64,000 nucleotides of DNA from Anaeropeptidivorans aminofermentans. GTDB taxonomy: Bacteria; Bacillota; Clostridia; Lachnospirales; UBA5962. The number at the start of each line of letters is the position of its first letter. Position 1 is the first letter of the stretch. This document shows, piece after piece, positions 1 through 64,000 of the stretch. Under the pieces are notes generated by a model. It made no database searches. It saw only the letters and a list, made by a program, of their open reading frames with translations, and was not told the origin of the DNA. The DNA is taken from positions 62,001-126,000 of the forward strand of contig NZ_OW711693.1 of NCBI RefSeq assembly GCF_940670685.1, given 5' to 3'. Position numbers and translations under genes: made by a program.

Positions 1-460
1 CCCGATTGCTGTTTTCGTCGATATGCTCTGCAAGTCTTCCTTTTTTATATGTAAGGCCTGCAAAAACCTGGCTTCCCTTTTGGGAGGATTTTCTTACGTC
101 TTCGGATTCAATGGCCTTCCATGCGTTAAAAAGGACAGTGATTAAGTCTTTTGCTTCCGCCAAGATGCTTACGGCTTCTTCCTTTTTATCAAGAGAAGAT
201 TTAAGCATTGCCTCGGAAATAAGCTTGTTGATATATATGTAAATAGAGGCCATATTGCCGGATATCTCCATGCTCATATCAAGAGAGCCTATGAGGTTTG
301 TGAGAAAGGCTCTTACATTAAGGAGTCTGCTTTTTGCTGTAACCTTATTTTCAGCAGACAAAGCCTTATCCATATCCTCCAGCATAAGCTCATAAGTGAT
401 TATTACAAGCTGTAAAGGCGATGAATTCAATATTCTTGCGGTATAATTTTTATTTTCCAT
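1..460 (-). CDS. fliS: Flagellar export chaperone FliS (3' end beyond the window)
   Basis: The minus-strand frame opens with ATG at 458-460 and runs off the left edge with no stop, giving 153 residues. The N-terminal segment ILNSSPLQLVIITYELM and the later IYIYINKLISEAM match the FliS four-helix chaperone, which binds the C-terminal helix of flagellin in the cytoplasm, prevents premature polymerisation and delivers it to the flagellar export gate. A purine-rich AAAGGGG lies about 14 bases upstream of the ATG. The gene lies 150 bp downstream of the flagellin gene on the same strand, which fits the role. FliS proteins are usually about 125-135 residues, so this one already has a C-terminal extension before it leaves the window. 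Family assignment is from residues seen; function is inferred from the family. Confidence 0.82.
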   Translation of the reverse strand, partial: MENKNYTARILNSSPLQLVIITYELMLEDMDKALSAENKVTAKSRLLNVRAFLTNLIGSLDMSMEISGNMASIYIYINKLISEAMLKSSLDKKEEAVSILAEAKDLITVLFNAWKAIESEDVRKSSQKGSQVFAGLTYKKGRLAEHIDENSNR

Positions 461-610
461 ATTAAAGAATCTGCCCCTTTATATAAGAGCGTATTTAAAA
501 TATAAAGTAATGAGAGCCTTTGCTTTACGCTCATGCCCAATGATATCATTTCCGTGTTACACCATATCCGGCATAGGAAAAGCCTCATCACTCCATAAAC
601 ACTCTTTAAA

Positions 611-2059
611 CTATCGATTGCCTATCAGCTGTAAAACCTGCTGAGGCCTTTGGTTGGCCTGGGCCATAATGGACATGCCTGCTTGTACGGCAATGTTTTT
701 CGCTGTATAATTTGTCATTTCCTTTGCCATATCCGTATCCACAATGCGGCTTAATGCAAGGGAGGTGTTTTCCGTGGTAACGTCTAAGCTTGTTACCGTA
801 TGCTCAAGCCGGTTTTGATAGGCCCCCAGAGACGAACGGTAAAGGGATATCTTGGCGATAGCGCCATCGCATATGGAGATGGAACTTTGCAAATTATCAA
901 GGTTCATATAGCCGTCATCTTTAAGCGCATCAATGCCAAGAGCCTTTGAAGATATTTCAGGAAGTTCTAAAACCATATCCATAAACTGATTTGCCCCTAT
1001 TTGAAGCACAAGATTGCCGAAATCCTTATTTTTAATGGTTGCGGATTGTTCCAGATTTCCTGTTACTGCTCCTGTAATTGGGTCTATATTTTTTCCGCCG
1101 ATAATTGGGTTACCGGAGCTGTTCTTTACGATATTAAGGTCTATGGTAAGCTCCGCAGGGGGGATTGAATTTACGGTTATCTTAAGGCTTTGATAAGAGG
1201 TGCTTGCGGTAATCGATACAGGGTCTCCGTTTTTATCTGTAAGAGATATTCCCGTTATTACAGTCTGGGTTCCAGGCTCGGTTACGGTTTCTAAAATGCT
1301 TGAATCTGCCGTGATAGACGGCGGAAAGCTTACTGTTGAGCGTATGATTACGCTGTCGCCGCTTATTTCTGTTTCATAGCCTAAATTATTAAGATAGCGC
1401 ACGGTTTCGTTCATGGCTGTCGTTTTATCATTTGTTGAATAGGTAAGAGGGACTGAGCCGTCGATAGAAAACGTTGTTCCGGAAATTGAGCCGGCGCTTC
1501 CGAAATCAAGCGCTACTTCTGAAGGAAGCCCTACGTTTTCAATGGTATACTGAAGATTTCCCTGGGGGAAATTTTTGCTGATGGAGCTTATAATAGAGCC
1601 GTCGGAAAATTCTCCGCCGATTGTTTTAAAATCCACCCTTTTATTGGCTCCGAAAAGCCTTAAGGTATTAAATTCCGTTTTGTAGGAAACGTCTTCAATT
1701 TCTGCAATAAGCTGGTTTATTTCATCTTGAACCTTCTGGCGGTCGTCACCCTCATAAGTGCCGTTAGAGGCCTGAACGCTAAGCTCACGCATACGCTGGA
1801 GCATGGCATGAACCTCATTTAGTGCACCGTCCGCCGTTTGAATAAGGGATATTCCGTCCATGGAATTCCTGCTTGCCATTTCAAGGCCTGCAATCTGCAT
1901 GCGCATTTTGTTGGATATGGCAAGACCCGAGGCGTCGTCCTTGGCTGAAGAAATGCTTACCCCTGAAGAAAGCTTCTGCATGGAGGCGGAAAGTTTCCTG
2001 TCTGAACTTTTGATGGAGTTGTACGCCCTTAAAGCAGGGATATTTGTATTAATTCTCAT
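611..2059 (-). CDS. fliC: Flagellin
   Basis: The product is a 482-residue filament subunit. The conserved N-terminal coiled coil begins MRINTNIPALRAYNSI and continues through KLSSGVSISSAKDDASGLAI to about residue 140. The conserved C-terminal coiled coil runs from about 375 (LDNLQSSISICDGAIAKI) to the end (NQRPQQVLQLIGNR). The central 230 residues are rich in Ser, Thr, Gly and Ile and lack recognisable domains, as expected for the surface-exposed variable region. The protein is exported through the flagellar type III apparatus without a cleaved signal. Its ATG overlaps the 3' end of the preceding large gene by 11 bp, so the two are probably co-transcribed and translationally coupled. No clear hairpin terminator separates it from fliS. 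Confidence 0.95.
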   Translation of the reverse strand: MRINTNIPALRAYNSIKSSDRKLSASMQKLSSGVSISSAKDDASGLAISNKMRMQIAGLEMASRNSMDGISLIQTADGALNEVHAMLQRMRELSVQASNGTYEGDDRQKVQDEINQLIAEIEDVSYKTEFNTLRLFGANKRVDFKTIGGEFSDGSIISSISKNFPQGNLQYTIENVGLPSEVALDFGSAGSISGTTFSIDGSVPLTYSTNDKTTAMNETVRYLNNLGYETEISGDSVIIRSTVSFPPSITADSSILETVTEPGTQTVITGISLTDKNGDPVSITASTSYQSLKITVNSIPPAELTIDLNIVKNSSGNPIIGGKNIDPITGAVTGNLEQSATIKNKDFGNLVLQIGANQFMDMVLELPEISSKALGIDALKDDGYMNLDNLQSSISICDGAIAKISLYRSSLGAYQNRLEHTVTSLDVTTENTSLALSRIVDTDMAKEMTNYTAKNIAVQAGMSIMAQANQRPQQVLQLIGNR

Positions 2060-5000
2060 TTTGCACCTCGTTTTTCATAAAATTTTCTGCGTAACCTGTA
2101 TATTTGGCTATTTTTGAGCCAAGCTCAATGATATTTTTTCTGTCGGGTCTCATGATTGCCTTATGCCCTCTGTTGGGGGAGGCCTTCTCGTCATTAATAC
2201 TATCGACATGAAAGCCCGCTTCATTAATAAAGGATATGAGCTTGTCATAGGTGTTTTTAATTTCTGGGTTTCCGTCTATATTTATTTTAAGGCTGTCACG
2301 CAAGGCTTCTATGGAAAAGTCCAATTTACCGAAGGCAGTTTTAAGGTCTGCGGAGATGTTTATATTTTCCCCTTTAAAGGAGCTTTGAGCAATGCGGATA
2401 TTTAAGTCCCTGATTTCACCGTTTATTTTAACAGGGATATAATAGCTTTTATCCCCTTCTGAAAGGCTTCCTTGCAGGCGGATAATCCTTTGAGAGAGGC
2501 CTATTTTTTGAAGGCGGTCTATAGGCCGTTCTTCCGAAAGGGCAGCTTCCGAAAGGGCGTTATCTATGTTTTTGTATAGGTCCTTTATATCCGCATCTTC
2601 TTTATAAAAATCATCTTCGGGAAGAGCATCTTTGATGATTTCTATTTCCTCTGCTATATCTTTAATTTCGTCGGAGAAGGATTTTTCGCCTTTCATAATA
2701 TGCTTATACAGCCCTATATTTGAAAGAGTAAGAGGAATACCGCTTCTCATCAGAGCGCTTAATGTTTCAGGGCTTTCGGATAAAAGAGCCTTTGCCCTTT
2801 CGTAGGCAAGCTTTACTTCTTCCGTGCTTTGGTTAATGAGCATATCCCCGTCTTCTATTTGATTTAAAAGAGTATCCAAGGGAATGTTTTCATAATTTTC
2901 TTTCGCTGTAAGGTTTAAAACATCTCTGGAGCTTAAATGATAAGCTTCTTTGGATAAAGCTTCCGTATAAACGGCTTTATTAAGTTCAAATGTTCCGGCG
3001 GAAGAATCTTCTTTAAACACGGTTTCCGCTCTTTCGATATTTGCTTTATTAAAGGCCTGATAAGTGTTGTCGAGGATTTGGCGGATTGTTTCTTCGGTTT
3101 TAAAGCCCTCTAAAAAGCCTGTGGCATCATCTATTTTTATATCGGAAAGGCTTCTTTGGCCTTTGGTCTTTCTGTAATAGTCGGAAGCGTCCAAAAGGTT
3201 TCCAAGGGTAGGTGAATGGCCTGATTTCAAGCTTATGCCTATGGCAGCAGCGCCGTATCGTTCTATTTGATTCAAGGTTCTGTAAAAGCTGATGACGGCT
3301 TTGCGGTTATTTTCATTTAAAAGACCCTTTTCGTCCATGGCCATTATTTTTTCCGCGATAGCTTCTCTTGAAAGGCTCTTTAGGCCTTCCTTTTTGTCTA
3401 AGTATTCTATGATGTCATCTACATGCATATCCAAAGGATTATGACCGTCACCGATGAGTTCTGCCGCTGTTTCAGGGTTCAGCTTTTTATGAATATACTC
3501 CAGCTTATAATCAATGATTTTTACTTGAAGGAGATTTTCTTCATTTATTTCCACGGCGGACCTTGACAAAATTTCAGCCGCCCGAATGTTTTCTTCTGTA
3601 TCTTGGATATCAAGGGCTTTAAGAAGGTCCGGTATCTTTTCCGAAACCTTATGAAAACCATCGCCGTATTTTGCGTTAGGGACCGATTGGGCCTCTAGGC
3701 CTTCCATGATTCTTGAAGCCTTTAAAGAAGCTGAAATTCCTTTTAAAGTAAAGGGAATTTCCTTATTTAATATATCGGCGGAAAGGGCAGCCCTGTCGAA
3801 ATGAATGGCATTGCCTGAATTTATGGTTTCCGTAAGCAAACGGATATTTGCTTGGTTGGCAGGGGCCTCGGCTTCTAAAAGCTTCTGCCCGTAAACTTGA
3901 TTTTCTGCCTTGCGGATATTTTCCAAGGCTTTTGAAAGGGGCATGGTATCAATGCTGATGCCCTTTGTATAAAGATTGTAGGAAATTTCCGACGTAAGCT
4001 TTAGCTGTATTTCCATTAACTTGAGCTTTAAATCTTCTGAAGGGGAAATATCCCCGTTACCGTAAGTACCGGATAAGGCAAGCCCCCTTAAATTAAAAAG
4101 GGTAAGAGGAATATTCAGCCTTTCGGCTTCCGCAAGGGTATGGTTGTTTATTTTATCAAGACTTTCGGAAATTTCAGCGTAAGCTTCTTTTAAGCCTTGA
4201 TTATGCAGGCTATCAGGGCTTATGAAGGCCTCTTGGGGCTTTAGATTGCTTTTTATGGCTTCACAGGCCTTCTGGGCTATCTTTGAGGAAGGGATATCCT
4301 TTAAATTTGTATAAAAATCGTAAAGAGCTATGTTCTCCTTTGTGATGGGGATTTCATTGCCTGAAAAGGCTTTGGCCTTCATTAAATTTTCATTGGTAAG
4401 ATTTATGCCTTCCTTTTCAAAGTGCTTTAAAACTTCTTTTTCGATGCTTTTCCAATCGTTTTCGGCTATTTCCTTAGGCTCGGCATTGGAGAAGTTCTTT
4501 TCGTACAGGTCGTTGATATTTACAGGGGCTTCCATTTTTAAAAGGGGAAGAACGGCTCCTTTTGAAAGTTCCTTAGAGCCTTCAAATAAATCCACAGCCT
4601 TTTTAATTTTATCCATATTTTTATCCGTAATAGGAAGATTGTTTTCATAAAGGATTTTTGCGTATTGAAGCTCCTCTTCCGTCCTATTTTGGTATTTGGA
4701 AAGGTCTTTTTCGTAAATTGCCATAGCCTTTCCAAAATCCTCGGGGTTAGGGGAAGTATCCTGAACTTCCTTTATGACATTTTGAACCATTGTAAGGTCA
4801 ATATCCTGGATGGAAACACCGCTTGCCAAAAGCTCGTTCATAGCGGCAAGGTTCATATTGGCGTTTGCCCCGGAAAGCTTTGCTTTAAGCCTTTTGACGG
4901 CAAGCTCTTCTTCAAAGCTCATAGGCTCTGTGTATTCGGCGGGGGATTTTACCTCAAATATATTTTCTTCTTTTATAAGACCGTTTTGCTTAAAAAGCTC

Positions 5001-5318
5001 TTTAATATCTAAAGTAGGCATTTCTTTACTGCCCAAATTGGCGGCATCTGCCGAAAGATTTTCTATAAGCTTAAGGGCATTTTCTCCTTTTTCGCTTTTC
5101 ACTGTCTGGAATCTTAAAATATCGCCTTTTTTAACCCCCATAAGATTGCCCAGAACCGTAAATTCCTTATGGTTTTTCGTAATGAAGGTAAGCCTATTAT
5201 CCTTGACATCCGTAATTTTTGCATCAATAAACGCGCCTTCTGCAAAAAGGGATTCTTTTTTGCTGTCAGGCCCATATGTTTTTACCGTATTTTGATTTAT
5301 ATAAGAAACATTATTCAT
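2049..5318 (-). CDS. Large flagellar-locus protein, DUF6240-like with FliK-like C-terminal region
   Basis: This 1089-residue acidic, Lys/Glu/Leu-rich protein has no signal peptide or membrane segment. The N-terminal 90 residues look like a small beta domain (FIDAKITDVKDNRLTFITKN). The middle is built from repeating helical units with the recurring pattern SGIPLTLSNI / NIPLTLFNLRG / GNEIPITKENIALY, roughly every 60-100 residues. The last 150 residues (YYIPVKINGEIRDLNIRI, then INIDGNPEIKNTYDKLISFI) resemble the C-terminal domain of hook-length control proteins. It lies directly upstream of flagellin with an 11-bp overlap and appears to be the first gene of that transcript. I infer a flagellar assembly or hook/filament length role. 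The DUF6240 label is from memory of similar Clostridia proteins and needs a profile search. Confidence 0.6.
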   Translation of the reverse strand: MNNVSYINQNTVKTYGPDSKKESLFAEGAFIDAKITDVKDNRLTFITKNHKEFTVLGNLMGVKKGDILRFQTVKSEKGENALKLIENLSADAANLGSKEMPTLDIKELFKQNGLIKEENIFEVKSPAEYTEPMSFEEELAVKRLKAKLSGANANMNLAAMNELLASGVSIQDIDLTMVQNVIKEVQDTSPNPEDFGKAMAIYEKDLSKYQNRTEEELQYAKILYENNLPITDKNMDKIKKAVDLFEGSKELSKGAVLPLLKMEAPVNINDLYEKNFSNAEPKEIAENDWKSIEKEVLKHFEKEGINLTNENLMKAKAFSGNEIPITKENIALYDFYTNLKDIPSSKIAQKACEAIKSNLKPQEAFISPDSLHNQGLKEAYAEISESLDKINNHTLAEAERLNIPLTLFNLRGLALSGTYGNGDISPSEDLKLKLMEIQLKLTSEISYNLYTKGISIDTMPLSKALENIRKAENQVYGQKLLEAEAPANQANIRLLTETINSGNAIHFDRAALSADILNKEIPFTLKGISASLKASRIMEGLEAQSVPNAKYGDGFHKVSEKIPDLLKALDIQDTEENIRAAEILSRSAVEINEENLLQVKIIDYKLEYIHKKLNPETAAELIGDGHNPLDMHVDDIIEYLDKKEGLKSLSREAIAEKIMAMDEKGLLNENNRKAVISFYRTLNQIERYGAAAIGISLKSGHSPTLGNLLDASDYYRKTKGQRSLSDIKIDDATGFLEGFKTEETIRQILDNTYQAFNKANIERAETVFKEDSSAGTFELNKAVYTEALSKEAYHLSSRDVLNLTAKENYENIPLDTLLNQIEDGDMLINQSTEEVKLAYERAKALLSESPETLSALMRSGIPLTLSNIGLYKHIMKGEKSFSDEIKDIAEEIEIIKDALPEDDFYKEDADIKDLYKNIDNALSEAALSEERPIDRLQKIGLSQRIIRLQGSLSEGDKSYYIPVKINGEIRDLNIRIAQSSFKGENINISADLKTAFGKLDFSIEALRDSLKINIDGNPEIKNTYDKLISFINEAGFHVDSINDEKASPNRGHKAIMRPDRKNIIELGSKIAKYTGYAENFMKNEVQNEN

Positions 5319-5401
5319 AGAATCACCGTTTATATTTAAAGTACGAGAAATAGGGCTGTTAATTGTTTTTACTTATACACCAAATTTAGTGTACATTAAT
5401 T

Positions 5402-5429
5402 TTATCGGTTAAAATTATAAACTTAATTA
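5402..5429 (-). promoter_or_regulatory. Candidate sigma-D (sigma-28) promoter for the flagellin operon
   Basis: Read on the minus strand, TAAT, 16 bases and ACCGATAA lie about 85-110 bp upstream of the 1089-residue gene. The motor-gene sigma factor of Bacillota recognises TAAA, about 15 bases and GCCGATAA. The match is close in sequence and spacing, and the position suits a flagellin operon. Not verified experimentally. Confidence 0.5.
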
Positions 5430-5508
5430 GATATAAAAAACCTCATATTTTATGAACATGAAAATAAGCTTTCTGTCAATATAATTTATATTAGAGCAGC
5501 TTATGGCT

Positions 5509-5613
5509 TATAGTAAATTTGCTTTTCTTCGCAGCAAATAACAGGCTCCGATAAGGCTTAAAATCAAGGAAAAGCAAATTTACGACACTGCTGTTTTACT
5601 TTTATTCGAGTAT
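5509..5613 (+). repeat. Family A MITE-like repeat, copy A1
   Basis: A non-coding unit of about 105 bp starts TATAGTAAATTTGC and ends with TTTTATTCGAGTAT. It contains a 15-bp perfect inverted repeat (5513-5527 with 5569-5583, GTAAATTTGCTTTTC). Two more copies occur at 11919-12020 and 61514-61618, the latter two in opposite orientation to this one. It shares its TATAGTAAATTT terminus with families B and C. Confidence 0.8.
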
Positions 5614-5625
5614 ACGAACTTCTTT

Positions 5626-5654
5626 TTGAGTTTGTAAGCAATATAAGATATACT
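5626..5654 (+). promoter_or_regulatory. Sigma-A type promoter for the transaminase gene
   Basis: TTGAGT at 5626-5631 and TATACT at 5649-5654 are separated by 17 bp. This places the start of transcription near 5661, about 35 bases before the ATG of the D-amino acid transaminase gene, whose ribosome site is at 5682-5688. Confidence 0.6.
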
Positions 5655-5694
5655 GATATAAAAGGGCGTATTGCCCTATATTAGGAGGGTATAT

Positions 5695-6540
5695 ATGAAA
5701 GATATCGCTTATTACAACGGAAAAATAGGGCCTATTGAAGAAATGACCGTACCCATGAACGACAGAGGGTGCTATTTCGGCGACGGCGTATATGATGCAA
5801 CCTGCGGAAGAAACGGCATACCCTATGCTTTAGATGCCCATGTAGAAAGGTTTTTCAACAGTGCGGGCCTTGCCCGGATAAAGCTTGAAGTTTCCAGGGA
5901 AGAGCTTAAAAGCCTATTATTGGAGCTTGCGGGAAAAGTAGAAACCGACGGGAATATTATGGTTTACTGGCAGGCCACAAGGGGAACGGCTATGAGACGC
6001 CATGGCTTTCCCGATGGAAAATCCAATTTATGGGCATATATAGTGCCCCATGAACTGGGAGACATGAAAAAGGGCATCAAGCTTAAAACCGTAGAGGATA
6101 CGAGGTTTTTCCACTGTAATATAAAGACCCTTAATTTACTGCCCAATGTTTTAGCCCAGCAAAAGGCAGAGGAAAGCGGGGCGGATATCGCCTTATTCCA
6201 CAGAGGGGAAAGGGTTACGGAATGCGCCCACAGCAATATATCCATAATAAAGGATAAGATACTTAAAACCGCCCCTGCCGACAATCTGATACTGCCCGGC
6301 ATCGCAAGAGCCCATCTGATTAAAAAGTGCAAGAGCTTTGATATTCCCGTAGATGAAACGGCATTTACGTTAAAAGAGCTTATGGAAGCCGATGAAATCA
6401 TAATCACCAATTCAAGCACCTTCTGCGGAAGGGCAGTCGAAGTAGACGGGATAAAAGCAGGGGGAAGAGAAAGCGGGATAATAGAAAGGCTCCAAAAAGC
6501 TTTAATGGAGGATTATTTGGAGGAAACAAAGGCTAAGTAA
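5695..6540 (+). CDS. dat: D-amino acid transaminase (class IV PLP enzyme)
   Basis: The product has 281 residues, the usual length of bacterial D-amino acid aminotransferases. These enzymes move an amino group between D-alanine and 2-oxoglutarate, supplying D-glutamate for peptidoglycan. N-terminal YYNGKIGPIEEMTVPMNDRG and FGDGVYDAT are typical. The PLP-binding lysine is expected in FFHCNIKTLNLLPNVLAQQ, and EDTRFFH with GERVTECAHSNISI and LPGIAR complete the fold-IV active site. An upstream in-frame ATG exists at 5671, but ATG 5695 has the ribosome site TAGGAGGG at the right spacing and matches the start of homologues, so I chose it. The stop codon lies within the terminal motif of a family B repeat. 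The gene has its own promoter and no operon partner is evident. Confidence 0.92.
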   Translation: MKDIAYYNGKIGPIEEMTVPMNDRGCYFGDGVYDATCGRNGIPYALDAHVERFFNSAGLARIKLEVSREELKSLLLELAGKVETDGNIMVYWQATRGTAMRRHGFPDGKSNLWAYIVPHELGDMKKGIKLKTVEDTRFFHCNIKTLNLLPNVLAQQKAEESGADIALFHRGERVTECAHSNISIIKDKILKTAPADNLILPGIARAHLIKKCKSFDIPVDETAFTLKELMEADEIIITNSSTFCGRAVEVDGIKAGGRESGIIERLQKALMEDYLEETKAK

Positions 6541-6670
6541 ATTTTTTAATAAAGAAGGAATAAATGCCTATTTACAGTAGCCTTAAAAATACGAGCTTCC
6601 TTCGGAAACAGTACATTTTTTGGTAATGTAAATATACAGTTTTATTCTGTTTTATTTTAAATTTACGATA
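6535..6670. repeat. Family B MITE-like repeat, degenerate copy B4
   Basis: The stretch starts AAGTAAATTTTTTAATAAAG and ends TTTTAAATTTACGATA. Its middle carries the family B core (ACGAGCTTCCTTCGGAAACA followed by GTACATTTTT). Its left terminal motif supplies the TAA stop codon of the transaminase gene. It is more diverged than B1-B3. Confidence 0.65.
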
Positions 6671-6703
6671 AGGAATTTCCTCTTTATGGAAAGGAAAGAA
6701 CCT

Positions 6704-7636
6704 ATGATTGAAAAAATGCGTAAGGAGCTTTACGATATTTCCGCAAAGCTCGAACGGAAGAAGAAAATAAGCCACATGCTTCAAGACCTTTACGAAAAAG
6801 AGAAGAAAATTTCCCAAAAGGCAGATACCTTAAAAAAAGAGCTGATGAAAGAAGAAGGGGATGTGGAAAGGCTTGAAAAGACCACCCCAACTTCCCTTTT
6901 ATATTCTTTTATGGGAAAGAAAGAAGATAAGCTTAGCAAAGAGCAGAAAGAGGTCTATGCAGCTAAATTAAAATATGACGGGGCCCTTATCCAGCTTGAT
7001 GATTTAAGGGCAAATATAGCTGCCCTTAATGAAGAACTAAAGGGTCTTTCCGCATGCGAAGAGGAATATGAAAGAGTTTTTGAAGGCCTTAAAGCGCTTT
7101 TGAAAAAAGAATCCTCTTATGGTGAAGCATTATGTACCCTTGACCAAAAGTACAGCGAAGCCATGGGTCTTTTGAAAGAAATAGAGGAAGCCTACATCGC
7201 AGGGGAAAAGGCAAAAGAACAGATTGCATACCTTGAAGAAAGCCTTAACAGTGCCGAGGGCTGGGGGGTATTCGACCTTTTAGGAGGCGGCTTTATTTCC
7301 GATATGGTAAAGCACTCTCATCTTGATGAGGCTCAGGAAACAGCAACTTATGTTCAGGTGCTTTTGAACAGGTTCCATACGGAGCTTGTGGATGTTTCTG
7401 TAAATAAAGATGTGGGCGATATTCAGATAGACGGATTTCTTAAGTTTGCGGATTTCTTCTGGGACGGAATATTTTCAGACTGGTATGTTCTTTCCTCTAT
7501 CCAGTCTTCCAAGGAAAACATAAGGCAAATAAGATTACAGGTGGAAGAGGCCCTTTCTGCTTTGTATTCTGCGGAGGATAACTGTATCGGTAAAATTAGG
7601 GAAATCGAAAAAGAGATTGCGGATATAATTTTATAA
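6704..7636 (+). CDS. Coiled-coil protein of unknown function
   Basis: I do not recognise this protein of 310 residues (316 if the ATG at 6686 is used). It is almost entirely helical and charged, with two long coiled-coil stretches (about residues 1-130 and 130-190). A short Gly/aromatic insert follows (GWGVFDLLGGGFISDMVKHS), then a helical C-terminal part including FADFFWDGIFSDWYVLSSI. There is no signal peptide or transmembrane helix, so it is probably cytoplasmic. ATG 6704 is preceded by AAGGAAAG at good spacing; ATG 6686 has a weaker AAGGA. It stands alone between a family B repeat and a strong terminator. The hydrophobic hairpin-like GGGF segment could contact membrane or partners, but this is speculation. 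Confidence 0.7.
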   Translation: MIEKMRKELYDISAKLERKKKISHMLQDLYEKEKKISQKADTLKKELMKEEGDVERLEKTTPTSLLYSFMGKKEDKLSKEQKEVYAAKLKYDGALIQLDDLRANIAALNEELKGLSACEEEYERVFEGLKALLKKESSYGEALCTLDQKYSEAMGLLKEIEEAYIAGEKAKEQIAYLEESLNSAEGWGVFDLLGGGFISDMVKHSHLDEAQETATYVQVLLNRFHTELVDVSVNKDVGDIQIDGFLKFADFFWDGIFSDWYVLSSIQSSKENIRQIRLQVEEALSALYSAEDNCIGKIREIEKEIADIIL

Positions 7637-7645
7637 ATTAAACTT

Positions 7646-7690
7646 GGCTCAAAACCTTAGGCATAAAGGCTTTGAGCCTTTTATTTTCTT
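7646..7690 (+). terminator. Rho-independent terminator
   Basis: GGCTCAAAACC (7646-7656) pairs with GGCTTTGAGCC (7668-7678) and is followed by TTTTATTTTCTT. It ends the coiled-coil gene and insulates the BlaI-type operon promoter just downstream. Confidence 0.85.
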
Positions 7691-7691
7691 A

Positions 7692-7742
7692 TTGACAGAT
7701 GTTGACTAATGTGTTAGTCTAAATTTGACTAATACATTAGTC
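7692..7742 (+). promoter_or_regulatory. Promoter with two BlaI/MecI-type operators
   Basis: TTGACA at 7692-7697 and TAGTCT at 7715-7720 form a promoter with 17-bp spacing. Two 16-bp dyads follow each other: GACTAATGTGTTAGTC (7704-7719), which covers the -10 region, and GACTAATACATTAGTC (7727-7742). Their centres are 23 bp apart, about two helical turns. BlaI/MecI repressors bind such dyads as dimers, so the operon is almost certainly autoregulated. Confidence 0.85.
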
Positions 7743-7764
7743 AAATCGTTTCAGGAGGTGCAAT

Positions 7765-8136
7765 ATGAAAATACCCAAGGTTACCGACGGAGAATTGGCA
7801 GTTTTAGATATCTTATGGGAAAAAGGGGATATGAATGCCTCGGATATGGTGAAAGAGCTGAAGGAAAAAAAGGACTGGAACAGAAACACAACATACACCT
7901 TTATAAACCGCCTTGTAAATAAAGGCATCGTAGAAAGAAGCGAACCGAATTTTCTATGCAGAACCCTCTACGACCGGCAGGAAGTAGGTCTTTCCGAAAC
8001 AAAGGGTTTTGTCGAGAAGATGTTTCAGGGCTCTTTCGACGGCCTTGTTTCGGCTTTTATTTCAAGCGATGAAATAAGCACAGAAGATATTCGCAAAATA
8101 GAAGAAATCATACGGCGGAAAAAGGAGGGGAAATAA
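7765..8136 (+). CDS. BlaI/MecI/CopY-family transcriptional repressor
   Basis: A 123-residue winged-helix repressor. IPKVTDGELAVLDILWEKGD, MVKELKEKKDWNRNTTYTFI and NRLVNKGIVERSE are the family's DNA-binding domain; the C-terminal third is the dimerisation helix that the cognate protease inactivates. The ATG at 7765 follows AGGAGGTG. Its operators lie immediately upstream (7704-7742). The stop codon TAA overlaps the ATG of the membrane protease gene (TAATG at 8134-8138), so the two are translated as a pair. The family controls beta-lactamase or PBP2a genes, or other cell-envelope genes. No such target lies next door, so the regulon is unknown. Confidence 0.93.
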   Translation: MKIPKVTDGELAVLDILWEKGDMNASDMVKELKEKKDWNRNTTYTFINRLVNKGIVERSEPNFLCRTLYDRQEVGLSETKGFVEKMFQGSFDGLVSAFISSDEISTEDIRKIEEIIRRKKEGK

Positions 8137-10220
8137 TGGTTCGTGAAATCTTTGAACTGATTGTTAAAATGTCCTTTCAGGCTACATTAATGGCCATAGC
8201 TGTTTCTTTAATCGAAAGGCTTTTCAGGGATAAAATAAAGCCCAAATATATATCCTTCATGTGGATTATGGTTTTTATAAGATTGATTTTCCCTTTTGAA
8301 ATTGTAAGCTATATGAGCTTTTTTAATATTTTTAGAAAAAGCCCTTTGAATTACAGTCATGAATTTGCCGGAAGGGCCTTTTCGGAAATTTCATATATTT
8401 CAGGGGGAGCTTCCCCAGGGAAAGCTTTATCGGAAGAAACAGTTCATATGATAAATAAAGGCACAGGTTATTCCTTCGATATTTCTTATTTATGGGTTTT
8501 TGGGGTAATGATTCTTTTATTTGTATTGTTCCATTATTATTACAATCTTAAGATAAAGCTTTATAAAAATCAGAGCCACAGCCTTGAACAAAGGCTTACA
8601 GGGGTTTTTGACGAGATTGCTTCAAAAACAGGCATAGGCTTGGACACAGAGATGATTTGCTCGGAATATGCCAATGCCCCTTTTGTTTTTGGTTTTTTCA
8701 GCCCCGTTATCGTTCTTCCTGCAAAGATTTTAAGAGATGCTTCAAAAAGCGAGCTTGAAATCATCATACTTCACGAGGCTCAGCATATAAAGAAAAACCA
8801 TTACAGGATAAAATTCTTTGCCGTACTTATCCACATTATCCACTTTTTTAATCCTTTTTTATTCTATTTTACAAAGAAATTAGGGGACGCTTTAGAGCTT
8901 GAATGCGATTTTTCCCTTGCAGACGAGGTTTTGCTTGTGGATAAAATAGAATATGCCGAGGTCCTTGCCCTAACTGCAAGAAATTTTAAAGGGGGATTTA
9001 TCACAGGCCTTTCCTTTGGGCAGAATAATTTAAAAAGAAGAATAGAGCTTCTTTTAGCGGATAAAAAATTTACCAGGGGATTTTCCGTTGCTGCAATAGT
9101 GCTTATTATAGCCCTTGGGGCAGGGTTTTTTACCGTATCTGCCGAAAATGAAAGGCTTAAAACAGAAATCGCCGCAGGCACTCTGGTTGATACGGCAGAA
9201 ACGACGGAAGCGTCTTTGGCTGCGGAAGAGAAAGCTTCTGAAGATTCATTAGAAACCATTGATGAATTTCATTTAAAAGGCCCTGCGGAAGAACGCTTAT
9301 TTAGTGCAGAGGCCTATGTCAGAGAAGGAGAAGTTGGAGGGGGTCTATCCTTAAAGAATAAAATAAATAGTGAAATCAATAATGAAATTACTTCAAGCAA
9401 TCATATTGGGGGAAAGATAACGATGCCTGAGGGTAAAAGCTTTTGGGTAAACGCCTATCAGCAGGAAATGACTTATGATGAGCTTCGGGAGGAGCTGCCT
9501 TTAAGGACGGAAAAAGTTATAATGTCAGACAAAATAAAAGGTCTTGATTTTGAAATCGCAGGCTGTTATTTATTTCTCGAATATACAGACGAAGATTTTC
9601 TAAGGGCCGAGCTCTGTGAAAAAGAGGAATATAAATCTAAAATCAGTTTTACTGCACCATGGGTTAATGGAAAAGGTGCTTTTTCCGCCAAATTTCCCAA
9701 GGGAACAGATGGAAGCCTTTTTCAAAACGAGCCGCGGATTTTAACCGTTTATATACCTAAAAAGCTCAATGCTTTTGATACGGTATCCTTTGAGATTGCT
9801 ATGGGATATTCTGCGATATATGGTATCAATGCAGAGAAATTAAGTATTGAATCTGCCATGAATTCAAACACGGTTACAGATAACAATGTAAAAAAGCTTT
9901 CCGTAGAGGAAAGTATGGGAAGCACTTATATAGACTTTGACGAAATAGAAAGCCTTGATATTGAATCTGCCATGGGTTCTGTTATGATAGAATGCGGAAA
10001 GATTTTAGAAAAGGCTTATATAGCCAACAATATGGGAAGCGTTGCGATAAAATTTAAAGAAGAACCGGAGAATTTAAGGGTAAGCGGTTCTACAAACATG
10101 GGAGCGGTTCAGATTCCTGAAAATTGGTCAAAAACCGCTGGTAAATTTGGCCACATATATGGCTCCGGTGATGTTGTGTTTGATATAGATAGCGGCATGG
10201 GCTCTATTAGCATAGAGTAA
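8136..10220 (+). CDS. BlaR1/MecR1-like M56 membrane metalloprotease with a non-penicillin-binding C-terminal domain
   Basis: A 694-residue sensor/protease. The N-terminal 330 residues carry about four transmembrane helices and the M56 zinc protease motif HEAQH (in EIIILHEAQHIKKNH), plus ALELECDFSLADEV. Zinc cleavage of the partner repressor is the family mechanism. Outside the last helix, beginning near ALGAGFFTVSAENERL, there is a Glu-rich linker. The C-terminal 200 residues then repeat strands such as SIESAMNSNTV, SVEESMGSTYIDFDE, DIESAMGSVMIE and NMGSVAIKF, like a DUF4097-type beta-solenoid. The transpeptidase-like sensor of true BlaR1 (STxK, SxN, KTG) is absent, so it should not sense beta-lactams through acylation. 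The ligand is unknown. Confidence 0.85.
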   Translation: MVREIFELIVKMSFQATLMAIAVSLIERLFRDKIKPKYISFMWIMVFIRLIFPFEIVSYMSFFNIFRKSPLNYSHEFAGRAFSEISYISGGASPGKALSEETVHMINKGTGYSFDISYLWVFGVMILLFVLFHYYYNLKIKLYKNQSHSLEQRLTGVFDEIASKTGIGLDTEMICSEYANAPFVFGFFSPVIVLPAKILRDASKSELEIIILHEAQHIKKNHYRIKFFAVLIHIIHFFNPFLFYFTKKLGDALELECDFSLADEVLLVDKIEYAEVLALTARNFKGGFITGLSFGQNNLKRRIELLLADKKFTRGFSVAAIVLIIALGAGFFTVSAENERLKTEIAAGTLVDTAETTEASLAAEEKASEDSLETIDEFHLKGPAEERLFSAEAYVREGEVGGGLSLKNKINSEINNEITSSNHIGGKITMPEGKSFWVNAYQQEMTYDELREELPLRTEKVIMSDKIKGLDFEIAGCYLFLEYTDEDFLRAELCEKEEYKSKISFTAPWVNGKGAFSAKFPKGTDGSLFQNEPRILTVYIPKKLNAFDTVSFEIAMGYSAIYGINAEKLSIESAMNSNTVTDNNVKKLSVEESMGSTYIDFDEIESLDIESAMGSVMIECGKILEKAYIANNMGSVAIKFKEEPENLRVSGSTNMGAVQIPENWSKTAGKFGHIYGSGDVVFDIDSGMGSISIE

Positions 10221-10677
10221 TGGCATGCCCTATATAGTAAGGTTATAGTCAATTTATTTTTAAACGGCTATAGTTTCCTGGCTAAAAAAATTTAAAAATA
10301 TCCCTGTTTTTTTTTAGACAAACGAAAGTGCCGCCTGCCGCCAAATGCCAAAGCATATTTTGGCATTTAACCCTAGCTGTCTAATTCCGCTATAAAATAA
10401 ACCCTAGTTTAGTTTCTGGTGAATTGGTCTTTGAATTCTTTATGAGAAATTTACGATAAAGTTAAACAGAAATAAAACAGCCACAAAAGCCTGTTTGAAT
10501 ACAGCTCTTTTGTGGCATTTATTTATTTTACTATAGGTGCCTATTCGTTAAGTCTTTATTCTTTTATAATCAGTAACCCTCCGATTGTTAAACTGGGGGC
10601 ACCTTAAACCGTTTGGGGAAGGATACATTAAACTTAAAAACGGCTTTCTGTGCTTCTTCATATTAAATTTACTATAT
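10221..10677. other. Intergenic region with two hairpins between convergent genes
   Basis: No coding frame is convincing here. A short hairpin occurs at 10343-10370 (AAATGCCAAA with TTTGGCATTT). A second at 10480-10516 (GCCACAAAAG with CTTTTGTGGC) is followed by ATTTATTTATTTT and preceded on the other strand by a T-rich run. It therefore probably serves as a bidirectional terminator for the M56 protease gene (plus strand) and the metallophosphoesterase gene (minus strand). Confidence 0.6.
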
Positions 10678-11790
10678 TTAATTACTATTCCCATCATCAA
10701 GGACCCCTTCATACCAGCCGCTGATGCCGTCTTTTTTTACTAAATAGCCTTTTGAGGTCTTCCTTATGATGGATAATTTATCATCGATGCTTACAGGTAA
10801 TTTATAGTCGGTGTAATCATCGCAGCTTGTATTTTCGTCGAAGCAATCAATATAGTCATTATGAATCCAAAGCCTGCGGCCTGAGGACTGATGCTCTGCC
10901 AAAGAAAATTCTTCGCCTTTTTCAAGAATCGTAATTTTATTATCGGTATAACGTATGTTAATGGGGTCTAAAGATTTTTCTTGAGGCGTTTTTGCATAGG
11001 CAACGGGAAAGCTGTCATAAGATTCAAAACCAATACCTGAGGAATCAACATGGGGAATCAAAAGGGCATTCAGCTGTCCGTCCCGTTTCAGCCCGCAGCC
11101 ACCGTCAATGCTTATGATTTTTTGCTGCTTATTGATAATCGGATTGGAAGATGCTATTTTTCCATTGTACAGGGCTACCGGCCAGTGGCCTACAACAACG
11201 TATTTATGAAATACAAGGCCCTTTTCCATAAAAGCATCATTTTTTAAATAGGCAATGGCATTTGTCCCTTCAAATGATGCTATATCCTCAGACGGCAAAC
11301 CACCGTGAACAAAAATAAAGTTTTGAGTTTCAATGATTGTGCCTAGATTTCGCAGAAAATCAAGCTCTTCTTGAAATTGCTCATTAATCTTTTCTTTTAA
11401 ATTTGGCATATCCGAAGGGTTGTGTATAGGGATATTCAACTCATTGGCCATATCGGAAAATAAGGAGCTTCCCCAGCGGTTTTTCATTGCTTCGATGAAC
11501 TCAAAAAGATTCTCGTTATTTTCTTCAAGCATTAGCAGTACGGCAGCATCTACGTTTCCCATAAGGGGATAAACCGTATAGCCTTTACATAAATCCATAA
11601 TATAACGAAGGGTTTTAAGAGACTGGGGTCCTCTTTCCAGAATATCACCTACGATAAATAAAATATCCCTTTCAGTAAAGCTTACCTTTTCTAATAAATT
11701 TTTCAGGTACTCATAATGGCCGTGAATATCGCTTGTAACAATGATGCGCCTGTTTGGCGGCAGGTTTAATTTTTTAATGATGGTCTGCAT
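10678..11790 (-). CDS. Calcineurin-like metallophosphoesterase with C-terminal SH3-like extension
   Basis: A 370-residue protein. The phosphoesterase motifs occur in order: DIHGHY (about residue 21), GDILERG (about 47), LMGNVDAA (about 76, GNxD in place of the usual GNHD/GNHE), FVHGGLP (about 160) and VVGHWPV (about 200). This is the PrpE/ApaH-like arrangement for serine/threonine phosphatases or dinucleoside tetraphosphatases. The C-terminal 120 residues carry no catalytic motif. Its end (LSIIRKTSKGYLVKKDGISG then WYEGVL) resembles a small SH3-like fold. The start has GGAGGG eight bases upstream. No signal peptide is visible, so it is cytoplasmic. It is monocistronic and convergent with the BlaR-like gene. 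The substrate cannot be assigned from sequence. Confidence 0.85.
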   Translation of the reverse strand: MQTIIKKLNLPPNRRIIVTSDIHGHYEYLKNLLEKVSFTERDILFIVGDILERGPQSLKTLRYIMDLCKGYTVYPLMGNVDAAVLLMLEENNENLFEFIEAMKNRWGSSLFSDMANELNIPIHNPSDMPNLKEKINEQFQEELDFLRNLGTIIETQNFIFVHGGLPSEDIASFEGTNAIAYLKNDAFMEKGLVFHKYVVVGHWPVALYNGKIASSNPIINKQQKIISIDGGCGLKRDGQLNALLIPHVDSSGIGFESYDSFPVAYAKTPQEKSLDPINIRYTDNKITILEKGEEFSLAEHQSSGRRLWIHNDYIDCFDENTSCDDYTDYKLPVSIDDKLSIIRKTSKGYLVKKDGISGWYEGVLDDGNSN

Positions 11791-11918
11791 TTTTACCCTC
11801 CGTTATATAAATCAACTTATGACATGTTTTAATCAGAACAGAGCTGCCAAACTTAAAATTGGTTTGTCAATTCTAAGAGGATGCTCATTTAAAAAAGATT
11901 TCCAGGTTCGCTTACTAC

Positions 11919-12020
11919 ATACTCGAATAAAAATAAAACAATAGTGTTGCAAATTTGCTTTTCCTTAATTTTATGCCTTCTTGGAGCCTGTTGCGGACTG
12001 CGGAAGAAAAGCAAATTTAC
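11919..12020 (-). repeat. Family A MITE-like repeat, copy A2
   Basis: This copy begins ATACTCGAATAAAAATAAAA, contains CAAATTTGCTTTTCC and ends GAAAAGCAAATTTACTGTA. It is the reverse of A1. Its right end abuts the left end of B1 with a shared TGTATAG, forming the first part of a three-repeat chain. Confidence 0.8.
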
Positions 12021-12022
12021 TG

Positions 12023-12163
12023 TATAGTAAATTTATCATGAAGAAGTAGCAAAAGCCTATTCCCTTAAGGCTCAAAAACACGGATTTCCTTCGGAAACGG
12101 TACATTTTTGAGCCTTCGTGAATATACGGCTTTGCTACTGTTTAATTTTAAATTTACTGTATA
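12023..12163 (+). repeat. Family B MITE-like repeat, copy B1
   Basis: A full-length copy of about 141 bp with inverted ends TATAGTAAATTT and AAATTTACTGTATA. The core contains GAAGTAGCAAAAGCCTATTC, ACACGGATTTCCTTCGGAAA and GAATATACGGCTTTGCTAC. Near-identical copies occur at 50411-50547 (B2) and 55723-55861 (B3). The whole unit can fold back on itself. Confidence 0.85.
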
Positions 12164-12275
12164 GTAAAACAAATTAATTACAGCAGCAAAAATCGTATAT
12201 TTTGAATGGCTTAAATATTGCAGTTTCATATATTTAAGCGTTTATGAAAAATAGGTTTTTGTTGCTGCCTTAATC
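12160..12275 (-). repeat. Family C MITE-like repeat, partial copy C1
   Basis: It starts TATAGTAAAAC directly at the end of B1 and contains AAAATCGTATATTTTGAATG, a TTAAATATTGCAGTTTC segment and TTTATGAAAAATAGGTTTTT. These are the internal blocks of family C. The far terminus is missing or diverged. Confidence 0.65.
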
Positions 12276-12382
12276 TCGTTTTTCTTTATGTAAAACAGTT
12301 TAATCGAATAAAGAGGGTAATTCAAGGCTGAAAGCAAAAAAATAAGGACAAAGGCATAAGCATTTGTCCCGTAAAAAGATCT

Positions 12383-13474
12383 CTATTCATTTAACAATAA
12401 ATTTATATATGCCCTAAGGCCGTCTTTTCCTGATAAAAAGCTTTCTACATTGAGGCCATATCTTAATGCAAGGCTTGAAAATTCGTTTATTGTAAAATAA
12501 AAATCTGCCTTTTCATTTTCCCATAGATGCAATTTTTTATTTTCTATGGAAAATGTAATATTGTTATCCGATATTAAAGAATCTGAAATACTGATTTTTA
12601 AAGGAATATCCTTATCTAAGAAAGACAGCTCTAAAATCTTTACGGCATCTATGATTCTTGCCATACCTAAGCGGGTTTCCGAAGAGGCTCCCTCGGAAGG
12701 GGATTTTACAAGGATTTCTTCCATTTTGTTAAGTTCAAGCACAGAATTGATTAAAGCCTGTTTGCTTTTAGCATCGATAGAAAGAAGCTCCTTTATATAG
12801 ACTGGAGAAAGCTTATCCCGTATAAAGCCCATGGCGGAAATAAGACCCTCTTTACTTAAAATCATAATAGAGCCTTCAAATACAAGAAATTCATTGATAC
12901 AAAGCTCAAAGTCTTTTTGGCTTTTAAGTAATGTAATGTCAAGGCCTTTATAGGCATCAGTATAAAAATCATAAAGGCTTTCAAATAAAGCTTCCGGTAT
13001 TTCATTTTCCTTGGTAAAAATCTGTGCTTTACCAAGGTCTTCTTTCATATCTTTATAGCTCTCAATTGCTTCTTTTATTGTAAAAACTTCGCCGAAGCCA
13101 TATTTACTGTAAATATCAAATAAGTAAGGCTCCGCGGGAATGAGCGTCGATACAAGAATGCCTTCTTCCTTTTGGCGAAAAAGGCTTTCTTTCATAAGGG
13201 CTGACGAAAGCCCTTTTTTTCTGTGGCTGGGATGGGTAACGACCCCAAGAATATAAGTTGCCGGTATAAAGTTTTCCAAAAGCTTCATTTCAAAAGGCGC
13301 CGTGATGGCAGAGGCGGAAATTTCACCGTAGTCCTGCCTTGAAATAAGGGCGCTTTCCCAGTCAAAATACCGGGGGAAATAAAAATCAAGAAAGGCGGTG
13401 CTTTCGCCGAAGCCTTCCTTCCAAAGCTCTCTTATGCCGTTAATATCTGATTTTACGGCCTTTTCTATTTTCAT
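12383..13474 (-). CDS. Eis-like GNAT N-acetyltransferase
   Basis: A 363-residue protein with the three-part layout of the Eis group. An N-terminal GNAT domain has the acetyl-CoA loop VVTHPSHRKKGLSSALM (about residues 77-93). A second degenerate GNAT-like region covers about 150-270. The C-terminal sterol-carrier-like domain has HLWENEKADFYFTINEFSSL. Eis-type enzymes acetylate amines on small molecules or peptides using acetyl-CoA. The ATG (13472-13474) overlaps the stop of the upstream DUF2156-like gene by 4 bp, so the two are translationally coupled. Substrate unknown; cytoplasmic. Confidence 0.83.
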   Translation of the reverse strand: MKIEKAVKSDINGIRELWKEGFGESTAFLDFYFPRYFDWESALISRQDYGEISASAITAPFEMKLLENFIPATYILGVVTHPSHRKKGLSSALMKESLFRQKEEGILVSTLIPAEPYLFDIYSKYGFGEVFTIKEAIESYKDMKEDLGKAQIFTKENEIPEALFESLYDFYTDAYKGLDITLLKSQKDFELCINEFLVFEGSIMILSKEGLISAMGFIRDKLSPVYIKELLSIDAKSKQALINSVLELNKMEEILVKSPSEGASSETRLGMARIIDAVKILELSFLDKDIPLKISISDSLISDNNITFSIENKKLHLWENEKADFYFTINEFSSLALRYGLNVESFLSGKDGLRAYINLLLNE

Positions 13475-14445
13475 TGAAAAACACCCATGCCCTTCATAAG
13501 CAGAAGATGAGGTCTATAGGAAAGCTTGGCTTTTTTAAGCCCTTCTTCTCCCATATCTTCTTCTCTGTTGATATAAATGAAATCAGAGGTTTCCTGTGCT
13601 GCAAATTCCTTATTAATCATAGGATAGGCTCCTTCTATATGGCCAAGAGCCTTTTCTATTAATACGTTGAAGGTATTGTCATTGTTCTTCTGGCCCAGGG
13701 TAAAGGCAACAACTTCGTCTTCCACCTTTAAAACGCCGCCTTTTAAGCCTATTTCTTTATAATTATCAAGGGCCCGCATGGTTTCGCAATAGTCTGTTTG
13801 GGATTTTCTGCAGTCTCTTTCGAGACACCATTTTCTGTTCATTTCCTTACATTCTTCAATAAGGCTGTCGTTTATTTCTGTATATTCGTATTTATCGCCG
13901 TAAAGAGACATAAATTTATTGATATGGTTTCGTTTTCCGTTAAACTTTTTGCCCTTTAAGGTAATCATATTTTCAGAAAGATAGATATAATCACAGAAAT
14001 CATCAGGGTTTACAACCTTAAAGCCATCGGGCATAATGTCTCTTAGCTCCTCTTCCATATGAGGAGTAATAGAGGAAAATCTCAAAGCGTCCCCTTCAAG
14101 GTCAAATAAATCTTCCATGACCTCTTTGAGATTGCCCTTTCCCAAAGGCATAAGATAAGAATGCTCTCCTTCTTCTCCTGCCCTTAAAATGAGAAAGCCT
14201 TTATGAAGGGTATATCTTGTATTATATTTATGCTGCCAGATATATATGTTTCCAAAGGAAAAATCGCATATGCCATAAGGGTTTTCAAGGAGATAGGAAT
14301 TTAAAATATCCCTGTCTGAAAGCGTAATGGGCCTAAAATTACTTAACCCGCTTTCGGTATTTCTATTTTCCTGATTCCTCTCTTTGTCCTTGTAAATTAA
14401 GGGAGCTTTGGAGAAATCTAAGTTTTTTAAGACATTCATCGTCAT
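13471..14445 (-). CDS. DUF2156-like protein (phosphatidylglycerol lysyltransferase C-terminal domain family)
   Basis: A soluble protein of about 324 residues. ITLSDRDILNSYLLENPYG, CDFSFGNIYIWQHKYNTRY, NGKRNHINKFMSLYGDKYEY and the C-terminal FIYINREEDMGEEGLKKAKL are the hallmarks of the DUF2156 group. That group shares the GNAT-like fold of the aminoacyl-transferase domain of MprF/FPG synthetases. The membrane flippase part is absent. I chose ATG 14445 because AGAAAGG lies just upstream; a GTG at 14454 is also possible. Either start overlaps the 3' end of the AraC gene by more than 80 bp. It is coupled to the following Eis-like acetyltransferase by ATGA. A role in modifying an amino-group or aminoacyl substrate is inferred. 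Confidence 0.75.
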   Translation of the reverse strand: MTMNVLKNLDFSKAPLIYKDKERNQENRNTESGLSNFRPITLSDRDILNSYLLENPYGICDFSFGNIYIWQHKYNTRYTLHKGFLILRAGEEGEHSYLMPLGKGNLKEVMEDLFDLEGDALRFSSITPHMEEELRDIMPDGFKVVNPDDFCDYIYLSENMITLKGKKFNGKRNHINKFMSLYGDKYEYTEINDSLIEECKEMNRKWCLERDCRKSQTDYCETMRALDNYKEIGLKGGVLKVEDEVVAFTLGQKNNDNTFNVLIEKALGHIEGAYPMINKEFAAQETSDFIYINREEDMGEEGLKKAKLSYRPHLLLMKGMGVFQ

Positions 14446-15256
14446 TCGATGCACCTTTCTTATTTTGTTTTCTGAAGGAAGCAGGCGTCGTTCCGCTTAC
14501 CCTGCGGAAGACCTTGCAAAAGTAATCAGGGTCGGAATAGCCGATCATTGCGGATATTTCGCATATGCCAAAGGTTTCGTATATAAGCAGAAGCCTTGCG
14601 TATTCCATCCGTATTTCTTGAAGGATTGAGCAGGGGGTTTTTCCCGTTTCCGCTCTGAACCTTCTTATAAGGTGGCTTTTGCTTACGCCTGAATGTTTTG
14701 CTACTTCTTCAAGGTTTTGAATCGTAAAAAAATTATTTTCCATATATTTCATAGCATCACGTACTGCAGGGCTGATTTTGCTTTCTGTACAAGAGGAAGC
14801 CTTTTTAATTTCCATAATAAGATAATGGGTATTTGCAGACGCCGTATATATATCTTTTACATTACCCTTTGAAAAATTCTCAAAAAAGCTTATAAATTTT
14901 TCCCTAATGCCGTCTACAGGGTTAAATTTATATATTTCAAGCTGGTCGCAAAGTCCGCGGGAATTTTTAATCATAATGGATATAAAGCTTGTGTCTGCAG
15001 AAGGCTTAATAGAAATATTTGCATTGGCGTAAATAAAGGAATCCTTCTGGTAGCATCTGCATGTTCCCTTGCTTAAAGCCTGACCTTTTCCTTCCAGCAT
15101 ATAAATAAGGATTGACTCATTACTGGAAGCGGTATTGATGGCATAAGGCTCCGAAATACTGTAAGATGAGACGCATACAGGCACTACCCACGAAAAATCA
15201 GGGTTTAGTTCAAAGGATGGATAAAATTTTCCTGAATCTAAATATGCCGTATTCAA
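14363..15256 (-). CDS. AraC-family transcriptional regulator
   Basis: A 297-residue regulator with an N-terminal cupin-like sensing domain (about 1-150; ILIYMLEGKGQALSKGT) and a C-terminal double helix-turn-helix (about 170-275; LEEVAKHSGVSKSHLIRRFR and IGYSDPDYFCKVFRRVSG). This layout binds a small-molecule effector and activates nearby genes. Its last 22 residues (KKGASNDDECLKK onward) extend past the usual family end and lie in the overlap with the DUF2156-like gene. AraC, DUF2156-like and Eis-like genes probably form one minus-strand operon. The effector is unknown. Confidence 0.9.
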   Translation of the reverse strand: MNTAYLDSGKFYPSFELNPDFSWVVPVCVSSYSISEPYAINTASSNESILIYMLEGKGQALSKGTCRCYQKDSFIYANANISIKPSADTSFISIMIKNSRGLCDQLEIYKFNPVDGIREKFISFFENFSKGNVKDIYTASANTHYLIMEIKKASSCTESKISPAVRDAMKYMENNFFTIQNLEEVAKHSGVSKSHLIRRFRAETGKTPCSILQEIRMEYARLLLIYETFGICEISAMIGYSDPDYFCKVFRRVSGTTPASFRKQNKKGASNDDECLKKLRFLQSSLNLQGQREESGK

Positions 15257-16292
15257 GGCAGTCTCTCCTTATATAAAAAATAATAATGAGGAATAATTTA
15301 AAAGCAAAAAATAAAGCAGAAACAAAGCTCTGAGAAATAGCGCTGATTTTTTACTTAATGAATCCTGTTTGAAAAAAACATTAAAATACTCTAATTTATA
15401 AAACATCAATATTTTTCAGTAAAAATCTATTGAGCTTTATAAAAAAGGTATTTATTATACGTTTAAGTATAACACTTTGGGTAAAAATAATCAATATTTT
15501 ACAGAAATAATACATGATAAGCATATAAAAAATACTCAATAAGATTTTGATTCTAACAACTTAAACTTTAATCAATTTGATGGGAAAGTATTTTTGCTTC
15601 TAAAAAACCTGAGCATAATGCCAAAGGTATTATGCTTTATTGCAGGATTTTCCGGTATCAATTCATTTTCATCAAATTGCAAATATTCCTATAGTATATG
15701 ACCAAAGTCTTATTTCGATGGCAGGACCAAAGGCTTTCATGTATTTGCCCTGTTTCTACGGGTTAAGGGGATTGCTCTTCAGAACAAAAGATGGTAAAAT
15801 TAGATTAATAGTGAGGCTTGGTATAAATTTAATATCATTTATACTAGGTATGTCTGAAAGGTCCAAAACCTAGTTTGCTTTGCCATAAAAGAGTGATTTC
15901 TTCATTGAAAATACTCGAAATAGCTCTGCTATTTCTGCGTTATGTAGAATAATAAATAAACTAAAGTTTATTTATTCATTCTTGTCGGTTTGACTATTTT
16001 CAGATACTGCCGAAGCAAAGATGAAAAATTACACAAGCGTAAGCTTGGAAGGTGCTTTTCAAGTGAGTGCCTTCTGTAAGTTCACAAACAGCTTTTAACT
16101 TTGTGAGCTATAAAAGTAAATAAAGAATGTGAATTTATATATATCAGCACAATATTTTAAAATATAAATGAATTCCAAATTAAATAAAACCTTAAAGAGC
16201 TTTTAAGTATAGACCGAGTGTTTGCTTAGGCCGGCCTTTATATTTTTAAGTTTGCAAGGGATAGTTTGGATTTCAGGGCGGAGGGGGATCAT
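15257..16292. other. Long gene-free region of about 1 kb with a family D repeat
   Basis: AT-rich and without a convincing gene. A 77-codon open frame at 15640-15873 starts at TTG, lacks a ribosome site and resembles nothing I know. AGCATAAT pairs with ATTATGCT at 15612-15633. A family D repeat copy spans about 15860-15940, followed by a perfect hairpin at 15951-15976 (AATAAATAAACT with AGTTTATTTATT). The remainder is unassigned. The promoters of the AraC gene (minus) and of the small membrane protein gene (plus) must lie within it. Confidence 0.5.
15860..15940 (+). repeat. Family D intergenic repeat, copy D1
   Basis: It contains TTTGCCATAAAAGAGTGATT, TTCATTGAAAATACTCGAAA and TAGCTCTGCTATTTCTGCG. 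The same order of blocks occurs at 52257-52351, and a shorter inverted version at 61690-61738. Function unknown. Confidence 0.65.
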
Positions 16293-16595
16293 ATGACCTT
16301 GGGAAAATTAATCCGAAGGCTTTTAATTTTTCTGATAATAGTAGCTTCTGCTTTGGCAATTTCTTCAAAAATACACGTTATGACCATGCTTTCAAGATAC
16401 AGAAACGAAGCCTCCCTTTCAGACCATCATGAAGCGGAAGAAAACGAGCATCATTTATACGAAACAGAAGACGGCGTTGAAACGGAGCTTTCCAATAAAA
16501 AGGTTTCTGTTATAAATTCTATTGCCGTGCTGGCAGTAATAACTTTTGCCGCCGTCTACTGGGAAATTTCCAGTAACAGCAAGACAAAATCCTAG
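16293..16595 (+). CDS. Small two-helix membrane protein, unknown function
   Basis: A 100-residue protein with two hydrophobic helices: LLIFLIIVASALAISS near the N-terminus and VINSIAVLAVITFAAVYWEI near the C-terminus. They are separated by a His- and Glu-rich linker (DHHEAEENEHHLYETEDG). ATG 16293 follows GGCGGAGGGGG, so I prefer it over the frame start at 16266. The His/Glu-rich loop could bind metal, but this is only suggested by composition. No family recognised. Confidence 0.65.
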   Translation: MTLGKLIRRLLIFLIIVASALAISSKIHVMTMLSRYRNEASLSDHHEAEENEHHLYETEDGVETELSNKKVSVINSIAVLAVITFAAVYWEISSNSKTKS

Positions 16596-16666
16596 AGATT
16601 ATAAATGTCTTTATTAAGCCTACCGTAAATACATACTCAGACAAGCTCATATTTAATGAAACTGCA

Positions 16667-16690
16667 AAGCCTGATTATCAGGCTTTGTAC
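16667..16690 (+). terminator. Hairpin downstream of the small membrane protein
   Basis: GCAAAGCCTGA pairs with TCAGGCTTTGT around a TTA loop. There is no T-run, so terminator function is uncertain. Confidence 0.4.
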
Positions 16691-16814
16691 TGATGAACAG
16701 CAAAGAAGGCTTCTATAGTTTTCCTTTAAAATATTTGCATTATCTATTGCCTTTTAAAAAAAACGGTATTATAATTGCTTTTGAAAGAAATGAAACGGGG
16801 ATATTCCCCTATAT

Positions 16815-16886
16815 GCTACTGTGGCTCAGGGGTAGAGCAGCTCACTCGTAATGAGCAGGTCGTGGGTTCGATTCCCACCAGTAGCT
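16815..16886 (+). tRNA. tRNA-Thr (anticodon CGT)
   Basis: A full cloverleaf of 72 bases. The acceptor stem GCTACTG pairs with CAGTAGC, the D arm is GCTCAGGGGTAGAGC, the anticodon arm GCTCA-CTCGTAA-TGAGC gives CGT, and the T arm is GTGGG-TTCGATT-CCCAC. The discriminator base is T and CCA is not encoded. It reads ACG codons. It stands alone rather than in a tRNA cluster. No duplicated 3' end was found nearby, so I see no sign that it served as an attachment site for the element 1.8 kb downstream. Confidence 0.95.
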
Positions 16887-17020
16887 TATGGTTATCAGGC
16901 TAAAATAGATGCAAAATTGTATCTGTTTTAGCCTGATTTTATGTTATACTTAAGCTATACTTCAATTTTAAATTGTTTATATTAGAGGAGATTGAATGAA
17001 AAAAAAGATATTTTAATCCT

Positions 17021-17878
17021 GTGAAATCCATTATCATCATCTATTTAGTATGCTTCGTATTTAGAGCGATTGAATACATGGTTATCCGTACAGACCAAAG
17101 CATCTTTGGTGAGGCGTTTATACATAAGCTGGCGGGAATCGGCGTACTTATGTTGGCAATACGGCATTTTTTACTTAAGTGGTCGGAAGTGGGGTTCACA
17201 GGCAGGTCGGCAGTAAGAAATGCACTCTATGGCTTACTTCTCGCCGCAACTGTGTTCTTGGCTGCCTATGGAACTGAATTATTTCTGCAACTGTCAAGAG
17301 GCAGCCGCCCTTCACTACATATCTATGTGACCAGCTATGCGATTGATGGCAATCGAGGGGTGCAAACCGGCCTATTGTTTTTTGCTTTTTGTGTGGTTGG
17401 CAACATCATTAATGTGGTAATGGAGGAAGGGGTATTCCGAGGGTTATTTATCAAACTAATAGAAACAAGGTATTCATTTATTAAAGCCGTCCTTTTTTCT
17501 TCTGTTCTTTTTGGCATATGGCATATTGCAGCGCCTGTACGCAGCCTGTTGGATGGAGAAATCAATATGGTTGGAGCGATAATGTCTGCTCTTATGCTTA
17601 TTTTGACAACAGGAATTACCGGAGCAAAATTCTGTTTACTGACCAAAATTACTGGTTCACTTTGGATGCCTATGGCTGATCATTTTTTCAATAACACCAT
17701 CATAAATCTTTTACATGTCACTACAATTTCTGGAGCAGATGAACTGCAAATAATCCGCATTTCAATTGCCCAGACGCTATCGTTTCTGGTTGTTCTTTTT
17801 ATTTATATGAAAAGCAAGGCACATCAAAAATCCACATTTCGTGCACATGAAAAAATGTATCAAAGCTTAGGTAGTTAA
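17021..17878 (+). CDS. CPBP-family intramembrane metalloprotease, 5' end frameshifted in a poly-A tract
   Basis: An integral membrane protein of about 285 residues with roughly eight helices. The CPBP (Abi/CAAX-type) protease motifs are present: [10 protein letters not shown] (EExxxR, about residue 135), [10 protein letters not shown] (FxxxH, about 170) and [10 protein letters not shown] (HxxxN, about 225). In the family these catalyse peptide cleavage near membranes, for example in bacteriocin maturation or immunity. The open frame begins at GTG 17021 without a ribosome site. The real initiation region is ATG 16996, preceded by GAGGAG; its frame reaches TAA after six codons because of eight A residues at 16999-17006. 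With one A fewer it would read [13 protein letters not shown] and join this frame. This could be a sequencing error, slippage control or an inactivating mutation. Confidence 0.8.
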
Positions 17879-17951
17879 AATCAGAAATTCTAATTATGAG
17901 TATAATATGAAGTTGGAAGCATATCCTGCTCTAATAATCAGGCAAGTTGTA

Positions 17952-18035
17952 AATGCATCTATTTTGACCGAATGACACAAAAAAGACATAGCTTTGCGCC
18001 AAGGAGATGGCATGTCTTTTTTCGCTAAAATATGG
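17952..18035 (+). terminator. Family F hairpin, copy F1
   Basis: AAAAGACAT (17981-17989) pairs with ATGTCTTTT (18012-18020) and is followed by TTCG. GCATCTATTTTGACCGAATG lies just upstream and is nearly repeated upstream of F3 at 34511. It ends the CPBP gene. Related hairpins occur at the insertion point of the mobile element (F2), at 34511-34600 (F3) and at 35405-35475 (F4). Confidence 0.75.
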
Positions 18036-18126
18036 TATTCTGTTAAATAGGTTAACAGAATGAAATTCCATACGGGTTGGCTGTAAATACACAAACAGAT
18101 AAATAGAACTTGCGAGAAGGTGTTAA

Positions 18127-18600
18127 ATGGATATAAAGCAGGCAGCAGATACGGATTTAGCAATTGTTGTAAACATAACACATGAAACAATAAAAGGAAT
18201 TTATCCCCGTTATTACCCGAAAGGGGCAGTTGATTTTTTCCTTGCGCACCATAGTGCAGAGAATATCAAATGTGATATTCTCTTAGGCAATATTTTTCTC
18301 CTTACAGTGGACGGAGCACCGGTGGGGACAGTCACAATAAAAAATAATGAGATTTGCCGCTTGTTTGTACTGCCTGAGCAGCAAGGAAAGGGATATGGGA
18401 AGGCATTGCTGGAGTATTCAGAAAAAGAAATTTCCCAAATATCCACGAGAATCTGTTTAGACGCTTCTCTGCCTGCGAAAAAGATTTACTTGCGGTATGG
18501 CTATCGGGAGATAGAATCCCATGCTATCCTAACAGAAAACGGTGACTATTTGTGCTATGACGTGATGGAAAAAGCAATGGATTTCACAGGCGGAAAATAA
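18127..18600 (+). CDS. GNAT-family N-acetyltransferase
   Basis: A 157-residue single-domain acetyltransferase. The acetyl-CoA-binding loop is RLFVLPEQQGKGYGKALLEY (about residues 79-98, Q/RxxGxG/A). ASLPAKKIYLRYGYREIESH is the conserved C-terminal segment. The N-terminus IKQAADTDLAIVVNITHETI is typical of family members that act on small amines or peptides. Start ATG 18127 follows GAAGGTG. It is a single accessory gene between family F hairpins; the downstream one (F2) has been split by the mobile element. Substrate unknown. Confidence 0.88.
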   Translation: MDIKQAADTDLAIVVNITHETIKGIYPRYYPKGAVDFFLAHHSAENIKCDILLGNIFLLTVDGAPVGTVTIKNNEICRLFVLPEQQGKGYGKALLEYSEKEISQISTRICLDASLPAKKIYLRYGYREIESHAILTENGDYLCYDVMEKAMDFTGGK

Positions 18601-18678
18601 ACGATATGGGGACAATTCTAACTTAATGCCGAAAAACTCTTTTCAATATTATTCCAAAAGACATAGCTTTCCGCCAAG

Positions 18679-18702
18679 TCCACCGTATGATAGGGACAAT
18701 TT
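18679..18702 (+). repeat. Left terminal inverted repeat of the element
   Basis: CCACCGTATGATAGGGACA followed by ATTT. It matches the reverse complement of 32881-32903. Probable recombinase attachment arm (attL side). Confidence 0.8.
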
Positions 18703-18724
18703 AGGAAACGCAAGCTGAATACGG

Positions 18725-18772
18725 AAAAGCGAGGGTGGGAACCGATTCATATCGATTCCCATCCTCGCTTTA
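18725..18772 (+). terminator. Hairpin H1 at the left edge of the small-gene cassette
   Basis: AGCGAGGGTGGGAA pairs with TTCCCATCCTCGCT around CCGATTCATATCGA. A closely similar hairpin at 20041-20086 closes the same three-gene group. It probably blocks transcription across the element boundary. Confidence 0.7.
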
Positions 18773-18902
18773 TGCAGAATCCATCAGGCAGACAGGTATA
18801 AGAAGCATCGCCGTGCTAAAAACATTCCTGAATTCATGAAACTTCTAATAGCTTTCAGCGGGCTCTTGTGGTATCCTGTGTCACTGATAGGAGGTGACCA
18901 AG

Positions 18903-19226
18903 ATGCAAAACCCATTGGACGAGCTGTACGACCGGTACAATCGTTTTGTCCCTGACGCAGAGATTCAGAAGAAAATTGAAGCATGCCACCAGCAGCTCAT
19001 CCGCAGTTTGGAAAAGCCGGAACGCAAGCTGATCCTGCAAATCATTGACGGCAAAGATATGATTTCAGGGTTCTATGCTAAAGAAAGCTTTGCCTGTGGC
19101 TTCTGGCTGGCATGGAGACTGCTCTCACAGCTTCATCATTACCAAAGCGACCGTCCGCCTGAGGAATTCCTCAAGGAGAACGGTCGTTTTATTATGCGGG
19201 AGGGAGATGCGGCAGATGAAGCGTAG
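18903..19226 (+). CDS. DUF6809-like small protein of a mobile element
   Basis: A 107-residue acidic helical protein: LDELYDRYNRFVPDAEIQKK, then RKLILQIIDGKDMI and ESFACGFWLAWRLLSQL. The layout (N-terminal L-EEL-Y, central charged helices, ESFxxGFxL near the end) matches a small family (DUF6809 in my recollection) common in Clostridia integrative elements. Function unknown. ATG 18903 follows a perfect AGGAGGTG; the in-frame GTG at 18894 overlaps that site, so I reject it. The following gene starts before this stop codon (overlap of 11 bp), indicating coupling. A decayed relative lies at 60252-60506 in this window. Confidence 0.7.
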   Translation: MQNPLDELYDRYNRFVPDAEIQKKIEACHQQLIRSLEKPERKLILQIIDGKDMISGFYAKESFACGFWLAWRLLSQLHHYQSDRPPEEFLKENGRFIMREGDAADEA

Positions 19227-19743
19227 AACAAGAATCGCAATTGGTGCGGCAGGGATGGCGACGGTTTTTCTTCTGCTGGGTACTGTTCCGCCGCGCCTGC
19301 CAGAGGAAACCCCCGCTGCTCCCCACATTCGCCCTGCGTGCGATTTAACACAAGAGATCAGGGAAATACCCCTGCCCGAGCCGCAAATCGACTGTGTGGC
19401 GGATTTACCCGCAATCGTTGGGGATATATCCAGCGTATCTGATGCAGGTGCCGGTGCTCCATGTGCCCAAGGCGTACCGAAACCCAAACCCAAATTCGCC
19501 GAGGACACAGCAGCCCCCCAAGCGGTAAATCCAACTGCCCCGGCACGGCAGAAACCACAGCCAAAGGAGTCCGCACCTGCCCCCAAAGAGGCCTCTCCTC
19601 AAATGGGAGATACCCGCACGGTAGATGGAAAAAAGCAGGTATACTTCCTTGGCTTCGGATGGATAGACGATAACGGCGGTGGCGGGGAGGGCACTATCGT
19701 GGATGGAGACGGCGACATAAACAAGATGGTGGGCGATATGTAA
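19216..19743 (+). CDS. Secreted or membrane-anchored Pro-rich small protein (DUF6550-like)
   Basis: A 175-residue protein. An N-terminal hydrophobic helix RIAIGAAGMATVFLLLGTVP follows MKRRTR and acts as a signal or anchor. A Pro/Ala-rich extracellular linker follows (KPQPKESAPAPKEASPQ). The C-terminus has a compact conserved-looking end YFLGFGWIDDNGGGGEGT. This architecture resembles a DUF6550-type protein of integrative elements, an assignment made from memory. I chose ATG 19216, with GGGAGGGAG 10 bases upstream; frames starting earlier lie inside the previous gene. It is coupled to the DUF6809-like gene and followed after 15 bp by another small gene. Role unknown. Confidence 0.65.
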   Translation: MKRRTRIAIGAAGMATVFLLLGTVPPRLPEETPAAPHIRPACDLTQEIREIPLPEPQIDCVADLPAIVGDISSVSDAGAGAPCAQGVPKPKPKFAEDTAAPQAVNPTAPARQKPQPKESAPAPKEASPQMGDTRTVDGKKQVYFLGFGWIDDNGGGGEGTIVDGDGDINKMVGDM

Positions 19744-19758
19744 TCGAAAGGACTGAAT

Positions 19759-20022
19759 ATGCCAATGGATGAACTTTTATTACCGGAAAACCGGCTGAGT
19801 CCCAGCGAAGCAGACGATCAGCCGATGAATAAAGACTACCTGGAAACAGACCTTCCAGCCAGCATTCAGAAGGCGATTGCCGAATTGCTTCAGGGAGAGA
19901 AAGAACAGGTGCTTCATTTGGACTGCCTCAGTGATGAGTTGTACGGAGCAATTAACGCAAACCTTTGGGGTGGCTGCATCACCGAGGAACAGGCGGATTA
20001 TCTGCGGAATAAATATTTGTAA
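19759..20022 (+). CDS. Small conserved-looking protein of mobile elements
   Basis: An 87-residue acidic protein. The C-terminal half LHLDCLSDELYGAINANLWG and CITEEQADYLRNKYL looks conserved: helical, ending in a YLRxKYL motif that I associate with short proteins near Clostridia integrases. No catalytic or DNA-binding motif is obvious. ATG 19759 follows AAAGGA. It is third in the three-gene cassette closed by hairpin H2. Function unknown. Confidence 0.6.
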   Translation: MPMDELLLPENRLSPSEADDQPMNKDYLETDLPASIQKAIAELLQGEKEQVLHLDCLSDELYGAINANLWGGCITEEQADYLRNKYL

Positions 20023-20040
20023 AGAAAGCCCAACACAGAA

Positions 20041-20086
20041 AAAGCAAGGGTGGAAGCCGAATCATACCGGCCTCCACCCTTGCCCT
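20041..20086. terminator. Hairpin H2 between convergent genes
   Basis: AGCAAGGGTGGAAGCCG pairs with CGGCCTCCACCCTTGC. It separates the plus-strand cassette from the minus-strand giant gene and probably terminates both. It is similar in sequence to H1 (18725-18772). Confidence 0.75.
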
Positions 20087-20102
20087 ATCTACTTGGGTTT
20101 AA

Positions 20103-23100
20103 TTACTTTGTCTTTCTCACGCCGTTTTTGTCTACCTCATATCCGTCTACCTTGGTGTTCTTGGCAAGGGAACCGTCGGCGTTGCAGTAATACCACTTGC
20201 CGTCAATCTCCAACCACTTGCCGGACACCATGACGCCGTCCTTGGTAAAGTAGTAGCGTTTGTCGCTGATGTCCAGCCAGTCCACGGCAACCTTGTTGCC
20301 AGTGTAATACCGCCAGTTGCCGCCGTCCTTCACCCAGCCGGTTTTGAGAGTCCCATCGGTATTGAAGAAATACTTCACGCCGTCGATGGTCTGTGTGCCG
20401 GTGAGGGCTTTGCCGTCCTTGTAGTACAGATACTGTCCGGCATCGTTAAGCGCCCATCCCTGTGCCGTATCCGGGTCAATGGTCAGCTTGATGTAGCGGT
20501 GGAGCATGGCGCTGACCTCCGCGCGGGTGGCATTGGACTTTGGATTAAACCTGTTATTCGTTTCGCCCATCATAATGCCTGCCTGCTGCATGGCAGTAAC
20601 CGCCGCCTTATAGATGCTGCCGATGCTGGAAGCATCCGCATAGGTCACAGCTTCACGGGTCACAGGCAGCTTGTAGCCGGTGGCTTTTGCGTAGTTTGCG
20701 AAGATGACCGCAACTTCTTCACGGGTAATTGCCCGGTCGGGTGCAAACTGCTGATTGCCGATACCCTGCACAATGCCTTTCTTGTATGCCCACTCGATGT
20801 AGGGGCGGAAGGTGCTGCCCGCTTTCACATCGGTAAAGCTATTGGTGGTGTATGCTTTCACATCTACGCCTGTCAATCTGCCGAGGGCCGTTACCAGCAT
20901 TTCCCTTGTCATGGCAGTATCAGGTGCAAAGGTAGTTTTGGATGTGCCGGAAAGAAGTCCCCTGCCGACCACATAGTCGATGCTTTCCTTGCCCCAATGG
21001 GTGGAAATGTCGGTAAACTTGGCGCTTGGAGCTTCGTACCCTACGCCGTACACCGAGAAATGGTTAGTGCCCAGCAGGAGGCTTCTACTGTTTGGATCAT
21101 AGGCCGAACCGGGGATTCGGGTGGCATTTCCCGCCCCGTCCACATAGACGCCGAACAGATAGCCCACGGCCTCATTTTTGCCCGGTGTGTAGGGGATGGA
21201 CAGGGTTGCCTTGCCGCTTCCAAGACTGGAAATATTCTGTGTTTTTCCGTGTTTGTCTGTATAGCTGATTGTGATGCTATAGACTGGACGGTTGCCCAAA
21301 AGCGCTTTTGCTGCCTTTGAAAGCCCAGTGACTGGAGTGAAGCTGATGCTGATATCCCCGCTACTCTGTTTCTGGATTTCCTTTAGTGCGTTCAGATCAA
21401 GACTGAGGGATACCGGTGCGCCACTGATTTCAAGTTCAGTTACCCCAGCACTTACAAGACTGTTCAGGGAATTTCGGGTCAAGGTTGCCGCAAGAGAAGT
21501 CGTGCCCTTTGGCATTGTAACATTCAGTGCCACCGATATGCCGTTTGCGGTTTTTCCCTGCGCCTTTGCATCAGCCTGTGCCTTAGCAATGGCGTCGGTC
21601 ACTGTCTTGTCGGGGATTGATGCGCTGGCCGCACCGTTTTGTCCCGCCGCCGTGATGGGAGCCGTTGCCGTCACTGGCTGATCCGGCTTCTTTTCAGGTG
21701 TAGTGATTGTGGGCGTGCCCGGCGTATAGGAATCACCACCACCAGAGCCGCCGCTACCGTTATAGCTCCAGCTTGCCGTAACCGTCAGATCAGCGGTCAC
21801 GTTATCAAAGGCTTTATCCCACCCGGTGAAGGTATAGCCGCTTCGGGTAGCGGTGGGAGCCGTTGCCGCTCCGCCCTCCGCAATGGTCTGTGACAGCTCG
21901 CCCCCTCCTGTGCGGCTGCCACCGTTCAAGTTAAAGGTGACAGTATAGGTCTGCTCTGCAACGGTAAGGGTACCGTTCGTGCGAGTTGTAATGGTGTAAT
22001 TATCCGTTGCCGTGCCGCCTGTGAGTGTAATGGGATAGCTGCCCACCGTATTGCCGTCAAAGGTCGGGCAAGCCAGGACAGGTTGGGTGCTTAAAGCATC
22101 CGCCTTGGTTTCCCCGGGAGCCAGATTGCCTACAGTATAGGTAAGCTCCGGCAGGCTGCCGCCCTTAGTGACCGTCTTATTATCGGTAACAAGGGTGATT
22201 TCCCGTTTTGCGATGGTAAAGTTGAATATCTCGCTGCCTGCATAATCGGGGTTACTCTCCGGCACAGAAATGGTCAACTTATATGCGCCTGCGTTTGTGG
22301 GCGCGGTGCTGTTTCTGTAGCCTGCGCTATCCGTGGATTCATACAGCCATTCCAGTTGATTCACCGGAACAGAGCCGCCTGTAACGGTCGCTGTGCCACT
22401 GGGCGCATAGGATGCGCCGTCATAGGCCTTATTGGCGGTCGTGATGCCGCCAATGATAACGGCTTGTTTTGCCGTAACAGATACCTTGCGGCTGACGGTG
22501 GAGCTGTCCGGCAGGGTCAGCCAAGCAGGTGGCGTTATGTAGCTGATGGTGCCTGTAAAGGTCTGCTCGGTGCCTACAGCCGTTCTATCCAGCGCTTCGC
22601 CGCCGTTCCAATCGACAGTATAGGCAACGCTTTGGCCTTCTACCATGATGGAACCGCTTGCAGGCAGGATGGCGCTTCCTAATTCAGCGGCTGTAGCGGA
22701 GCTGTCGCTGCTTATGACCACCAACGTGTCGCTGAAGGTGGGGGGCACTGCCGTGACCGGCGTAACGGTAACGGTTAGACTCGCAGTCACGCCGTTGGGC
22801 TCAATATTGCTGTTGCCTGTGAGCGTACCGACCACCACATATATAGCAGTCTTGGCATTGTAGGCAGAGACAGTCGACCATGTAATTGGCAGCACTGCCG
22901 TACCGCCATCGGTGCTGACGTTCACACTTGAAGGCAGACCTGCCGCATCCACAACAGCCTGTGCAGTTGTGGCGGTGCGCATTTCATAGGCGGTTTTGTT
23001 TGCGTTGTCCACAGTCGTGGTGATCTCTGACACCTTGGCCTGCTCAATGGTGAAATTGACCGTGACCGGAGCAAGGGAAATCTCGTAGTTTCCACCCGCA

Positions 23101-26100
23101 CTTAAATTGCCGAGGGAAATGGCATAGGTCCCCACGTTTTCCCCTGCTGCACGACTAAGCTTGCCGGTGAAAGCCCCCGGAGCCAAGCCAGCGCCATTTG
23201 CAAAGGTCAATATTGGATCAATCTCGCCATATTTTTTGCTCTGACCGGGGTGGGGCATGATGGTGATTGGCTTTTTCCCTATGGTGTAGGTTATGTTTAT
23301 GGTACCGTAAAAGCTGCCGATGCCGGTGATGGTGAGTGTCACCGTTCCGGCGTTTGTGCCATCGCTTGCGCTCTCGTCTGCTACCGCAACAGTATAATCG
23401 GTGTCCTTAACCAGTGTTTCGCCGTCAAAGATCAAGGCTGGGATTTGCTCACTGCCGTTGTAAGTGAGGCCGTCTGTTGCTCCCACCGTGGCATACTGGA
23501 TATCCCGCGCTGTCAGATACAGCCCGCCATCGCCGCTTTGTCCCGCAAGACCTGTGAGCGTGGGCAGCTTGCCGTCGGCAAATGTCCAAACGCCGCTGTC
23601 CCAAGCAGCAGTATCCCAATTACCTGCTGTCGTCCAGAATCTGCCGCCAAACAAGGTCTGTGAGGTCACATCCGCGCCGTCCTTTGCACTTAGACCCTTA
23701 TTTGCCCATGTGCCAGGAATACGGCTGAACGCATAGTTGTTCAAGAGAGAGCCGGAGGTGTTTCTGCCCACCACGCGCCCGAAATCGGATGCGCTTGCGT
23801 TGTTGATGGAAGGGTTCAATGCCGCACAATTTTGCACGCTGCCACTGGTAACGCTTCCCGCAACGCCGCCGACATAGCGAACGCCTTTGATATTGCCGGT
23901 GCTGTAGCAATTTTGCACACTGCTGCTGCTAACGTCCCCCGCAACGCCGCCAACATAGCGTACTCCGGAAACACTGCTGTCACTGTAGCATCGTTGCACC
24001 GTAGTGGCTGCGTATTCAAGATACCCTATTATGCCGCCAACATAGTCTTTGCCAGTCACACTACCGGTACTGTAGCAGTTTTGTACTGTGCCGCTTGAAG
24101 CACGGCCCACCGTTCCGCCGACATTCTCATCACCGGATACGTTGCCAATAACGGCGCAGTTTCCTACTGCCGCATCCCAAGCAAATCCGGCTATGCCGCC
24201 GACACTGTTTTGTCCGTTGACGCTTGCGTCGATGATTCTGATATTCTGCACCTTGCTACCGATGTAGAGATAGCCGAATAAACCGATGTAATCAGCCGTC
24301 GACCGGGTGATAGTCAGCCCGGTAATGGTTTTGTTGTTGCCATTAAAGTTTCCCTTGAATTGTTTTGCAGAGGTGCCAATGGGCATCCAGCCCTCCCCAC
24401 TTGCATAGCTGGAAAGGTCAAGGTCCTTTTCCAGCCTGTAATACCTTCCTGGATCCGCATAAGGTGAGGTTCCCGCATTCACCAGTTCGGCCAGTTTGGC
24501 AAGGTCTGCGGCGGTTTTGATGAGATAGGGGCTGGCGCTTGTGCCCGCACCCTCAAAGACGCTCGCGCCCACCGGAAGCAAGTGCTCCGGCATGTAAGCA
24601 TGCTGTCCGCCCATATTTTTAAGAAGCGGCAGTTTTCCGGATTCAATATGCCAAATATCGGTATCCCAGTCTGCCGTAAAGCCCGCAGCTTGCGTCCAGA
24701 AGTCCGCTGTGTAGATTTGGGCGGCGGTTTTGGATAACCCGTCTACGCCATTTGCATTGCTGGTAATGGATTGCGGGGCAGTATTTTTTAAAACTTCCAC
24801 ACCATCAAAAGCCAAATTGCCACTTAGAATCCCTTGCTCCTCATATAGTGTTAACACACGCTCGACATAGCCTCGGCCACTGACTGAGGGGTTAAGTGCA
24901 GCACAATTTTCTACCGTGGCACCACCTTTGACTTGACCCGCTACACCGCCGGCTTTGTAGCTGTCAGAGACGCTGCCGGTGCCGTAGCAGTTTCGTAATA
25001 ATGCTGAATCGCCATCCATGCTACCCACCACGCCGCCGGTTATTTCAGCCCCGGAAACATTGCCAGTGCTGTAGCAGTTTTCTACGATGGCTCCGGCTAC
25101 TTCGCCCACCACCCCACCGGCAGAACCGCTGTGATATCCTGTACTGCCCGTTCGCATAACATTGCCGGTGCTGTAGCAGTTTTGCAGCATGCTGCCTCTG
25201 CAAAGCAAACCCACCACACCGCCTCGATCTTGACTCAGACTCTCTCCTGTGCTGTTGACATCGCAGGTGCTATAGCAGTATTTCACCATGTTGTTATCGC
25301 ACGCAGCACCGACTATACCACCGACAGAGCCATTGGCTGTGCTATTGATATTACCCGTGCTGTAGCAGTTTTCCAATGTGGCAGATTCGATAGCGCCTGC
25401 CACGCCGCCGACATAGCGTCTACCATTGATGCTGACGCCTGCAACGCCGAGGTCTTTTACCACTCCACCTACAATTTTACCGAATAGTCCTTGATAATCG
25501 CCGCCGACAGCGTTGATGGTTAAGTTGGCGATCGTATTCCCATTACCGTCAAATGTGCCATTAAATGACCTGCTGTATGCGTTGCCAATGGGCATCCAGC
25601 CCTCCCCGCTTACATAGCCGGAAAGGTCGAGATCGTTCATCAGTCTGTAGTGTGCGGCATTATAGCTCGCGTTCCCCTCGTTTACCAGCTCCGCCAGCTT
25701 GGCAAGCTGGGCGGGAGTGGTAATCTGATAAGGCGTTTCGCTGGTGCCTTCTCCAAAGAAATTCGGGTCGCTGCCGTCCACGATATACTCCGGCATATCA
25801 ATCGCCGTGCCGAAGCCGGGCAGCTTACCCTCCGACAGCGTCCATATCGAGGAATCCCAATCACTCAGTGCGCCGGTCGTCCACAAGGTTTGAATGGCTG
25901 ATGCGTCCACGTTCATGCCGTTTATGCTGTCCGTGTCGGTACTACTTACCATGACTCCATTGACTGTCATGCCGCTATAGGCCATATTGCCCGAGAGGCG
26001 GTTGCGGGTGTCGATGCCCGCCGCGCGCCCCACGCCCACATTGTAGCCCACTGCGCTGATCGAAGAATTCAGAGCGGCACAGCTTTTCACTGTGCCGGAA

Positions 26101-27836
26101 ACAGTGCCCGCCACGCCGCCCACATAAGCGCTTGTGCCGGTGCCGGTAATGCTGCCGGTACTGTAGCAATTTTGCACTGTGCCGTAAACCCATCCTGCTA
26201 CGCCGCCGGCACAAATTTTATTACCTGTATCTGTGCCGGATGCAGTAATGCTGCCCGTGTTGAAGCAGTTTTGTATTATGCCGGTATTAGTGACCCATCC
26301 CGCTACGCCGCCTGTAGATATGCCGACACCTGTACCCGTGACGTTGCCGGTGCTGTAGCAGTTTTGCACCGTGCCGGAAACCCATCCCGCCACACCACCT
26401 ACAGAGCCGCTTGTACCGGAGCCCGTGCCGGTGACGCTGCCGGTATTATAGCAGTTTTCCAACGTGCCTCCGTCAACCTCTCCCGCCGCACCGCCAACAT
26501 AACTGCTGCCGGTAACGTTGCCGGTGCTGTAGCAATCTTGCACTGTTCCGCGAACCCATCCTGCCACGCTGCCGACATTAATTCGGCCGGTGATATTTAC
26601 ATTTATCACGCCCAGGCTTTTCACTGCTCCCTCGTTTCCAACATAGCCGAACAAGCCCTGATAATCAACGTTTCGGTTAATGTACAAGCCAAGGATGCTT
26701 TTATCGTTACCGTCAAAGCTACCGGTAAAAGGAAATTCGCTTGTGCCAATGGGCATCCAGCCCTCTCCGCTAGAGTATGCCGAAAGGTTGAGGTCGTTCA
26801 TCAGTTTAAGGCTGACCTTTGCTCCCGCATCGTTGAATAAAAACAACTCCAGTCCGTTTTCCCGCGCATTCACCAGCGTGGCAATCTCGGCAAGCTGTGC
26901 CGCCGTAGTGATTTCCAGCGGGCTGTCTGTTGTGCCGCCGCCCGTCATGCGCAGCATTCGGCCGGCTGATTGCGGGATGTAGACCGTTATGCGGGGAAGC
27001 TCTACGCCATCCGCAAGGGCATATCCCTCACCCAAAACAACGGTGAACACATAGAGTCCCCGCTGAGGATATTCCGCATCATAATCATGGTCGGCCTCCC
27101 AAGTCACCGGGATTTGAGCCGCTTCGCTACCAACCGTACCGCTTACGGTTTCCGGGAATGTCGGTGCGATGGTGTTCTGCCAGCGAATATCGTCGGGCAG
27201 TTCGTCAAAGGCCGTCACCATGCCGCCGGTGATAACCGCTGCGCCTACCGTTACAGTAATTTGGGGCTCTTTTGCGCCAGCCGCAAGAGTGAAACCCTCC
27301 GGCAGCTCAGGCGTGAAGTGATATGTACCCGCTACTTCACCGTCGTATTCCGGCGATGAAGTCCATGTGACAGGCAGGGGGACGCTAATTTCATCTATGC
27401 TGTCCACAGTTTTCTCTACAGGCTCGGCCTTGGTATCGCTCTTTGTTTCTTGTGCATCGGAGGGAGAGGCGATTTCGGCCTCTGCTCCAGCTTCGGTATC
27501 AACCTTTTCATCCATGCCAATCGCTGATCCGCTTACCGTATCAGCGCTGTCCAGCTTGGCATCAGTTTCTCCGGAGTCCAACACCGGTTCTTCGTCTAAA
27601 ACTGCAAGCCGGATAGTCGCCGTTAGGGTATCCGGCAGCTCCAAATCCGCTTTGGATGTGCCGAGCGGCACGCTCCGCACCGTAATGTCCGACCCCAGCG
27701 CCTCAAAGGCGGTGATCTCACCGCTTGCGCCAATGGGCATGCCTGCTGCCGCCGCTGAAACAGGCATCATGCCCACAACCATGATGACGGACAACGCCAC
27801 AGCTGTGAGCCTTTGAATTGGTTTCCTTTTACTCAT
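20103..27836 (-). CDS. Giant cell-surface protein with GLUG modules, Ig/MBG-like domains, SLH and choline-binding-type repeats
   Basis: A 2577-residue secreted protein. ATG 27836 is used because GGAGGA precedes it; a longer frame has no ribosome site. A signal peptide (LTAVALSVIMVVGMMPVSAA) is followed by Ig-like domains to about 285. Three tandem modules follow to about 1490, each opening with a PYQITTPAQLAKLAELVN-type segment, carrying five or six GLUG-like repeats (GTVQNCYSTGNVTG pattern; 17 in total) and closing with a W/DW/GKLP motif. Next come YDG/MBG-like domains (about 1500-1960), a Listeria-Bacteroides repeat (NLNGGS...GYTFTGWDKAF), a Ser/Thr-rich segment, three SLH domains (about 2270-2450, encoded near 20478-21020) and WYYCNADGSLAKN-type cell-wall repeats to the end. 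SLH domains bind pyruvylated wall polymers. It is probably an adhesin under control of the divergent TetR. Confidence 0.88.
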   Translation of the reverse strand: MSKRKPIQRLTAVALSVIMVVGMMPVSAAAAGMPIGASGEITAFEALGSDITVRSVPLGTSKADLELPDTLTATIRLAVLDEEPVLDSGETDAKLDSADTVSGSAIGMDEKVDTEAGAEAEIASPSDAQETKSDTKAEPVEKTVDSIDEISVPLPVTWTSSPEYDGEVAGTYHFTPELPEGFTLAAGAKEPQITVTVGAAVITGGMVTAFDELPDDIRWQNTIAPTFPETVSGTVGSEAAQIPVTWEADHDYDAEYPQRGLYVFTVVLGEGYALADGVELPRITVYIPQSAGRMLRMTGGGTTDSPLEITTAAQLAEIATLVNARENGLELFLFNDAGAKVSLKLMNDLNLSAYSSGEGWMPIGTSEFPFTGSFDGNDKSILGLYINRNVDYQGLFGYVGNEGAVKSLGVINVNITGRINVGSVAGWVRGTVQDCYSTGNVTGSSYVGGAAGEVDGGTLENCYNTGSVTGTGSGTSGSVGGVAGWVSGTVQNCYSTGNVTGTGVGISTGGVAGWVTNTGIIQNCFNTGSITASGTDTGNKICAGGVAGWVYGTVQNCYSTGSITGTGTSAYVGGVAGTVSGTVKSCAALNSSISAVGYNVGVGRAAGIDTRNRLSGNMAYSGMTVNGVMVSSTDTDSINGMNVDASAIQTLWTTGALSDWDSSIWTLSEGKLPGFGTAIDMPEYIVDGSDPNFFGEGTSETPYQITTPAQLAKLAELVNEGNASYNAAHYRLMNDLDLSGYVSGEGWMPIGNAYSRSFNGTFDGNGNTIANLTINAVGGDYQGLFGKIVGGVVKDLGVAGVSINGRRYVGGVAGAIESATLENCYSTGNINSTANGSVGGIVGAACDNNMVKYCYSTCDVNSTGESLSQDRGGVVGLLCRGSMLQNCYSTGNVMRTGSTGYHSGSAGGVVGEVAGAIVENCYSTGNVSGAEITGGVVGSMDGDSALLRNCYGTGSVSDSYKAGGVAGQVKGGATVENCAALNPSVSGRGYVERVLTLYEEQGILSGNLAFDGVEVLKNTAPQSITSNANGVDGLSKTAAQIYTADFWTQAAGFTADWDTDIWHIESGKLPLLKNMGGQHAYMPEHLLPVGASVFEGAGTSASPYLIKTAADLAKLAELVNAGTSPYADPGRYYRLEKDLDLSSYASGEGWMPIGTSAKQFKGNFNGNNKTITGLTITRSTADYIGLFGYLYIGSKVQNIRIIDASVNGQNSVGGIAGFAWDAAVGNCAVIGNVSGDENVGGTVGRASSGTVQNCYSTGSVTGKDYVGGIIGYLEYAATTVQRCYSDSSVSGVRYVGGVAGDVSSSSVQNCYSTGNIKGVRYVGGVAGSVTSGSVQNCAALNPSINNASASDFGRVVGRNTSGSLLNNYAFSRIPGTWANKGLSAKDGADVTSQTLFGGRFWTTAGNWDTAAWDSGVWTFADGKLPTLTGLAGQSGDGGLYLTARDIQYATVGATDGLTYNGSEQIPALIFDGETLVKDTDYTVAVADESASDGTNAGTVTLTITGIGSFYGTINITYTIGKKPITIMPHPGQSKKYGEIDPILTFANGAGLAPGAFTGKLSRAAGENVGTYAISLGNLSAGGNYEISLAPVTVNFTIEQAKVSEITTTVDNANKTAYEMRTATTAQAVVDAAGLPSSVNVSTDGGTAVLPITWSTVSAYNAKTAIYVVVGTLTGNSNIEPNGVTASLTVTVTPVTAVPPTFSDTLVVISSDSSATAAELGSAILPASGSIMVEGQSVAYTVDWNGGEALDRTAVGTEQTFTGTISYITPPAWLTLPDSSTVSRKVSVTAKQAVIIGGITTANKAYDGASYAPSGTATVTGGSVPVNQLEWLYESTDSAGYRNSTAPTNAGAYKLTISVPESNPDYAGSEIFNFTIAKREITLVTDNKTVTKGGSLPELTYTVGNLAPGETKADALSTQPVLACPTFDGNTVGSYPITLTGGTATDNYTITTRTNGTLTVAEQTYTVTFNLNGGSRTGGGELSQTIAEGGAATAPTATRSGYTFTGWDKAFDNVTADLTVTASWSYNGSGGSGGGDSYTPGTPTITTPEKKPDQPVTATAPITAAGQNGAASASIPDKTVTDAIAKAQADAKAQGKTANGISVALNVTMPKGTTSLAATLTRNSLNSLVSAGVTELEISGAPVSLSLDLNALKEIQKQSSGDISISFTPVTGLSKAAKALLGNRPVYSITISYTDKHGKTQNISSLGSGKATLSIPYTPGKNEAVGYLFGVYVDGAGNATRIPGSAYDPNSRSLLLGTNHFSVYGVGYEAPSAKFTDISTHWGKESIDYVVGRGLLSGTSKTTFAPDTAMTREMLVTALGRLTGVDVKAYTTNSFTDVKAGSTFRPYIEWAYKKGIVQGIGNQQFAPDRAITREEVAVIFANYAKATGYKLPVTREAVTYADASSIGSIYKAAVTAMQQAGIMMGETNNRFNPKSNATRAEVSAMLHRYIKLTIDPDTAQGWALNDAGQYLYYKDGKALTGTQTIDGVKYFFNTDGTLKTGWVKDGGNWRYYTGNKVAVDWLDISDKRYYFTKDGVMVSGKWLEIDGKWYYCNADGSLAKNTKVDGYEVDKNGVRKTK

Positions 27837-27944
27837 ACCGTTTCCTCCACTTCGCATCCTAAAATTCCTATTGAATCTTCAAATGATCCCATACACTTTT
27901 GTCAGGCAAAATCCGAAAAATTGTGACCGTTTTAGATAGACCGC

Positions 27945-28049
27945 TTGAATTAAAGGCTGTCAGGTGCTATACTAAAATTGAAATGACCCAACTTAGTGAA
28001 CTAGGTTACTTACTTTGCTTATTATACTTTACTTTTTGAAAAAATTCAA
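27945..28049. promoter_or_regulatory. Overlapping divergent promoters with a central palindrome (TetR operator candidate)
   Basis: On the plus strand TTGAAT (27945-27950), 17 bp and TATACT (27968-27973) point to the TetR gene. On the minus strand TTGAAT (28049-28044), 17 bp and TATAAT (28026-28021) point to the giant surface protein gene. The predicted start sites, near 27980 and 28014, face each other. Between them lies the imperfect dyad ACTTAGTGAACTAGGT (27991-28006, 12 of 16 symmetric). A repressor bound here would block both promoters. Confidence 0.65.
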
Positions 28050-28064
28050 TAGAGGAGCGGCAAC

Positions 28065-28688
28065 ATGAGAGAGAAAAAGCCAGATAAACGAAAGGTGCAG
28101 GGAGCGGAAACCAAAAAGAAGCTGTATGAGATTGCCGAAAGGTTATTTACAGAACGCAATTTCTCCGATGTGAACGTAGAGGACATCACCGATGAAGCGG
28201 GTATCACCAAGGGCGCCTTTTATGTACACTTCGAGTCCAAGGATGCGTTGATCGCCATTTTGATTGCAGACCATGCCGCGAAGGCTGATGCGGATTACAA
28301 AACCTTTGTGGAAGCACTGCCCAATGATATGCCCGCCTCAGAGGTACTCCTTGCACTGACCCAAAAGATAGCCGATGAGCTTATGGATACCATCGGCTGC
28401 GAAAATATGAAAAAGATCTATCAGATGCTGCTGGCCGGAACCGTGGATACCGAAGCGGTGAAAGGTTACAGCCGAGAGCTTTATACGCTGTTTCATGGCG
28501 TATTAGAAAAGGGCATCCGGCGCGGGGAGCTTACATCTTCATTGCCGTTGGAGGAGCTTTCTCGACATTTTGTAATGGCAATCCGTGGCGTCAGCTATGA
28601 ATGGTGTGTCCGCTATCCCGACTTTGATTTGAAAGAACAAGCGATAGAGCATATCCGGCTGCTGATAGAGGGAATTCAGATCAAATAA
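28065..28688 (+). CDS. TetR/AcrR-family transcriptional regulator
   Basis: A 207-residue protein. The N-terminal helix-turn-helix occupies about residues 18-62: KLYEIAERLFTERNFSDVNV, DITDEAGITKGAFYVHFESK. The rest is the all-helical ligand-binding and dimerisation domain (LHVFHGVLEKG-like segment LFHGVLEKGIRRGEL). ATG 28065 follows GAGGAG. It is divergent from the giant surface protein gene, with a palindrome between their promoters. It is therefore most simply the local repressor of the surface protein and of itself. The inducer is unknown. A terminator follows at 28815-28862. Confidence 0.9.
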   Translation: MREKKPDKRKVQGAETKKKLYEIAERLFTERNFSDVNVEDITDEAGITKGAFYVHFESKDALIAILIADHAAKADADYKTFVEALPNDMPASEVLLALTQKIADELMDTIGCENMKKIYQMLLAGTVDTEAVKGYSRELYTLFHGVLEKGIRRGELTSSLPLEELSRHFVMAIRGVSYEWCVRYPDFDLKEQAIEHIRLLIEGIQIK

Positions 28689-28814
28689 GCGTGGTCTGTA
28701 TACCGACCAGCGCCTTGTTATCCTTGTGGTACTTAATCGGTCAGTGCCGTTCAGTGTCCAGTCTTGGCCTGTGGAGCGAAAAGCATCTAAATCCATTGAT
28801 ATTTTCCAAATCCA

Positions 28815-28862
28815 GCAAAGTGCCGTCCGCAAAAAAGCGGGCGGCACTTTGCATTTTGTTTT
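28815..28862 (+). terminator. Rho-independent terminator of the TetR gene
   Basis: GCAAAGTGCCGTCCGC (28815-28830) pairs with GCGGGCGGCACTTTGC (28837-28852) around AAAAAA. It is followed by ATTTTGTTTTTG. Confidence 0.85.
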
Positions 28863-28877
28863 TGTAGACCCCTTTAT

Positions 28878-29140
28878 GAAACCGGATTAGTAGTAAGGGG
28901 GGTATGGGTTTCAAAAATAATTCCGTCCAACCACCCTCCGGAGCGGGATAAATAGTAGAGGGTAAAATTTTTCCGCTCAGCTGCGTTGTGAAATCGGATT
29001 AGTAGTAAGGGAGTCTTATGAATTTTAAAAAAATAATTCCGTGCAGCAGCCCTTTTGAACGGGATAAATAGTAGAGGGATAAAAATATTTCAAGAATTAA
29101 TGGCTCACCCCCTCTCCTGAACCGGAAATATAGTAGAGGG
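28878..29140 (+). repeat. Five iteron-like direct repeats upstream of the RepA-like gene
   Basis: Five copies of a roughly 22-bp unit: GAAACCGGATTAGTAGTAAG (from 28878), GAGCGGGATAAATAGTAGAG (28941), GAAATCGGATTAGTAGTAAG (28990), GAACGGGATAAATAGTAGAG (29057) and GAACCGGAAATATAGTAGAG (29119). The spacing is 63, 49, 67 and 62 bp, so copies 1 and 3 and copies 2 and 4 form two alternating subtypes. The spacers also repeat (AAAATAATTCCGT at about 28913 and 29028). The last copy ends 34 bp before the RepA-like ATG. The arrangement resembles an iteron-type replication origin or autoregulatory site. Confidence 0.8.
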
Positions 29141-29174
29141 ACTTTTCAAAATCAAGACAAGGAGGAGGAACAAC

Positions 29175-30197
29175 ATGACGGAACGTTTTCACACTATCGA
29201 CGGAGAAATCCTGATGAACCAGCCGCTGTCACCCATCCGCTTTGTGGTGGAGGGACTGCTGTCCCACGGTCTGCATCTGCTTGCCGGTGCGCCGAAGTCC
29301 GGCAAGAGCTGGCTGGCGCTGTGGCTGTCGGTCACGGTTGCCAAGGGGGAGGAGGTCTGGGGCAATCGTGTACAGCAGGGAACGACGCTGTATCTCTGTT
29401 TTGAGGACAGCCGCCTGCGCATTCAAAACCGCCTCTTCGACATCACCGAGGACGCGCCGCCCAACGTACATTTCTGCGAGGAGAGCGTTCGACTGGGCGA
29501 GGGACTGGAGGAGCGCATCGGGCAGTTTATCCTTGAGCATCCCGACACGGTGCTCATCATCATCGATACCCTGCAGATGATCCGAAGGCCTGCTATGGAC
29601 AACTCCTACGCAAATGATTATGCAGACCTGACCGCCCTCAAAAGGCTGGCGGATCAAAACAGGATCGCGATTCTGCTGATCCACCATCTCAGAAAGCAAA
29701 AAGACGACGATCCCTTCAACCGCATCTCAGGAACCACAGGCCTATCGGGTGCGGTAGATACCAGCTTCACCCTGGTGGAGGAACGCCGGGGCAGCGGCCG
29801 GGCGACCCTGTCCTGCATCGGGCGTGATATTGAATACCGGGAGCTTGGGCTCCGCCGCAATGAAAGCAATGTCTGGGAGCTGGTTTCCGACAGCCGGGAG
29901 CATCCGGAGCTGCTTCTCCCGGACATCGTTTTTCTTGTTTCTGACTTTATGAAGGACAAGTCCGAATACCACGGAACGCCAGCCGAGCTCTCGGAGCTTA
30001 TCAGCAGAGAAGAAAACAGGATCAGTGACCGCATGGTTTCCCGGCTGCTCCTGCAGAACACGGAGGAGCTTGCCGGTCATGGCATCCGGGCTGTCACACG
30101 AAGGAGCAGCGGCAGGCGCATCATCGATCTGTATGCCGACAGCCGCAGTGACGATGGTGACGATAGTGCCGATAAAAATGACACCGCCCCGGTGTAG
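29175..30197 (+). CDS. RepA-like RecA-fold ATPase/helicase (AAA_25 type)
   Basis: A 340-residue protein. Walker A GAPKSGKSW (about residue 38), Walker B LIIIDTLQMI (about 128) and LLIHHLRKQ with SGTTGLSGAVDTSF further on are the RecA/DnaB-like core seen in plasmid RepA hexameric helicases. The C-terminal 90 residues look like a winged-helix (YHGTPAELSELISREENRIS...). Such proteins unwind plasmid origins. ATG 29175 follows AAGGAGGAGG. The five iterons directly upstream support a replication or maintenance role for the element. The stop codon lies inside the first copy of a 43-bp direct repeat (30187-30229). Confidence 0.8.
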   Translation: MTERFHTIDGEILMNQPLSPIRFVVEGLLSHGLHLLAGAPKSGKSWLALWLSVTVAKGEEVWGNRVQQGTTLYLCFEDSRLRIQNRLFDITEDAPPNVHFCEESVRLGEGLEERIGQFILEHPDTVLIIIDTLQMIRRPAMDNSYANDYADLTALKRLADQNRIAILLIHHLRKQKDDDPFNRISGTTGLSGAVDTSFTLVEERRGSGRATLSCIGRDIEYRELGLRRNESNVWELVSDSREHPELLLPDIVFLVSDFMKDKSEYHGTPAELSELISREENRISDRMVSRLLLQNTEELAGHGIRAVTRRSSGRRIIDLYADSRSDDGDDSADKNDTAPV

Positions 30198-30229
30198 AAA
30201 ATATCGACCCTGTTGACCCTATCGTCACT
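30187..30229 (+). repeat. Direct repeat R, copy 1 (overlaps the end of the RepA-like gene)
   Basis: The unit begins CCCCGGTGTAGAAA and ends CCCTATCGTCACT, including GACCCTGTTGACCCT. It recurs at 30446-30488 with one or two changes. An inverted AGTGACGAT lies just upstream at 30147-30155. Confidence 0.85.
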
Positions 30230-30445
30230 CAGAAGGGACGTGCGCCCCTGTTGCCGCCTGTACGCCCCTGTGTGCCGTTTTGTGGGGTGGGGGGCATCCA
30301 TACCCCATACCCGCCTGCAAAGAGCCGTGTCAAGGCTTTGTTGGGGAATGTGTGAAACGAGCCGGATGCGGTAAAGCGACAGGAAAACGCCCCGCCTGTT
30401 TGCCGGTTCTCACAGTAATGACAGTGACGTTCATGCAAGTGCCGA

Positions 30446-30488
30446 CCCCGGTGTAGAAATTATCGACCCTGTTGACCCTATCGTCACT
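30446..30488 (+). repeat. Direct repeat R, copy 2
   Basis: The same 43-bp unit as 30187-30229, spaced 259 bp. The interval and the following 320 bases (to 30813) hold no gene I can support. They are GC-rich, with small hairpins (for example CGCCCCTTCTCCGGCG at about 30747 and CCCTGCATTCGCAGGG at about 30772). The spacing and the position between repA-like and recombinase genes suggest a recognition site for an element protein. Confidence 0.85.
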
Positions 30489-30813
30489 TGGGCAGGGTTC
30501 CCGCCCCAAACCGAGCCGATTCCCACGGTCGAAAAGAGAGCAGGAGAAAGGAAGGTGGACGCAAGCGTCCTCCCTCCAGCCACAAACGCCCGCAGTGCGG
30601 GCGTTTTCAGGGCATCTCCGTAGGTGGCCGGTTTCACGGTTTGGCACGGTCAAGGTGGTCGCTTTCCCATGAAACCCGCATAAAATAAGGCTTTGTGACG
30701 TTCACCTTAGAGGTGGACGACCTCAAATAACAAAATTCCCCTTGCCGCCCCTTCTCCGGCGGCAGTACATACCCTGCATTCGCAGGGGAAAATTTCAAAA
30801 GGAGAAATGCAGT

Positions 30814-31059
30814 ATGAAAGAAACAACAAACTACGGCAGCTATGCCGCAAGCAATCCCCACATACTATCCCCCTTCGGCTATCCTGTTCTCACCTTCGAC
30901 GACACGCTGGCCGTTATCTCGGAGGAGGGATTCTTCCGGGAAAGAGAGATGATTCTGGAGGGAAAGCCCTTCAAAGTCCGTTCCTTTTTCCGGCCTGTTT
31001 CTTCTGAAACCGCCACTGATAAACTGCTCCGCCTCATCGATGCGGAGCAAACCCGGTAA
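30814..31059 (+). CDS. TnpW-like transposon-encoded small protein
   Basis: An 81-residue protein whose end VRSFFRPVSSETATDKLLRL followed by IDAEQ matches the C-terminal motif of TnpW-type proteins. These sit upstream of the large serine recombinase in Tn4451-like elements of Clostridia. Their molecular role is not established. ATG 30814 has AAAAGGAG 8 bases upstream; the longer frame from 30742 has no ribosome site. It is co-oriented with the recombinase gene, 83 bp apart. Confidence 0.75.
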   Translation: MKETTNYGSYAASNPHILSPFGYPVLTFDDTLAVISEEGFFREREMILEGKPFKVRSFFRPVSSETATDKLLRLIDAEQTR

Positions 31060-31142
31060 TCTTTTCTTTGGCATAGACTTGTGCGAACCGTTGCGGTATG
31101 ATGTGTAATACCGTATTCGGTTTGCCGGAAAGGAGCTTACAG

Positions 31143-32810
31143 ATGAAACAGGCAAACGAAAAATATACGATTTTATACGCAAGACTCAGTCAGGACGACG
31201 GCAGTCAGGGGGACTCCAACAGCATCCAGAACCAGCGAATGATGCTGGAGAAGTACGCAAAGGACAATGGGTTTGAGAATGTGAGGTTCCTGTACGACGA
31301 TGGTGCGACCGGCACGAATTTCAACCGGCCCGCTTTTCAAGAGGCACTGGAGCTCATCGAAAACGGCGAGGTTGCAACCTTTATCGTCAAGGATATGAGC
31401 CGGTTGGGTCGGGGGTATTTAGAGGTTGGTAGGCTGACAGAAATCGTGTTCCCAAGCTACGGCGTGCGGTTTATCGCCATGAATGACGGCGTGGACAGCC
31501 TCTACGGCGACAACGAATTCACCCCGTTCAAAAACATCATCAACGAATGGTATGCGAAAGACTGCAGCAAAAAGGGAAAAGCCGCCGCTAAAATCAAAGC
31601 GGAAAGCGGAGCGAGGGTTGGCTCAAGACCGCCCTTCGGGTATCAGAAAGACCCTGCCAATCCCAAGCGGAAAATCATCCCCGATGAGGAAACGGCACCC
31701 ATTGTCAAATACATTTTCGCTCTGTGCATGGGCGGCAAAGGCCCTACTCAGATTGCGGTGCAGCTTCGGGAGGAACAGATTCCCATCCCCGCCTATTACT
31801 ATCACAAGAAAAACGGAGTCAAGATTGTCGGCTTCGATCCTGTCCAACCGTACTACTGGTCATCCACAACCGTAGGAAAGATATTGGAGGATGAGGTTTA
31901 CCTCGGACACACCATCAACCTCAAGTACACCACACTGTCCTACAAAAACAAAAAGCGTATCAAGCGTCCCGAGTCGGAACGGGTAAGGCTTGAAAGCACT
32001 CATGAACCGCTGATAGACCAGACCACTTGGGATATTGTGCAGGACATCCGCAGGCACAAGCGCCGTCCAGCCAAGATGGCAGAACAGAATATGTTCTCCG
32101 GACTAATTTACTGCAAGGACTGCGGAAAGGCGATGGTGCTCAGCCGGGCGCATACCATGGACGCGGTCAAAAACAACTTCCAATGCGCTACCTACAGGAA
32201 AAGAGGCAAGGAAACCTGTTCCGGACATTACATCCGAGAATCCCAGCTCGCCGCCATCCTTCTGGACGATCTCCGCAGGGTGACCCACTTCGCAAGGCAG
32301 AACGAACTGCTCTTCGCCAAGCACATAACCCAAAAGAACGGCGCTGAAATCCGACGTGAGATTGCCCGTGTCGAGCGTGAACTGGAATCGCTCAAACGGA
32401 GGGACACGGAACTGAGCGCATTATTCAAAAGGCTGTATGAAGACAATGTTCTTGGCAAAATCCCGAATGAGGTATTCCGAAGGCTCAGTGACGACTACCT
32501 TGCCGAGCAAAAAGAAATCCAGACCGCCATCCCAAAAAGAGAGAGTGATCTGGAAAAGCTGAGGGAATTGGTGGCCAATGTCGGCGCCTTCATTGAAAAG
32601 GCAAGGAAATACACGGAGATCAATGAACTCACCGCGGAAATCCTGAACCTCTTTATTGAGCGGGTGGAGGTCGGGGAACGTGAGGAAAAATGGTCACACA
32701 CCGCCCCGCAGGAAATCAACATTTACTATCGGGACATCGGTTTGATGGACACTGTTACTGAAAAGTCCGAGGAGCTCGAAGCGCCGAGTGACCCGTCAGA
32801 AGTCGCATAA
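31143..32810 (+). CDS. Large serine recombinase (TnpX/TndX type)
   Basis: A 555-residue site-specific recombinase. The catalytic serine lies in YTILYARLSQDDGS near the N-terminus, with the resolvase-domain residues VKDMSRLGRGYLEVG. A recombinase domain covers about 170-280 (PPFGYQKDPANPKRKIIPDE). The zinc ribbon is SGLIYCKDCGKAMVLSRAH with CATYRKRGKETCSG. A coiled coil follows (REIARVERELESLKRRDTEL), then a DUF4368-like C-terminal region (TAEILNLFIERVEVGEREEK). These enzymes excise and integrate elements through a covalent 5'-phosphoserine link and a 2-base core, giving a circular intermediate. ATG 31143 follows AAAGGAG; the frame from 31098 is longer but lacks a site. The gene ends about 100 bp from the right end of the element, as in relatives. 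Confidence 0.93.
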   Translation: MKQANEKYTILYARLSQDDGSQGDSNSIQNQRMMLEKYAKDNGFENVRFLYDDGATGTNFNRPAFQEALELIENGEVATFIVKDMSRLGRGYLEVGRLTEIVFPSYGVRFIAMNDGVDSLYGDNEFTPFKNIINEWYAKDCSKKGKAAAKIKAESGARVGSRPPFGYQKDPANPKRKIIPDEETAPIVKYIFALCMGGKGPTQIAVQLREEQIPIPAYYYHKKNGVKIVGFDPVQPYYWSSTTVGKILEDEVYLGHTINLKYTTLSYKNKKRIKRPESERVRLESTHEPLIDQTTWDIVQDIRRHKRRPAKMAEQNMFSGLIYCKDCGKAMVLSRAHTMDAVKNNFQCATYRKRGKETCSGHYIRESQLAAILLDDLRRVTHFARQNELLFAKHITQKNGAEIRREIARVERELESLKRRDTELSALFKRLYEDNVLGKIPNEVFRRLSDDYLAEQKEIQTAIPKRESDLEKLRELVANVGAFIEKARKYTEINELTAEILNLFIERVEVGEREEKWSHTAPQEINIYYRDIGLMDTVTEKSEELEAPSDPSEVA

Positions 32811-32817
32811 CACGGTA

Positions 32818-32850
32818 GTCGGCAGGCAGCGAAATCTCACTGCCTGCCGA
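32818..32850 (+). terminator. Hairpin after the recombinase gene
   Basis: TCGGCAGGCAG pairs with CTGCCTGCCGA around a 10-base loop. No long T-run follows; it probably still terminates or insulates the right end. Confidence 0.6.
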
Positions 32851-32880
32851 TATATACCGCCCTACTTCACCACGGTTTAG

Positions 32881-32904
32881 AAAATGTCCCTATCATACCG
32901 TGGG
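32881..32904 (-). repeat. Right terminal inverted repeat of the element
   Basis: AAAATGTCCCTATCATACCG followed by TGG. It is the inverted match of 18680-18702. The half-hairpin GGGAAAGTTATGTCTTTTTT of the split chromosomal target begins at 32908. Confidence 0.8.
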
Positions 32905-33027
32905 GAAGGGAAAGTTATGTCTTTTTTATATTACAGATGTGATATAATCAATTTAACAGCCTTTGATAAGCAGTATGGCTAAGGTGCGAAGCGCCGCGAA
33001 TTTATATAAAATAAGGGAGGTGTTTTG

Positions 33028-33456
33028 GTGAAAATAGGAATGGGGTTATATGTTAAAAATAGTGTGGAAGCTGTTGAACTTTATAAAGAAGTGTTTGGCC
33101 TGGAATTGGGATATCATGTAAAGAATCCTGACGGAACATACTTTCATTCAGAGCTTTATAAAGATGGTCAAGAATTCTTATCTGTAGTGGAATCATCAAA
33201 TAATTACATGGAAGAAAATATAGCACAGTTGGGTGTGAGCTTTGATAGTGAGGCTGCGGTAGAAAAGGCATACGCCTTGTTAAGCGAAGGTGGAACGATT
33301 AAGACACCGTTAGGGCCATTGCCATGGAGTCCATGCGCTGCTGATGTTATAGACAGATTTGGTGTGTGGTGGTATATAACCGCACCGCAGCACTATCCGC
33401 CTGATGATTACGATCCAAATGTGCCTTGGGATTCCAGTATGTATAAGAAACCGTAA
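33028..33456 (+). CDS. VOC-superfamily (glyoxalase/PhnB-like) protein
   Basis: A 142-residue single-module protein. VKNSVEAVELYKEVFGLELG and DGTYFHSELYKDGQEFLSVV give the first beta-alpha-beta-beta-beta unit. The second unit is AVEKAYALLSEGGTIKTPLG and CAADVIDRFGVWWYITAP, as in PhnB-type proteins. Function in the family varies (metal-dependent isomerases, dioxygenases, antibiotic-binding proteins); the substrate cannot be named. The start is probably GTG 33028, five bases after AAGGGAGGTG; TTG 33025 is too close to it. The gene follows the right end of the mobile element and originally followed the GNAT gene across hairpin F2. Confidence 0.85.
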   Translation: MKIGMGLYVKNSVEAVELYKEVFGLELGYHVKNPDGTYFHSELYKDGQEFLSVVESSNNYMEENIAQLGVSFDSEAAVEKAYALLSEGGTIKTPLGPLPWSPCAADVIDRFGVWWYITAPQHYPPDDYDPNVPWDSSMYKKP

Positions 33457-33567
33457 TACATAGTATAAGCAAGTAGGGAAAGCCAACAAAATCCTATTTG
33501 TCGCTTAGGCTATTGGCAATATCCTGTTATCCCGAAAAATCTTTTTTCCACCATTACTACAAGCTAT

Positions 33568-33616
33568 AAGCTGCATTTTTGTTGGCAATACTCCAATGAA
33601 GCTGCAGCTTTTTTCA
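33568..33616 (+). terminator. Family G nested hairpin, copy G1
   Basis: AAGCTGCATTTTTGTTGG pairs loosely with CCAATGAAGCTGCAGCTT and runs into TTTTTTC. A second copy occurs at 36602-36650. It terminates the VOC gene. Confidence 0.65.
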
Positions 33617-33877
33617 TATTTAAAATAGTAATTGAAGTTTGCAGTACCCAAGCGGGTGCCGCATTTTTTGCGTTAAGAGGCTTTGAAAGACCTGTCTGCC
33701 AATTTTAAAAATGACTGCTTGACCGGTTCTTTGGTGACTCATATAATATTCCAAAGGGGGTGCCGGAATGAGATTGGTTTTAATTAATAGCAATATAAAA
33801 AATAACGAGAATTCCATCTCTGTTTTTGATAGATAAATTTCTAGCAGCGGGTAACTGTATACTGTTAATGGTATATA

Positions 33878-34321
33878 GTGTTAGAAATTATTTATCCAAT
33901 AGAGAAAGGATGCTATCAAATAAATCACAATGTAGTTACGAGATTATCCTCATCAGGAAGAATCAGCAAAGCCGTGGGGAATTATACCCATATAACAAAA
34001 ATAAAGCCCAATTCAACGTTTTATACGTTCTCAGGGCAAATTGGAGCAGATTTAGATGGAAATATTCCTGAAGCGTTTAATCAACAAGTAAAGAATACAT
34101 TTATAAATATATCAAATCTACTTAAGAGTGTAGATTTGGAGCCGGACAATGTTATAAAAGTAAATATATGGTCAAAAGAAGAAATGAATTGGGATTATTT
34201 CGATAAGATATATAATGATTTTTTTGGGGAAATCCCTCCTTCTATGACAATTGCTTATGTAAATGCTTTGGGTTTGGAAGAAATAAAAATAGAAATAGAA
34301 ATATGGGCGGCGGGACAATGA
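33878..34321 (+). CDS. RidA/YjgF-like protein lacking the catalytic arginine
   Basis: Residues 17-147 align with the Rid fold: RLSSSGRISKAVGNYTHITK, FYTFSGQIGADLDGNIPEAF, QQVKNTFINISNLLKSVDLE, NVIKVNIWSKEEMN and IKIEIEIWAAG. RidA enzymes hydrolyse reactive enamine/imine intermediates and use an Arg in the PARS segment. Here the corresponding segment reads PPSMTIAYV, with Met in the Arg position, so it probably lacks deaminase activity. The start is uncertain: GTG 33878 has no ribosome site. AGAAAGG is followed by an ATG in another frame, so a small 5' frameshift is possible. It is a single gene in the accessory row. Confidence 0.75.
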   Translation: MLEIIYPIEKGCYQINHNVVTRLSSSGRISKAVGNYTHITKIKPNSTFYTFSGQIGADLDGNIPEAFNQQVKNTFINISNLLKSVDLEPDNVIKVNIWSKEEMNWDYFDKIYNDFFGEIPPSMTIAYVNALGLEEIKIEIEIWAAGQ

Positions 34322-34510
34322 TGAAGTGTATCTGTAAAGCTTTATAAAAAATATGAAATCGAACCATACCCGTCAATGAAAACCAAGAGAAATGATATTG
34401 GAGTGTGGTTTTGGCAGGGAGTAAAACAGTCCTGCAAATGGCCAGAGACGTTTTTATTGGGAATCAAAATTCAATCTTTCGATAGCTGCCGCAAACCTGT
34501 TTGCTTAATC
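34322..34510 (+). other. Possible remnant of a coding fragment
   Basis: After the RidA-like stop, a frame from about 34340 to 34530 (KYEIEPYPSMKTKRND, then WQGVKQSCKWPETFLLG) reads like protein but has no start codon or ribosome site. I do not recognise it. It may be the eroded end of a lost gene. Confidence 0.25.
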
Positions 34511-34600
34511 ACTGCATCTATTTTATACGAATGACACCAAAAAGACATATTTTTCTGCCAGGAAAGTTATGTCTTTTTTTATTCAATAAAATATGCTACT
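34511..34600 (+). terminator. Family F hairpin, copy F3 (intact)
   Basis: AAAAAGACATATTTTTCTGC pairs with GGAAAGTTATGTCTTTTTTT. GCATCTATTTTATACGAATG upstream matches the flank of F1. It shows what the target of the mobile element looked like before insertion. Confidence 0.75.
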
Positions 34601-34631
34601 ATGAATTCAAAAGTGAGTGCATCATGATAGA

Positions 34632-34863
34632 TATAGTAAATTTCACTGAAGGATGTAATAAAAATCTATTTTTCATAAATGGCTTAAACATATAAGAGCC
34701 CTATGTTTAAGCCATTCATAGCCAACAAAGATTAAAATATCTTTGTTGGCTATAAGGGGGCGTTCGCCTGAAAACACTTTAACAGTTTCCCTGTAAGTGT
34801 TTCCAGGTTCACTAAGCATAAAATATACGGTTTTTATTACTGTTTCATTTGAAATTTACTATA
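34632..34863 (+). repeat. Family C MITE-like repeat, full-length copy C2
   Basis: About 232 bp, bounded by TATAGTAAATTT and AAATTTACTATA. It includes AAAAATCTATTTTTCATAAA, GGCTTAAACATATAAGAGCC, TAGCCAACAAAGATTAAAAT and CTGTTTCATTTGAAATTTAC. An inverted long copy is C4 (46768-46998). Shorter copies lacking the inner block of about 100 bp are C3 (42228-42357) and C5 (63589-63712). Confidence 0.85.
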
Positions 34864-34918
34864 AACAGGAATTTGCCGGGGTATTCTTTTGATAAAGCGT
34901 CTGCTATGGGAGCTGATT

Positions 34919-35368
34919 ATGAAAGTATTGGTAAGTGCATGTGCCATAGGCTGCAACTGTAAATATAATGGAAAAAACAATCGTAATGAATTTGTGATTG
35001 AATACTTAAGAGGCAAGGAGATAATAAGTATTTGCCCAGAAATGCTAGCTAATATGCCAACTCCCCGTCCGTGTGCTGAGATTGTTAATGGAGTGGTAAT
35101 GGACGCTAATGGAAATAATGTTGATTCTGATTATAGAAATGCAGTAGCAATTGTATTGGAAAAAGTTAAAGGCGAAAGAATTGATTTGGCTATTTTGCAA
35201 TCAAGAAGTCCTACCTGCGGAGTTAATAAAATATATGATGGAACATTTACCGGAAAACTAATACCTGGTCAGGGGCTTTTTGCAAAGGCCTTGCTTGATA
35301 AGGGGTATACTGTAAAAGATACGGAAGATTTTAAGCTTATAAATTCCGATTTGCCGCTTATAATATGA
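34919..35368 (+). CDS. DUF523 family protein (YbbK-like)
   Basis: A 149-residue protein. MKVLVSACAIGCNCKYNGKN, ICPEMLANMPTPRPCAEIVN, LQSRSPTCGV and QGLFAKALLDKGY are the conserved DUF523 blocks. The cysteines at CAIGCNC, CPE, RPCAE and SPTCG are conserved and may bind a metal or Fe-S cluster; the biochemical function is not known. ATG 34919 follows GGGA and matches the homologue start, so the upstream frame extension from 34889 is not used. It lies between a family C repeat and hairpin F4. Confidence 0.85.
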   Translation: MKVLVSACAIGCNCKYNGKNNRNEFVIEYLRGKEIISICPEMLANMPTPRPCAEIVNGVVMDANGNNVDSDYRNAVAIVLEKVKGERIDLAILQSRSPTCGVNKIYDGTFTGKLIPGQGLFAKALLDKGYTVKDTEDFKLINSDLPLII

Positions 35369-35404
35369 ACAATCTGGCATAAAATCTTTTTTAACTGTCA
35401 CTTC

Positions 35405-35475
35405 CCGAAAGACATAATTTTCACTAAGGGAAAGTTATGTCTTTCTTTATAGCTAAAGCATGTTACTATCGATTC
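35405..35475 (+). terminator. Family F hairpin, copy F4 (intact)
   Basis: AAAGACATAATTTTCACTAA pairs with GGGAAAGTTATGTCTTTCTT. It is followed by AGCTAAAGCATGTTACTATC, which resembles the sequence downstream of F3. It terminates the DUF523 gene and precedes the leader of the next gene. Confidence 0.75.
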
Positions 35476-35519
35476 ATAGTGTAGCGCACATAGAAACAGG
35501 GATTCGGAGGTGAATTGAC

Positions 35520-36035
35520 ATGGATTTGAGAAGGGCTGACAGTAGTGATTTGCCGAAACTCAAAGCGATGTATAGAAAGATAATTGATAATATGAACAGA
35601 AACGGCATATCAATTTGGGACGAAATCTACCCCTGCGAATTTTTTAGCGGTGATATTGAAAATAACCGCCTTTATTTATTGGCGGAGGAACACGATATTA
35701 TCGTTGCAGCGTTTGCATTATGTGAGTCCCATGCTGGAGAAAATTATATGAAATGGGAAAATGCCCATGAAAAGGCATTATATCTTGACCGCTTTGGCGT
35801 TAACGTTGATTATGCGAGACGCGGCATCGGCAGTACAATGCTTCGGCATGCGATTGCACTTGCTAGGCAGAAGAATGCTAAATATTTAAGGCTTTTTGTT
35901 GTGGATATCAATAAACCGGCTATAAATGCATATCTCAAAAATGGCTTTAGGAAGGCAGAGGGAATCTATGAAGAAAGAATCGATGATGACCTTATATTGC
36001 GTGAATATGGATTTGAAATAGAAATATTAAGGTAA
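35520..36035 (+). CDS. GNAT-family N-acetyltransferase
   Basis: A 171-residue enzyme. The acetyl-CoA loop is VNVDYARRGIGSTMLRHAI (about residues 97-115), followed by KNAKYLRLFVVDINKPAINA and YLKNGFRKAEGIYEER. This is the typical small-molecule or peptide acetyltransferase layout. Start ATG 35520 follows CGGAGGTG. It is the last single gene of the accessory row and ends before a 32-bp perfect palindrome. Substrate unknown. Confidence 0.88.
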   Translation: MDLRRADSSDLPKLKAMYRKIIDNMNRNGISIWDEIYPCEFFSGDIENNRLYLLAEEHDIIVAAFALCESHAGENYMKWENAHEKALYLDRFGVNVDYARRGIGSTMLRHAIALARQKNAKYLRLFVVDINKPAINAYLKNGFRKAEGIYEERIDDDLILREYGFEIEILR

Positions 36036-36104
36036 TACAAACGCCGGTTTATCAATCCGCCGATACCTTTCTATCCTGAAAAATCATTTTTTCGTTATTA
36101 CTTC

Positions 36105-36136
36105 AAGAAAGAACAGTCTTAAGACTGTTCTTTCTT
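36105..36136 (+). terminator. Perfect palindromic terminator
   Basis: AAGAAAGAACAGTCTT is followed directly by its complement AAGACTGTTCTTTCTT, 32 bp in all, then TTGG. It ends the GNAT gene. Confidence 0.8.
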
Positions 36137-36903
36137 TTGGCGGCGCGCGAATCATCATAACCATTCCTCTATTTATTTTGCTTTGCTATAATCTATGTGG
36201 CATTGCATGTACAATATACTATCCTACATACAAATTACTGAATAATTAATTATGACAGAGAATTCGTCAAATTTTTTGGGCAGCTTATGGTAATCTTAAT
36301 ATGCAGTTCAATATCGTAGCGCACAGATGAAATATAACGAAGCTGACGTATTACGGGCTCTGCATATGCCGTTTCTTTTTTTAGAGCGTGGGTTGAAATA
36401 GTAAATTGTATGTAGGAAATGAAGTTCTTATATTATTTTATAAGAATCATGCAAATCTGCGAAAGAGAATGTGTATAAGGCATCTCTTCCGCAGATTTGT
36501 ATGTTACGGACGATTCCATATAGAGCTTTATCTCTTGTGTTTTGCAGCGGCTTGATACCAGTCATGTCAAGGAATCTTTTATCTGTAATCATTTCAAGCT
36601 AAAAGCTGTATTTTTATTGACGTTAAATCAATGGAAATGCAGCTTTTTTATATTAAAATAATTTGTATGCTGAAAAACTTTTGCCAAATTTAACTACGGC
36701 GTTCTCAGCTGCCAGATAAAGCTTCTTTTAATTCTGCCATAAGCCTATATTTATTCCCATTAATTTAGTGATAATTCAGTATGAAAGGCTTCTGCATAAG
36801 CAAGGTTTTCTGCTTATACAGAAGTAATTGATTATGAGATAAATATCTGTTACAATATCTCCCACAATAAAAATCTTTGAGAACTTTAAAGGGGCTGCCT
36901 ATT
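36137..36903. other. Gene-free region of about 770 bp
   Basis: No convincing frame on either strand. It holds one family G hairpin (36602-36650: AAAGCTGTATTTTTATTGAC with ATGGAAATGCAGCTTTTTTA). The rest is AT-rich and unassigned, including the presumed chemoreceptor promoter near the right end. Confidence 0.5.
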
Positions 36904-39003
36904 ATGAAAATCAGTCGGTATAAAACACTTCAATTTAAGTTAAGTCTATTGCTTGCGTTTTTTGCAATTATTCCCCTCGTCGGTTTTTCGTTTTTGTTCC
37001 TTAGTAATTTGCAAAGCACATTGCTGTCAGAGCAAAAGACCGCAGTCAATAAACAGCTTTCTTTGGTTAACGATAATGTTGATGCCGTCTTTGATGACAT
37101 GCTCAACAATGTGTGGTACTTTGCGGAAGGCGTCCTCCTTAAGACAGCAGATGCATCTATTACAGCTTATTTTGAGACAGCAGCTTCTGTAAGTATGACC
37201 CCTAAGGAAAACGGACCTGTAGAGCAAGCTATTTTCCAAAGCTTTGAAGAATTCGGAAAAACCCATTCGAATTATCAATATATTTATATGGGTACGGAAA
37301 ACGGCGGCTACATACAATATCCTGAATCCACCATTGATGCAGGCTTTGACCCCCGTATTCGTCCCTGGTATTCTCCTGCAAAGGGACAGCCGGATAGGCC
37401 TGTTCTGGGGGAACCCTATTATTTTGCCGGAGATGACATTGTCATTATCGGTGCATCACAAGCAGTTAAAGGCTCTGAAGGGGAAATACTTGGCGTTGTT
37501 GCAATGGATATGAGCCTTTCCTCTCTTACGAAGCTTTTCGAGAAAGCCACAGAAGGTTCTAAAGGCTACTATATGCTGGCAACGGCCGACGGAACCATTT
37601 TGGCAGACCCCAGCAATGCAGAAAATAACTTTAAGAACCTTTCAGAAGTCTATGGCGATGTGTTTTCCAAAGCCGTTATGGAAAATGCAGACTTTCAGCA
37701 AATTGACATCGGCGGCGAGCCTTATTTCATAAAGAGCATATTCTCAGATAAAACCCATTGGAGTTATATTTCCGTGGTATCTGAGGCGGAGCTTTTCAGA
37801 AGTGTAAACGCACTTGAAAAAATTATCTATATTTTTCTGGGCATCATTTTAATTGTTGTGATTGCAGCAGGATTTTCCATAAGTAACAGTATCGCAAGGC
37901 CCATTAAGGCTGTGACTCGTTCAGCCTATGAAGTTTCGGAAGGCAATTTTGACGTAGATGTGCAAATAAAGGCCGACGGCGAAGTAGGCCTTTTGGTAGA
38001 TGCCTTTAAAAAAATCGGCGTAACGCTTCAGGAATATAAAAAGTACATTGAAGAAATTGCCTCTATTCTCAATCACGTTGCTGAAGGCAATATGGTGTTT
38101 GAGCTGAAATCAGCGTATATCGGCGAGTTCAGTACGATTAAAATGGCTCTTTTGAATATTTCACAAAAGTTAACGGAAACCCTGGTACAGATTAAGGTTT
38201 CATCGGACCAAATTGCCGCCGGCTCCAATCAAGTAGCCGCCGGTGCCCAGGCTCTGAGCCAGGGCGCTACGGAGCAAGCTGCATCCATTCAGGAACTTTC
38301 TGCAACCATCAGCGAAATTTCCAACCAGGTTGGTTCCAATGCGGAAATGGCGCAGGAAGCCAATGATCTTTCAAAAAATGCTGTCGCAGACGTATCCGAA
38401 GGAAGCAAGAAAATGCGTGCCGTAATAGATGCAATGGAAGAAATTAACGGTAAGACCAACGAAATCAGCGGCATTTTGAAGATGATTGATGAAATTGCAT
38501 TCCAAACCAATATTCTTGCCCTTAATGCGGCGGTAGAAGCCGCCCGGGCCGGAGACGCCGGCAAGGGATTTGCCGTAGTTGCAGACGAGGTCCGCAGTTT
38601 GGCCCAAAAGACGGCAGAGGCAACCCAAAACACGGCCGCCCTCATTGAAGGCTCTATACAGTCTACCAAGCACGGAACAGACGCAGTCGGAGAAGCCACC
38701 CGTGCCCTGGCAAAAATTGTAGCAAACGTAGAGAACGTTGCCAATTTTCTGGGAAATATTAACAGTTCCTCTATGCAGCAGTTTGAAGCCATTCATCAGC
38801 TTGTTTTAGGTGTCGATCAGATTTCTGCCGTGGTTCAAAATAATGCTGCAACAGCGGAAGAGTCTGCCGCCTCCAGCGAAGAGCTTTCCAGTCAGGCCCA
38901 TTTGCTTGATAATCTTGTAGGACAGTTCCATTTTGAAAAGGAGCCTGTAAACAGCCTGAAACACAATAAGGAGGCCTCTTCCAAGTATTTTGATATTTCA
39001 TAA
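36904..39003 (+). CDS. Methyl-accepting chemotaxis protein with dCache sensor
   Basis: A 699-residue chemoreceptor. The first membrane helix (LSLLLAFFAIIPLVGFSFLF) is followed by an extracellular dCache-type sensor to about residue 300 (WYSPAKGQPDRPVLGEPYYF; DIVIIGASQAV). The second helix is IIYIFLGIILIVVIAAGFSI, then HAMP (RPIKAVTRSAYEVSEGNFDV) and the cytoplasmic signalling domain. Its hairpin tip contains IDEIAFQTNILALNAAVEAA and FAVVADEVRSLAQKTAEAT. It couples ligand binding to CheA/CheW and flagellar rotation. ATG 36904 follows AAAGGGG. dCache domains often sense amino acids, but this ligand is not known. A terminator follows at 39033-39074. Confidence 0.95.
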   Translation: MKISRYKTLQFKLSLLLAFFAIIPLVGFSFLFLSNLQSTLLSEQKTAVNKQLSLVNDNVDAVFDDMLNNVWYFAEGVLLKTADASITAYFETAASVSMTPKENGPVEQAIFQSFEEFGKTHSNYQYIYMGTENGGYIQYPESTIDAGFDPRIRPWYSPAKGQPDRPVLGEPYYFAGDDIVIIGASQAVKGSEGEILGVVAMDMSLSSLTKLFEKATEGSKGYYMLATADGTILADPSNAENNFKNLSEVYGDVFSKAVMENADFQQIDIGGEPYFIKSIFSDKTHWSYISVVSEAELFRSVNALEKIIYIFLGIILIVVIAAGFSISNSIARPIKAVTRSAYEVSEGNFDVDVQIKADGEVGLLVDAFKKIGVTLQEYKKYIEEIASILNHVAEGNMVFELKSAYIGEFSTIKMALLNISQKLTETLVQIKVSSDQIAAGSNQVAAGAQALSQGATEQAASIQELSATISEISNQVGSNAEMAQEANDLSKNAVADVSEGSKKMRAVIDAMEEINGKTNEISGILKMIDEIAFQTNILALNAAVEAARAGDAGKGFAVVADEVRSLAQKTAEATQNTAALIEGSIQSTKHGTDAVGEATRALAKIVANVENVANFLGNINSSSMQQFEAIHQLVLGVDQISAVVQNNAATAEESAASSEELSSQAHLLDNLVGQFHFEKEPVNSLKHNKEASSKYFDIS

Positions 39004-39032
39004 GTAATATTTTAAAAATAGGTGAAACGAAT

Positions 39033-39074
39033 AAAAATTCCTCCACAGCCGATAAGGTTGAAGGGGGGATTTTT
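39033..39074 (+). terminator. Terminator of the chemoreceptor gene
   Basis: AAAAATTCCTCC (39033-39044) pairs with GGGGGGATTTTT (39063-39074) with a loose loop between. Confidence 0.75.
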
Positions 39075-39097
39075 AGGCCCTAGGCTTGAGAGGGATA

Positions 39098-39242
39098 TGG
39101 TAAATTTAAAGTTAAACTGCAACAAAACCATACATTCATGAAAGGGTTTTCTTATGGTTATTAAACTTGTTTTTTTGTTTGGTAACTATAAGCCTTAAGG
39201 GAATAGGTTTTTGCTTCTTCTTTATAATAAGTTTACTGTATA
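39098..39242 (-). repeat. Family B MITE-like repeat, diverged copy B7
   Basis: Read on the minus strand it runs from TATACAGTAAACTTATTAT through AAAGAAGAAGCAAAAACCTA and TTCCCTTAAGGCTTATAG to TTTAACTTTAAATTTAC. These are the family B end blocks; the middle has diverged. Confidence 0.6.
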
Positions 39243-39311
39243 AGTAGTTTTTCATCTTTGCTTAGTATAAAATATAACTATAGATACGTATTTATAATGG
39301 GAGCGAGATAT

Positions 39312-39824
39312 ATGGAAGGCGTAGAAAGACATGAGGTTCGGCTTTTGCCCCATAATGAGGATTGGATAAAGGAATTTCAATTGTTAAAGCCGGTACTTAT
39401 AAAAATCCTTGGAGATAATGTACTGGATATTCAGCATGTGGGAAGCACCTCCATAAAAGGCATCAATGCCAAGCCTATTTTAGATGTGGCTGTGAAGGTT
39501 TTTTCATTTGCCAAACTAAATATTGAAGGTATGCAGCAGCAGGGCTATGATTATTGCGGAGAAAGCGGCGTCTTGGGGCGGGCGCTTTTTATCTTGAGAA
39601 GAGACGGGCATATTTCTTTGCAGCATGTTCACTGTTATGAAGAAGGGAATACAGATTTTGAAAATCAGGTATGCTTTCGGGATTATCTAAACAAAAACCC
39701 CAATATTGCGAAGCAGTATGATGATTTAAAGCGTGACCTTGCCATGAAATATCCTAAAGATAGACTTAAATATACCGAAGGAAAAGAGCAGTTCATACAA
39801 TCGATTCTCAAATTAGCAAATTAA
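39312..39824 (+). CDS. GrpB family protein (UPF0157, nucleotidyltransferase-like)
   Basis: A 170-residue protein. IQHVGSTSIKGINAKPILDV (GST/S motif followed by the acidic residues of the nucleotidyltransferase fold), RRDGHISLQHVHCYEEG and FRDYLNKNPNIAKQYDDLKR are the conserved GrpB blocks. Biochemical activity of the family is not settled. I chose ATG 39312 because GGGAGCGAG precedes it; ATG 39297 is possible. It is a single gene followed by a strong terminator. Confidence 0.85.
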   Translation: MEGVERHEVRLLPHNEDWIKEFQLLKPVLIKILGDNVLDIQHVGSTSIKGINAKPILDVAVKVFSFAKLNIEGMQQQGYDYCGESGVLGRALFILRRDGHISLQHVHCYEEGNTDFENQVCFRDYLNKNPNIAKQYDDLKRDLAMKYPKDRLKYTEGKEQFIQSILKLAN

Positions 39825-39842
39825 GCAATAAAGATTTTAAGA

Positions 39843-39865
39843 AAAGGCCCTGAGAGGGCCTTTTT
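39843..39865 (+). terminator. Rho-independent terminator
   Basis: AAAGGCCC pairs with GGGCCTTT around a TGAGA loop, with a run of T. Ends the GrpB-like gene. Confidence 0.9.
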
Positions 39866-40004
39866 AATCAGAAAATTTATAATGCTAAGCTTTACTTATC
39901 CTTTCCAAAAGGGCTTTATATTCTTTTTAAAACAGCAGGAAATGTCATGTAATTAAAAATTTTTCTTGCTAAACTAAAGAAAAGAATAGAAGGAGGATGA
40001 TATA

Positions 40005-41123
40005 GTGTTTAAAATACAAACTCGTACTGTAGAACTTGAAGGAACAAATTATGAAATAGGTTATCAATTAGGAAAACTCATTACTGAAATCCCCCCTTTA
40101 AAAGCCCTTCATACTGCCGGAATAGAAGGCTTTGGAGAAAGCCAGATAAAAGAAGCAAAAACATTATTTGACCACTTTTGCCCGGGGCTTACAGAGGAGC
40201 TTCAGGGCTTTGCCGATGGATTAGGGGTTAGGGTACAGCAGGTATTTTTCTACGGAATGACTTACCTCATTCCCCGGTGCAGTCATATTGCATTGATGCC
40301 TGGTATTACTTCAGAAGGGAAGCCTTTGCTTGCCCGTAATTATGAGTTTTCTCATGAGGCAGAGGACTTCTGCCTGATAAAAACAGCTATTAAAGGAAAA
40401 TATACCCATATTGGCACAAGTGTTCTTAATTTTGGCAGGGACGACGGTTTTAATGAACATGGCCTTGCAGTAACCATGAGTTCCTGCGGATTTCCCATAG
40501 GGGCACTGCCCTATATGAGGGCGCCGAAGCTTAAGGGCCTTCAGTTTTGGGCTGTTATCCGTGCTTTGCTTGAAAACTGCAAGAATGTGGCAGAGGCGCT
40601 TTCATATCTTAAAGAGATGCCCATTGCATATAATTTAAACATGATTATAATGGATAAAGAAGCTAATGCCGTACTTTTTGAAACCCTTGACGGGCGAAGC
40701 GCTCTTAAAGAAATCGGCCCAGATTCACCGGAGCAAATGCTTTATGCAACAAATCACGCCGTGCTTTCTGAACTGAAATCCATAGAGCCGAAAGCAATGA
40801 CTCATTCTGCAATACGCTATCAGTATATTAAAGAAGAACTTACAAATAAGAAAAATATAACAAAGGAAAAGCTGAAAGAAATGCTTCTTTCAAAATACCC
40901 TGACGGATTGTGCTGCCATTATTATGAGGAGTTTTTCGGGACCACAAAAAGCATGGTGATTTCCCCTGCTGATGGAACCATTGACATTTGCTGGGGCGGC
41001 CGCAAAGAAAATGGCTGGCATACTTATTTCATTACAAAGCCTCTTTATAATGAAACCCAAACAGCAGAGCTTAATTTGGAAAGGGCAATGCCCGGAACTT
41101 ACGATTGGCAGCCTATGGATTAA
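40005..41123 (+). CDS. C45-type Ntn acyltransferase/hydrolase (choloylglycine hydrolase superfamily)
   Basis: A 372-residue protein. GTNYEIGYQLGKLI at the N-terminus and PRCSHIALMP carry the expected nucleophile Cys (about residue 92), which becomes N-terminal after autoproteolysis. Further family blocks are GKPLLARNYEFS, DGFNEHGLAVTMSSCGFP, LNMIIMDKEANAVLFETLDG and KSMVISPADGTIDICWGG. Known members cleave or transfer acyl groups on amides (penicillin-type acyltransferases, bile-salt or acyl-homoserine amides). Start GTG 40005 follows AAGGAGGATG. It forms an operon with the AraC-type regulator 15 bp downstream. Substrate unknown. Confidence 0.85.
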   Translation: MFKIQTRTVELEGTNYEIGYQLGKLITEIPPLKALHTAGIEGFGESQIKEAKTLFDHFCPGLTEELQGFADGLGVRVQQVFFYGMTYLIPRCSHIALMPGITSEGKPLLARNYEFSHEAEDFCLIKTAIKGKYTHIGTSVLNFGRDDGFNEHGLAVTMSSCGFPIGALPYMRAPKLKGLQFWAVIRALLENCKNVAEALSYLKEMPIAYNLNMIIMDKEANAVLFETLDGRSALKEIGPDSPEQMLYATNHAVLSELKSIEPKAMTHSAIRYQYIKEELTNKKNITKEKLKEMLLSKYPDGLCCHYYEEFFGTTKSMVISPADGTIDICWGGRKENGWHTYFITKPLYNETQTAELNLERAMPGTYDWQPMD

Positions 41124-41138
41124 AAGAGGAGGGTTACT

Positions 41139-42014
41139 GTGGATTATAGAAAGGCCCTTGAAAAGGCGGTCATATATATTGAAAGCCATCTTGGAAGTGA
41201 TATTAAAGTTGAAAACGTGGCAAGGGCTGCAGGATACTCCTATTATCATCTCAACAGGCAGTTTACGGCTATTCTTGGTGAAAGTGTCGGAAGCTATATA
41301 AAGAAACGGCGTTTAGCCGGCGCTTCTAAGAAACTTCTCTATACAGACCATAAAATTATAGACATAGCCATGGAAAATGGTTTTGATTCGCCCGAGGCCT
41401 TTAGCCGCGCCTTTAAGGCAATTTATAAAGTCAGTCCCCAAGCTTACCGAAAAAATCGTTTAGACACTTTCATGGGAAGCAAGGAACGCCTTGATACAGG
41501 GCTATTGGACCATCTGGCAAGCAATATAACAGTTCATCCAAAAATTATGGAATTGACAGAAATAAAAGTTGCAGGCCTTCGGGGAGAAACTACTTTGAGG
41601 GATAACCGCCTCAGAGATTTATGGAACAGGGCTAACAGCCTTTATAAAGAAATACCAAACCGTATTCCGGGGGGAAGGGCCTTTGGCATATGCGAGGCCT
41701 GTGCAGAGCACACTTTATACACTATGAATGACGACATTCTTTTTACGGAAGTTGCAGGAATTGAAGTGTCCTCATTTGACGGGCTTAAAGAACCCTTTGT
41801 TGAAAAGATAATTCCCGGGGGACGTTATGCAGTATTTACCCACAAGGGAACATTGCAGATGCTTCCCCAGACATTCGATTATATATGGGGCACCTGGTTT
41901 CTTTCCACAAAGGAAGAATTAGACTGGCGGGAGGATTTCGAGCTGTATGATGAACGCTTTCTGGGATATGACCACCCGGATTCAGAAGTGGATTTATATA
42001 TCCCCATAAGATAG
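41139..42014 (+). CDS. AraC-family regulator with GyrI-like effector-binding domain
   Basis: A 291-residue protein. The N-terminal AraC DNA-binding domain covers about residues 5-105 (VENVARAAGYSYYHLNRQFT and IAMENGFDSPEAFSRAFKAI, ending SPQAYRKNR). A GyrI-like small-molecule-binding domain covers about 135-290 (VEKIIPGGRYAVFTHKGTLQ, IWGTWFLSTKEELDWREDFE). This is the Rob/BmrR-type arrangement that senses lipophilic compounds. The start is GTG 41139 after AGAGGAGGG, 15 bp downstream of the acyltransferase gene, so the pair is co-transcribed. It probably controls that enzyme or a detoxification response. Confidence 0.9.
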   Translation: MDYRKALEKAVIYIESHLGSDIKVENVARAAGYSYYHLNRQFTAILGESVGSYIKKRRLAGASKKLLYTDHKIIDIAMENGFDSPEAFSRAFKAIYKVSPQAYRKNRLDTFMGSKERLDTGLLDHLASNITVHPKIMELTEIKVAGLRGETTLRDNRLRDLWNRANSLYKEIPNRIPGGRAFGICEACAEHTLYTMNDDILFTEVAGIEVSSFDGLKEPFVEKIIPGGRYAVFTHKGTLQMLPQTFDYIWGTWFLSTKEELDWREDFELYDERFLGYDHPDSEVDLYIPIR

Positions 42015-42146
42015 CGTGGGAATATTTTATAAAGAATCAAGGTTTACACAGCCAGAAGTACATTTATAGTTTGACAGATAATTAAATATACTTATGGAAC
42101 TTGAAAACAATCTTCTTGTTTTTAAGTTTTATAAGCTTTCCTTTAG

Positions 42147-42190
42147 AATATAGTAAATAAACTTAATTTTTTAGGTTTATTTACTATATT
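42147..42190. repeat. Short palindrome with MITE-like ends
   Basis: AATATAGTAAATAAAC (42147-42162) pairs perfectly with GTTTATTTACTATATT (42175-42190) across 12 bases. The outer TATAGTAAAT equals the terminus of families A-C. It could be a deletion derivative consisting of little more than the ends, or a terminator for the AraC/GyrI-like gene. Confidence 0.6.
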
Positions 42191-42227
42191 CATTAAAAAA
42201 TGCTTACTTTAAGATTAAGGACTGCTT

Positions 42228-42357
42228 TATAGTAAAGTTCACACAAGGATGTAATAAAAATCTATTTTTCATAAACGGCTTAAACATATAAAACCCCTAT
42301 GTTTAAGCCGTTCAAAACAGACGATTTTTATTACTGTTTCATTTGAAATTTACTATA
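42228..42357 (+). repeat. Family C MITE-like repeat, short copy C3
   Basis: A 130-bp copy from TATAGTAAAG to GAAATTTACTATA with GGATGTAATAAAAATCTATT, CGGCTTAAACATATAAAACC and TTACTGTTTCATTTG. It lacks the inner block present in C2 and C4. Confidence 0.85.
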
Positions 42358-42547
42358 AGCCGTAAAGGAAGGCCGTGGATATGAGGCTTTGGTATAATAT
42401 AAAGTAACTTGCGTTTATTCTGCCGCCAAGAACTGGCTTCAGAAGGCTTATAAATTAAATTGATAATGCTGCCATATCATCTTTATTCAAGTATGATATA
42501 TAAACCCATAGGAGCCGTATCCTGTATAACTTAAATTAGAACTTTAC

Positions 42548-42584
42548 AAATCCCCTAAAGCCTCTGAAAGCTTTAAGGGGATTT
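42548..42584 (-). terminator. Terminator between convergent genes
   Basis: AAATCCCCT pairs with AGGGGATTT, with an inner AAAGC/GCTTT stem. It lies 44 bp beyond the stop of the minus-strand GNAT gene; T-rich sequence on both sides allows bidirectional use. Confidence 0.75.
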
Positions 42585-42627
42585 ATAAAGTTATTTTGCT
42601 ATACATGCTTTTTAGCTATTAAAATAT

Positions 42628-43155
42628 TTAAAGATGTATCCAGTATCTTTCAAGATAGACATCGTCAGGTTCGCAGTAAACGGTTTTTTCGTATACACCG
42701 CCGTTTGAAAGAATTGTCCGCCTGCTGGCTTCGTTTTCTTTGGTGCAGGTAATAAGAACTTTATCAAGGCCGTATTCTTTGCAAACTTTTAGGCACTCAG
42801 AAAGCATTCTTTTTCCATAGCCTTTTTTTCTTTCAGAGGGGCGGATAGAATACCCTATATTGCCGCCGTATTTTTCAAGAAACTCGTTGAAATAATGGCG
42901 GAAGTCAATCATACCCACAATTTTTTTATCCCCTTGACGGACGTAAATAAATTGGTCACTTGTAACCCAGTTTTCGGGCACAGTTTCTTTGTCTTGGCAC
43001 AGGTGAATAAAATTCAGCCATTCCTCGGCAGTAGTCATACGCCGTAAGGGGCCTGTACCGTCCATAGAGCTTCCGGCATCAAGCATCTCCTTGCGAAAGG
43101 CCTGAATATCATCTTTAAAAGAAATATCCGGCTTAATCAGTATGTACTTATCCAA
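42628..43155 (-). CDS. GNAT-family N-acetyltransferase
   Basis: A 175-residue enzyme. GNIGYSIRPSERKKGYGKRM is the acetyl-CoA loop (about residues 95-114). KVLITCTKENEASRRTILSN and GGVYEKTVY are the conserved C-terminal part, as in predicted acetyltransferases of the COG3981 type. The N-terminal ILIKPDISFKDDIQAFRKEM is typical. ATG 43155 follows AAGGAGGGA. Single gene on the minus strand; substrate unknown. Confidence 0.88.
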   Translation of the reverse strand: MDKYILIKPDISFKDDIQAFRKEMLDAGSSMDGTGPLRRMTTAEEWLNFIHLCQDKETVPENWVTSDQFIYVRQGDKKIVGMIDFRHYFNEFLEKYGGNIGYSIRPSERKKGYGKRMLSECLKVCKEYGLDKVLITCTKENEASRRTILSNGGVYEKTVYCEPDDVYLERYWIHL

Positions 43156-43282
43156 ATCAATCCCTCCTTGTTTTGCGTAACAGTATTTCAGCTTAATATG
43201 ATTTTTACAGTAAGTTTCTTATAAGGTAGTAACAAAACTGATTTATTATAAAACAAAATATAGATTTGTTATAATAAATCTA

Positions 43283-43702
43283 TACCGATGCTCCCTAAGT
43301 TCACAGGGCATATCGTTATCCGCCCTGTTTTCTAAGTTCGTGCCTTTTTGCATTACTCATAAACACGGCTTTCCCCGGGAAACGGTATATTATTGAATCT
43401 GTGTGAATATACGGTTTTGTTACTGTTTAATTTTAAATTTACGATACAGCAATTTATGTCAATAAAGCAAATATTAAATTATCTGCTATTTCTGCAGGCG
43501 TTATAAATCAAAATTGTGCCTAAACCCCAAAAAATTTCCTGATGATTCTCATATAAGCATTCCTTTGATATAATTATAGCATATTTAGAAGGCTGTTTAT
43601 AAAGTGGAATTTGGATTTGTAAAATAAATCCGGCCCGATACTTTCTAAGTTTGCAGGGCTATCTGCCCTGTTTCTTAAGTTCGGGGGTTTGCATCATTAA
43701 TA
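43283..43702. repeat. Intergenic region with a repeated block and a truncated family B copy
   Basis: Two blocks resemble each other: 43283-43358 (CCCTAAGTTCACAGGGCATA ... CGCCCTGTTTTCTAAGTTCG) and 43622-43702 (TTTCTAAGTTTGCAGGGC ... CTGCCCTGTTTCTTAAGTTC). Each has an internal CAGGGC/GCCCTG stem. Between them lies the right two-thirds of a family B repeat (about 43360-43446, ending TTTTAAATTTACGATA). No gene between 43156 and 43725 is supported. Confidence 0.55.
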
Positions 43703-43725
43703 AAAGAATAGAAAGGAATATTGAT

Positions 43726-44358
43726 TTGAAGGCTGCTATTTTTGATTTAGACGGAACCATACTTGATTCTATGGACAATTGGAGAAATATGATTGAAGAG
43801 CTTTATCAGGCTCTTGAGCTTCAGCTTACAAAAGAAGACATGGAAGAGCTTGAAAAAATATCCTTAAGGCAAAAGGCCCAATACATAGCCTGCAATTGCA
43901 TAAAAGGAGTAACGGCTGAAGATGTTTTAAATAAGGCCTATGATATTATGTCGGAAAAATACCGCAAGGAGGTTATTCCCATAAAAGGAGCCGAAGAATA
44001 TCTAAAAAAGCTTTATCATCAGAATATCCCTATGGGAATAGCGACCCTTACAAACGGAAAAATGGCTACCAATGCCCTTGAAAATCATGGATTATTAAAA
44101 TACTTTAATTTTGTATTAAGTGCAGATGAAATAGGAAAGGGTAAACGAGAGCCGGACATATTCCTTGAGGCTGCAAGAAGGCTGGGCAATTTACCGGAGG
44201 ATACGATGGTTTTTGAGGATTCTTTATTTGCTATACATACTGCCAATAAAGCAGGGTTTCCGCTATGTGCAGTTACAGGAGCTGCTTCTTCTCAGGAAAA
44301 AGAAGAAATGGAAGGCCTATGCCGTATATGCATCAAAGATTTTTCGGAGCTTTTATAA
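43726..44358 (+). CDS. HAD-family hydrolase (beta-phosphoglucomutase-like)
   Basis: A 210-residue protein with HAD motif I AIFDLDGTILDSM at the very N-terminus, motif II GIATLTNGK, motif III lysine in GKGKREPDIFLEAAR, and motif IV MVFEDSLFAIHTANKAGF. The alpha-helical cap between motifs I and II makes it a subclass I phosphatase/phosphomutase. TTG 43726 (ribosome site AGAAAGGA) gives MKAAIFDLDG, the usual family start. The longer frame from 43651 would run through intergenic repeat sequence, so I rejected it. Substrate unknown, probably a sugar phosphate. Confidence 0.85.
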   Translation: MKAAIFDLDGTILDSMDNWRNMIEELYQALELQLTKEDMEELEKISLRQKAQYIACNCIKGVTAEDVLNKAYDIMSEKYRKEVIPIKGAEEYLKKLYHQNIPMGIATLTNGKMATNALENHGLLKYFNFVLSADEIGKGKREPDIFLEAARRLGNLPEDTMVFEDSLFAIHTANKAGFPLCAVTGAASSQEKEEMEGLCRICIKDFSELL

Positions 44359-44692
44359 AATTATTTGCATGCTTAAGCTTACGTCATTTTTAAATTCACT
44401 AAGCATAACTTAGGATTATAAAATAAATTCAATATAGTCAGGCGGAAAGGAAGCGGAAGCCATTTTTCCGTTGGAAAAGGCTATCACTATAAAATGCAGG
44501 CTAACGCCGGAAAGGAGCCGCACGGCAGTTTTGCATGGATTTCAGCATTCTTTATATAGTGAAACAGTCTTAAGGTAGTTAAGGTAGTGACAAAAATCTA
44601 TTTTTTATAATTGGCTTAAACGCTTGTTTTATAGTTACCAATTTTAAAAATAAGCTTTAGAGCTATCGTTCATTCAGGTGAAATAACAGCCT

Positions 44693-44845
44693 TGTCAAAT
44701 GGAATGAAAAAAATCCTGACCGGATTAAAATACTTATTTACGGCATCTTAATCCACGGTGTTTTGCGAAATAAAAATCTCATTGATTTTCTCTGCCCTCT
44801 AAAGCAAAATACTTACGGCGGTATAAAAGCAATTTAATTATATAA
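44693..44845 (+). repeat. Family E intergenic repeat, copy E1
   Basis: About 150 bp starting TTGTCAAATGGAATG and containing CCTGACCGGATTAAAATACT, TTGCGAAATAAAAATCTCAT, CAAAATACTTACGGCGGTAT and AAAAGCAATTTAATTATATA. The same block order is found at 50591-50740. Confidence 0.7.
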
Positions 44846-44883
44846 GAGAGCACCCCCTTAAAAAAGATTTATAAATTTACCAT

Positions 44884-44964
44884 AAAAGCCGCAAAAATAT
44901 ATTTTATAGTTCAAAATTAAAAACAACAGGATTTGAACCATTTTAATATATTTTTGCGGCTTTT
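44884..44964 (-). terminator. Long-stem terminator of the Crp/Fnr gene
   Basis: AAAAGCCGCAAAAATATAT (44884-44902) pairs perfectly with ATATATTTTTGCGGCTTTT (44946-44964). The minus-strand regulator gene ends 22 bp to the right. Confidence 0.8.
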
Positions 44965-44985
44965 AATATTCATATTTATTTTGTT

Positions 44986-45648
44986 TTAATAGGAGATTAA
45001 ATTCCTCAAGCCTTTAATATCCATAAGAGTTATTTTTCCCCTGGAAAGCTGAACTAAATTTTCTTCCTGAAAATACTTAAGCATTCTTGTAATGGCTTCT
45101 CTTGCGCTTCCAAGGTGCATGGCTATTTCCTCATGGGTTATTTTAAGGCTGTCGGAGCCTTCTATATTTCTTTCTTCAAGAAGAAAGTGGCTCAGTCTGC
45201 TGTCAAGGCTTGTAAAAAGGGCCTGCTCCATAATCCACATGACATCTGAAAAGCGGGAAGCCATCAGCTGGTTTGTATAATCGGAAACTTCCACAGAGGT
45301 TTTCATAAGCTCCTCATAGGTATCGGCGGGTATTACAAAAACCTCTGTATCTGTTTCGGCTTCAATATTGATATCGAAGCTTATATTTTTCATAATACAG
45401 GAAGCGGAAAAAAGGCAGATATCTCTTTCAAAAAGCCTGTAAAGGGTGATTTCCCTCCCGCTTTGAGAAATGATAAAGGCCCGAAGCCTTCCGCTTTTTA
45501 CGATGAAAAGGCCGGAGCAATCGTTTCCCCCTTGATGAAGGATTTGACCTTTTGAAAACTTTTTTGCACTTAAAGAGCTTTCCAGTGAAAGCTTTTGTTC
45601 ATTACGAAGCTTATCCCAAAAGGGAAGCATATGCTTTTCTTCTTTCAT
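44986..45648 (-). CDS. Crp/Fnr-family transcriptional regulator
   Basis: A 220-residue regulator. The N-terminal cyclic-nucleotide-binding fold (about 10-120: GQILHQGGNDCSGLFIVKSG, RLFERDICLFSASCIM) is followed by a C-terminal winged helix (about 150-215: THEEIAMHLGSAREAITRML, FQEENLVQLSRGKI). Three cysteines lie in the sensor domain (DCSGL, DICLFSASCI), but not in the standard N-terminal Fnr Fe-S cluster pattern. ATG 45648 has AAGGAG upstream; the frame could extend to 45711 without a site. It is divergent from a ferredoxin/NapH-like operon and probably regulates it. Confidence 0.88.
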   Translation of the reverse strand: MKEEKHMLPFWDKLRNEQKLSLESSLSAKKFSKGQILHQGGNDCSGLFIVKSGRLRAFIISQSGREITLYRLFERDICLFSASCIMKNISFDINIEAETDTEVFVIPADTYEELMKTSVEVSDYTNQLMASRFSDVMWIMEQALFTSLDSRLSHFLLEERNIEGSDSLKITHEEIAMHLGSAREAITRMLKYFQEENLVQLSRGKITLMDIKGLRNLISY

Positions 45649-45781
45649 TGGGCGGGTCTCCTTAAAATCAGTATTTATATATAGTATAATTCTTAAGCCT
45701 GTAATGTTCAATATTTAGGGCTTTTATTTTTGCCTGTTAGCTTCTTTCAAGTAACATCATCACAGAATAAAGATTTAACAG

Positions 45782-45796
45782 GATGTATAATACATC
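45782..45796 (+). promoter_or_regulatory. Perfect palindrome covering the -10 of the ferredoxin operon
   Basis: GATGTATAATACATC is a 15-bp perfect dyad centred on 45789. It contains TATAAT (45786-45791), the likely -10 element. There is no good -35. The dyad is a candidate operator for the adjacent Crp/Fnr protein. Confidence 0.5.
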
Positions 45797-45828
45797 TTAA
45801 GCCGATTTTACTTAGAAGGGGGTCTGTC

Positions 45829-46035
45829 ATGAGTTCTGTAAAAATCAGAAAAAAAGCCATAGTCAATCAGAAAGAATGTGTAGCCTGCGGCTGCTGTGTA
45901 AAGGTATGCCCCTTGGGGGCAATATCCATATTTAAAGGGGTTTTTGCAACTGTAGCGTATTCAAAATGCATAGGCTGCGGAAAATGCGCTTCGGTATGCC
46001 CGGCTTCCGTTATTGAAATGGGGGAAGTGATTTGA
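45829..46035 (+). CDS. 2x[4Fe-4S] ferredoxin-like protein
   Basis: A 68-residue protein with two clusters of the CxxCxxCxxxC type: CVACGCCVKVCP and CIGCGKCASVCP. It carries single electrons in the cytoplasm. ATG 45829 follows AGAAGGGGG; the longer frame from 45730 runs over the promoter. The stop TGA overlaps the TTG start of the next gene (46032) by 4 bp, so the ferredoxin probably partners the membrane protein directly. Confidence 0.9.
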   Translation: MSSVKIRKKAIVNQKECVACGCCVKVCPLGAISIFKGVFATVAYSKCIGCGKCASVCPASVIEMGEVI

Positions 46036-46613
46036 AAAAGAAAAAATGGAATGACTATCTATGGATTGCAACGGCTGTCTATCTCTCGCTGGGCTTTTTT
46101 AATATTATTTTTGCCTGGATAGGGCTTTTATGTTTTTTTATACCTCTTTTTATATCCATATTAGGCGGCGGAAAAGCCTATTGCAATAATTACTGCGGCA
46201 GAGGAATGCTTTTCGATATTTTGGGCAATAAATTTAATCTTTCGAGAAAAAAGAATATCCCACATTGGCTCAGGAGCAGCTATTTCAGATACGGCTTTCT
46301 TACTTTTTTTATGATAATGTTTTTAAATATGCTTTTTACGACTTATCTTGTTTTTTCAGAGGCGGCAGAGCTCAGGCAGATAGTGACGCTTCTTTGGACC
46401 TTTAAATTGCCATGGCATTGGGCCTATAAGGGCGGCATAAGCCCTTGGGTATGGCAATTTGCCTTCGGCTTTTACAGCGTTATGCTTACCTCTACAATTT
46501 TAGGCCTTGACACAATGGTTCTTTATAAGCCCCGTTCCTGGTGTGTTTATTGCCCTATGGGAACCATGACCCAGCTTATATGTAAAGTGAAAGCCAAGAC
46601 GGAGAAGATATAG
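46032..46613 (+). CDS. NapH/CcoG-like membrane 4Fe-4S protein
   Basis: A 193-residue protein with about four membrane helices (for example YLSLGFFNIIFAWIGLLCFF and YGFLTFFMIMFLNMLFTTYL). Conserved cysteine motifs lie at AYCNNYCGRGM (near 56) and WCVYCPMGTM (near 175), like the membrane domain of NapH/NosR/CcoG proteins. These normally end with ferredoxin clusters; here the cluster-bearing part is the separate ferredoxin encoded just upstream. The start is TTG 46032, overlapping the ferredoxin stop. It probably moves electrons between the membrane and the ferredoxin, under control of the Crp/Fnr regulator. Acceptor unknown. Confidence 0.83.
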   Translation: MKKKKWNDYLWIATAVYLSLGFFNIIFAWIGLLCFFIPLFISILGGGKAYCNNYCGRGMLFDILGNKFNLSRKKNIPHWLRSSYFRYGFLTFFMIMFLNMLFTTYLVFSEAAELRQIVTLLWTFKLPWHWAYKGGISPWVWQFAFGFYSVMLTSTILGLDTMVLYKPRSWCVYCPMGTMTQLICKVKAKTEKI

Positions 46614-46695
46614 TGAATTTTTTATAAAGAAGAAGCAAAACCTATCCACTATAGATTTAAAAATACGGATTTTCTTTGGAAACATCATGAAATTG
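46612..46695 (+). repeat. Family B MITE-like repeat, partial copy B6
   Basis: It begins within the end of the NapH-like gene region (AGTGAATTTTTTATAAAGAA) and includes GAAGCAAAACCTATCCACTA and ACGGATTTTCTTTGGAAACA, then diverges. Confidence 0.55.
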
Positions 46696-46767
46696 CCTTT
46701 ATACAGGCAATAATAATAAAGCTTTTAATATATAAAATCCAATAAAGCAATTTTAAAAAATACGATT

Positions 46768-46998
46768 TATAGTAAACTTCAAATGAAACAGTAATAAAAA
46801 TCGTATATTTTATGCTTAGTGAACCTGGAAACACTTACAGGGAAACTGTTAAAGTGTTTTCAGGCGAACGCCCCCTTATAGCCGACAAAGATATTTTAAT
46901 CTTTGTTGGCTATGAAGGGCTTAAACATAGGGATTTTATATGTTTAAGCCGTTTATGAAAAATAGATTTTTATTGCATCCTTCAGTGAAATTTACTAA
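46768..46998 (-). repeat. Family C MITE-like repeat, full-length copy C4
   Basis: About 231 bp in the opposite orientation to C2 and nearly identical to it, including AGTGAACCTGGAAACACTTA and AAAGTGTTTTCAGGCGAACG. Its ends are TATAGTAAACTTC and GAAATTTACTAA. Confidence 0.85.
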
Positions 46999-47091
46999 TG
47001 TTTTTCTAAATACATTTTTGAATCAAAGCGCATATATGGTTTTATTTCTATTTTCCCTTTAATTTACTATGGAAAAGATTTATAAACCATT

Positions 47092-47114
47092 TAAAAAAGC
47101 CCCCTAAGGGGCTG
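47092..47114 (-). terminator. Terminator of the ArsR-family gene
   Basis: On the minus strand AGCCCC, TTAG and GGGGCT are followed by TTTTTT. It lies 26 bp beyond the ArsR stop. Confidence 0.85.
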
Positions 47115-47139
47115 ATAATTTTTATATAGGATACTATCA

Positions 47140-47493
47140 TTAGCAAAAATCCTTTTCATTAATTTTGCCATTGCTGCAATATAAATGGTTTCCTGTAATA
47201 TGCTGGCAGCAGCCCTTTCTGGGAGTCTCATGGATGGCGATGGAATTAAGGTATTCCGCCGCTTCTAAAAACAGCTTTTTGTTAACGTCGTAATGGGTGT
47301 AATAGCCTCTTTTTTCACCGGAGACGATGCCTGCCTTCCGTAAAACTTTTAGATGCTGAGACACGGCAGCTTCAGAAACGTCAAGATTTCTTGCCAAGGC
47401 CCCTACACAGTAATCATAATTTAAAAGAAGATTTATTATTTTTAGGCGTGTTCCGTCTGAAAGTGCCTTCATTATGTTTAAAAAATCGTCCAT
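47140..47493 (-). CDS. ArsR/SmtB-family repressor with Cys-rich tail
   Basis: A 117-residue winged-helix repressor: LNIMKALSDGTRLKIINLLL, CVGALARNLDVSEAAVSQHL, KVLRKAGIVSGEKRGYYTHY. Cys residues lie at YDYCVGAL and in the C-terminal tail RKGCCQHITGNHLYC, followed by KDFC. This suggests a metal(loid)- or thiol-sensing site. ATG 47493 has GGGGG at suitable spacing and gives MDDFLNIMK; the ATG at 47508 has no site. No transporter or reductase gene is adjacent, so the target is not evident. Confidence 0.88.
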   Translation of the reverse strand: MDDFLNIMKALSDGTRLKIINLLLNYDYCVGALARNLDVSEAAVSQHLKVLRKAGIVSGEKRGYYTHYDVNKKLFLEAAEYLNSIAIHETPRKGCCQHITGNHLYCSNGKINEKDFC

Positions 47494-47881
47494 TATAAAA
47501 ACCCCCATAAAATTAGCAAATCATATTTTTAGAATACCCTGTATTTTTATTTGTGTCAAGGCTCCTAAAACAGGTAAAATTCAGTTTAAATATTTATTTT
47601 AACGATAAAGTTTTAAATATTTTTATTAAAAGCTTAAAACGCCATTCCTATGGAAATTAAAAAAACTATAGTAAAAAAGCAATATAAGGATCTTTATTAT
47701 ACCCCATTATAAAGATAGAACAAAGCCCTAGAATAAAAAATAGCAAATTTTACATTTTTAATCTTTTTCTGCATTTGCCATAGTCATTAAATATTAAGAA
47801 TTATATACAAATACTATAGTATATAGGCTTATTTCCTTCGTTTCAAGCAATATTTTTCCACGAAAAGTGCTTTTGTGAAAG

Positions 47882-47910
47882 TTGACAAGGAAAGAAATTA
47901 TATGTATACT
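47882..47910 (+). promoter_or_regulatory. Consensus sigma-A promoter of unknown target
   Basis: TTGACA (47882-47887), 17 bp and TATACT (47905-47910). Nothing coding follows for 900 bp, and the SRP RNA starts about 217 bp downstream. It could give a longer SRP RNA precursor or an unrecognised small RNA. Confidence 0.6.
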
Positions 47911-48093
47911 ATTAATTGATTTAGTCTAATATAGATAAATAGTAAATTTACTTTTTGGCATAGATAGGCGCTTTCTGAGGTGTTCATAAAAAGCATTTTA
48001 AGGAAGCTTACATTCTCTTCTTATGTTTATTTTGTTTTAAGTAAGTTCACATTTTTTGTTTATGGCCTTAGACAAATCCTATATTTTTAAAGT

Positions 48094-48123
48094 TTTACAG
48101 ATTTTCTTTACACTGTGTTAAAT
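48094..48123 (+). promoter_or_regulatory. Candidate proximal promoter of the SRP RNA
   Basis: TTTACA (48094-48099), 18 bp and TTAAAT (48118-48123), ending just before the predicted 5' end of the RNA. Confidence 0.45.
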
Positions 48124-48126
48124 TTT

Positions 48127-48387
48127 CCGTGCAGCCGGGGAGGTAGCGGCGCCCTGTACCATCAATCCGCTATAGTTGGGGTGATGTCTGTTCGAGGCAT
48201 TTTCTTTTTAAGGTCCGTCCAGGTAAGCGGTGTTGAGAGCCGAGTCTCGCGCAATGGGCAGCCGTGAAGCGTGTCAGGTCCGGAAGGAAGCAGCACTAAG
48301 CGGTGCACCCATGTGCCGTGAGGAAGCTTGGCTTGAGCTTAATACTTGGAACCGCTTAGGAAGATGTGTCGACAGCAGACGCACGGA
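48127..48387 (+). ncRNA. ffs: Signal recognition particle RNA, large (Alu-containing) bacterial type
   Basis: About 260 bases. The SRP54/Ffh-binding hairpin is unmistakable: GTCAGGTCCGGAAGGAAGCA followed by GCACTAAGC (about 48268-48302). The 5' part (GCCGGGGAGGTAGCGGCGCC) and the long paired arms form the Alu domain found in Bacillota scRNA. CCGTGC at 48127-48132 pairs with GCACGG at 48381-48386 and closes the molecule. It forms the particle with Ffh that targets membrane and secreted proteins. The position upstream of dnaX-ybaB-recR is typical of the phylum. A terminator follows at 48430-48460. The exact ends are inferred from pairing. Confidence 0.95.
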
Positions 48388-48429
48388 TTTTTAGATATTT
48401 AACTAACTGTTTTTAAAAAAATCCTGGAA

Positions 48430-48460
48430 AAATACTGCTATTTTTATAGCAGTATTTTTG
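48430..48460 (+). terminator. SRP RNA terminator
   Basis: AAATACTGCTA pairs with TAGCAGTATTT around TTTTTA, followed by TTTTG. Confidence 0.85.
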
Positions 48461-48548
48461 TATTTAAAAATATATTTTATTACGTCAAAGGGGTATTTTG
48501 TCCTTATTTCTGTATTTTGGCTGTATTGTGCATACGGCTTTAATTTGG

Positions 48549-48682
48549 TATAATGTGAATAAAATTAAGCTTTGCTTAATTTTATTCATGAATACATTTC
48601 ACGAAGGGAAATGTATGAATATACCATCGGAAAGAGAAGCAATCCGGTAAATTAAGCTTTGCTTAATTTTATTCACATTATA
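48549..48682. repeat. 134-bp element with 22-bp perfect terminal inverted repeats
   Basis: 48549-48570 begins TATAATGTGAATAAAATTAA and is repeated exactly in inverted form at 48661-48682 (GCTTAATTTTATTCACATTA then TA). Inside, each end carries its own palindrome (AATTAAGC/GCTTAATT around TTT), and a third hairpin, TACATTTCACGAAGGGAAATG, lies in the middle. It sits between the SRP RNA terminator and dnaX and has no coding capacity; MITE-like. Confidence 0.8.
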
Positions 48683-48809
48683 TTCTGGGGCTATATTTTG
48701 TGAAGAAAATGTGAGGCTATTTATTTAGTTTACTTATTCGTGTTTACCCGTTTATGTTACACTGCCCAAACTTAAAATATCTGCAGTATTTTTTAAAGAA
48801 GGAGTGCAT

Positions 48810-50381
48810 ATGTCTTATACCGCTTTATACAGGAAGCTAAGGCCTAAGAATTTTTCAGAGATTATCGGCCAAGAGCATATAGTAAAGATACTTACGAACC
48901 AGCTGAAAAGCGGGAGGATTTCCCATGCCTATCTTTTCTGCGGCACAAGAGGCACGGGAAAGACATCGACAGCGAAGGTTTTTGCCAAGGCATTGAACTG
49001 CAAGACGCCTATAGGCATTGAACCCTGCAATGAGTGCAGCTCCTGCGTAAATATAGATCATAACAATAATCTTGATATAATAGAAATAGACGCCGCAAGC
49101 AATAACGGCGTAGACAATATAAGAGATATAAGAGAAGAGGTAAAATATCCTCCTACAGACGGCAAGCATAAGATTTATATTATAGATGAGGTTCATATGC
49201 TTTCTACGGGGGCATTTAATGCATTGCTTAAAACCCTTGAAGAGCCGCCTTCCCACGTAATATTTATTCTTGCAACCACAGACCCCCAGAAAATACCGTC
49301 AACCATCTTATCAAGATGTCAGCGTCTCGATTTCCACAGGATTCCCACAAAGATAATGACGGAAGCCTTAAAGGACTATATGGAGGCGGAAGGGGTAAAA
49401 ATAGATTACAAGGCCCTTGAATATATATCAAGGATATGCGACGGGGCAATGAGGGATGCTTTGAGCCTTCTGGACCAGTGCATCGCTTATTATTACGGCG
49501 AGGAAATAGATATCGAAAAGGTTTTAAACGTAACCGGCTCTGTTGATAACAGTGTATTTTTCAGCCTCCTTGAAGCCTTAAATAACTTTGACAGTACATC
49601 GGCCATTGAAATCATAGGGGAAGCCGCTGATGGCGGAAGGGATATCAATCAGCTTGTTTCAGATTTTATCGTATGCCTTCGGAATTTGCTTGTGAGCCTT
49701 TCCACGGAAAAGAATTCCATGGATATGTCAGACGAAGCCTTTTTCGACCTTAAGAAAAGAGCCGAAGGAGTTAATAAAGAAAAAATTATAGAATATATCA
49801 ATGCTTTTTCAGGGGCCCAAAACCAAATGAAATATGCTTCAAATCCAAGAATCCTTCTGGAAACTCTCTGTATCAAGCTTACGAATCCTCAAGGTATGCC
49901 TTCTTCCGATGGAGAACTGCTTTCGAGAATTCAAAGGCTTGAAAAAGAAATGGAAAAAGGCCCTGTTATTATAAAAGAAAGCGCTTCTGAGAAAATGGAA
50001 AAGCCTGCGAAAGCCCCTGTAAAAAAGGCCGTTCCTGCGGATATTGAAAGAGTTGTAAACAATTGGAATGATTTTTTAGGAAGCCTTGGCACAGTCCTTA
50101 AATCCCTTATGCAAAAAAGGACTTACGGAGGTTATCTTGAAGGGGATATTCTCTGTGTCGTTGCCGATACAGGAATGACAGGGGTTTTAAAAAGCAAGGA
50201 AGAAGAAATTAAAGAGGGGCTTTTTAAAAAATACAATAGAGAATTTACCGTTTCCATAATGGATAAAGACGAATACGACCTGCGCCATAAGGATAAATAC
50301 GGCGCAAAGGATGAAAACAGCAAAGTTTTGAATAAAAAGGAAATATCCGAAAAACTGGGCGGCTTTGCGGAGTTTAATTAA
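48810..50381 (+). CDS. dnaX: DNA polymerase III subunits gamma/tau
   Basis: A 523-residue clamp-loader ATPase. YTALYRKLRPKNFSEIIGQE is the family start. Walker A is GTRGTGKTS (about 45), the zinc-binding cysteines lie in ALNCKTPIGIEPCNECSSC (about 64-79), and Walker B is IIDEVHML (about 130). Sensor 1 is FILATTDPQKIPSTILSRCQ and the C-terminal polymerase-interacting part begins near 370. It loads the sliding clamp at the replication fork. ATG 48810 follows AAGGAG. The usual downstream neighbours ybaB and recR follow after a gap of 674 bp filled with repeats. Confidence 0.96.
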   Translation: MSYTALYRKLRPKNFSEIIGQEHIVKILTNQLKSGRISHAYLFCGTRGTGKTSTAKVFAKALNCKTPIGIEPCNECSSCVNIDHNNNLDIIEIDAASNNGVDNIRDIREEVKYPPTDGKHKIYIIDEVHMLSTGAFNALLKTLEEPPSHVIFILATTDPQKIPSTILSRCQRLDFHRIPTKIMTEALKDYMEAEGVKIDYKALEYISRICDGAMRDALSLLDQCIAYYYGEEIDIEKVLNVTGSVDNSVFFSLLEALNNFDSTSAIEIIGEAADGGRDINQLVSDFIVCLRNLLVSLSTEKNSMDMSDEAFFDLKKRAEGVNKEKIIEYINAFSGAQNQMKYASNPRILLETLCIKLTNPQGMPSSDGELLSRIQRLEKEMEKGPVIIKESASEKMEKPAKAPVKKAVPADIERVVNNWNDFLGSLGTVLKSLMQKRTYGGYLEGDILCVVADTGMTGVLKSKEEEIKEGLFKKYNREFTVSIMDKDEYDLRHKDKYGAKDENSKVLNKKEISEKLGGFAEFN

Positions 50382-50410
50382 AGCTTTCGTTTTCCGGTGG
50401 GATGCGGATA

Positions 50411-50547
50411 CAGTAAATTTCATATAAAGAAGCAGCAAGAGCCTATTCCCATCAGGCTCAAAAACACGGATTTTCTCCGGAAACGGTATATTTTTGAGCC
50501 TGTGTGAATATACGGCTTTGCTGCTGTTTAACTTTAAATTTACTATA
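50411..50547 (+). repeat. Family B MITE-like repeat, copy B2
   Basis: Full-length, from AGTAAATTTCATATAAAGAA to AACTTTAAATTTACTATA. It differs from B1 and B3 at few positions. It begins 30 bp after the dnaX stop. Confidence 0.85.
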
Positions 50548-50590
50548 CACGCCGTTGGGCGTTATACTTGAATTAACATGCATAGCCGTA

Positions 50591-50740
50591 TTGTCAAATG
50601 AAACGGGAAGAGTCCCGACTGGATTAAAATACTATTTGCGGTATTTTGCGGAGCAAAAATTCTTATTGCTTTTCTTTTATTTTATGTCCTTTTAGGGCTA
50701 AATACTTACTGCGGAATAAAAGCAATTTAACTATATAATA
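50591..50740 (+). repeat. Family E intergenic repeat, copy E2
   Basis: TTGTCAAATGAAACGGGAAG, CCCGACTGGATTAAAATACT, AATACTTACTGCGGAATAAA and AGCAATTTAACTATATAATA are collinear with E1 (44693-44845). Confidence 0.7.
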
Positions 50741-50872
50741 CAAAAGACACGAGTTTAGAGAATGGGAAGATACCTTGTGAACTTAGCAAGCGGCGCTTTG
50801 GACTTATTTTCAATCCAAGGTTTATCCAAAGAAGCAGAATCATGTCCATATGTTTATAAAGATTTAAAAATA

Positions 50873-51036
50873 AATTAATGTGAGTTCGATGGAATTAAAA
50901 TTCCGCGAACTTTAGATCATATTCGTACAAATTTGCAGAAAAACACTGCATTTGTACTCATAACGTGAAAAATCCTGCGGGTTTTTCCTTGCTATGCAAG
51001 GGGTTCGGCTTCGTCGAACTCACGTTAAATTAAGTT
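50873..51036. repeat. Multi-hairpin element between dnaX and ybaB
   Basis: The outer arms TTAATGTGAGTTCGATGGAA (left) and TCGTCGAACTCACGTTAA (right) are inverted copies with a few mismatches. Inside lie GTACAAATTTGCAG/CTGCATTTGTAC (about 50935-50967), GAAAAATCC/GGGTTTTTC and CCTTGC/GCAAGG. The array ends about 17 bases before the ybaB ribosome site. It could be a repeat element, an RNA leader or an attenuator. Confidence 0.7.
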
Positions 51037-51055
51037 TAATATAGGAGGATTTAAA

Positions 51056-51397
51056 ATGGCAAAAGGATTTAATCCAATGGGTGGAATGAATATGAATAAT
51101 ATTATGAAGCAGGCCCAGAAAATGCAGAAACAGGTTCAGGAGGTTCAGGAAGCTTTAGGGGAAAAGACCCTTGAAGTAACCTCAGGGGGCGGAGCCGTTA
51201 GGGTAGTGGTATCAGGCGCCAAGGAAATAAAAGAAATAAATATTTCCAAAGACGTAGTTGACCCAGATGATGTTGAAATGCTTGAAGACCTTATTTTAAC
51301 AGCCGTTAATGAAGCCTTCAGGCAGGCGGAAGAATATGCCGCAAAGGAAATGGGAAAGGTAACGGGAGGATTAGGCCTTCCGGGAGGCCTTTTTTAA
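51056..51397 (+). CDS. ybaB: YbaB/EbfC-family nucleoid-associated protein
   Basis: A 113-residue protein: NPMGGMNMNNIMKQAQKMQK, QVQEVQEALGEKTLEVTSGG, VVDPDDVEMLEDLILTAVNE. It forms a tweezer-shaped dimer that binds DNA. It is followed 9 bp later by recR, its near-universal partner. ATG 51056 follows AGGAGG. Confidence 0.95.
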   Translation: MAKGFNPMGGMNMNNIMKQAQKMQKQVQEVQEALGEKTLEVTSGGGAVRVVVSGAKEIKEINISKDVVDPDDVEMLEDLILTAVNEAFRQAEEYAAKEMGKVTGGLGLPGGLF

Positions 51398-51406
51398 GGA
51401 GAAATA

Positions 51407-52003
51407 ATGAATTATTACGGAGAATATATTACAAGGCTAATAGAGGAGCTGAGCAGGCTTCCGGGGGTAGGGCGAAAGTCTGCCCAGAGAATAGCCTTTC
51501 ACATTATAAATATGGATAATGAAAAGGCCAAGAGCCTTGCGGAATCCATATTAGACGCCAAGGAAAAGGTAAAATACTGTTCTGTTTGCTGTAATATCAC
51601 CGATTCTGACCCCTGCCCTATTTGCCAAAGTGCAAAAAGGGATAAGGGCCTTATTATGGTGGTTGAAGACCCCAGAGATATGGCGGCTTATGAGCGAACG
51701 GGAGAGTTTAAAGGGGTATATCACATCCTTCATGGCTCTTTATCCCCTATGAACGGCATCGGCCCTAACGATATAAAAATAAAAGAGCTGATGTCAAGGC
51801 TTACGGAGGAAGTGGCGGAAGTTATTCTTGCAACCAATCCAAACGTTGAAGGGGAAGCCACAGCCATGTATATCAGCAGGCTCATAAAGCCCATGGGCAT
51901 CATAACCACAAGAATAGCCCACGGCGTACCCGTCGGCGGCGACTTGGAATATGTGGACGAAGTTACACTATCCAAGGCTTTAGAGGGAAGAAGGCAAATG
52001 TAA
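51407..52003 (+). CDS. recR: Recombination mediator RecR
   Basis: A 198-residue protein with N-terminal helix-hairpin-helix [20 protein letters not shown], zinc finger [16 protein letters not shown], Toprim motif [16 protein letters not shown] and C-terminal Walker-B-like [13 protein letters not shown]. It acts with RecF/RecO to load RecA on gapped DNA. ATG 51407 follows AAGGAG. It ends the ybaB-recR unit before a strong terminator. Confidence 0.97.
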
Positions 52004-52043
52004 TATAATAAAGCGGTCTCTACAAAATAAAGTTTTTCAAAAG

Positions 52044-52088
52044 CAGGAGAGGGAATGGATTAAATTCCAGGAAACCTCCTGTTTTTTG
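52044..52088 (+). terminator. Terminator of ybaB-recR
   Basis: CAGGAG pairs with CTCCTG, with an inner GGAAT/ATTCC stem, then TTTTTT. Confidence 0.8.
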
Positions 52089-52841
52089 TTTTCTTTTTTA
52101 GGCCTGTCTTTTCTTTTAAAGAACTTTATTTTCAGGTTACAAAACAAAGGGAAAATAGCTGCAAAAGACCATTCTCCATAATTCAAAAGTAAAGCTTTCT
52201 TTGAAAATGATAGATTTTGTATTATTTCGAATATAGGTGGTCTGTAGTATTTATCCTAGGGCGTGAAGCCCAAACAAAAGTCTATTTTGCCATAAAAGCG
52301 TGACTTCTTTATCGAAAATACTCAGAATAGCCCTGCTATTTCTGCGTTTTTCTCTTCGAATTCAAATTTTCCTGCAAATAATACTTTTTCAGACACAGCT
52401 TAGATGGAATTTATATTTTTAAATATTATCACGGTTCATTATGATGAGAAAAGTTCAGATTATGCCATATTAGAAAAACTTCTTTTGTATATAATGCATG
52501 CAGTAACAAAGTAAAATTCTGAAATTTGCATAAAAGGGATTGTTAAAAAACCATAAAGCCGGAATTTTTAGAATATAAAGAATTATATGTAGATTTATGC
52601 TACCGAAGGAATATGGCGGATTTTTTAATAAAAATTATTTTTGTATAAGGGTTTAAAAAATAGGCTTTTAGTAAATGATGAAATTATTACTGCCGTAAGT
52701 TGCTAAAATCTTAGTAAATGGGCTAAAAATGCCATATATCTATTGACATAGGATATAAAATATTATAATATAAAACTGCTGTGAGCATCTCTACGTAATA
52801 TAGAGCGCAATACAACATCATTTAAATGGAGTGGTAGTTAT
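52089..52841. other. Gene-free region with family D copy and ATPase promoter
   Basis: Holds family D copy D2 (52257-52351: GTCTATTTTGCCATAAAAGC, TTTATCGAAAATACTCAGAA, TAGCCCTGCTATTTCTGCG). The rest is AT-rich without a supported frame. TTGACA at 52743 with TATAAT at 52764 (15 bp) or TAATAT at 52766 (17 bp) is the probable promoter of the ATPase gene, with a leader of about 65 bases. Confidence 0.55.
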
Positions 52842-55547
52842 ATGAAGAATTTTTTCAGCAAAAATGTTGATGATTCGGTCAAAGAGCTGAACAGCAATAT
52901 GGTAACCGGTCTAAGCCCTCAGGAGGCGGAAAAGAGACTTAAGGAATACGGCCATAACCGTTTGCAGGGAGCAAAGGAAAAGTCCATGCTTGAGATGTTC
53001 CTTGCCCAGTTTAAGGACTTCCTTGTAATAATCCTTATTATAGCAGCCATTGTATCTATGGTTGTGGGGATTATGGAAAACGACGGAATATTTGACAGTA
53101 TCGTCATTATTGCCATTGTTATCGTTAATGCAATAATAGGAGTGAATCAGGAATCAAAGGCAAACAATGCTCTTAAGGCCCTTAAGGAAATGTCAAGCCC
53201 TCAGGCCAAGGCTTTGAGAGGCGGGGAAGTAGTAAAAATACCTTCCGACGAACTTGTTGTGGGCGATGTTGTTATGCTTGAAGCCGGAGACTATATCCCG
53301 GCAGACGTAAGATTGGTTGAAAGCGTCAATTTAAAAATTGACGAAGCTGCGCTTACGGGAGAATCTGTTCCTGTAGAGAAGGACAGCCGTAAAATACTTC
53401 CCGATGATGCTCCCCTTGGAGACAGAGTAAACTCTGCTTACATGGGAACAGTTATTACTTACGGCAGAGGTAAGGGTATGGTTTGCGCAACGGGGATGGA
53501 TACCCAGATGGGTAATATAGCCGCCATGCTTAATGAGGAAGAAGACGAGGAAACACCGCTCCAGAGAAAGCTTGACAGCCTTGGCAAGGTTCTCGGAATT
53601 GTTTGTATCGTAATATGTGTACTTATATTTGCTCTTGGTATCTTCCAGGGCGATGAGCTTATGGAAATATTCATGGTTTCCGTATCGCTTGCAGTAGCAG
53701 CTATCCCGGAAGGCCTTACGGTAGTCGTTACCGTTATCCTTGCTATGGGTATGCAGAGCATGGTTAAATCCCACGCTATCATAAAGAGGCTTTCAGCCGT
53801 TGAAACCTTAGGAAGCACGACTGTAATCTGCTCTGACAAAACAGGTACCCTTACACAGAACAAAATGACCGTTGTAAAGGTATTTGACTATAAAAACACC
53901 TATGATGTAACCGGAACAGGCTATAATAAAGAAGGCGAAATCAAAGGCGAAGTTCCTCTTTCAAAGAATATTGAAAAGCTGATTCAAGGCGCCGTATTAT
54001 GTAACGATGCAACCTACGACATTGAAAGAAGCTTAATCATAGGTGACCCTACAGAAGGCGCAATGCTTGTTTTAGGTGAGAAAATAGGCTTAAGCAAAGA
54101 TAAGCTTAATAAAGAGTTTCCAAGGGTTCAGGAAATACCTTTCGACTCTGACAGAAAACTTATGTCTACATTTAACGATACAAACGGAAAAATCACCATG
54201 TATACAAAAGGCGCTCCCGATGAGGTTCTTAAGAGATGTACCCATATCTATAAAGACGGTGAGGTTTCCGTATTTACAGAAGAAGATAAGAAAGCCATTA
54301 TTTCCGCAAACTCTCATTTTGCTGAAAATGCCCTTAGAGTTTTAGGGGTTGCTTATAAAGAAGTTGAAAGCCTTGACGGCTTTGAACAGCAGGAAAATAA
54401 CCTCATATATGCAGGTCTTATGTGTATGATAGACCCGCCGAGAGAAGAAGTTAAACCGGCCGTTATTGAATGTAAGAGAGCCGGCATTCAGGTTAAGATG
54501 ATTACCGGAGACCATAAGATTACAGCAAGCGCCATTGCGACTGATTTAGGGATTATGTCTCCCGGTGAGGAAGCTCTGGAAGGCGCGGAAATTCAGCTTC
54601 TTTCCGACAGCGAGCTGAAAGAAAAAGTAAAACATGTAAACGTATTTGCAAGAGTTTCTCCTGAGCACAAGGTAAGACTTGTGGCCGCATGCAAGGCTAA
54701 CGGCGAAATCGTTGCCATGACAGGCGACGGCGTAAACGACGCACCAAGCCTTAAGCGAGCAGACATCGGTGTTGCCATGGGTATCACAGGAACCGACGTT
54801 TCAAAAGAAGCCGCCGATATGATTCTTACGGACGATAACTTCGTAAGTATCGTTAAAGCTGTTGAAGAAGGAAGAACCATTTATAACAACATAAGAAAAG
54901 TAGTAGGCTATCTCCTTTCCTGTAACATCGGAGAAATACTTCTTATTTTCTTTGCAATGCTGATTAATTTACCGATACCCCTTATGCCGATACACCTTCT
55001 TTCCATTAACCTTATAACAGATGCTTTCCCTGCATTTGCTTTAGGTATGGAAGAAAAAGAAGAGGGCATCATGGACCTTAAGCCAAGAGACCCTAACGAA
55101 TCCATTATTGATAAGAAAATGCGCGTTGCAGTTATTATGCAGAGTCTTTTCTTAGGCGTAGGCGCCCTTGCGGCATTCTATGTAGGATTCAGAACTTATG
55201 CTGCACCATTTATAGGCGTTGACAGCGTTCAATATGAAGCCGGCTTAATCACAAGCCGTACAATGTGTTTCGTAGCCCTTATTTTAGGCGAGCTTTTCAG
55301 AGCTTACTCCAACAGAAGCGAGAGAAATTCCATCTTCAAGATGAAGCTTTTCTCCAACTCCTTCCTTAATAAGTGTGTTATTGCTTCATTTGCATTCTTA
55401 GTGCTTGCAGTATGTGTACCTTTCTTCAATAATATATTTGAAACCGCTCCGCTTAATCTTACACAGTTAAGTGAAGCCATCGTATTTGCTGTAATCCCCA
55501 CTTTAGGCGGAGAGCTTGCAAAACTTATTATAAAAAGAATGGCATAA
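52842..55547 (+). CDS. Calcium-type P-type (P2A) cation ATPase
   Basis: A 901-residue membrane pump, the normal family length. The N-terminal cation-ATPase domain (GLSPQEAEKRLKEYGHNRLQ) is followed by actuator TGES (ALTGESVPVEKDS), TM4 motif VAAIPEGLTVVVT and phosphorylation site ICSDKTGTLTQNKM. Then come nucleotide-binding TKGAPDEVLKRC, hinge MTGDGVNDAPSLKRADIGVA and six C-terminal helices. The PEGL motif and overall sequence indicate SERCA/PMR1-like export of Ca2+ (possibly Mn2+). ATG 52842 follows GGAGTGG. Monocistronic with its own promoter and a perfect terminator. Confidence 0.95.
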   Translation: MKNFFSKNVDDSVKELNSNMVTGLSPQEAEKRLKEYGHNRLQGAKEKSMLEMFLAQFKDFLVIILIIAAIVSMVVGIMENDGIFDSIVIIAIVIVNAIIGVNQESKANNALKALKEMSSPQAKALRGGEVVKIPSDELVVGDVVMLEAGDYIPADVRLVESVNLKIDEAALTGESVPVEKDSRKILPDDAPLGDRVNSAYMGTVITYGRGKGMVCATGMDTQMGNIAAMLNEEEDEETPLQRKLDSLGKVLGIVCIVICVLIFALGIFQGDELMEIFMVSVSLAVAAIPEGLTVVVTVILAMGMQSMVKSHAIIKRLSAVETLGSTTVICSDKTGTLTQNKMTVVKVFDYKNTYDVTGTGYNKEGEIKGEVPLSKNIEKLIQGAVLCNDATYDIERSLIIGDPTEGAMLVLGEKIGLSKDKLNKEFPRVQEIPFDSDRKLMSTFNDTNGKITMYTKGAPDEVLKRCTHIYKDGEVSVFTEEDKKAIISANSHFAENALRVLGVAYKEVESLDGFEQQENNLIYAGLMCMIDPPREEVKPAVIECKRAGIQVKMITGDHKITASAIATDLGIMSPGEEALEGAEIQLLSDSELKEKVKHVNVFARVSPEHKVRLVAACKANGEIVAMTGDGVNDAPSLKRADIGVAMGITGTDVSKEAADMILTDDNFVSIVKAVEEGRTIYNNIRKVVGYLLSCNIGEILLIFFAMLINLPIPLMPIHLLSINLITDAFPAFALGMEEKEEGIMDLKPRDPNESIIDKKMRVAVIMQSLFLGVGALAAFYVGFRTYAAPFIGVDSVQYEAGLITSRTMCFVALILGELFRAYSNRSERNSIFKMKLFSNSFLNKCVIASFAFLVLAVCVPFFNNIFETAPLNLTQLSEAIVFAVIPTLGGELAKLIIKRMA

Positions 55548-55560
55548 CCAGATAAAAAAT

Positions 55561-55593
55561 AACAGAGCAGTGTACACTGCTCTGTTATTTTTT
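55561..55593 (+). terminator. Terminator of the ATPase gene
   Basis: AACAGAGCAGTGT is followed by its exact complement ACACTGCTCTGTT, then ATTTTTT. Confidence 0.95.
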
Positions 55594-55609
55594 ATTGTAT
55601 GCTTTAGCA

Positions 55610-55985
55610 TGATAAAACCACCGGCTCTGCCGGTGTGAGTAAAAAGCTTTAGCTTTGAGCATTGAGCGAAGCGAATGACAATGGTTTTTTAAACAAAGGG
55701 GAACTGTCTCATGAATCGAAACTATAGTAAATTTCGTATAAAGAAGTAGCAAAAGCCTATTCCCATCAGGCCCAAAAACACGGATTTCCTTCGGAAACGG
55801 TACATTTTTGAGCCTGTGTGAATATACGGCTTCGCTACTGTTTAACTTTAAATTTACTATACTTTAGCAGTTGCAGTGCGTATGATGCGATTGAATGCTT
55901 CTTCGGTGCCTGTTGAGAGGCGAGCCGGTAACAGCCCCTTATAGGGGCGAGCAAACCACCCGTTTGACGGGTGGTCATGATTTTA
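55610..55985. other. Possible remnant of an IS200/IS605-type element with a MITE inside
   Basis: Short palindromes characteristic of such ends occur at both sides: CCACCGGCTCTGCCGGTG (about 55619-55637) on the left, and GCCCCTTATAGGGGC with ACCACCCGTTTGACGGGTGG (about 55933-55976) on the right. No tnpA/tnpB sequence remains. A complete family B repeat (55723-55861) lies between them. Confidence 0.35.
55723..55861 (+). repeat. Family B MITE-like repeat, copy B3
   Basis: Full-length, TATAGTAAATTTCGTATAAA to ACTTTAAATTTACTATA, almost identical to B1. A further partial copy follows at about 55985-56100 (TATAGTAAGGTTCCTATAAA ... GAATATACGGTTTTCTTA). Confidence 0.85.
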
Positions 55986-56488
55986 TAGTAAGGTTCCTAT
56001 AAAGAAATAATAAAATCCTATTTGCTAGAGGTTCAAAAGCATGAGTTCCCTTTGGAAACACTGCATTTTAAGTCTAAGCGAATATACGGTTTTCTTATCC
56101 TTAAGCCAGCAAAACGGCAAGACAAAAGGGGATGCCTCCATTGGTCAAAAAGCTTATAAAAGCAAGAGAATTATTTTTAAACATTTTTTATAAAATAACA
56201 AAGATACGCAAAATTACAATATAAGGAAAGCAATGTTTACACTTTATGTTTATTTTGATATACTGATATTGCCATAAATAGTTAAGTCATAAGCATAAGC
56301 CACAAAAACCATATATAATAAATAAATTTTAATAGTGCCAGGATTTTACAGTAAAAATTCCTTAAAGCATGGAATTTTTGAAAATTTTGCATCTTTTTCT
56401 TTTTATTTAGCATATTATATTACGGTCTTTTGGGGCTGATTTGTTTTTGTTTGATTATACGGCAAAATATAATAAAGGAGCTGTTTAT

Positions 56489-58684
56489 ATGAAAGATTTC
56501 TTTTCAAAAAAGCGTATGGCTTTAATGCTTGCTTTTGTAATGCTTTTTACGGCATTTGGCAGCATGACAGCCTATGCCGCGCCTGAAGAAGGGGACGAAG
56601 TTACCTTTCAGATTTTATTCACAAGCGACATTCATGGCTCTATGACGAATTATAATTATGCAACAGGTAAATCCACAGTCGGAAGCTTTTCACAGGTGGC
56701 TACTCTTATTGAGAAAGAAAAGGCCGCCTTTGACGGAAGAACCTTTGTAATTGATAACGGCGACACGATTCAAGGCAACGGGACAAGCTTTTTCATCAAT
56801 AATGATGAATATAAGCCATTCCCGGTTATAAAGGCTATGCAGGACGTAGGCTATGAAATCATGGGCATGGGAAACCATGAGTTCAACTTCGGTATCGAAG
56901 CGCTTTATAAGGCTTATGAAGGCTATACGGGAGATAAAATCTGCGGAAACGTTCTGAAAGAAGACGGTTCTTTTATGGACGGATTTTCTTCCTACACAAT
57001 TAAAACTTTGGATAACGGCTTAAGAATCGCATTTATCGGTGCCGTTACCCCAAATATTGACCTTTGGGATACCGCAAATCTCCAAAAGGCCGGCTTACAT
57101 ACCATAAGCGCATCAGAATCCATAAGAAAAGCCATTGATGAGCTTAAAAAGGACAATCTTGCAGACGTATTCGTGGCCGTTACCCATATGGGCGATACCG
57201 GCGAATACGGCAGGGAAGGCTCCGGCGCCGTTGACGTAGCGGCAAAGAACCCTGAGCTTGCAGTAATCCTTGGCGCCCATTACCACACCATCGTTGGAAC
57301 AGCCGATAAGCAGGTTGTGCTTTCTGATAATGTCAAATTCGTTGAAAACAAAAACGCCGGCGGCTCCTTGGGAAAAGTTCTCATTACTGCAACTTATGAA
57401 AAGGGACAATGGGTACTGAAAAACAAAAACGCAGCAGATGAAACTGCAAGCGTTAAAACAGATGTAATTGCGGTTACTGAAGACATTCCCTTAAACCCTA
57501 TAGTAGAAAATTCAATTAAAAAAGCAGACGAAGCTGCAAGAAATTATATTACCCAAACAGTAATCGGAAAACTTGAAGGCGGCCCCCTTGTTCCTGAACC
57601 TGAAATAAAAGGAACCTATGAAGGCTATTTACAAGACACGGCGCTTGCTGATTTAATCAATAATGTTATGTTCTACTATACCGATGCGGATATTTCCGGA
57701 ACAGCTCCTTTAGATACAAATTCAAACCACAACCCCGGTGAAATAACCATAGGCGGCGTTGTTCAGATTTATAAATACGACAACAATACTTTATATAAGC
57801 TTGCCATGAAAGGCAGCCAGGTTAAAAAATGGATGGAATGGAGCTACAGCTATTTCGGCTCTACAATAAACGGCGTATTCAATAATGATATTGCCGCCGT
57901 GAACCTTGAAACAGACCTTACAATCCCTACCGGAACCATGCAGGGCTATAATCAGGACCAATTTTCAGGCATCAATTATGAAGTTGACCTTACAAAACCC
58001 GTAGGCCAGAGAATCAATATTATCTCCATGACCGACGGAACGCCTTTCGATATGGATAAGGAATATGTTGTGGCAGCAAATAACTACCGTTCTTCAACCC
58101 AGCTTCTTACAACTTCCCCAACAGGCGTATTTAAGCCGGGCGAAGAAACAGCAAGGCTTATTGCCGCCGATATTCAGGCACCTAACGGCTCTACCAGCAT
58201 GATGGACTTAATTATTGACTATATCAGCAAACAGCCTAACGGAACAATTACAAATACCTGCGATAAAAACTGGAAATTTGTAAACCTTGACTGGGATATG
58301 GACTTAAGGGCAAAAGCCATTGAATATATCAACAATGGCGACATTATCACAGATTTTAAGGTTCCCGTAACAAAGGCACAGGTTCTTGAAGTAATGGCAG
58401 CTAAAGGCGAGCAATTGCCTGAAACACCGGTAACAGAGCCGGCTCCAGTGCCGGAGGTAACGCCAGAACCAGTTCCGGCTCCGGTACCTGCAGAAGAACC
58501 TGCGCCGGTCCCGGCTCCTTCCGAAGGAAAAACATATATTGTTAAAGAAGGAGATGCGCTGAATAAAATAGCCAAAGAACTCTTAAACGACGCGAAGCTT
58601 TGGAAAGAAATCTACGAATTAAATAAAACCATAATAAAAAATCCCGACCTTATTTATCCGGGACAGGAGCTTTTAATACCATAA
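56489..58684 (+). CDS. Secreted 5'-nucleotidase / cyclic phosphodiesterase with LysM
   Basis: A 731-residue protein. Signal peptide MALMLAFVMLFTAFGSMTAYAA. Metallophosphatase motifs are FTSDIHGSM, VIDNGDTIQGNG, MGMGNHEFNFG, VTHMGDTGEYG and ILGAHYHTIVG. The 5'-nucleotidase C-terminal domain covers about 370-570 (LADLINNVMFYYTDADISGT, QDQFSGINYEVDL). A Pro/Glu/Val-rich linker follows (EPVPAPVPAEEPAPVPAPSE), then a C-terminal LysM (TYIVKEGDALNKIAKELLND ... YPGQELLIP) that should hold it on peptidoglycan. It releases phosphate from extracellular nucleotides. ATG 56489 follows AAAGGAG; the frame from 56441 has no site. Single gene with its own terminator. Confidence 0.93.
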   Translation: MKDFFSKKRMALMLAFVMLFTAFGSMTAYAAPEEGDEVTFQILFTSDIHGSMTNYNYATGKSTVGSFSQVATLIEKEKAAFDGRTFVIDNGDTIQGNGTSFFINNDEYKPFPVIKAMQDVGYEIMGMGNHEFNFGIEALYKAYEGYTGDKICGNVLKEDGSFMDGFSSYTIKTLDNGLRIAFIGAVTPNIDLWDTANLQKAGLHTISASESIRKAIDELKKDNLADVFVAVTHMGDTGEYGREGSGAVDVAAKNPELAVILGAHYHTIVGTADKQVVLSDNVKFVENKNAGGSLGKVLITATYEKGQWVLKNKNAADETASVKTDVIAVTEDIPLNPIVENSIKKADEAARNYITQTVIGKLEGGPLVPEPEIKGTYEGYLQDTALADLINNVMFYYTDADISGTAPLDTNSNHNPGEITIGGVVQIYKYDNNTLYKLAMKGSQVKKWMEWSYSYFGSTINGVFNNDIAAVNLETDLTIPTGTMQGYNQDQFSGINYEVDLTKPVGQRINIISMTDGTPFDMDKEYVVAANNYRSSTQLLTTSPTGVFKPGEETARLIAADIQAPNGSTSMMDLIIDYISKQPNGTITNTCDKNWKFVNLDWDMDLRAKAIEYINNGDIITDFKVPVTKAQVLEVMAAKGEQLPETPVTEPAPVPEVTPEPVPAPVPAEEPAPVPAPSEGKTYIVKEGDALNKIAKELLNDAKLWKEIYELNKTIIKNPDLIYPGQELLIP

Positions 58685-58721
58685 TAAAAATAAAACAGCA
58701 GTTGCGCTTATACGCTGTTCA

Positions 58722-58756
58722 GGCTACCGGTATTCTATATGCCGGTAGCCTTTTTG
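58722..58756 (+). terminator. Terminator of the nucleotidase gene
   Basis: GGCTACCGG pairs with CCGGTAGCC and is followed by TTTTT. Confidence 0.9.
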
Positions 58757-58892
58757 AAAAATTGTGGGATATAACGTAGATCGTATGAATCAGATAAGCG
58801 CCAGAACGTTACCTTGGGCATGCGGCTATAATGTTTGTAATAATTGCAGTAAGATAGATGCAGACAATTTATTTAATAGTTGGTGATGATTC

Positions 58893-59690
58893 ATGAATAA
58901 TTCTTCCATAAGATTAGATGGACAAAAGATTTTAATAACGGGTGTGAGCCGTCCCTTAGGAATCGGCGCTACGCTTACTAAGCGGTTGGCGGAAGCAGGT
59001 GCCACAGTCGCTATTCACGGCTTTTCAGATTATGATATGGCTGTAGGGCATCAATCTGCTATGCCGAAGGGCACGGAAACATTATCAAGGCAGCTTAGCG
59101 ATTCAGGATTAAAGGTAACAGCGCTCAAATCATCAGATTTAGAAAAACCGGGAATTGCAGAAAAGGTGGTTGAGGAGGCTGCAGCAAAATTGGGCGGGCT
59201 TGACGGCTTGATTCTAAACCATGCCTATTCAACTTACGGTGAGATTGGTCAATGGACGCCGGAACATATAGACCCTCATTTGCTTGTAAATGTCCGTGCA
59301 TCTATGATGATGATACAATCTTTTGTTAATCAAGCGGATACAATGAAAGATAATGCGATTACTTTATTTACAAGCGGGCAGTATTTAAGCCCCATGGTAA
59401 ATGAAATTGCCTATTGCGTATCGAAAGAAGCTGTTATTTGCTTATGCCGCCAAACGTCATACTTGCTTGGAGATAAAAATATACGGGTTAATTGTATAAA
59501 TCCCGGACCGAATGACACAGGCTATTGTTTCGGCGACGCATATGAATCTGTGGCAAAAATGTTTCCGTCAGGCCGCTGGGGAACGCCGGATGATGCCGCC
59601 GACTTGGTGCTTTTTTTACATAGTTCTTATGCAAAATGGATAACAGGGCAGGTTATCGCAAGTGACGGCGGCTTTAAGGAGCACTGGTAG
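58893..59690 (+). CDS. Short-chain dehydrogenase/reductase family oxidoreductase
   Basis: A 265-residue SDR. The NAD(P)-binding glycine motif is ITGVSRPLGIGATLTKRLAE (a variant of TGxxxGxG), NHAY stands in the NNAG position, and the active-site region has Ser in FTSGQYLS and YCVSK (YxxxK). NCINPGPNDTGYC and ITGQVIASDGGF follow as in 3-oxoacyl-ACP reductase-like enzymes. ATG 58893; the upstream ribosome site is weak (TTGGTGATG). Substrate unknown. A perfect terminator follows. Confidence 0.9.
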   Translation: MNNSSIRLDGQKILITGVSRPLGIGATLTKRLAEAGATVAIHGFSDYDMAVGHQSAMPKGTETLSRQLSDSGLKVTALKSSDLEKPGIAEKVVEEAAAKLGGLDGLILNHAYSTYGEIGQWTPEHIDPHLLVNVRASMMMIQSFVNQADTMKDNAITLFTSGQYLSPMVNEIAYCVSKEAVICLCRQTSYLLGDKNIRVNCINPGPNDTGYCFGDAYESVAKMFPSGRWGTPDDAADLVLFLHSSYAKWITGQVIASDGGFKEHW

Positions 59691-59775
59691 TATAAATATA
59701 CTGCGGTATAGTTCATATTTTCTCTGTTCCGTTTGGCAATGCTGCGGTTTCATTTGAATTTAACTAACGGCGACA

Positions 59776-59807
59776 CCCCGGATAATCATTGATTATCCGG
59801 GGTTTTT
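59776..59807 (+). terminator. Terminator of the SDR gene
   Basis: CCCCGGATAATC and GATTATCCGGGG form a 12-bp perfect stem with an ATT loop, followed by TTTTT. Confidence 0.95.
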
Positions 59808-59990
59808 ATTTTAGGATAGGGCTTTATCTCATTTGTTCTTCCTAAAATATAATCTATTGATGTATTATAAAGATCAGCCAAAACCAACAGATGCTCAATA
59901 GGTATGGATTGGAAGCCTCTTTCATATCTTGAATAAACAGTTTGCCGGATACCTAATATTTCTTAGTACTTATAAGTTCTAATATCAACA
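59806..59990 (-). pseudogene. Remnant of an XRE-type helix-turn-helix regulator
   Basis: On the minus strand the frame EILGIRQTVYSRYERGFQSI then PIEHLLVLADLYNTSIDYIL GRTNEIK is the C-terminal two-thirds of an XRE DNA-binding domain. Immediately upstream the frame reads IRTYKY and then a stop codon, where a normal family member continues with about 10 more residues. An internal deletion therefore probably destroyed the gene. No start codon or ribosome site remains. Confidence 0.7.
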
Positions 59991-60174
59991 TGATACAGAA
60001 TAATTGTGCTACTGTTAATAGTGTAGTCGATTTCAATTGAATAGTAGTGCGGATTTTTGCTGTAGAAGACGATGCCTGTAAAATGCTTGTACCCAAAGCA
60101 AGCGGTCTATATTATCTCGTTACGGTTTCATGATTAATTGACTATATTCATAAGTGCTAAGGGTGGGGTGTATA

Positions 60175-60251
60175 TGTTTTTTTCAAAAGCTAAAAGGTTT
60201 ATGAGATAACAAAGATTTGTCACAAGAAGAAATAGTAGCGGGTGAGAGAAA
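60175..60251 (+). pseudogene. Fragment of a second XRE-type regulator
   Basis: FFSKAKRF followed, in another frame, by DNKDLSQEEIVAGER is the first helix region of an XRE domain. A one- or two-base change breaks it near 60205. It directly precedes the DUF6809-like remnant. Confidence 0.45.
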
Positions 60252-60506
60252 ATAAAAAGATTTTTAGAAGAACTTTTTTATAAACAATTACAGGAAGTTT
60301 TAAAATCGAATAGTATAAATATGCTGGATACAGAAATAGAAAGAAACAAGGAGCAGCTAAAAGCAAATCTGAATAAAAAACAAAAGAAGCTTTTACTTCG
60401 GTTTGAAGATTCAAAAGACTTGATAAAAGAAGAAAGCGGCTATGAAAGTTTTGTTGCGGGATTTAAAATTGATTTAAAGATCGGTTATGAAACAAATAAA
60501 GATTGA
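60252..60506 (+). pseudogene. DUF6809-like small gene with a lost start codon
   Basis: The open frame KRFLEELFYKQLQEVLKSNS ... KKLLLRFEDSKDLI ... GYESFVAGFKIDLKIGYE has the layout of the DUF6809-like protein encoded at 18903-19226. The natural start position is ATA (60252-60254) instead of ATG, after GGGTGAGAG. The first ATG, at 60321, would remove 23 residues and has no ribosome site. Together with the XRE fragments it suggests the relic of a mobile element. Confidence 0.5.
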
Positions 60507-61001
60507 AAAGGGCTTTACGTTTCACTAGGGCGCGTTCCCACAAAGCTAAGGAGGCATCAGAAAGTGCATTATTAGGCCGCACTGGGTTGGCATCTTTCTT
60601 CCAATATGCGCCGCTGACGCTTTTAAATACTGCCCTTTTATCTGCACGCTTATATAGTGGAAAATGCTTTAGTACGTTAAACCGTACCATTACTTATGCC
60701 GTGCTTAACCCTTAAAGCAAATGTAGTAAATCTTTTATTATTTCTCCATAAAAGATTATAAGTTTTTCTTCTTGCACAAAATGGTGTATGATATCCATAA
60801 GGAATTATGAGAAGTTGAGCTTATGGCATATCCAGAATAAGAAATTTAAAAGGAGCTGCGGATTTAAGCCAGTGAGAGACTGCCGAAAAACTACATACAC
60901 AAGGAACGAAACAGAGGAAAGAGAAATTCCATTTAGGCTGTTTTGCCTGCAAAATATTATAAAGCAAGCTTTAAAATTTAAATTCGTGGAGGTGATTTTA
61001 T
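60507..61001. other. Region without a supported gene, leader of the next gene
   Basis: Two short open frames (60503-60715 and 60788-61009) lack ribosome sites and match no family I know. The second overlaps the start of the following gene. 60520-60720 is GC-richer than its surroundings, which may indicate a repeat or foreign fragment. Confidence 0.4.
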
Positions 61002-61433
61002 ATGGCTGATTCACAAATTGAAATCCAAATAGGGGATAATTCTTTGAAAAATAATCATTATTGGAAAAAACTAATTTCCATGTTTGCTGTGGTTGGCCGG
61101 AAATTTGAAATTCACTGTTGGAATGAAGAAACGGAAGAAATAAAAGGGGCATTGGCTTTCGGCAAAGAAAAACCCGACGATTGGGCCTTTGGAAGAATCA
61201 TCGAAGGCATTATTGATGAAAAATTCATTGAAATGATTCACCATACAATAAAGCCTCAGGATACGGAAATATACAATAAAATGACGCCTTTCTTTTCTAT
61301 ATTTATTGAAAATGGATTTTATTCTGAGCATTATGGAACGGAAATTCATATTTTATCTGCGCCTATGGAAGACAAGGTTTTTACGGCATTCCTAAAAGAG
61401 TTACAGGAATATGCAGTTGTCAATGTGTTATAA
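61002..61433 (+). CDS. Hypothetical cytoplasmic protein
   Basis: A 143-residue protein that I do not recognise. It is acidic with alternating strands and helices: VGRKFEIHCWNEETEEIKGA, RIIEGIIDEKFIEMIHHTIK, FFSIFIENGFYSEHYGTEIH. There is no signal peptide or membrane helix. ATG 61002 follows GGAGGTGAT at good spacing, so it is very probably a real gene. It may belong with the mobile-element relic at its left, as cargo or immunity, but this is only context. Confidence 0.7.
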   Translation: MADSQIEIQIGDNSLKNNHYWKKLISMFAVVGRKFEIHCWNEETEEIKGALAFGKEKPDDWAFGRIIEGIIDEKFIEMIHHTIKPQDTEIYNKMTPFFSIFIENGFYSEHYGTEIHILSAPMEDKVFTAFLKELQEYAVVNVL

Positions 61434-61513
61434 GTCATGTTTTTTTTAGGCCAAGAACTTTTAAATCCTCCTTTAAGTGATGCAATGATGGGTTCGATAT
61501 GAAAGTAGAACTT

Positions 61514-61618
61514 ATACTCGAATAAAAATAAAACTCAGCGTTGTAAATTTGCTTTTCCTTGATTTTATGCCTTTTCAGAGCCTGTTCCTTACTGCGGAAG
61601 AAAAGCAAATTTACTATA
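61514..61618 (-). repeat. Family A MITE-like repeat, copy A3
   Basis: ATACTCGAATAAAAATAAAA, GTAAATTTGCTTTTCCTTGA, TTTATGCCTTTTCAGAGCCT and GAAAAGCAAATTTACTATA, nearly identical to A2 (11919-12020). Confidence 0.85.
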
Positions 61619-61627
61619 TATTAAAAT

Positions 61628-61674
61628 AACAGCGGAAAAAGAAAGGCAAGGGAAGCCTTTCTTTTTCCGCTGTT
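61628..61674. terminator. Very long perfect hairpin
   Basis: AACAGCGGAAAAAGAAAGGC pairs with GCCTTTCTTTTTCCGCTGTT over 20 bp with a loop of 7. It is followed by CTATTTAT. Probably a terminator for the gene at 61002, usable from both sides. Confidence 0.75.
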
Positions 61675-61689
61675 CTATTTATACGAGGC

Positions 61690-61738
61690 AGTGCCTGAAA
61701 ATAGCTCCGCTTCTATGGCAAAATAGACTTCATGCCCT
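61690..61738 (-). repeat. Family D intergenic repeat, partial copy D3
   Basis: On the minus strand TTAGGGCATGAAGTCTATTT, TGCCATAGAAGCGGAGC, as in D2 (52257-52351). Confidence 0.6.
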
Positions 61739-61865
61739 AAGCAAACCTGGAAAAGGATATAAGCATAAGCTTATAAATCTATTTAAGTGCTTCTCATATA
61801 GTTATAAAACTTATCTTTAAATTTAATGCTTATATGAGTTTGACAGGCGGCTCTCATGAATAAAG

Positions 61866-62807
61866 CTATTGAATGGTTTCAGCCATTTTTACTAATTCAT
61901 CAGTGCTTATGCCGGAATCCACCGATGCAAAGAAATACATTACGCCGTTAATCTCTACATCTACGAATTTTTGCCCTTTGACAGCAGTATGGCCGTTTAT
62001 TTCTATTTCTTCAATATCGCCTAAATCAGCGGAGAAAGCAGTGCTTTCATTCATATGGCGTAATTGGAGATACAAATCTTTGGTATGGTCTCCGTTGGTG
62101 AAATAAGCATAAGCATAATCACTGTCTTTTACAGGAGTTCCGCTTTCGTCATTAAAAAGCATCATTTGATAAAAGCGATACCCTTCAGGCATATAGGAAG
62201 GGAGGGAAAAATCAAAATTAAGATATTCTCTGGCTTTTTCAGGGTCTGAAAATGAGGTCATATTCATTTCCCTTTGGGCAGCCTTTTCCTCTGCTGTAAG
62301 AGCTTCGATTTCTTCTATGGTGTTGCCGTTTTCATCGGTATATATCTTTACCGAAAGGGTAAGCTCCTGGCCTTTATTGTCATATATTCTTGTGTTTTCC
62401 TTCAAGGCCTCAAGAACATTGCCTTCATCATCGTACAATTTCCCTTCAAGGCTTTCAGGAATCGTATAATCTCTGTCTTCCGGTTTTTCAGTGCTGTTTA
62501 TTTCCGATACAGAGTAATGAGCGTATTTGCCTACAAAGATTTCTTTAATTGTGGTATACAGCTCTTCTCCGTAAGAGGTCATAGAAAAGCCGAAAAACAA
62601 CAGGGCCATTGCCCCTAAAGCCACCGCAGGTTTAAAAAGCTTTTTTCTAAACTTTAATTTATTCATAAAATACTGATCTCCTTCCGCTTCTTCATGGGTA
62701 TTATTAATTTTTAATATAAGCCGATGCAATAGTTCTTCTTTGGAATTGCTTTCGGAGCTGAAATCTGTCCGCAGCAATTGTTCAATATCTATATTTTTTT
62801 TATCCAT
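61866..62807 (-). CDS. DUF4367-containing membrane protein, probable anti-sigma factor
   Basis: A 313-residue protein. The N-terminal cytoplasmic part (IDIEQLLRTDFSSESNSKEE) is followed by one membrane helix (FKPAVALGAMALLFFGFSMT, about residues 58-77). The C-terminal extracellular DUF4367 domain covers about 195-313 (DFSLPSYMPEGYRFYQMM, EIEINGHTAVKGQKFVDVEI). Its start overlaps the end of the ECF sigma gene by 8 bp, so the two are translationally coupled. This arrangement is usual for a membrane anti-sigma factor holding its sigma until an envelope signal arrives. It lacks a clear zinc HxxxCxxC anti-sigma motif, so the role is inferred from context. Confidence 0.8.
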   Translation of the reverse strand: MDKKNIDIEQLLRTDFSSESNSKEELLHRLILKINNTHEEAEGDQYFMNKLKFRKKLFKPAVALGAMALLFFGFSMTSYGEELYTTIKEIFVGKYAHYSVSEINSTEKPEDRDYTIPESLEGKLYDDEGNVLEALKENTRIYDNKGQELTLSVKIYTDENGNTIEEIEALTAEEKAAQREMNMTSFSDPEKAREYLNFDFSLPSYMPEGYRFYQMMLFNDESGTPVKDSDYAYAYFTNGDHTKDLYLQLRHMNESTAFSADLGDIEEIEINGHTAVKGQKFVDVEINGVMYFFASVDSGISTDELVKMAETIQ

Positions 62808-63375
62808 TGCTACTGTCCCCCTTTTCCAATTCCTTTCTAAGTTTTTTCATGCTTCTGAATAGAATGACCCCTATATTGGAGGCTGACATGCCGGATATTT
62901 TGGCAATATCGGTATTTTTAAGATCCGATGAAAATTTTAAGCTGATGATTTCCCTTTCTTTTCTGCTTAATTTTGAAAGGGCCTTTATAAGCTTTGCGTT
63001 GCTTTCTTTCACGACGAGGATTTCCTCCGGCTCTTTGCCCAAAGATATAAAATTAGCTAAATATTCAAGAGAAACAAAGGTACGCCTTTGCTTTTTTCGG
63101 TAATAATCATTTACGGTATTTTTAGCGATGCCCATGAGCCATGCTTCCAAATTTCCCCGGTCGGGGCGATAGGAGGGGTATTTTTCTATTAATTTTTCAA
63201 ATACCTGGCTTACAAGGTCGCCTGTGTCCCAATGATTATTGATTCTCAGGCTTATATAATTATATATCTGCTTATAGTGGGCCTCATATAATTGTTTAAA
63301 TCTGCCGGCGTCAATGGCAATCTTTTCATTTTTACTCTCGGTTTTTTTGCCGGACATAGATATGGAAGATTCCAT
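62800..63375 (-). CDS. ECF-type RNA polymerase sigma factor
   Basis: A 191-residue sigma-70 family factor. Region 2 is FKQLYEAHYKQIYNYISLRI, LVSQVFEKLIEKYPSYRPDR and EAWLMGIAKNTVNDYYRKKQ. Region 4 is LIKALSKLSRKEREIISLKF, NTDIAKISGMSASNIGVILF. Region 3 is absent, as in ECF factors. ATG 63375 follows AAGGAGG. The first 23 residues (SGKKTESKNEKIA) are a charged extension. It probably directs genes for an envelope stress response with the downstream-encoded DUF4367 protein as its partner. Confidence 0.93.
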   Translation of the reverse strand: MESSISMSGKKTESKNEKIAIDAGRFKQLYEAHYKQIYNYISLRINNHWDTGDLVSQVFEKLIEKYPSYRPDRGNLEAWLMGIAKNTVNDYYRKKQRRTFVSLEYLANFISLGKEPEEILVVKESNAKLIKALSKLSRKEREIISLKFSSDLKNTDIAKISGMSASNIGVILFRSMKKLRKELEKGDSSNG

Positions 63376-63588
63376 AGATGCCTCCTTTCACAGGTGAATT
63401 CAATTATTGCGCAATATTTTTTATTCACATATATTAATACGTAAATTCATGAATTCCATTACAGCCTTTATGATAAGTTGCAGGAAAGTATATAAAACTG
63501 AAAAGCAAAAAGACTATTTTCAAATTTCATGGATATGAATATCATAAAAGAGATGTCGGGAGAATGAAAGCAAGATATTTCTGTAGCC

Positions 63589-63712
63589 TATAGTAAATTT
63601 CAAATGTAATAAAAATCGTATGTTTTAAATGGATTAAATATAGCGGCTCTATATGTTTAAGCCGTTTATGAAAAATGGATTTTTATTGCATCCTTCTGTG
63701 AAATTTACTATA
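63589..63712 (-). repeat. Family C MITE-like repeat, short copy C5
   Basis: TATAGTAAATTTCAAATG to TCTGTGAAATTTACTATA with GTAATAAAAATCGTATGTTT, TATATGTTTAAGCCGTTTAT and GAAAAATGGATTTTTATTGC. It occupies most of the gap between the sigma gene and the last gene of the window. Confidence 0.85.
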
Positions 63713-63775
63713 AAACAGCAGTTATGGTATACTGTAGGATAAAAGCAAAAACATTCTGATAAAAGAGGTGGCTCT

Positions 63776-64000
63776 ATGGAAAACCGAATTGATATACTGA
63801 GAGATTATATTGATGAAATTCTTTTAAATATGTCCGACCCCTTTGAGCGCAGGTGCGCCTATCTGCATCTTTACGGCGTTTCGCAGTGCTGTGCCTTCAT
63901 TGCCCTGAAACGGGGCGAAAATGCAGAATTAGCGACAATGGCAGGTATGCTTCACGACCTTTATACCTATAAATATTCGGACTCCAAAAATCACGCAAAA
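63776..64000 (+). CDS. HD-domain protein (3' end beyond the window)
   Basis: The first 75 residues are visible: MENRIDILRDYIDEILLNMS, FERRCAYLHLYGVSQCCAFI and GENAELATMAGMLHDLYTYK. AYLHLYGVSQ with MLHDLY is the H...HD pattern of metal-dependent HD phosphohydrolases. ATG 63776 follows AGAGGTG. The frame is still open at the right edge. Substrate cannot be judged. Confidence 0.75.
   Translation, partial: MENRIDILRDYIDEILLNMSDPFERRCAYLHLYGVSQCCAFIALKRGENAELATMAGMLHDLYTYKYSDSKNHAK

Follow-up and report, generated by a model that had tools for sequence, protein, structure and literature searches.

A DUF4368 serine-recombinase element whose natural target is probably the loop of predicted transcription terminators

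The 14.2-kb element described here, from Anaeropeptidivorans aminofermentans, is very probably a TndX/TnpX-like (DUF4368) integrative element that naturally targets the loops of predicted intrinsic transcription terminators. It lies within what we call the window, the whole stretch of 64,000 nucleotides that was analyzed. Comparison of insertion sites shows that members of its recombinase clade split predicted hairpins with unrelated sequences. The break falls in most cases on an AA close to the loop centre, and a gene's 3′ end usually lies alongside. That this element and its relatives in other bacteria enter at the hairpin tip suggests a landing place where a widespread class of integration enzymes does little harm. 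Multi-targeting serine recombinases are in use as genome-writing tools, and the parts of the literature considered here give no more than a loose motif as their target.

The element spans 18678-32907 and measures 14,230 bp counting one copy of the core. Its inverted ends, put at about 90% identity in a preliminary description, were recovered at 18680-18702 and 32881-32903 (23 nt, 91% complementary), and they rank first among the 36 inverted-repeat pairs in a scan of 18400-33200. That description also gave the trinucleotide AAG as common to both junctions. AAG is indeed present on both sides (18676-18678 and 32906-32908), but across relatives only AA is constant, occurring on the left in 19 of 20 reconstructed sites and on the right in 19 of 20 (the sole exception, G063, has GA and CG instead). 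The matching G is therefore most simply taken as coincidence, and the shared core as the 2-bp AA that cross-site alignment places at 18676-18677 and 32906-32907 on the forward strand. General serine integrase biology suggests that the inverted ends more likely represent the two halves of a palindromic attP (18678-18702 and 32881-32905, forward strand) than transposon terminal repeats. The motif GCAAGCTGAATACGGA near the left end (18710-18725, forward strand) is conserved in relatives, and a second copy lies inverted just ahead of the recombinase gene (31110-31125, reverse strand).

The host sequences on either side are the halves of a terminator-like hairpin, as had been proposed: 17 nt on the left (18656-18672) are 94% complementary to 17 nt on the right (32909-32925), within a left half at 18656-18675 and a right half carrying the T-run at 32908-32927, both on the forward strand. 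Joined, they form a stem-loop of −23.7 kcal/mol with a T6 run after the stem, the core lying 75 bp past the end of the open reading frame (ORF) of a GNAT acetyltransferase (18127-18600, forward strand; Pfam), the host gene whose hairpin is split. The half-site is enriched in the window, with six matches at ≤3 mismatches against 0.42 expected. The two uninterrupted copies of this hairpin family (family F) reported earlier, F3 (34540-34577) and F4 (35407-35445), are both real, and we found a further intact copy upstream (17979-18022), an alternative site that tops the motif scan; all three are on the forward strand. F4 and the upstream copy have AA in the loop whereas F3 lacks it, so F3 is predicted to be a poor integration site. 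The same genome carries a sister element (recombinase 93% identical to that in the window) that interrupts a comparable hairpin downstream of a tRNA-Leu. An empty site of the window element was not found: among 57 genomes searched, the left flank occurs in one, the window's own, and the genus is represented by a single genome.

Twenty sites with differing flanks could be reconstructed, and thus record insertion at many unrelated loci. Stem sequences are wholly different between sites while their complementarity is retained. For the 17 elements with both ends on the same contig, the joined flanks have a mean folding energy of −21.1 kcal/mol, against −8.6 for re-paired halves; none of 200,000 permutations was as low, and in 12 of the 17 sites a left half finds its best partner among the 17 right halves in its own. 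Five of these left ends (G664, G528a, G528b, G057b, and G940) had been located by scanning for inverted repeats in sequence that included the flanks, and were dropped from a second test. The 12 sites whose ends are fixed from the element sequence give −19.2 versus −9.2 kcal/mol, and the 11 left after removal of the window site −18.7 versus −9.0, again with 0 of 200,000 permutations in each case. (The ends of G042 and G311 came from a similar scan, in which the match is the element's own end.) The cores were positioned by manual alignment, and a few in the group at 51%-66% identity are ambiguous by 1-2 nt. A fixed criterion for a centred hairpin is passed by 14 of the 17 same-contig sites and nine of the 12 sequence-fixed sites, compared with 4% of 1,500 random intergenic AA positions. 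Three cross-contig pairs (G060C70/52, G060C34/66, and G061C16/28) were paired visually by their hairpin halves and, being circular as evidence, were excluded from the permutation tests; two of them pass the criterion and the G061 pair does not.

The surroundings also resemble those of terminators. Sixteen of 18 sites have a gene end (of an ORF of at least 100 codons or a tRNA) close by on one or both sides, a count based on mechanical ORFs without a random control and leaving out L046 and L047, whose flanks are too short. Runs of T5 or longer occur in 12 of 20 paired flanks and in six of eight right-only flanks, compared with 12.3% of 6,866 background positions. The right-only flanks, right ends lacking a left partner (L043, L050, G712, G729, G552, G1004, G011, and G060 C30), were used for the T-run count only; two of them, G712 and G552, continue without AA, and G552 also without a T-run. 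Among the same-contig sites, three lack a strong centred hairpin: G060C44 lies in coding sequence, interrupting an open frame on both sides, and the joined flanks of G059 and L046 fold weakly or off-centre. In a tree of 45 chosen loci plus the window (leaving out L058, L066, L067, L071-L075, L107, L109, and L110), the hairpin-sited rows group in one clade, and a clade entering coding genes stands apart. Tree labels were set by eye before the hairpin criterion, L049 being marked as hairpin though its cross-contig site fails, and the join of L182 with L023 was flagged as unsure by the program.

The site columns that carry information are the AA core, together with A at about −12 to −20 and T at about +12 to +20; those of the stem contribute little. 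This A-rich/AA/T-rich composition, common to the sites, is like the published Cp36 motif. A serious but doubtful alternative is that the recombinase recognizes nothing more than a loose linear motif (A-rich arm, AA, T-rich arm) that terminators match by chance, with genic insertions purged by selection and the hairpin incidental. A matrix built without this genome's own two sites ranks them third and sixth of 30,771 AA positions, L046 fits the motif well (score 22.6) without a centred hairpin, and Cp36 uses its A-rich/AA/T-rich motif in human DNA (PMC10083194). With a matrix trained on all 20 sites, however, the share of centred hairpins among the top 20, 50, 100, and 200 intergenic matches is just 50%, 30%, 25%, and 18% (16% in the top 100 overall), far from the 14 of 17 at real sites, and the motif alone was rejected as a sufficient target on these figures. 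Two hairpin sites also score badly (G664, −8.5; G528a, −12.9), although one matrix for both subgroups is perhaps too coarse.

The hairpin excess over motif-matched intergenic positions, the two poor-motif sites that are hairpins, and the complementarity kept by otherwise unrelated stems would also fit a palindrome that is itself chiefly recognized, perhaps extruded as a cruciform or hairpin, with the A/T tracts a by-product of terminators. We consider this unlikely: double-stranded sites are the known substrates of serine integrases, and G060C44, L046, and G059 were entered without a centred hairpin. Moreover, Cp36 uses a linear motif in human DNA, with hairpins unmentioned in the main text of that report (PMC10083194).

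It is very improbable that the element targets only the dispersed F hairpins, a repeat of this genome, rather than terminators as a class. Several intact F copies exist, and the window site, the sister site, G057a, and one G060 site all read AAAGACATA; but relatives down to 57%-80% identity split unrelated stems (for example, L047, G664, G057b, G940, and G311), which contradicts the F repeat as the only target for the clade. Because stems differ between insertions, the target is terminator-like hairpins in general: the earlier proposal that the recombinase enters the loop of a repeated terminator hairpin holds insofar as the sister and the relatives in other genera do split hairpins, but membership in F is not what matters. 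That the halves belong to or are made by the element, no pre-existing terminator having been hit, is scarcely credible, since only their adjacency speaks for it, the flanking halves vary among close relatives with alike element ends, and G057, another species, contradicts it with an uninterrupted hairpin at the place matching the G940 site.

Under the preferred reading, integration into terminator loops, recombinase dimers on attP (AA flanked by the inverted halves) and on attB (AA between the stem arms, preceded by an A-rich arm and followed by a T-rich arm) would come together, cleave at AA, swap strands, and rejoin them, and the element would leave by the reverse reaction. Landing at gene ends would spare coding sequence. 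A strong hairpin just inside the left end (18726-18771, from the inverted-repeat scan; z = −5.2 for the 120-nt stretch containing it) is a proposed replacement terminator that may restore termination of the gene in front. It is possible, though somewhat short of an even chance, that a large branch of multi-targeting DUF4368 recombinases evolved as terminator-homing integrases that read A-tract, palindromic stem, AA loop, and T-tract as one composite target, the palindrome itself playing a part, and that carry a terminator of their own to mend the gene in front; the Cp36 motif in human DNA would then be the footprint of this natural target. If intrinsic terminators are the natural target, this would explain how such elements reach many loci while mostly sparing genes, would predict landing places in bacterial genomes, and would supply a testable rule of site choice: stem, AA loop, and A/T arms.

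TnpX and TndX use GA as target core, whereas the core here is AA. The IS110/IS621 and IS1397 elements insert into REP or other hairpins; they too enter repeated palindromes, but they belong to other enzyme families and use particular repeats rather than terminators of unrelated sequence. Like the element in the window, Tn4451/Tn4453 (TnpX), Tn6104, and Tn5397 (TndX) combine a large serine recombinase with a 2-bp target core, and terminator targeting was not seen in the parts of this literature considered (PMC3158075). Cp36, Enc9, and Pc01, multi-targeting large serine recombinases, share DUF4368 and many target loci with our element (PMC10083194). The Cp36 motif consists of an A-rich 5′ region, an AA core, and a T-rich 3′ region (Durrant et al., PMC10083194); in the main text of that paper, which presents the target as a sequence motif, "terminator," "hairpin," and "palindrom" occur 0 times. 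Group IIC introns also use the stem-loops of Rho-independent terminators, but insert after the stem-loop by an RNA-based route, whereas here a DNA recombinase splits the loop (PMC7923331).

In the viral_contigs set no relatives were detected (one pattern-matching stretch in the protein scan, none confirmed; none with the one DNA pattern). By blastn, eight plasmid records gave short and weak matches; by tblastn at E 1e-100, 10 plasmid and two phage records were found, all below 60% identity.

Genes of the element were assigned from the ORF list and Pfam. Three small ORFs on the forward strand (18894-20022; DUF6809, DUF6550, and one without a family) precede a cargo gene on the reverse strand (20103-27857) for a 2584-aa surface protein with GLUG, MBG, S-layer homology, and choline-binding-type repeats, whose counterpart in the sister element is 71% identical. 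There follow, all on the forward strand, a TetR-family regulator (28065-28688), an AAA_25 ATPase (29175-30197; 52% identical to its sister counterpart), and a TnpW-like ORF whose true start is unsure (30742-31059), a possible likeness to Tn4451-type elements that scores 24.1 bits against PF14202, slightly under the cut-off of 25. No family match to a relaxase, the mobilization gene, was recognized among the eight element ORFs scanned, a difference from the Tn4451/Tn5397 type. The large serine recombinase itself (31143-32810, forward strand; 555 aa) has Resolvase, Recombinase, zinc ribbon, and DUF4368 domains, all four exceeding their cut-offs, and this set, with AA at both junctions, bears out the earlier assignment to a Tn4451/Tn5397-type recombinase with a 2-base core. 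Past this gene lies a further inverted repeat (32820-32849), with a similar stretch in relatives.

The window element (18678-32907), which encodes a DUF4368-type large serine recombinase, splits a terminator-like hairpin at an AA core. Its inverted ends, both hairpin halves and the shared trinucleotide all lie where the preliminary description placed them (sequence, inverted-repeat scan). With its flanks joined at the core, the site forms a stem of 17 pairs and a loop of 6 nt (-23.7 kcal/mol), preceded by a GNAT acetyltransferase gene that ends 75 bp before the core (ORFs, Pfam). A sister element in the same genome sits directly 3' of tRNA-Leu, within a hairpin similar to that of the window site; its ends are of the same kind, and its recombinase and surface protein are 93% and 71% identical, respectively, to the window counterparts. 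The earlier idea that the element targets the loop of one repeated hairpin family is right, and broader than stated: The target is terminator-like hairpins as a class (14 of 17 sites with both ends on a single contig).

We rebuilt 20 target sites (left half, core, right half), 17 of them from single contigs and the others paired across contigs by eye. Left ends were located from the element sequence or by inverted-repeat matches within the element's own ends; for five members, they came from a scan whose view included the flanks. The true pairs at the 17 same-contig sites have a mean energy of -21.1, versus -8.6 (SD = 1.2) for re-paired halves, with none of 200,000 permutations as low, and for 12 of them the site's own right half is the best among all 17. 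The 12 sites fixed from the element sequence give -19.2 versus -9.2, and the 11 left after removal of the window site -18.7 versus -9.0, in both cases with 0 of 200,000 permutations as low. Under a fixed criterion (energy ≤ -12, a near-central position, and 10 or more base pairs enclosing the core), hairpins are found at 16 of the 20 sites (14/17 same-contig and 2/3 cross-contig) and at nine of the 12 strict sites, compared with 4% of 1,500 AA positions drawn at random from intergenic DNA. The sites that fall outside it are G060C44, G059, L046, and the cross-contig G061. T-runs of at least five occur in 12/20 paired flanks and in 6/8 right-only flanks, versus 12.3% of window AA positions; two of the eight right-only flanks (genomes G712 and G552) do not continue with AA.

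Gene ends were counted from mechanical ORF calls, without a random control, at the 18 sites with sufficient flank. At 16 of these, either an ORF of 100 codons or more terminates no further than 150 bp away on the proper side, or a tRNA immediately precedes the site; at five, ORFs end in this way on both sides. Sites G060C44 and G060C34/66 lack such a gene end, and at the former, open frames are interrupted on both sides. The G059 site sits between two gene ends. Genome G057 has an uninterrupted hairpin at the position corresponding to the insertion in G940 (86% over query 285-593), but the match to the query's other side lies ∼2 kb away, on the opposite strand, so that synteny is one-sided. 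The tRNA-Gly of site G057a has different terminators in the three other genomes of its genus.

The siting in hairpins may be explained alike by a sequence motif, by a palindrome, or by survivorship. The columns that carry information are the AA core, those with A from about -12 to -20, and those with T from about +12 to +20; the stem columns contribute little. A matrix trained without the window and sister sites ranks these two 3rd and 6th among 30,771 AA positions, and centred hairpins make up 12% of its top 100. When the matrix built from all 20 sites is run over 448,607 bases, the share of centred hairpins among intergenic matches falls from 50% in the top 20 to 30% in the top 50, 25% in the top 100, and 18% in the top 200. 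In leave-one-out scoring, the motif fits some true sites poorly (G528a, -12.9; G664, -8.5; G060C44, -2.3). The motif scan also picked up another repeated hairpin (CAAAAATGTACCGTTTCCGAAGGAAATCCGTGTTTTTG), whose loop contains AA, at three positions: window 12090, window 55790, and L040:5318.

A single scan across the species collection found 34 loci. Strict-threshold searches returned 4/392 genomes of the order, 7/391 of the class, and 5/250 of the family of G057, counts that include the query genomes. Most right flanks in the 79%-89% group show a half stem and a T-run. In the recombinase tree, which places long rows with some uncertainty, one group of 26 (95/92) holds 15 hairpin-labelled, eight half or weak, one coding, and two unlabelled rows, and another of 17 (100/98) holds nine coding and eight unlabelled rows. 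Insertions of the coding rows enter one conserved coding sequence. At loci L051, L053-L056, L059-L061, L066, and L068, whose recombinases are ∼41% identical, the insertions lie at this sequence (NTPxIIKYPFWQM), a distinct, site-specific target. The joined flanks of a Bacillus badius plasmid element (44.8% identity) form a weaker hairpin (-10.4). Locus L035 (G000:C1:1440155) is a solitary right end of this element type and a possible remnant; neither a pattern-matching left end nor a full-length close recombinase was among the matches listed near it. Locus L041 (G000:C1:1468731-1473593) has three consecutive serine recombinase genes with 31%-34% identity to the query. In the metagenome contigs L046 and L047, the left flank outside the element measures 129 bp, as does the right flank of L047, which looks like an assembly-graph break, as though filled and empty sites coexist.

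Elements of this kind are already known. Durrant et al. (PMC10083194) report a clade of multi-targeting recombinases in which DUF4368 is frequent, and they describe the Cp36 motif. The words "terminator," "hairpin," and "palindrom" occur nowhere in the main texts of that paper and of PMC13137831. The TnpX target is given as 2 bp (PMC3158075), and terminator stem-loops are targets of group IIC introns (PMC7923331). Terminator-like hairpins as a target class seem new for this element kind; no title on terminator-targeting serine recombinases was among the matches listed, a search with subscription papers and supplements mostly outside its scope, and earlier notice is possible.

Pfam identifies Resolvase, Recombinase, zinc-ribbon, and DUF4368 domains in the window recombinase, and a TnpW-like ORF, scoring slightly under the Pfam cut-off, lies upstream of its gene. 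The remaining scanned genes are three small ORFs and those for an AAA ATPase, a TetR regulator, and a surface protein of 2584 aa. None of the Pfam matches for the scanned ORFs is to a relaxase family. Many members carry a conserved motif like GCAAACTGAATACGGA inside the left end, with an inverted copy directly upstream of the recombinase gene. In the window, the motif GCAARCTGAATACGG, also present in several related elements, lies near the left end (18710-18725) and, inverted, before the recombinase gene (31110-31125); it may bind a regulator or a directionality factor. Directly after the left-end motif, most elements have a hairpin of their own, differing in sequence, and the 120-nt stretch there has z < -2 in 17 of 20 (exceptions: G060C34, G060C48, and G821). 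We infer that this element-borne hairpin would end host transcripts, as a replacement terminator. Three direct repeats of ∼35 nt each, of the CGGGATAAATAGTAGAGGG type, lie immediately upstream of the AAA ATPase gene (window 28928-29140) and are perhaps iterons or operators.
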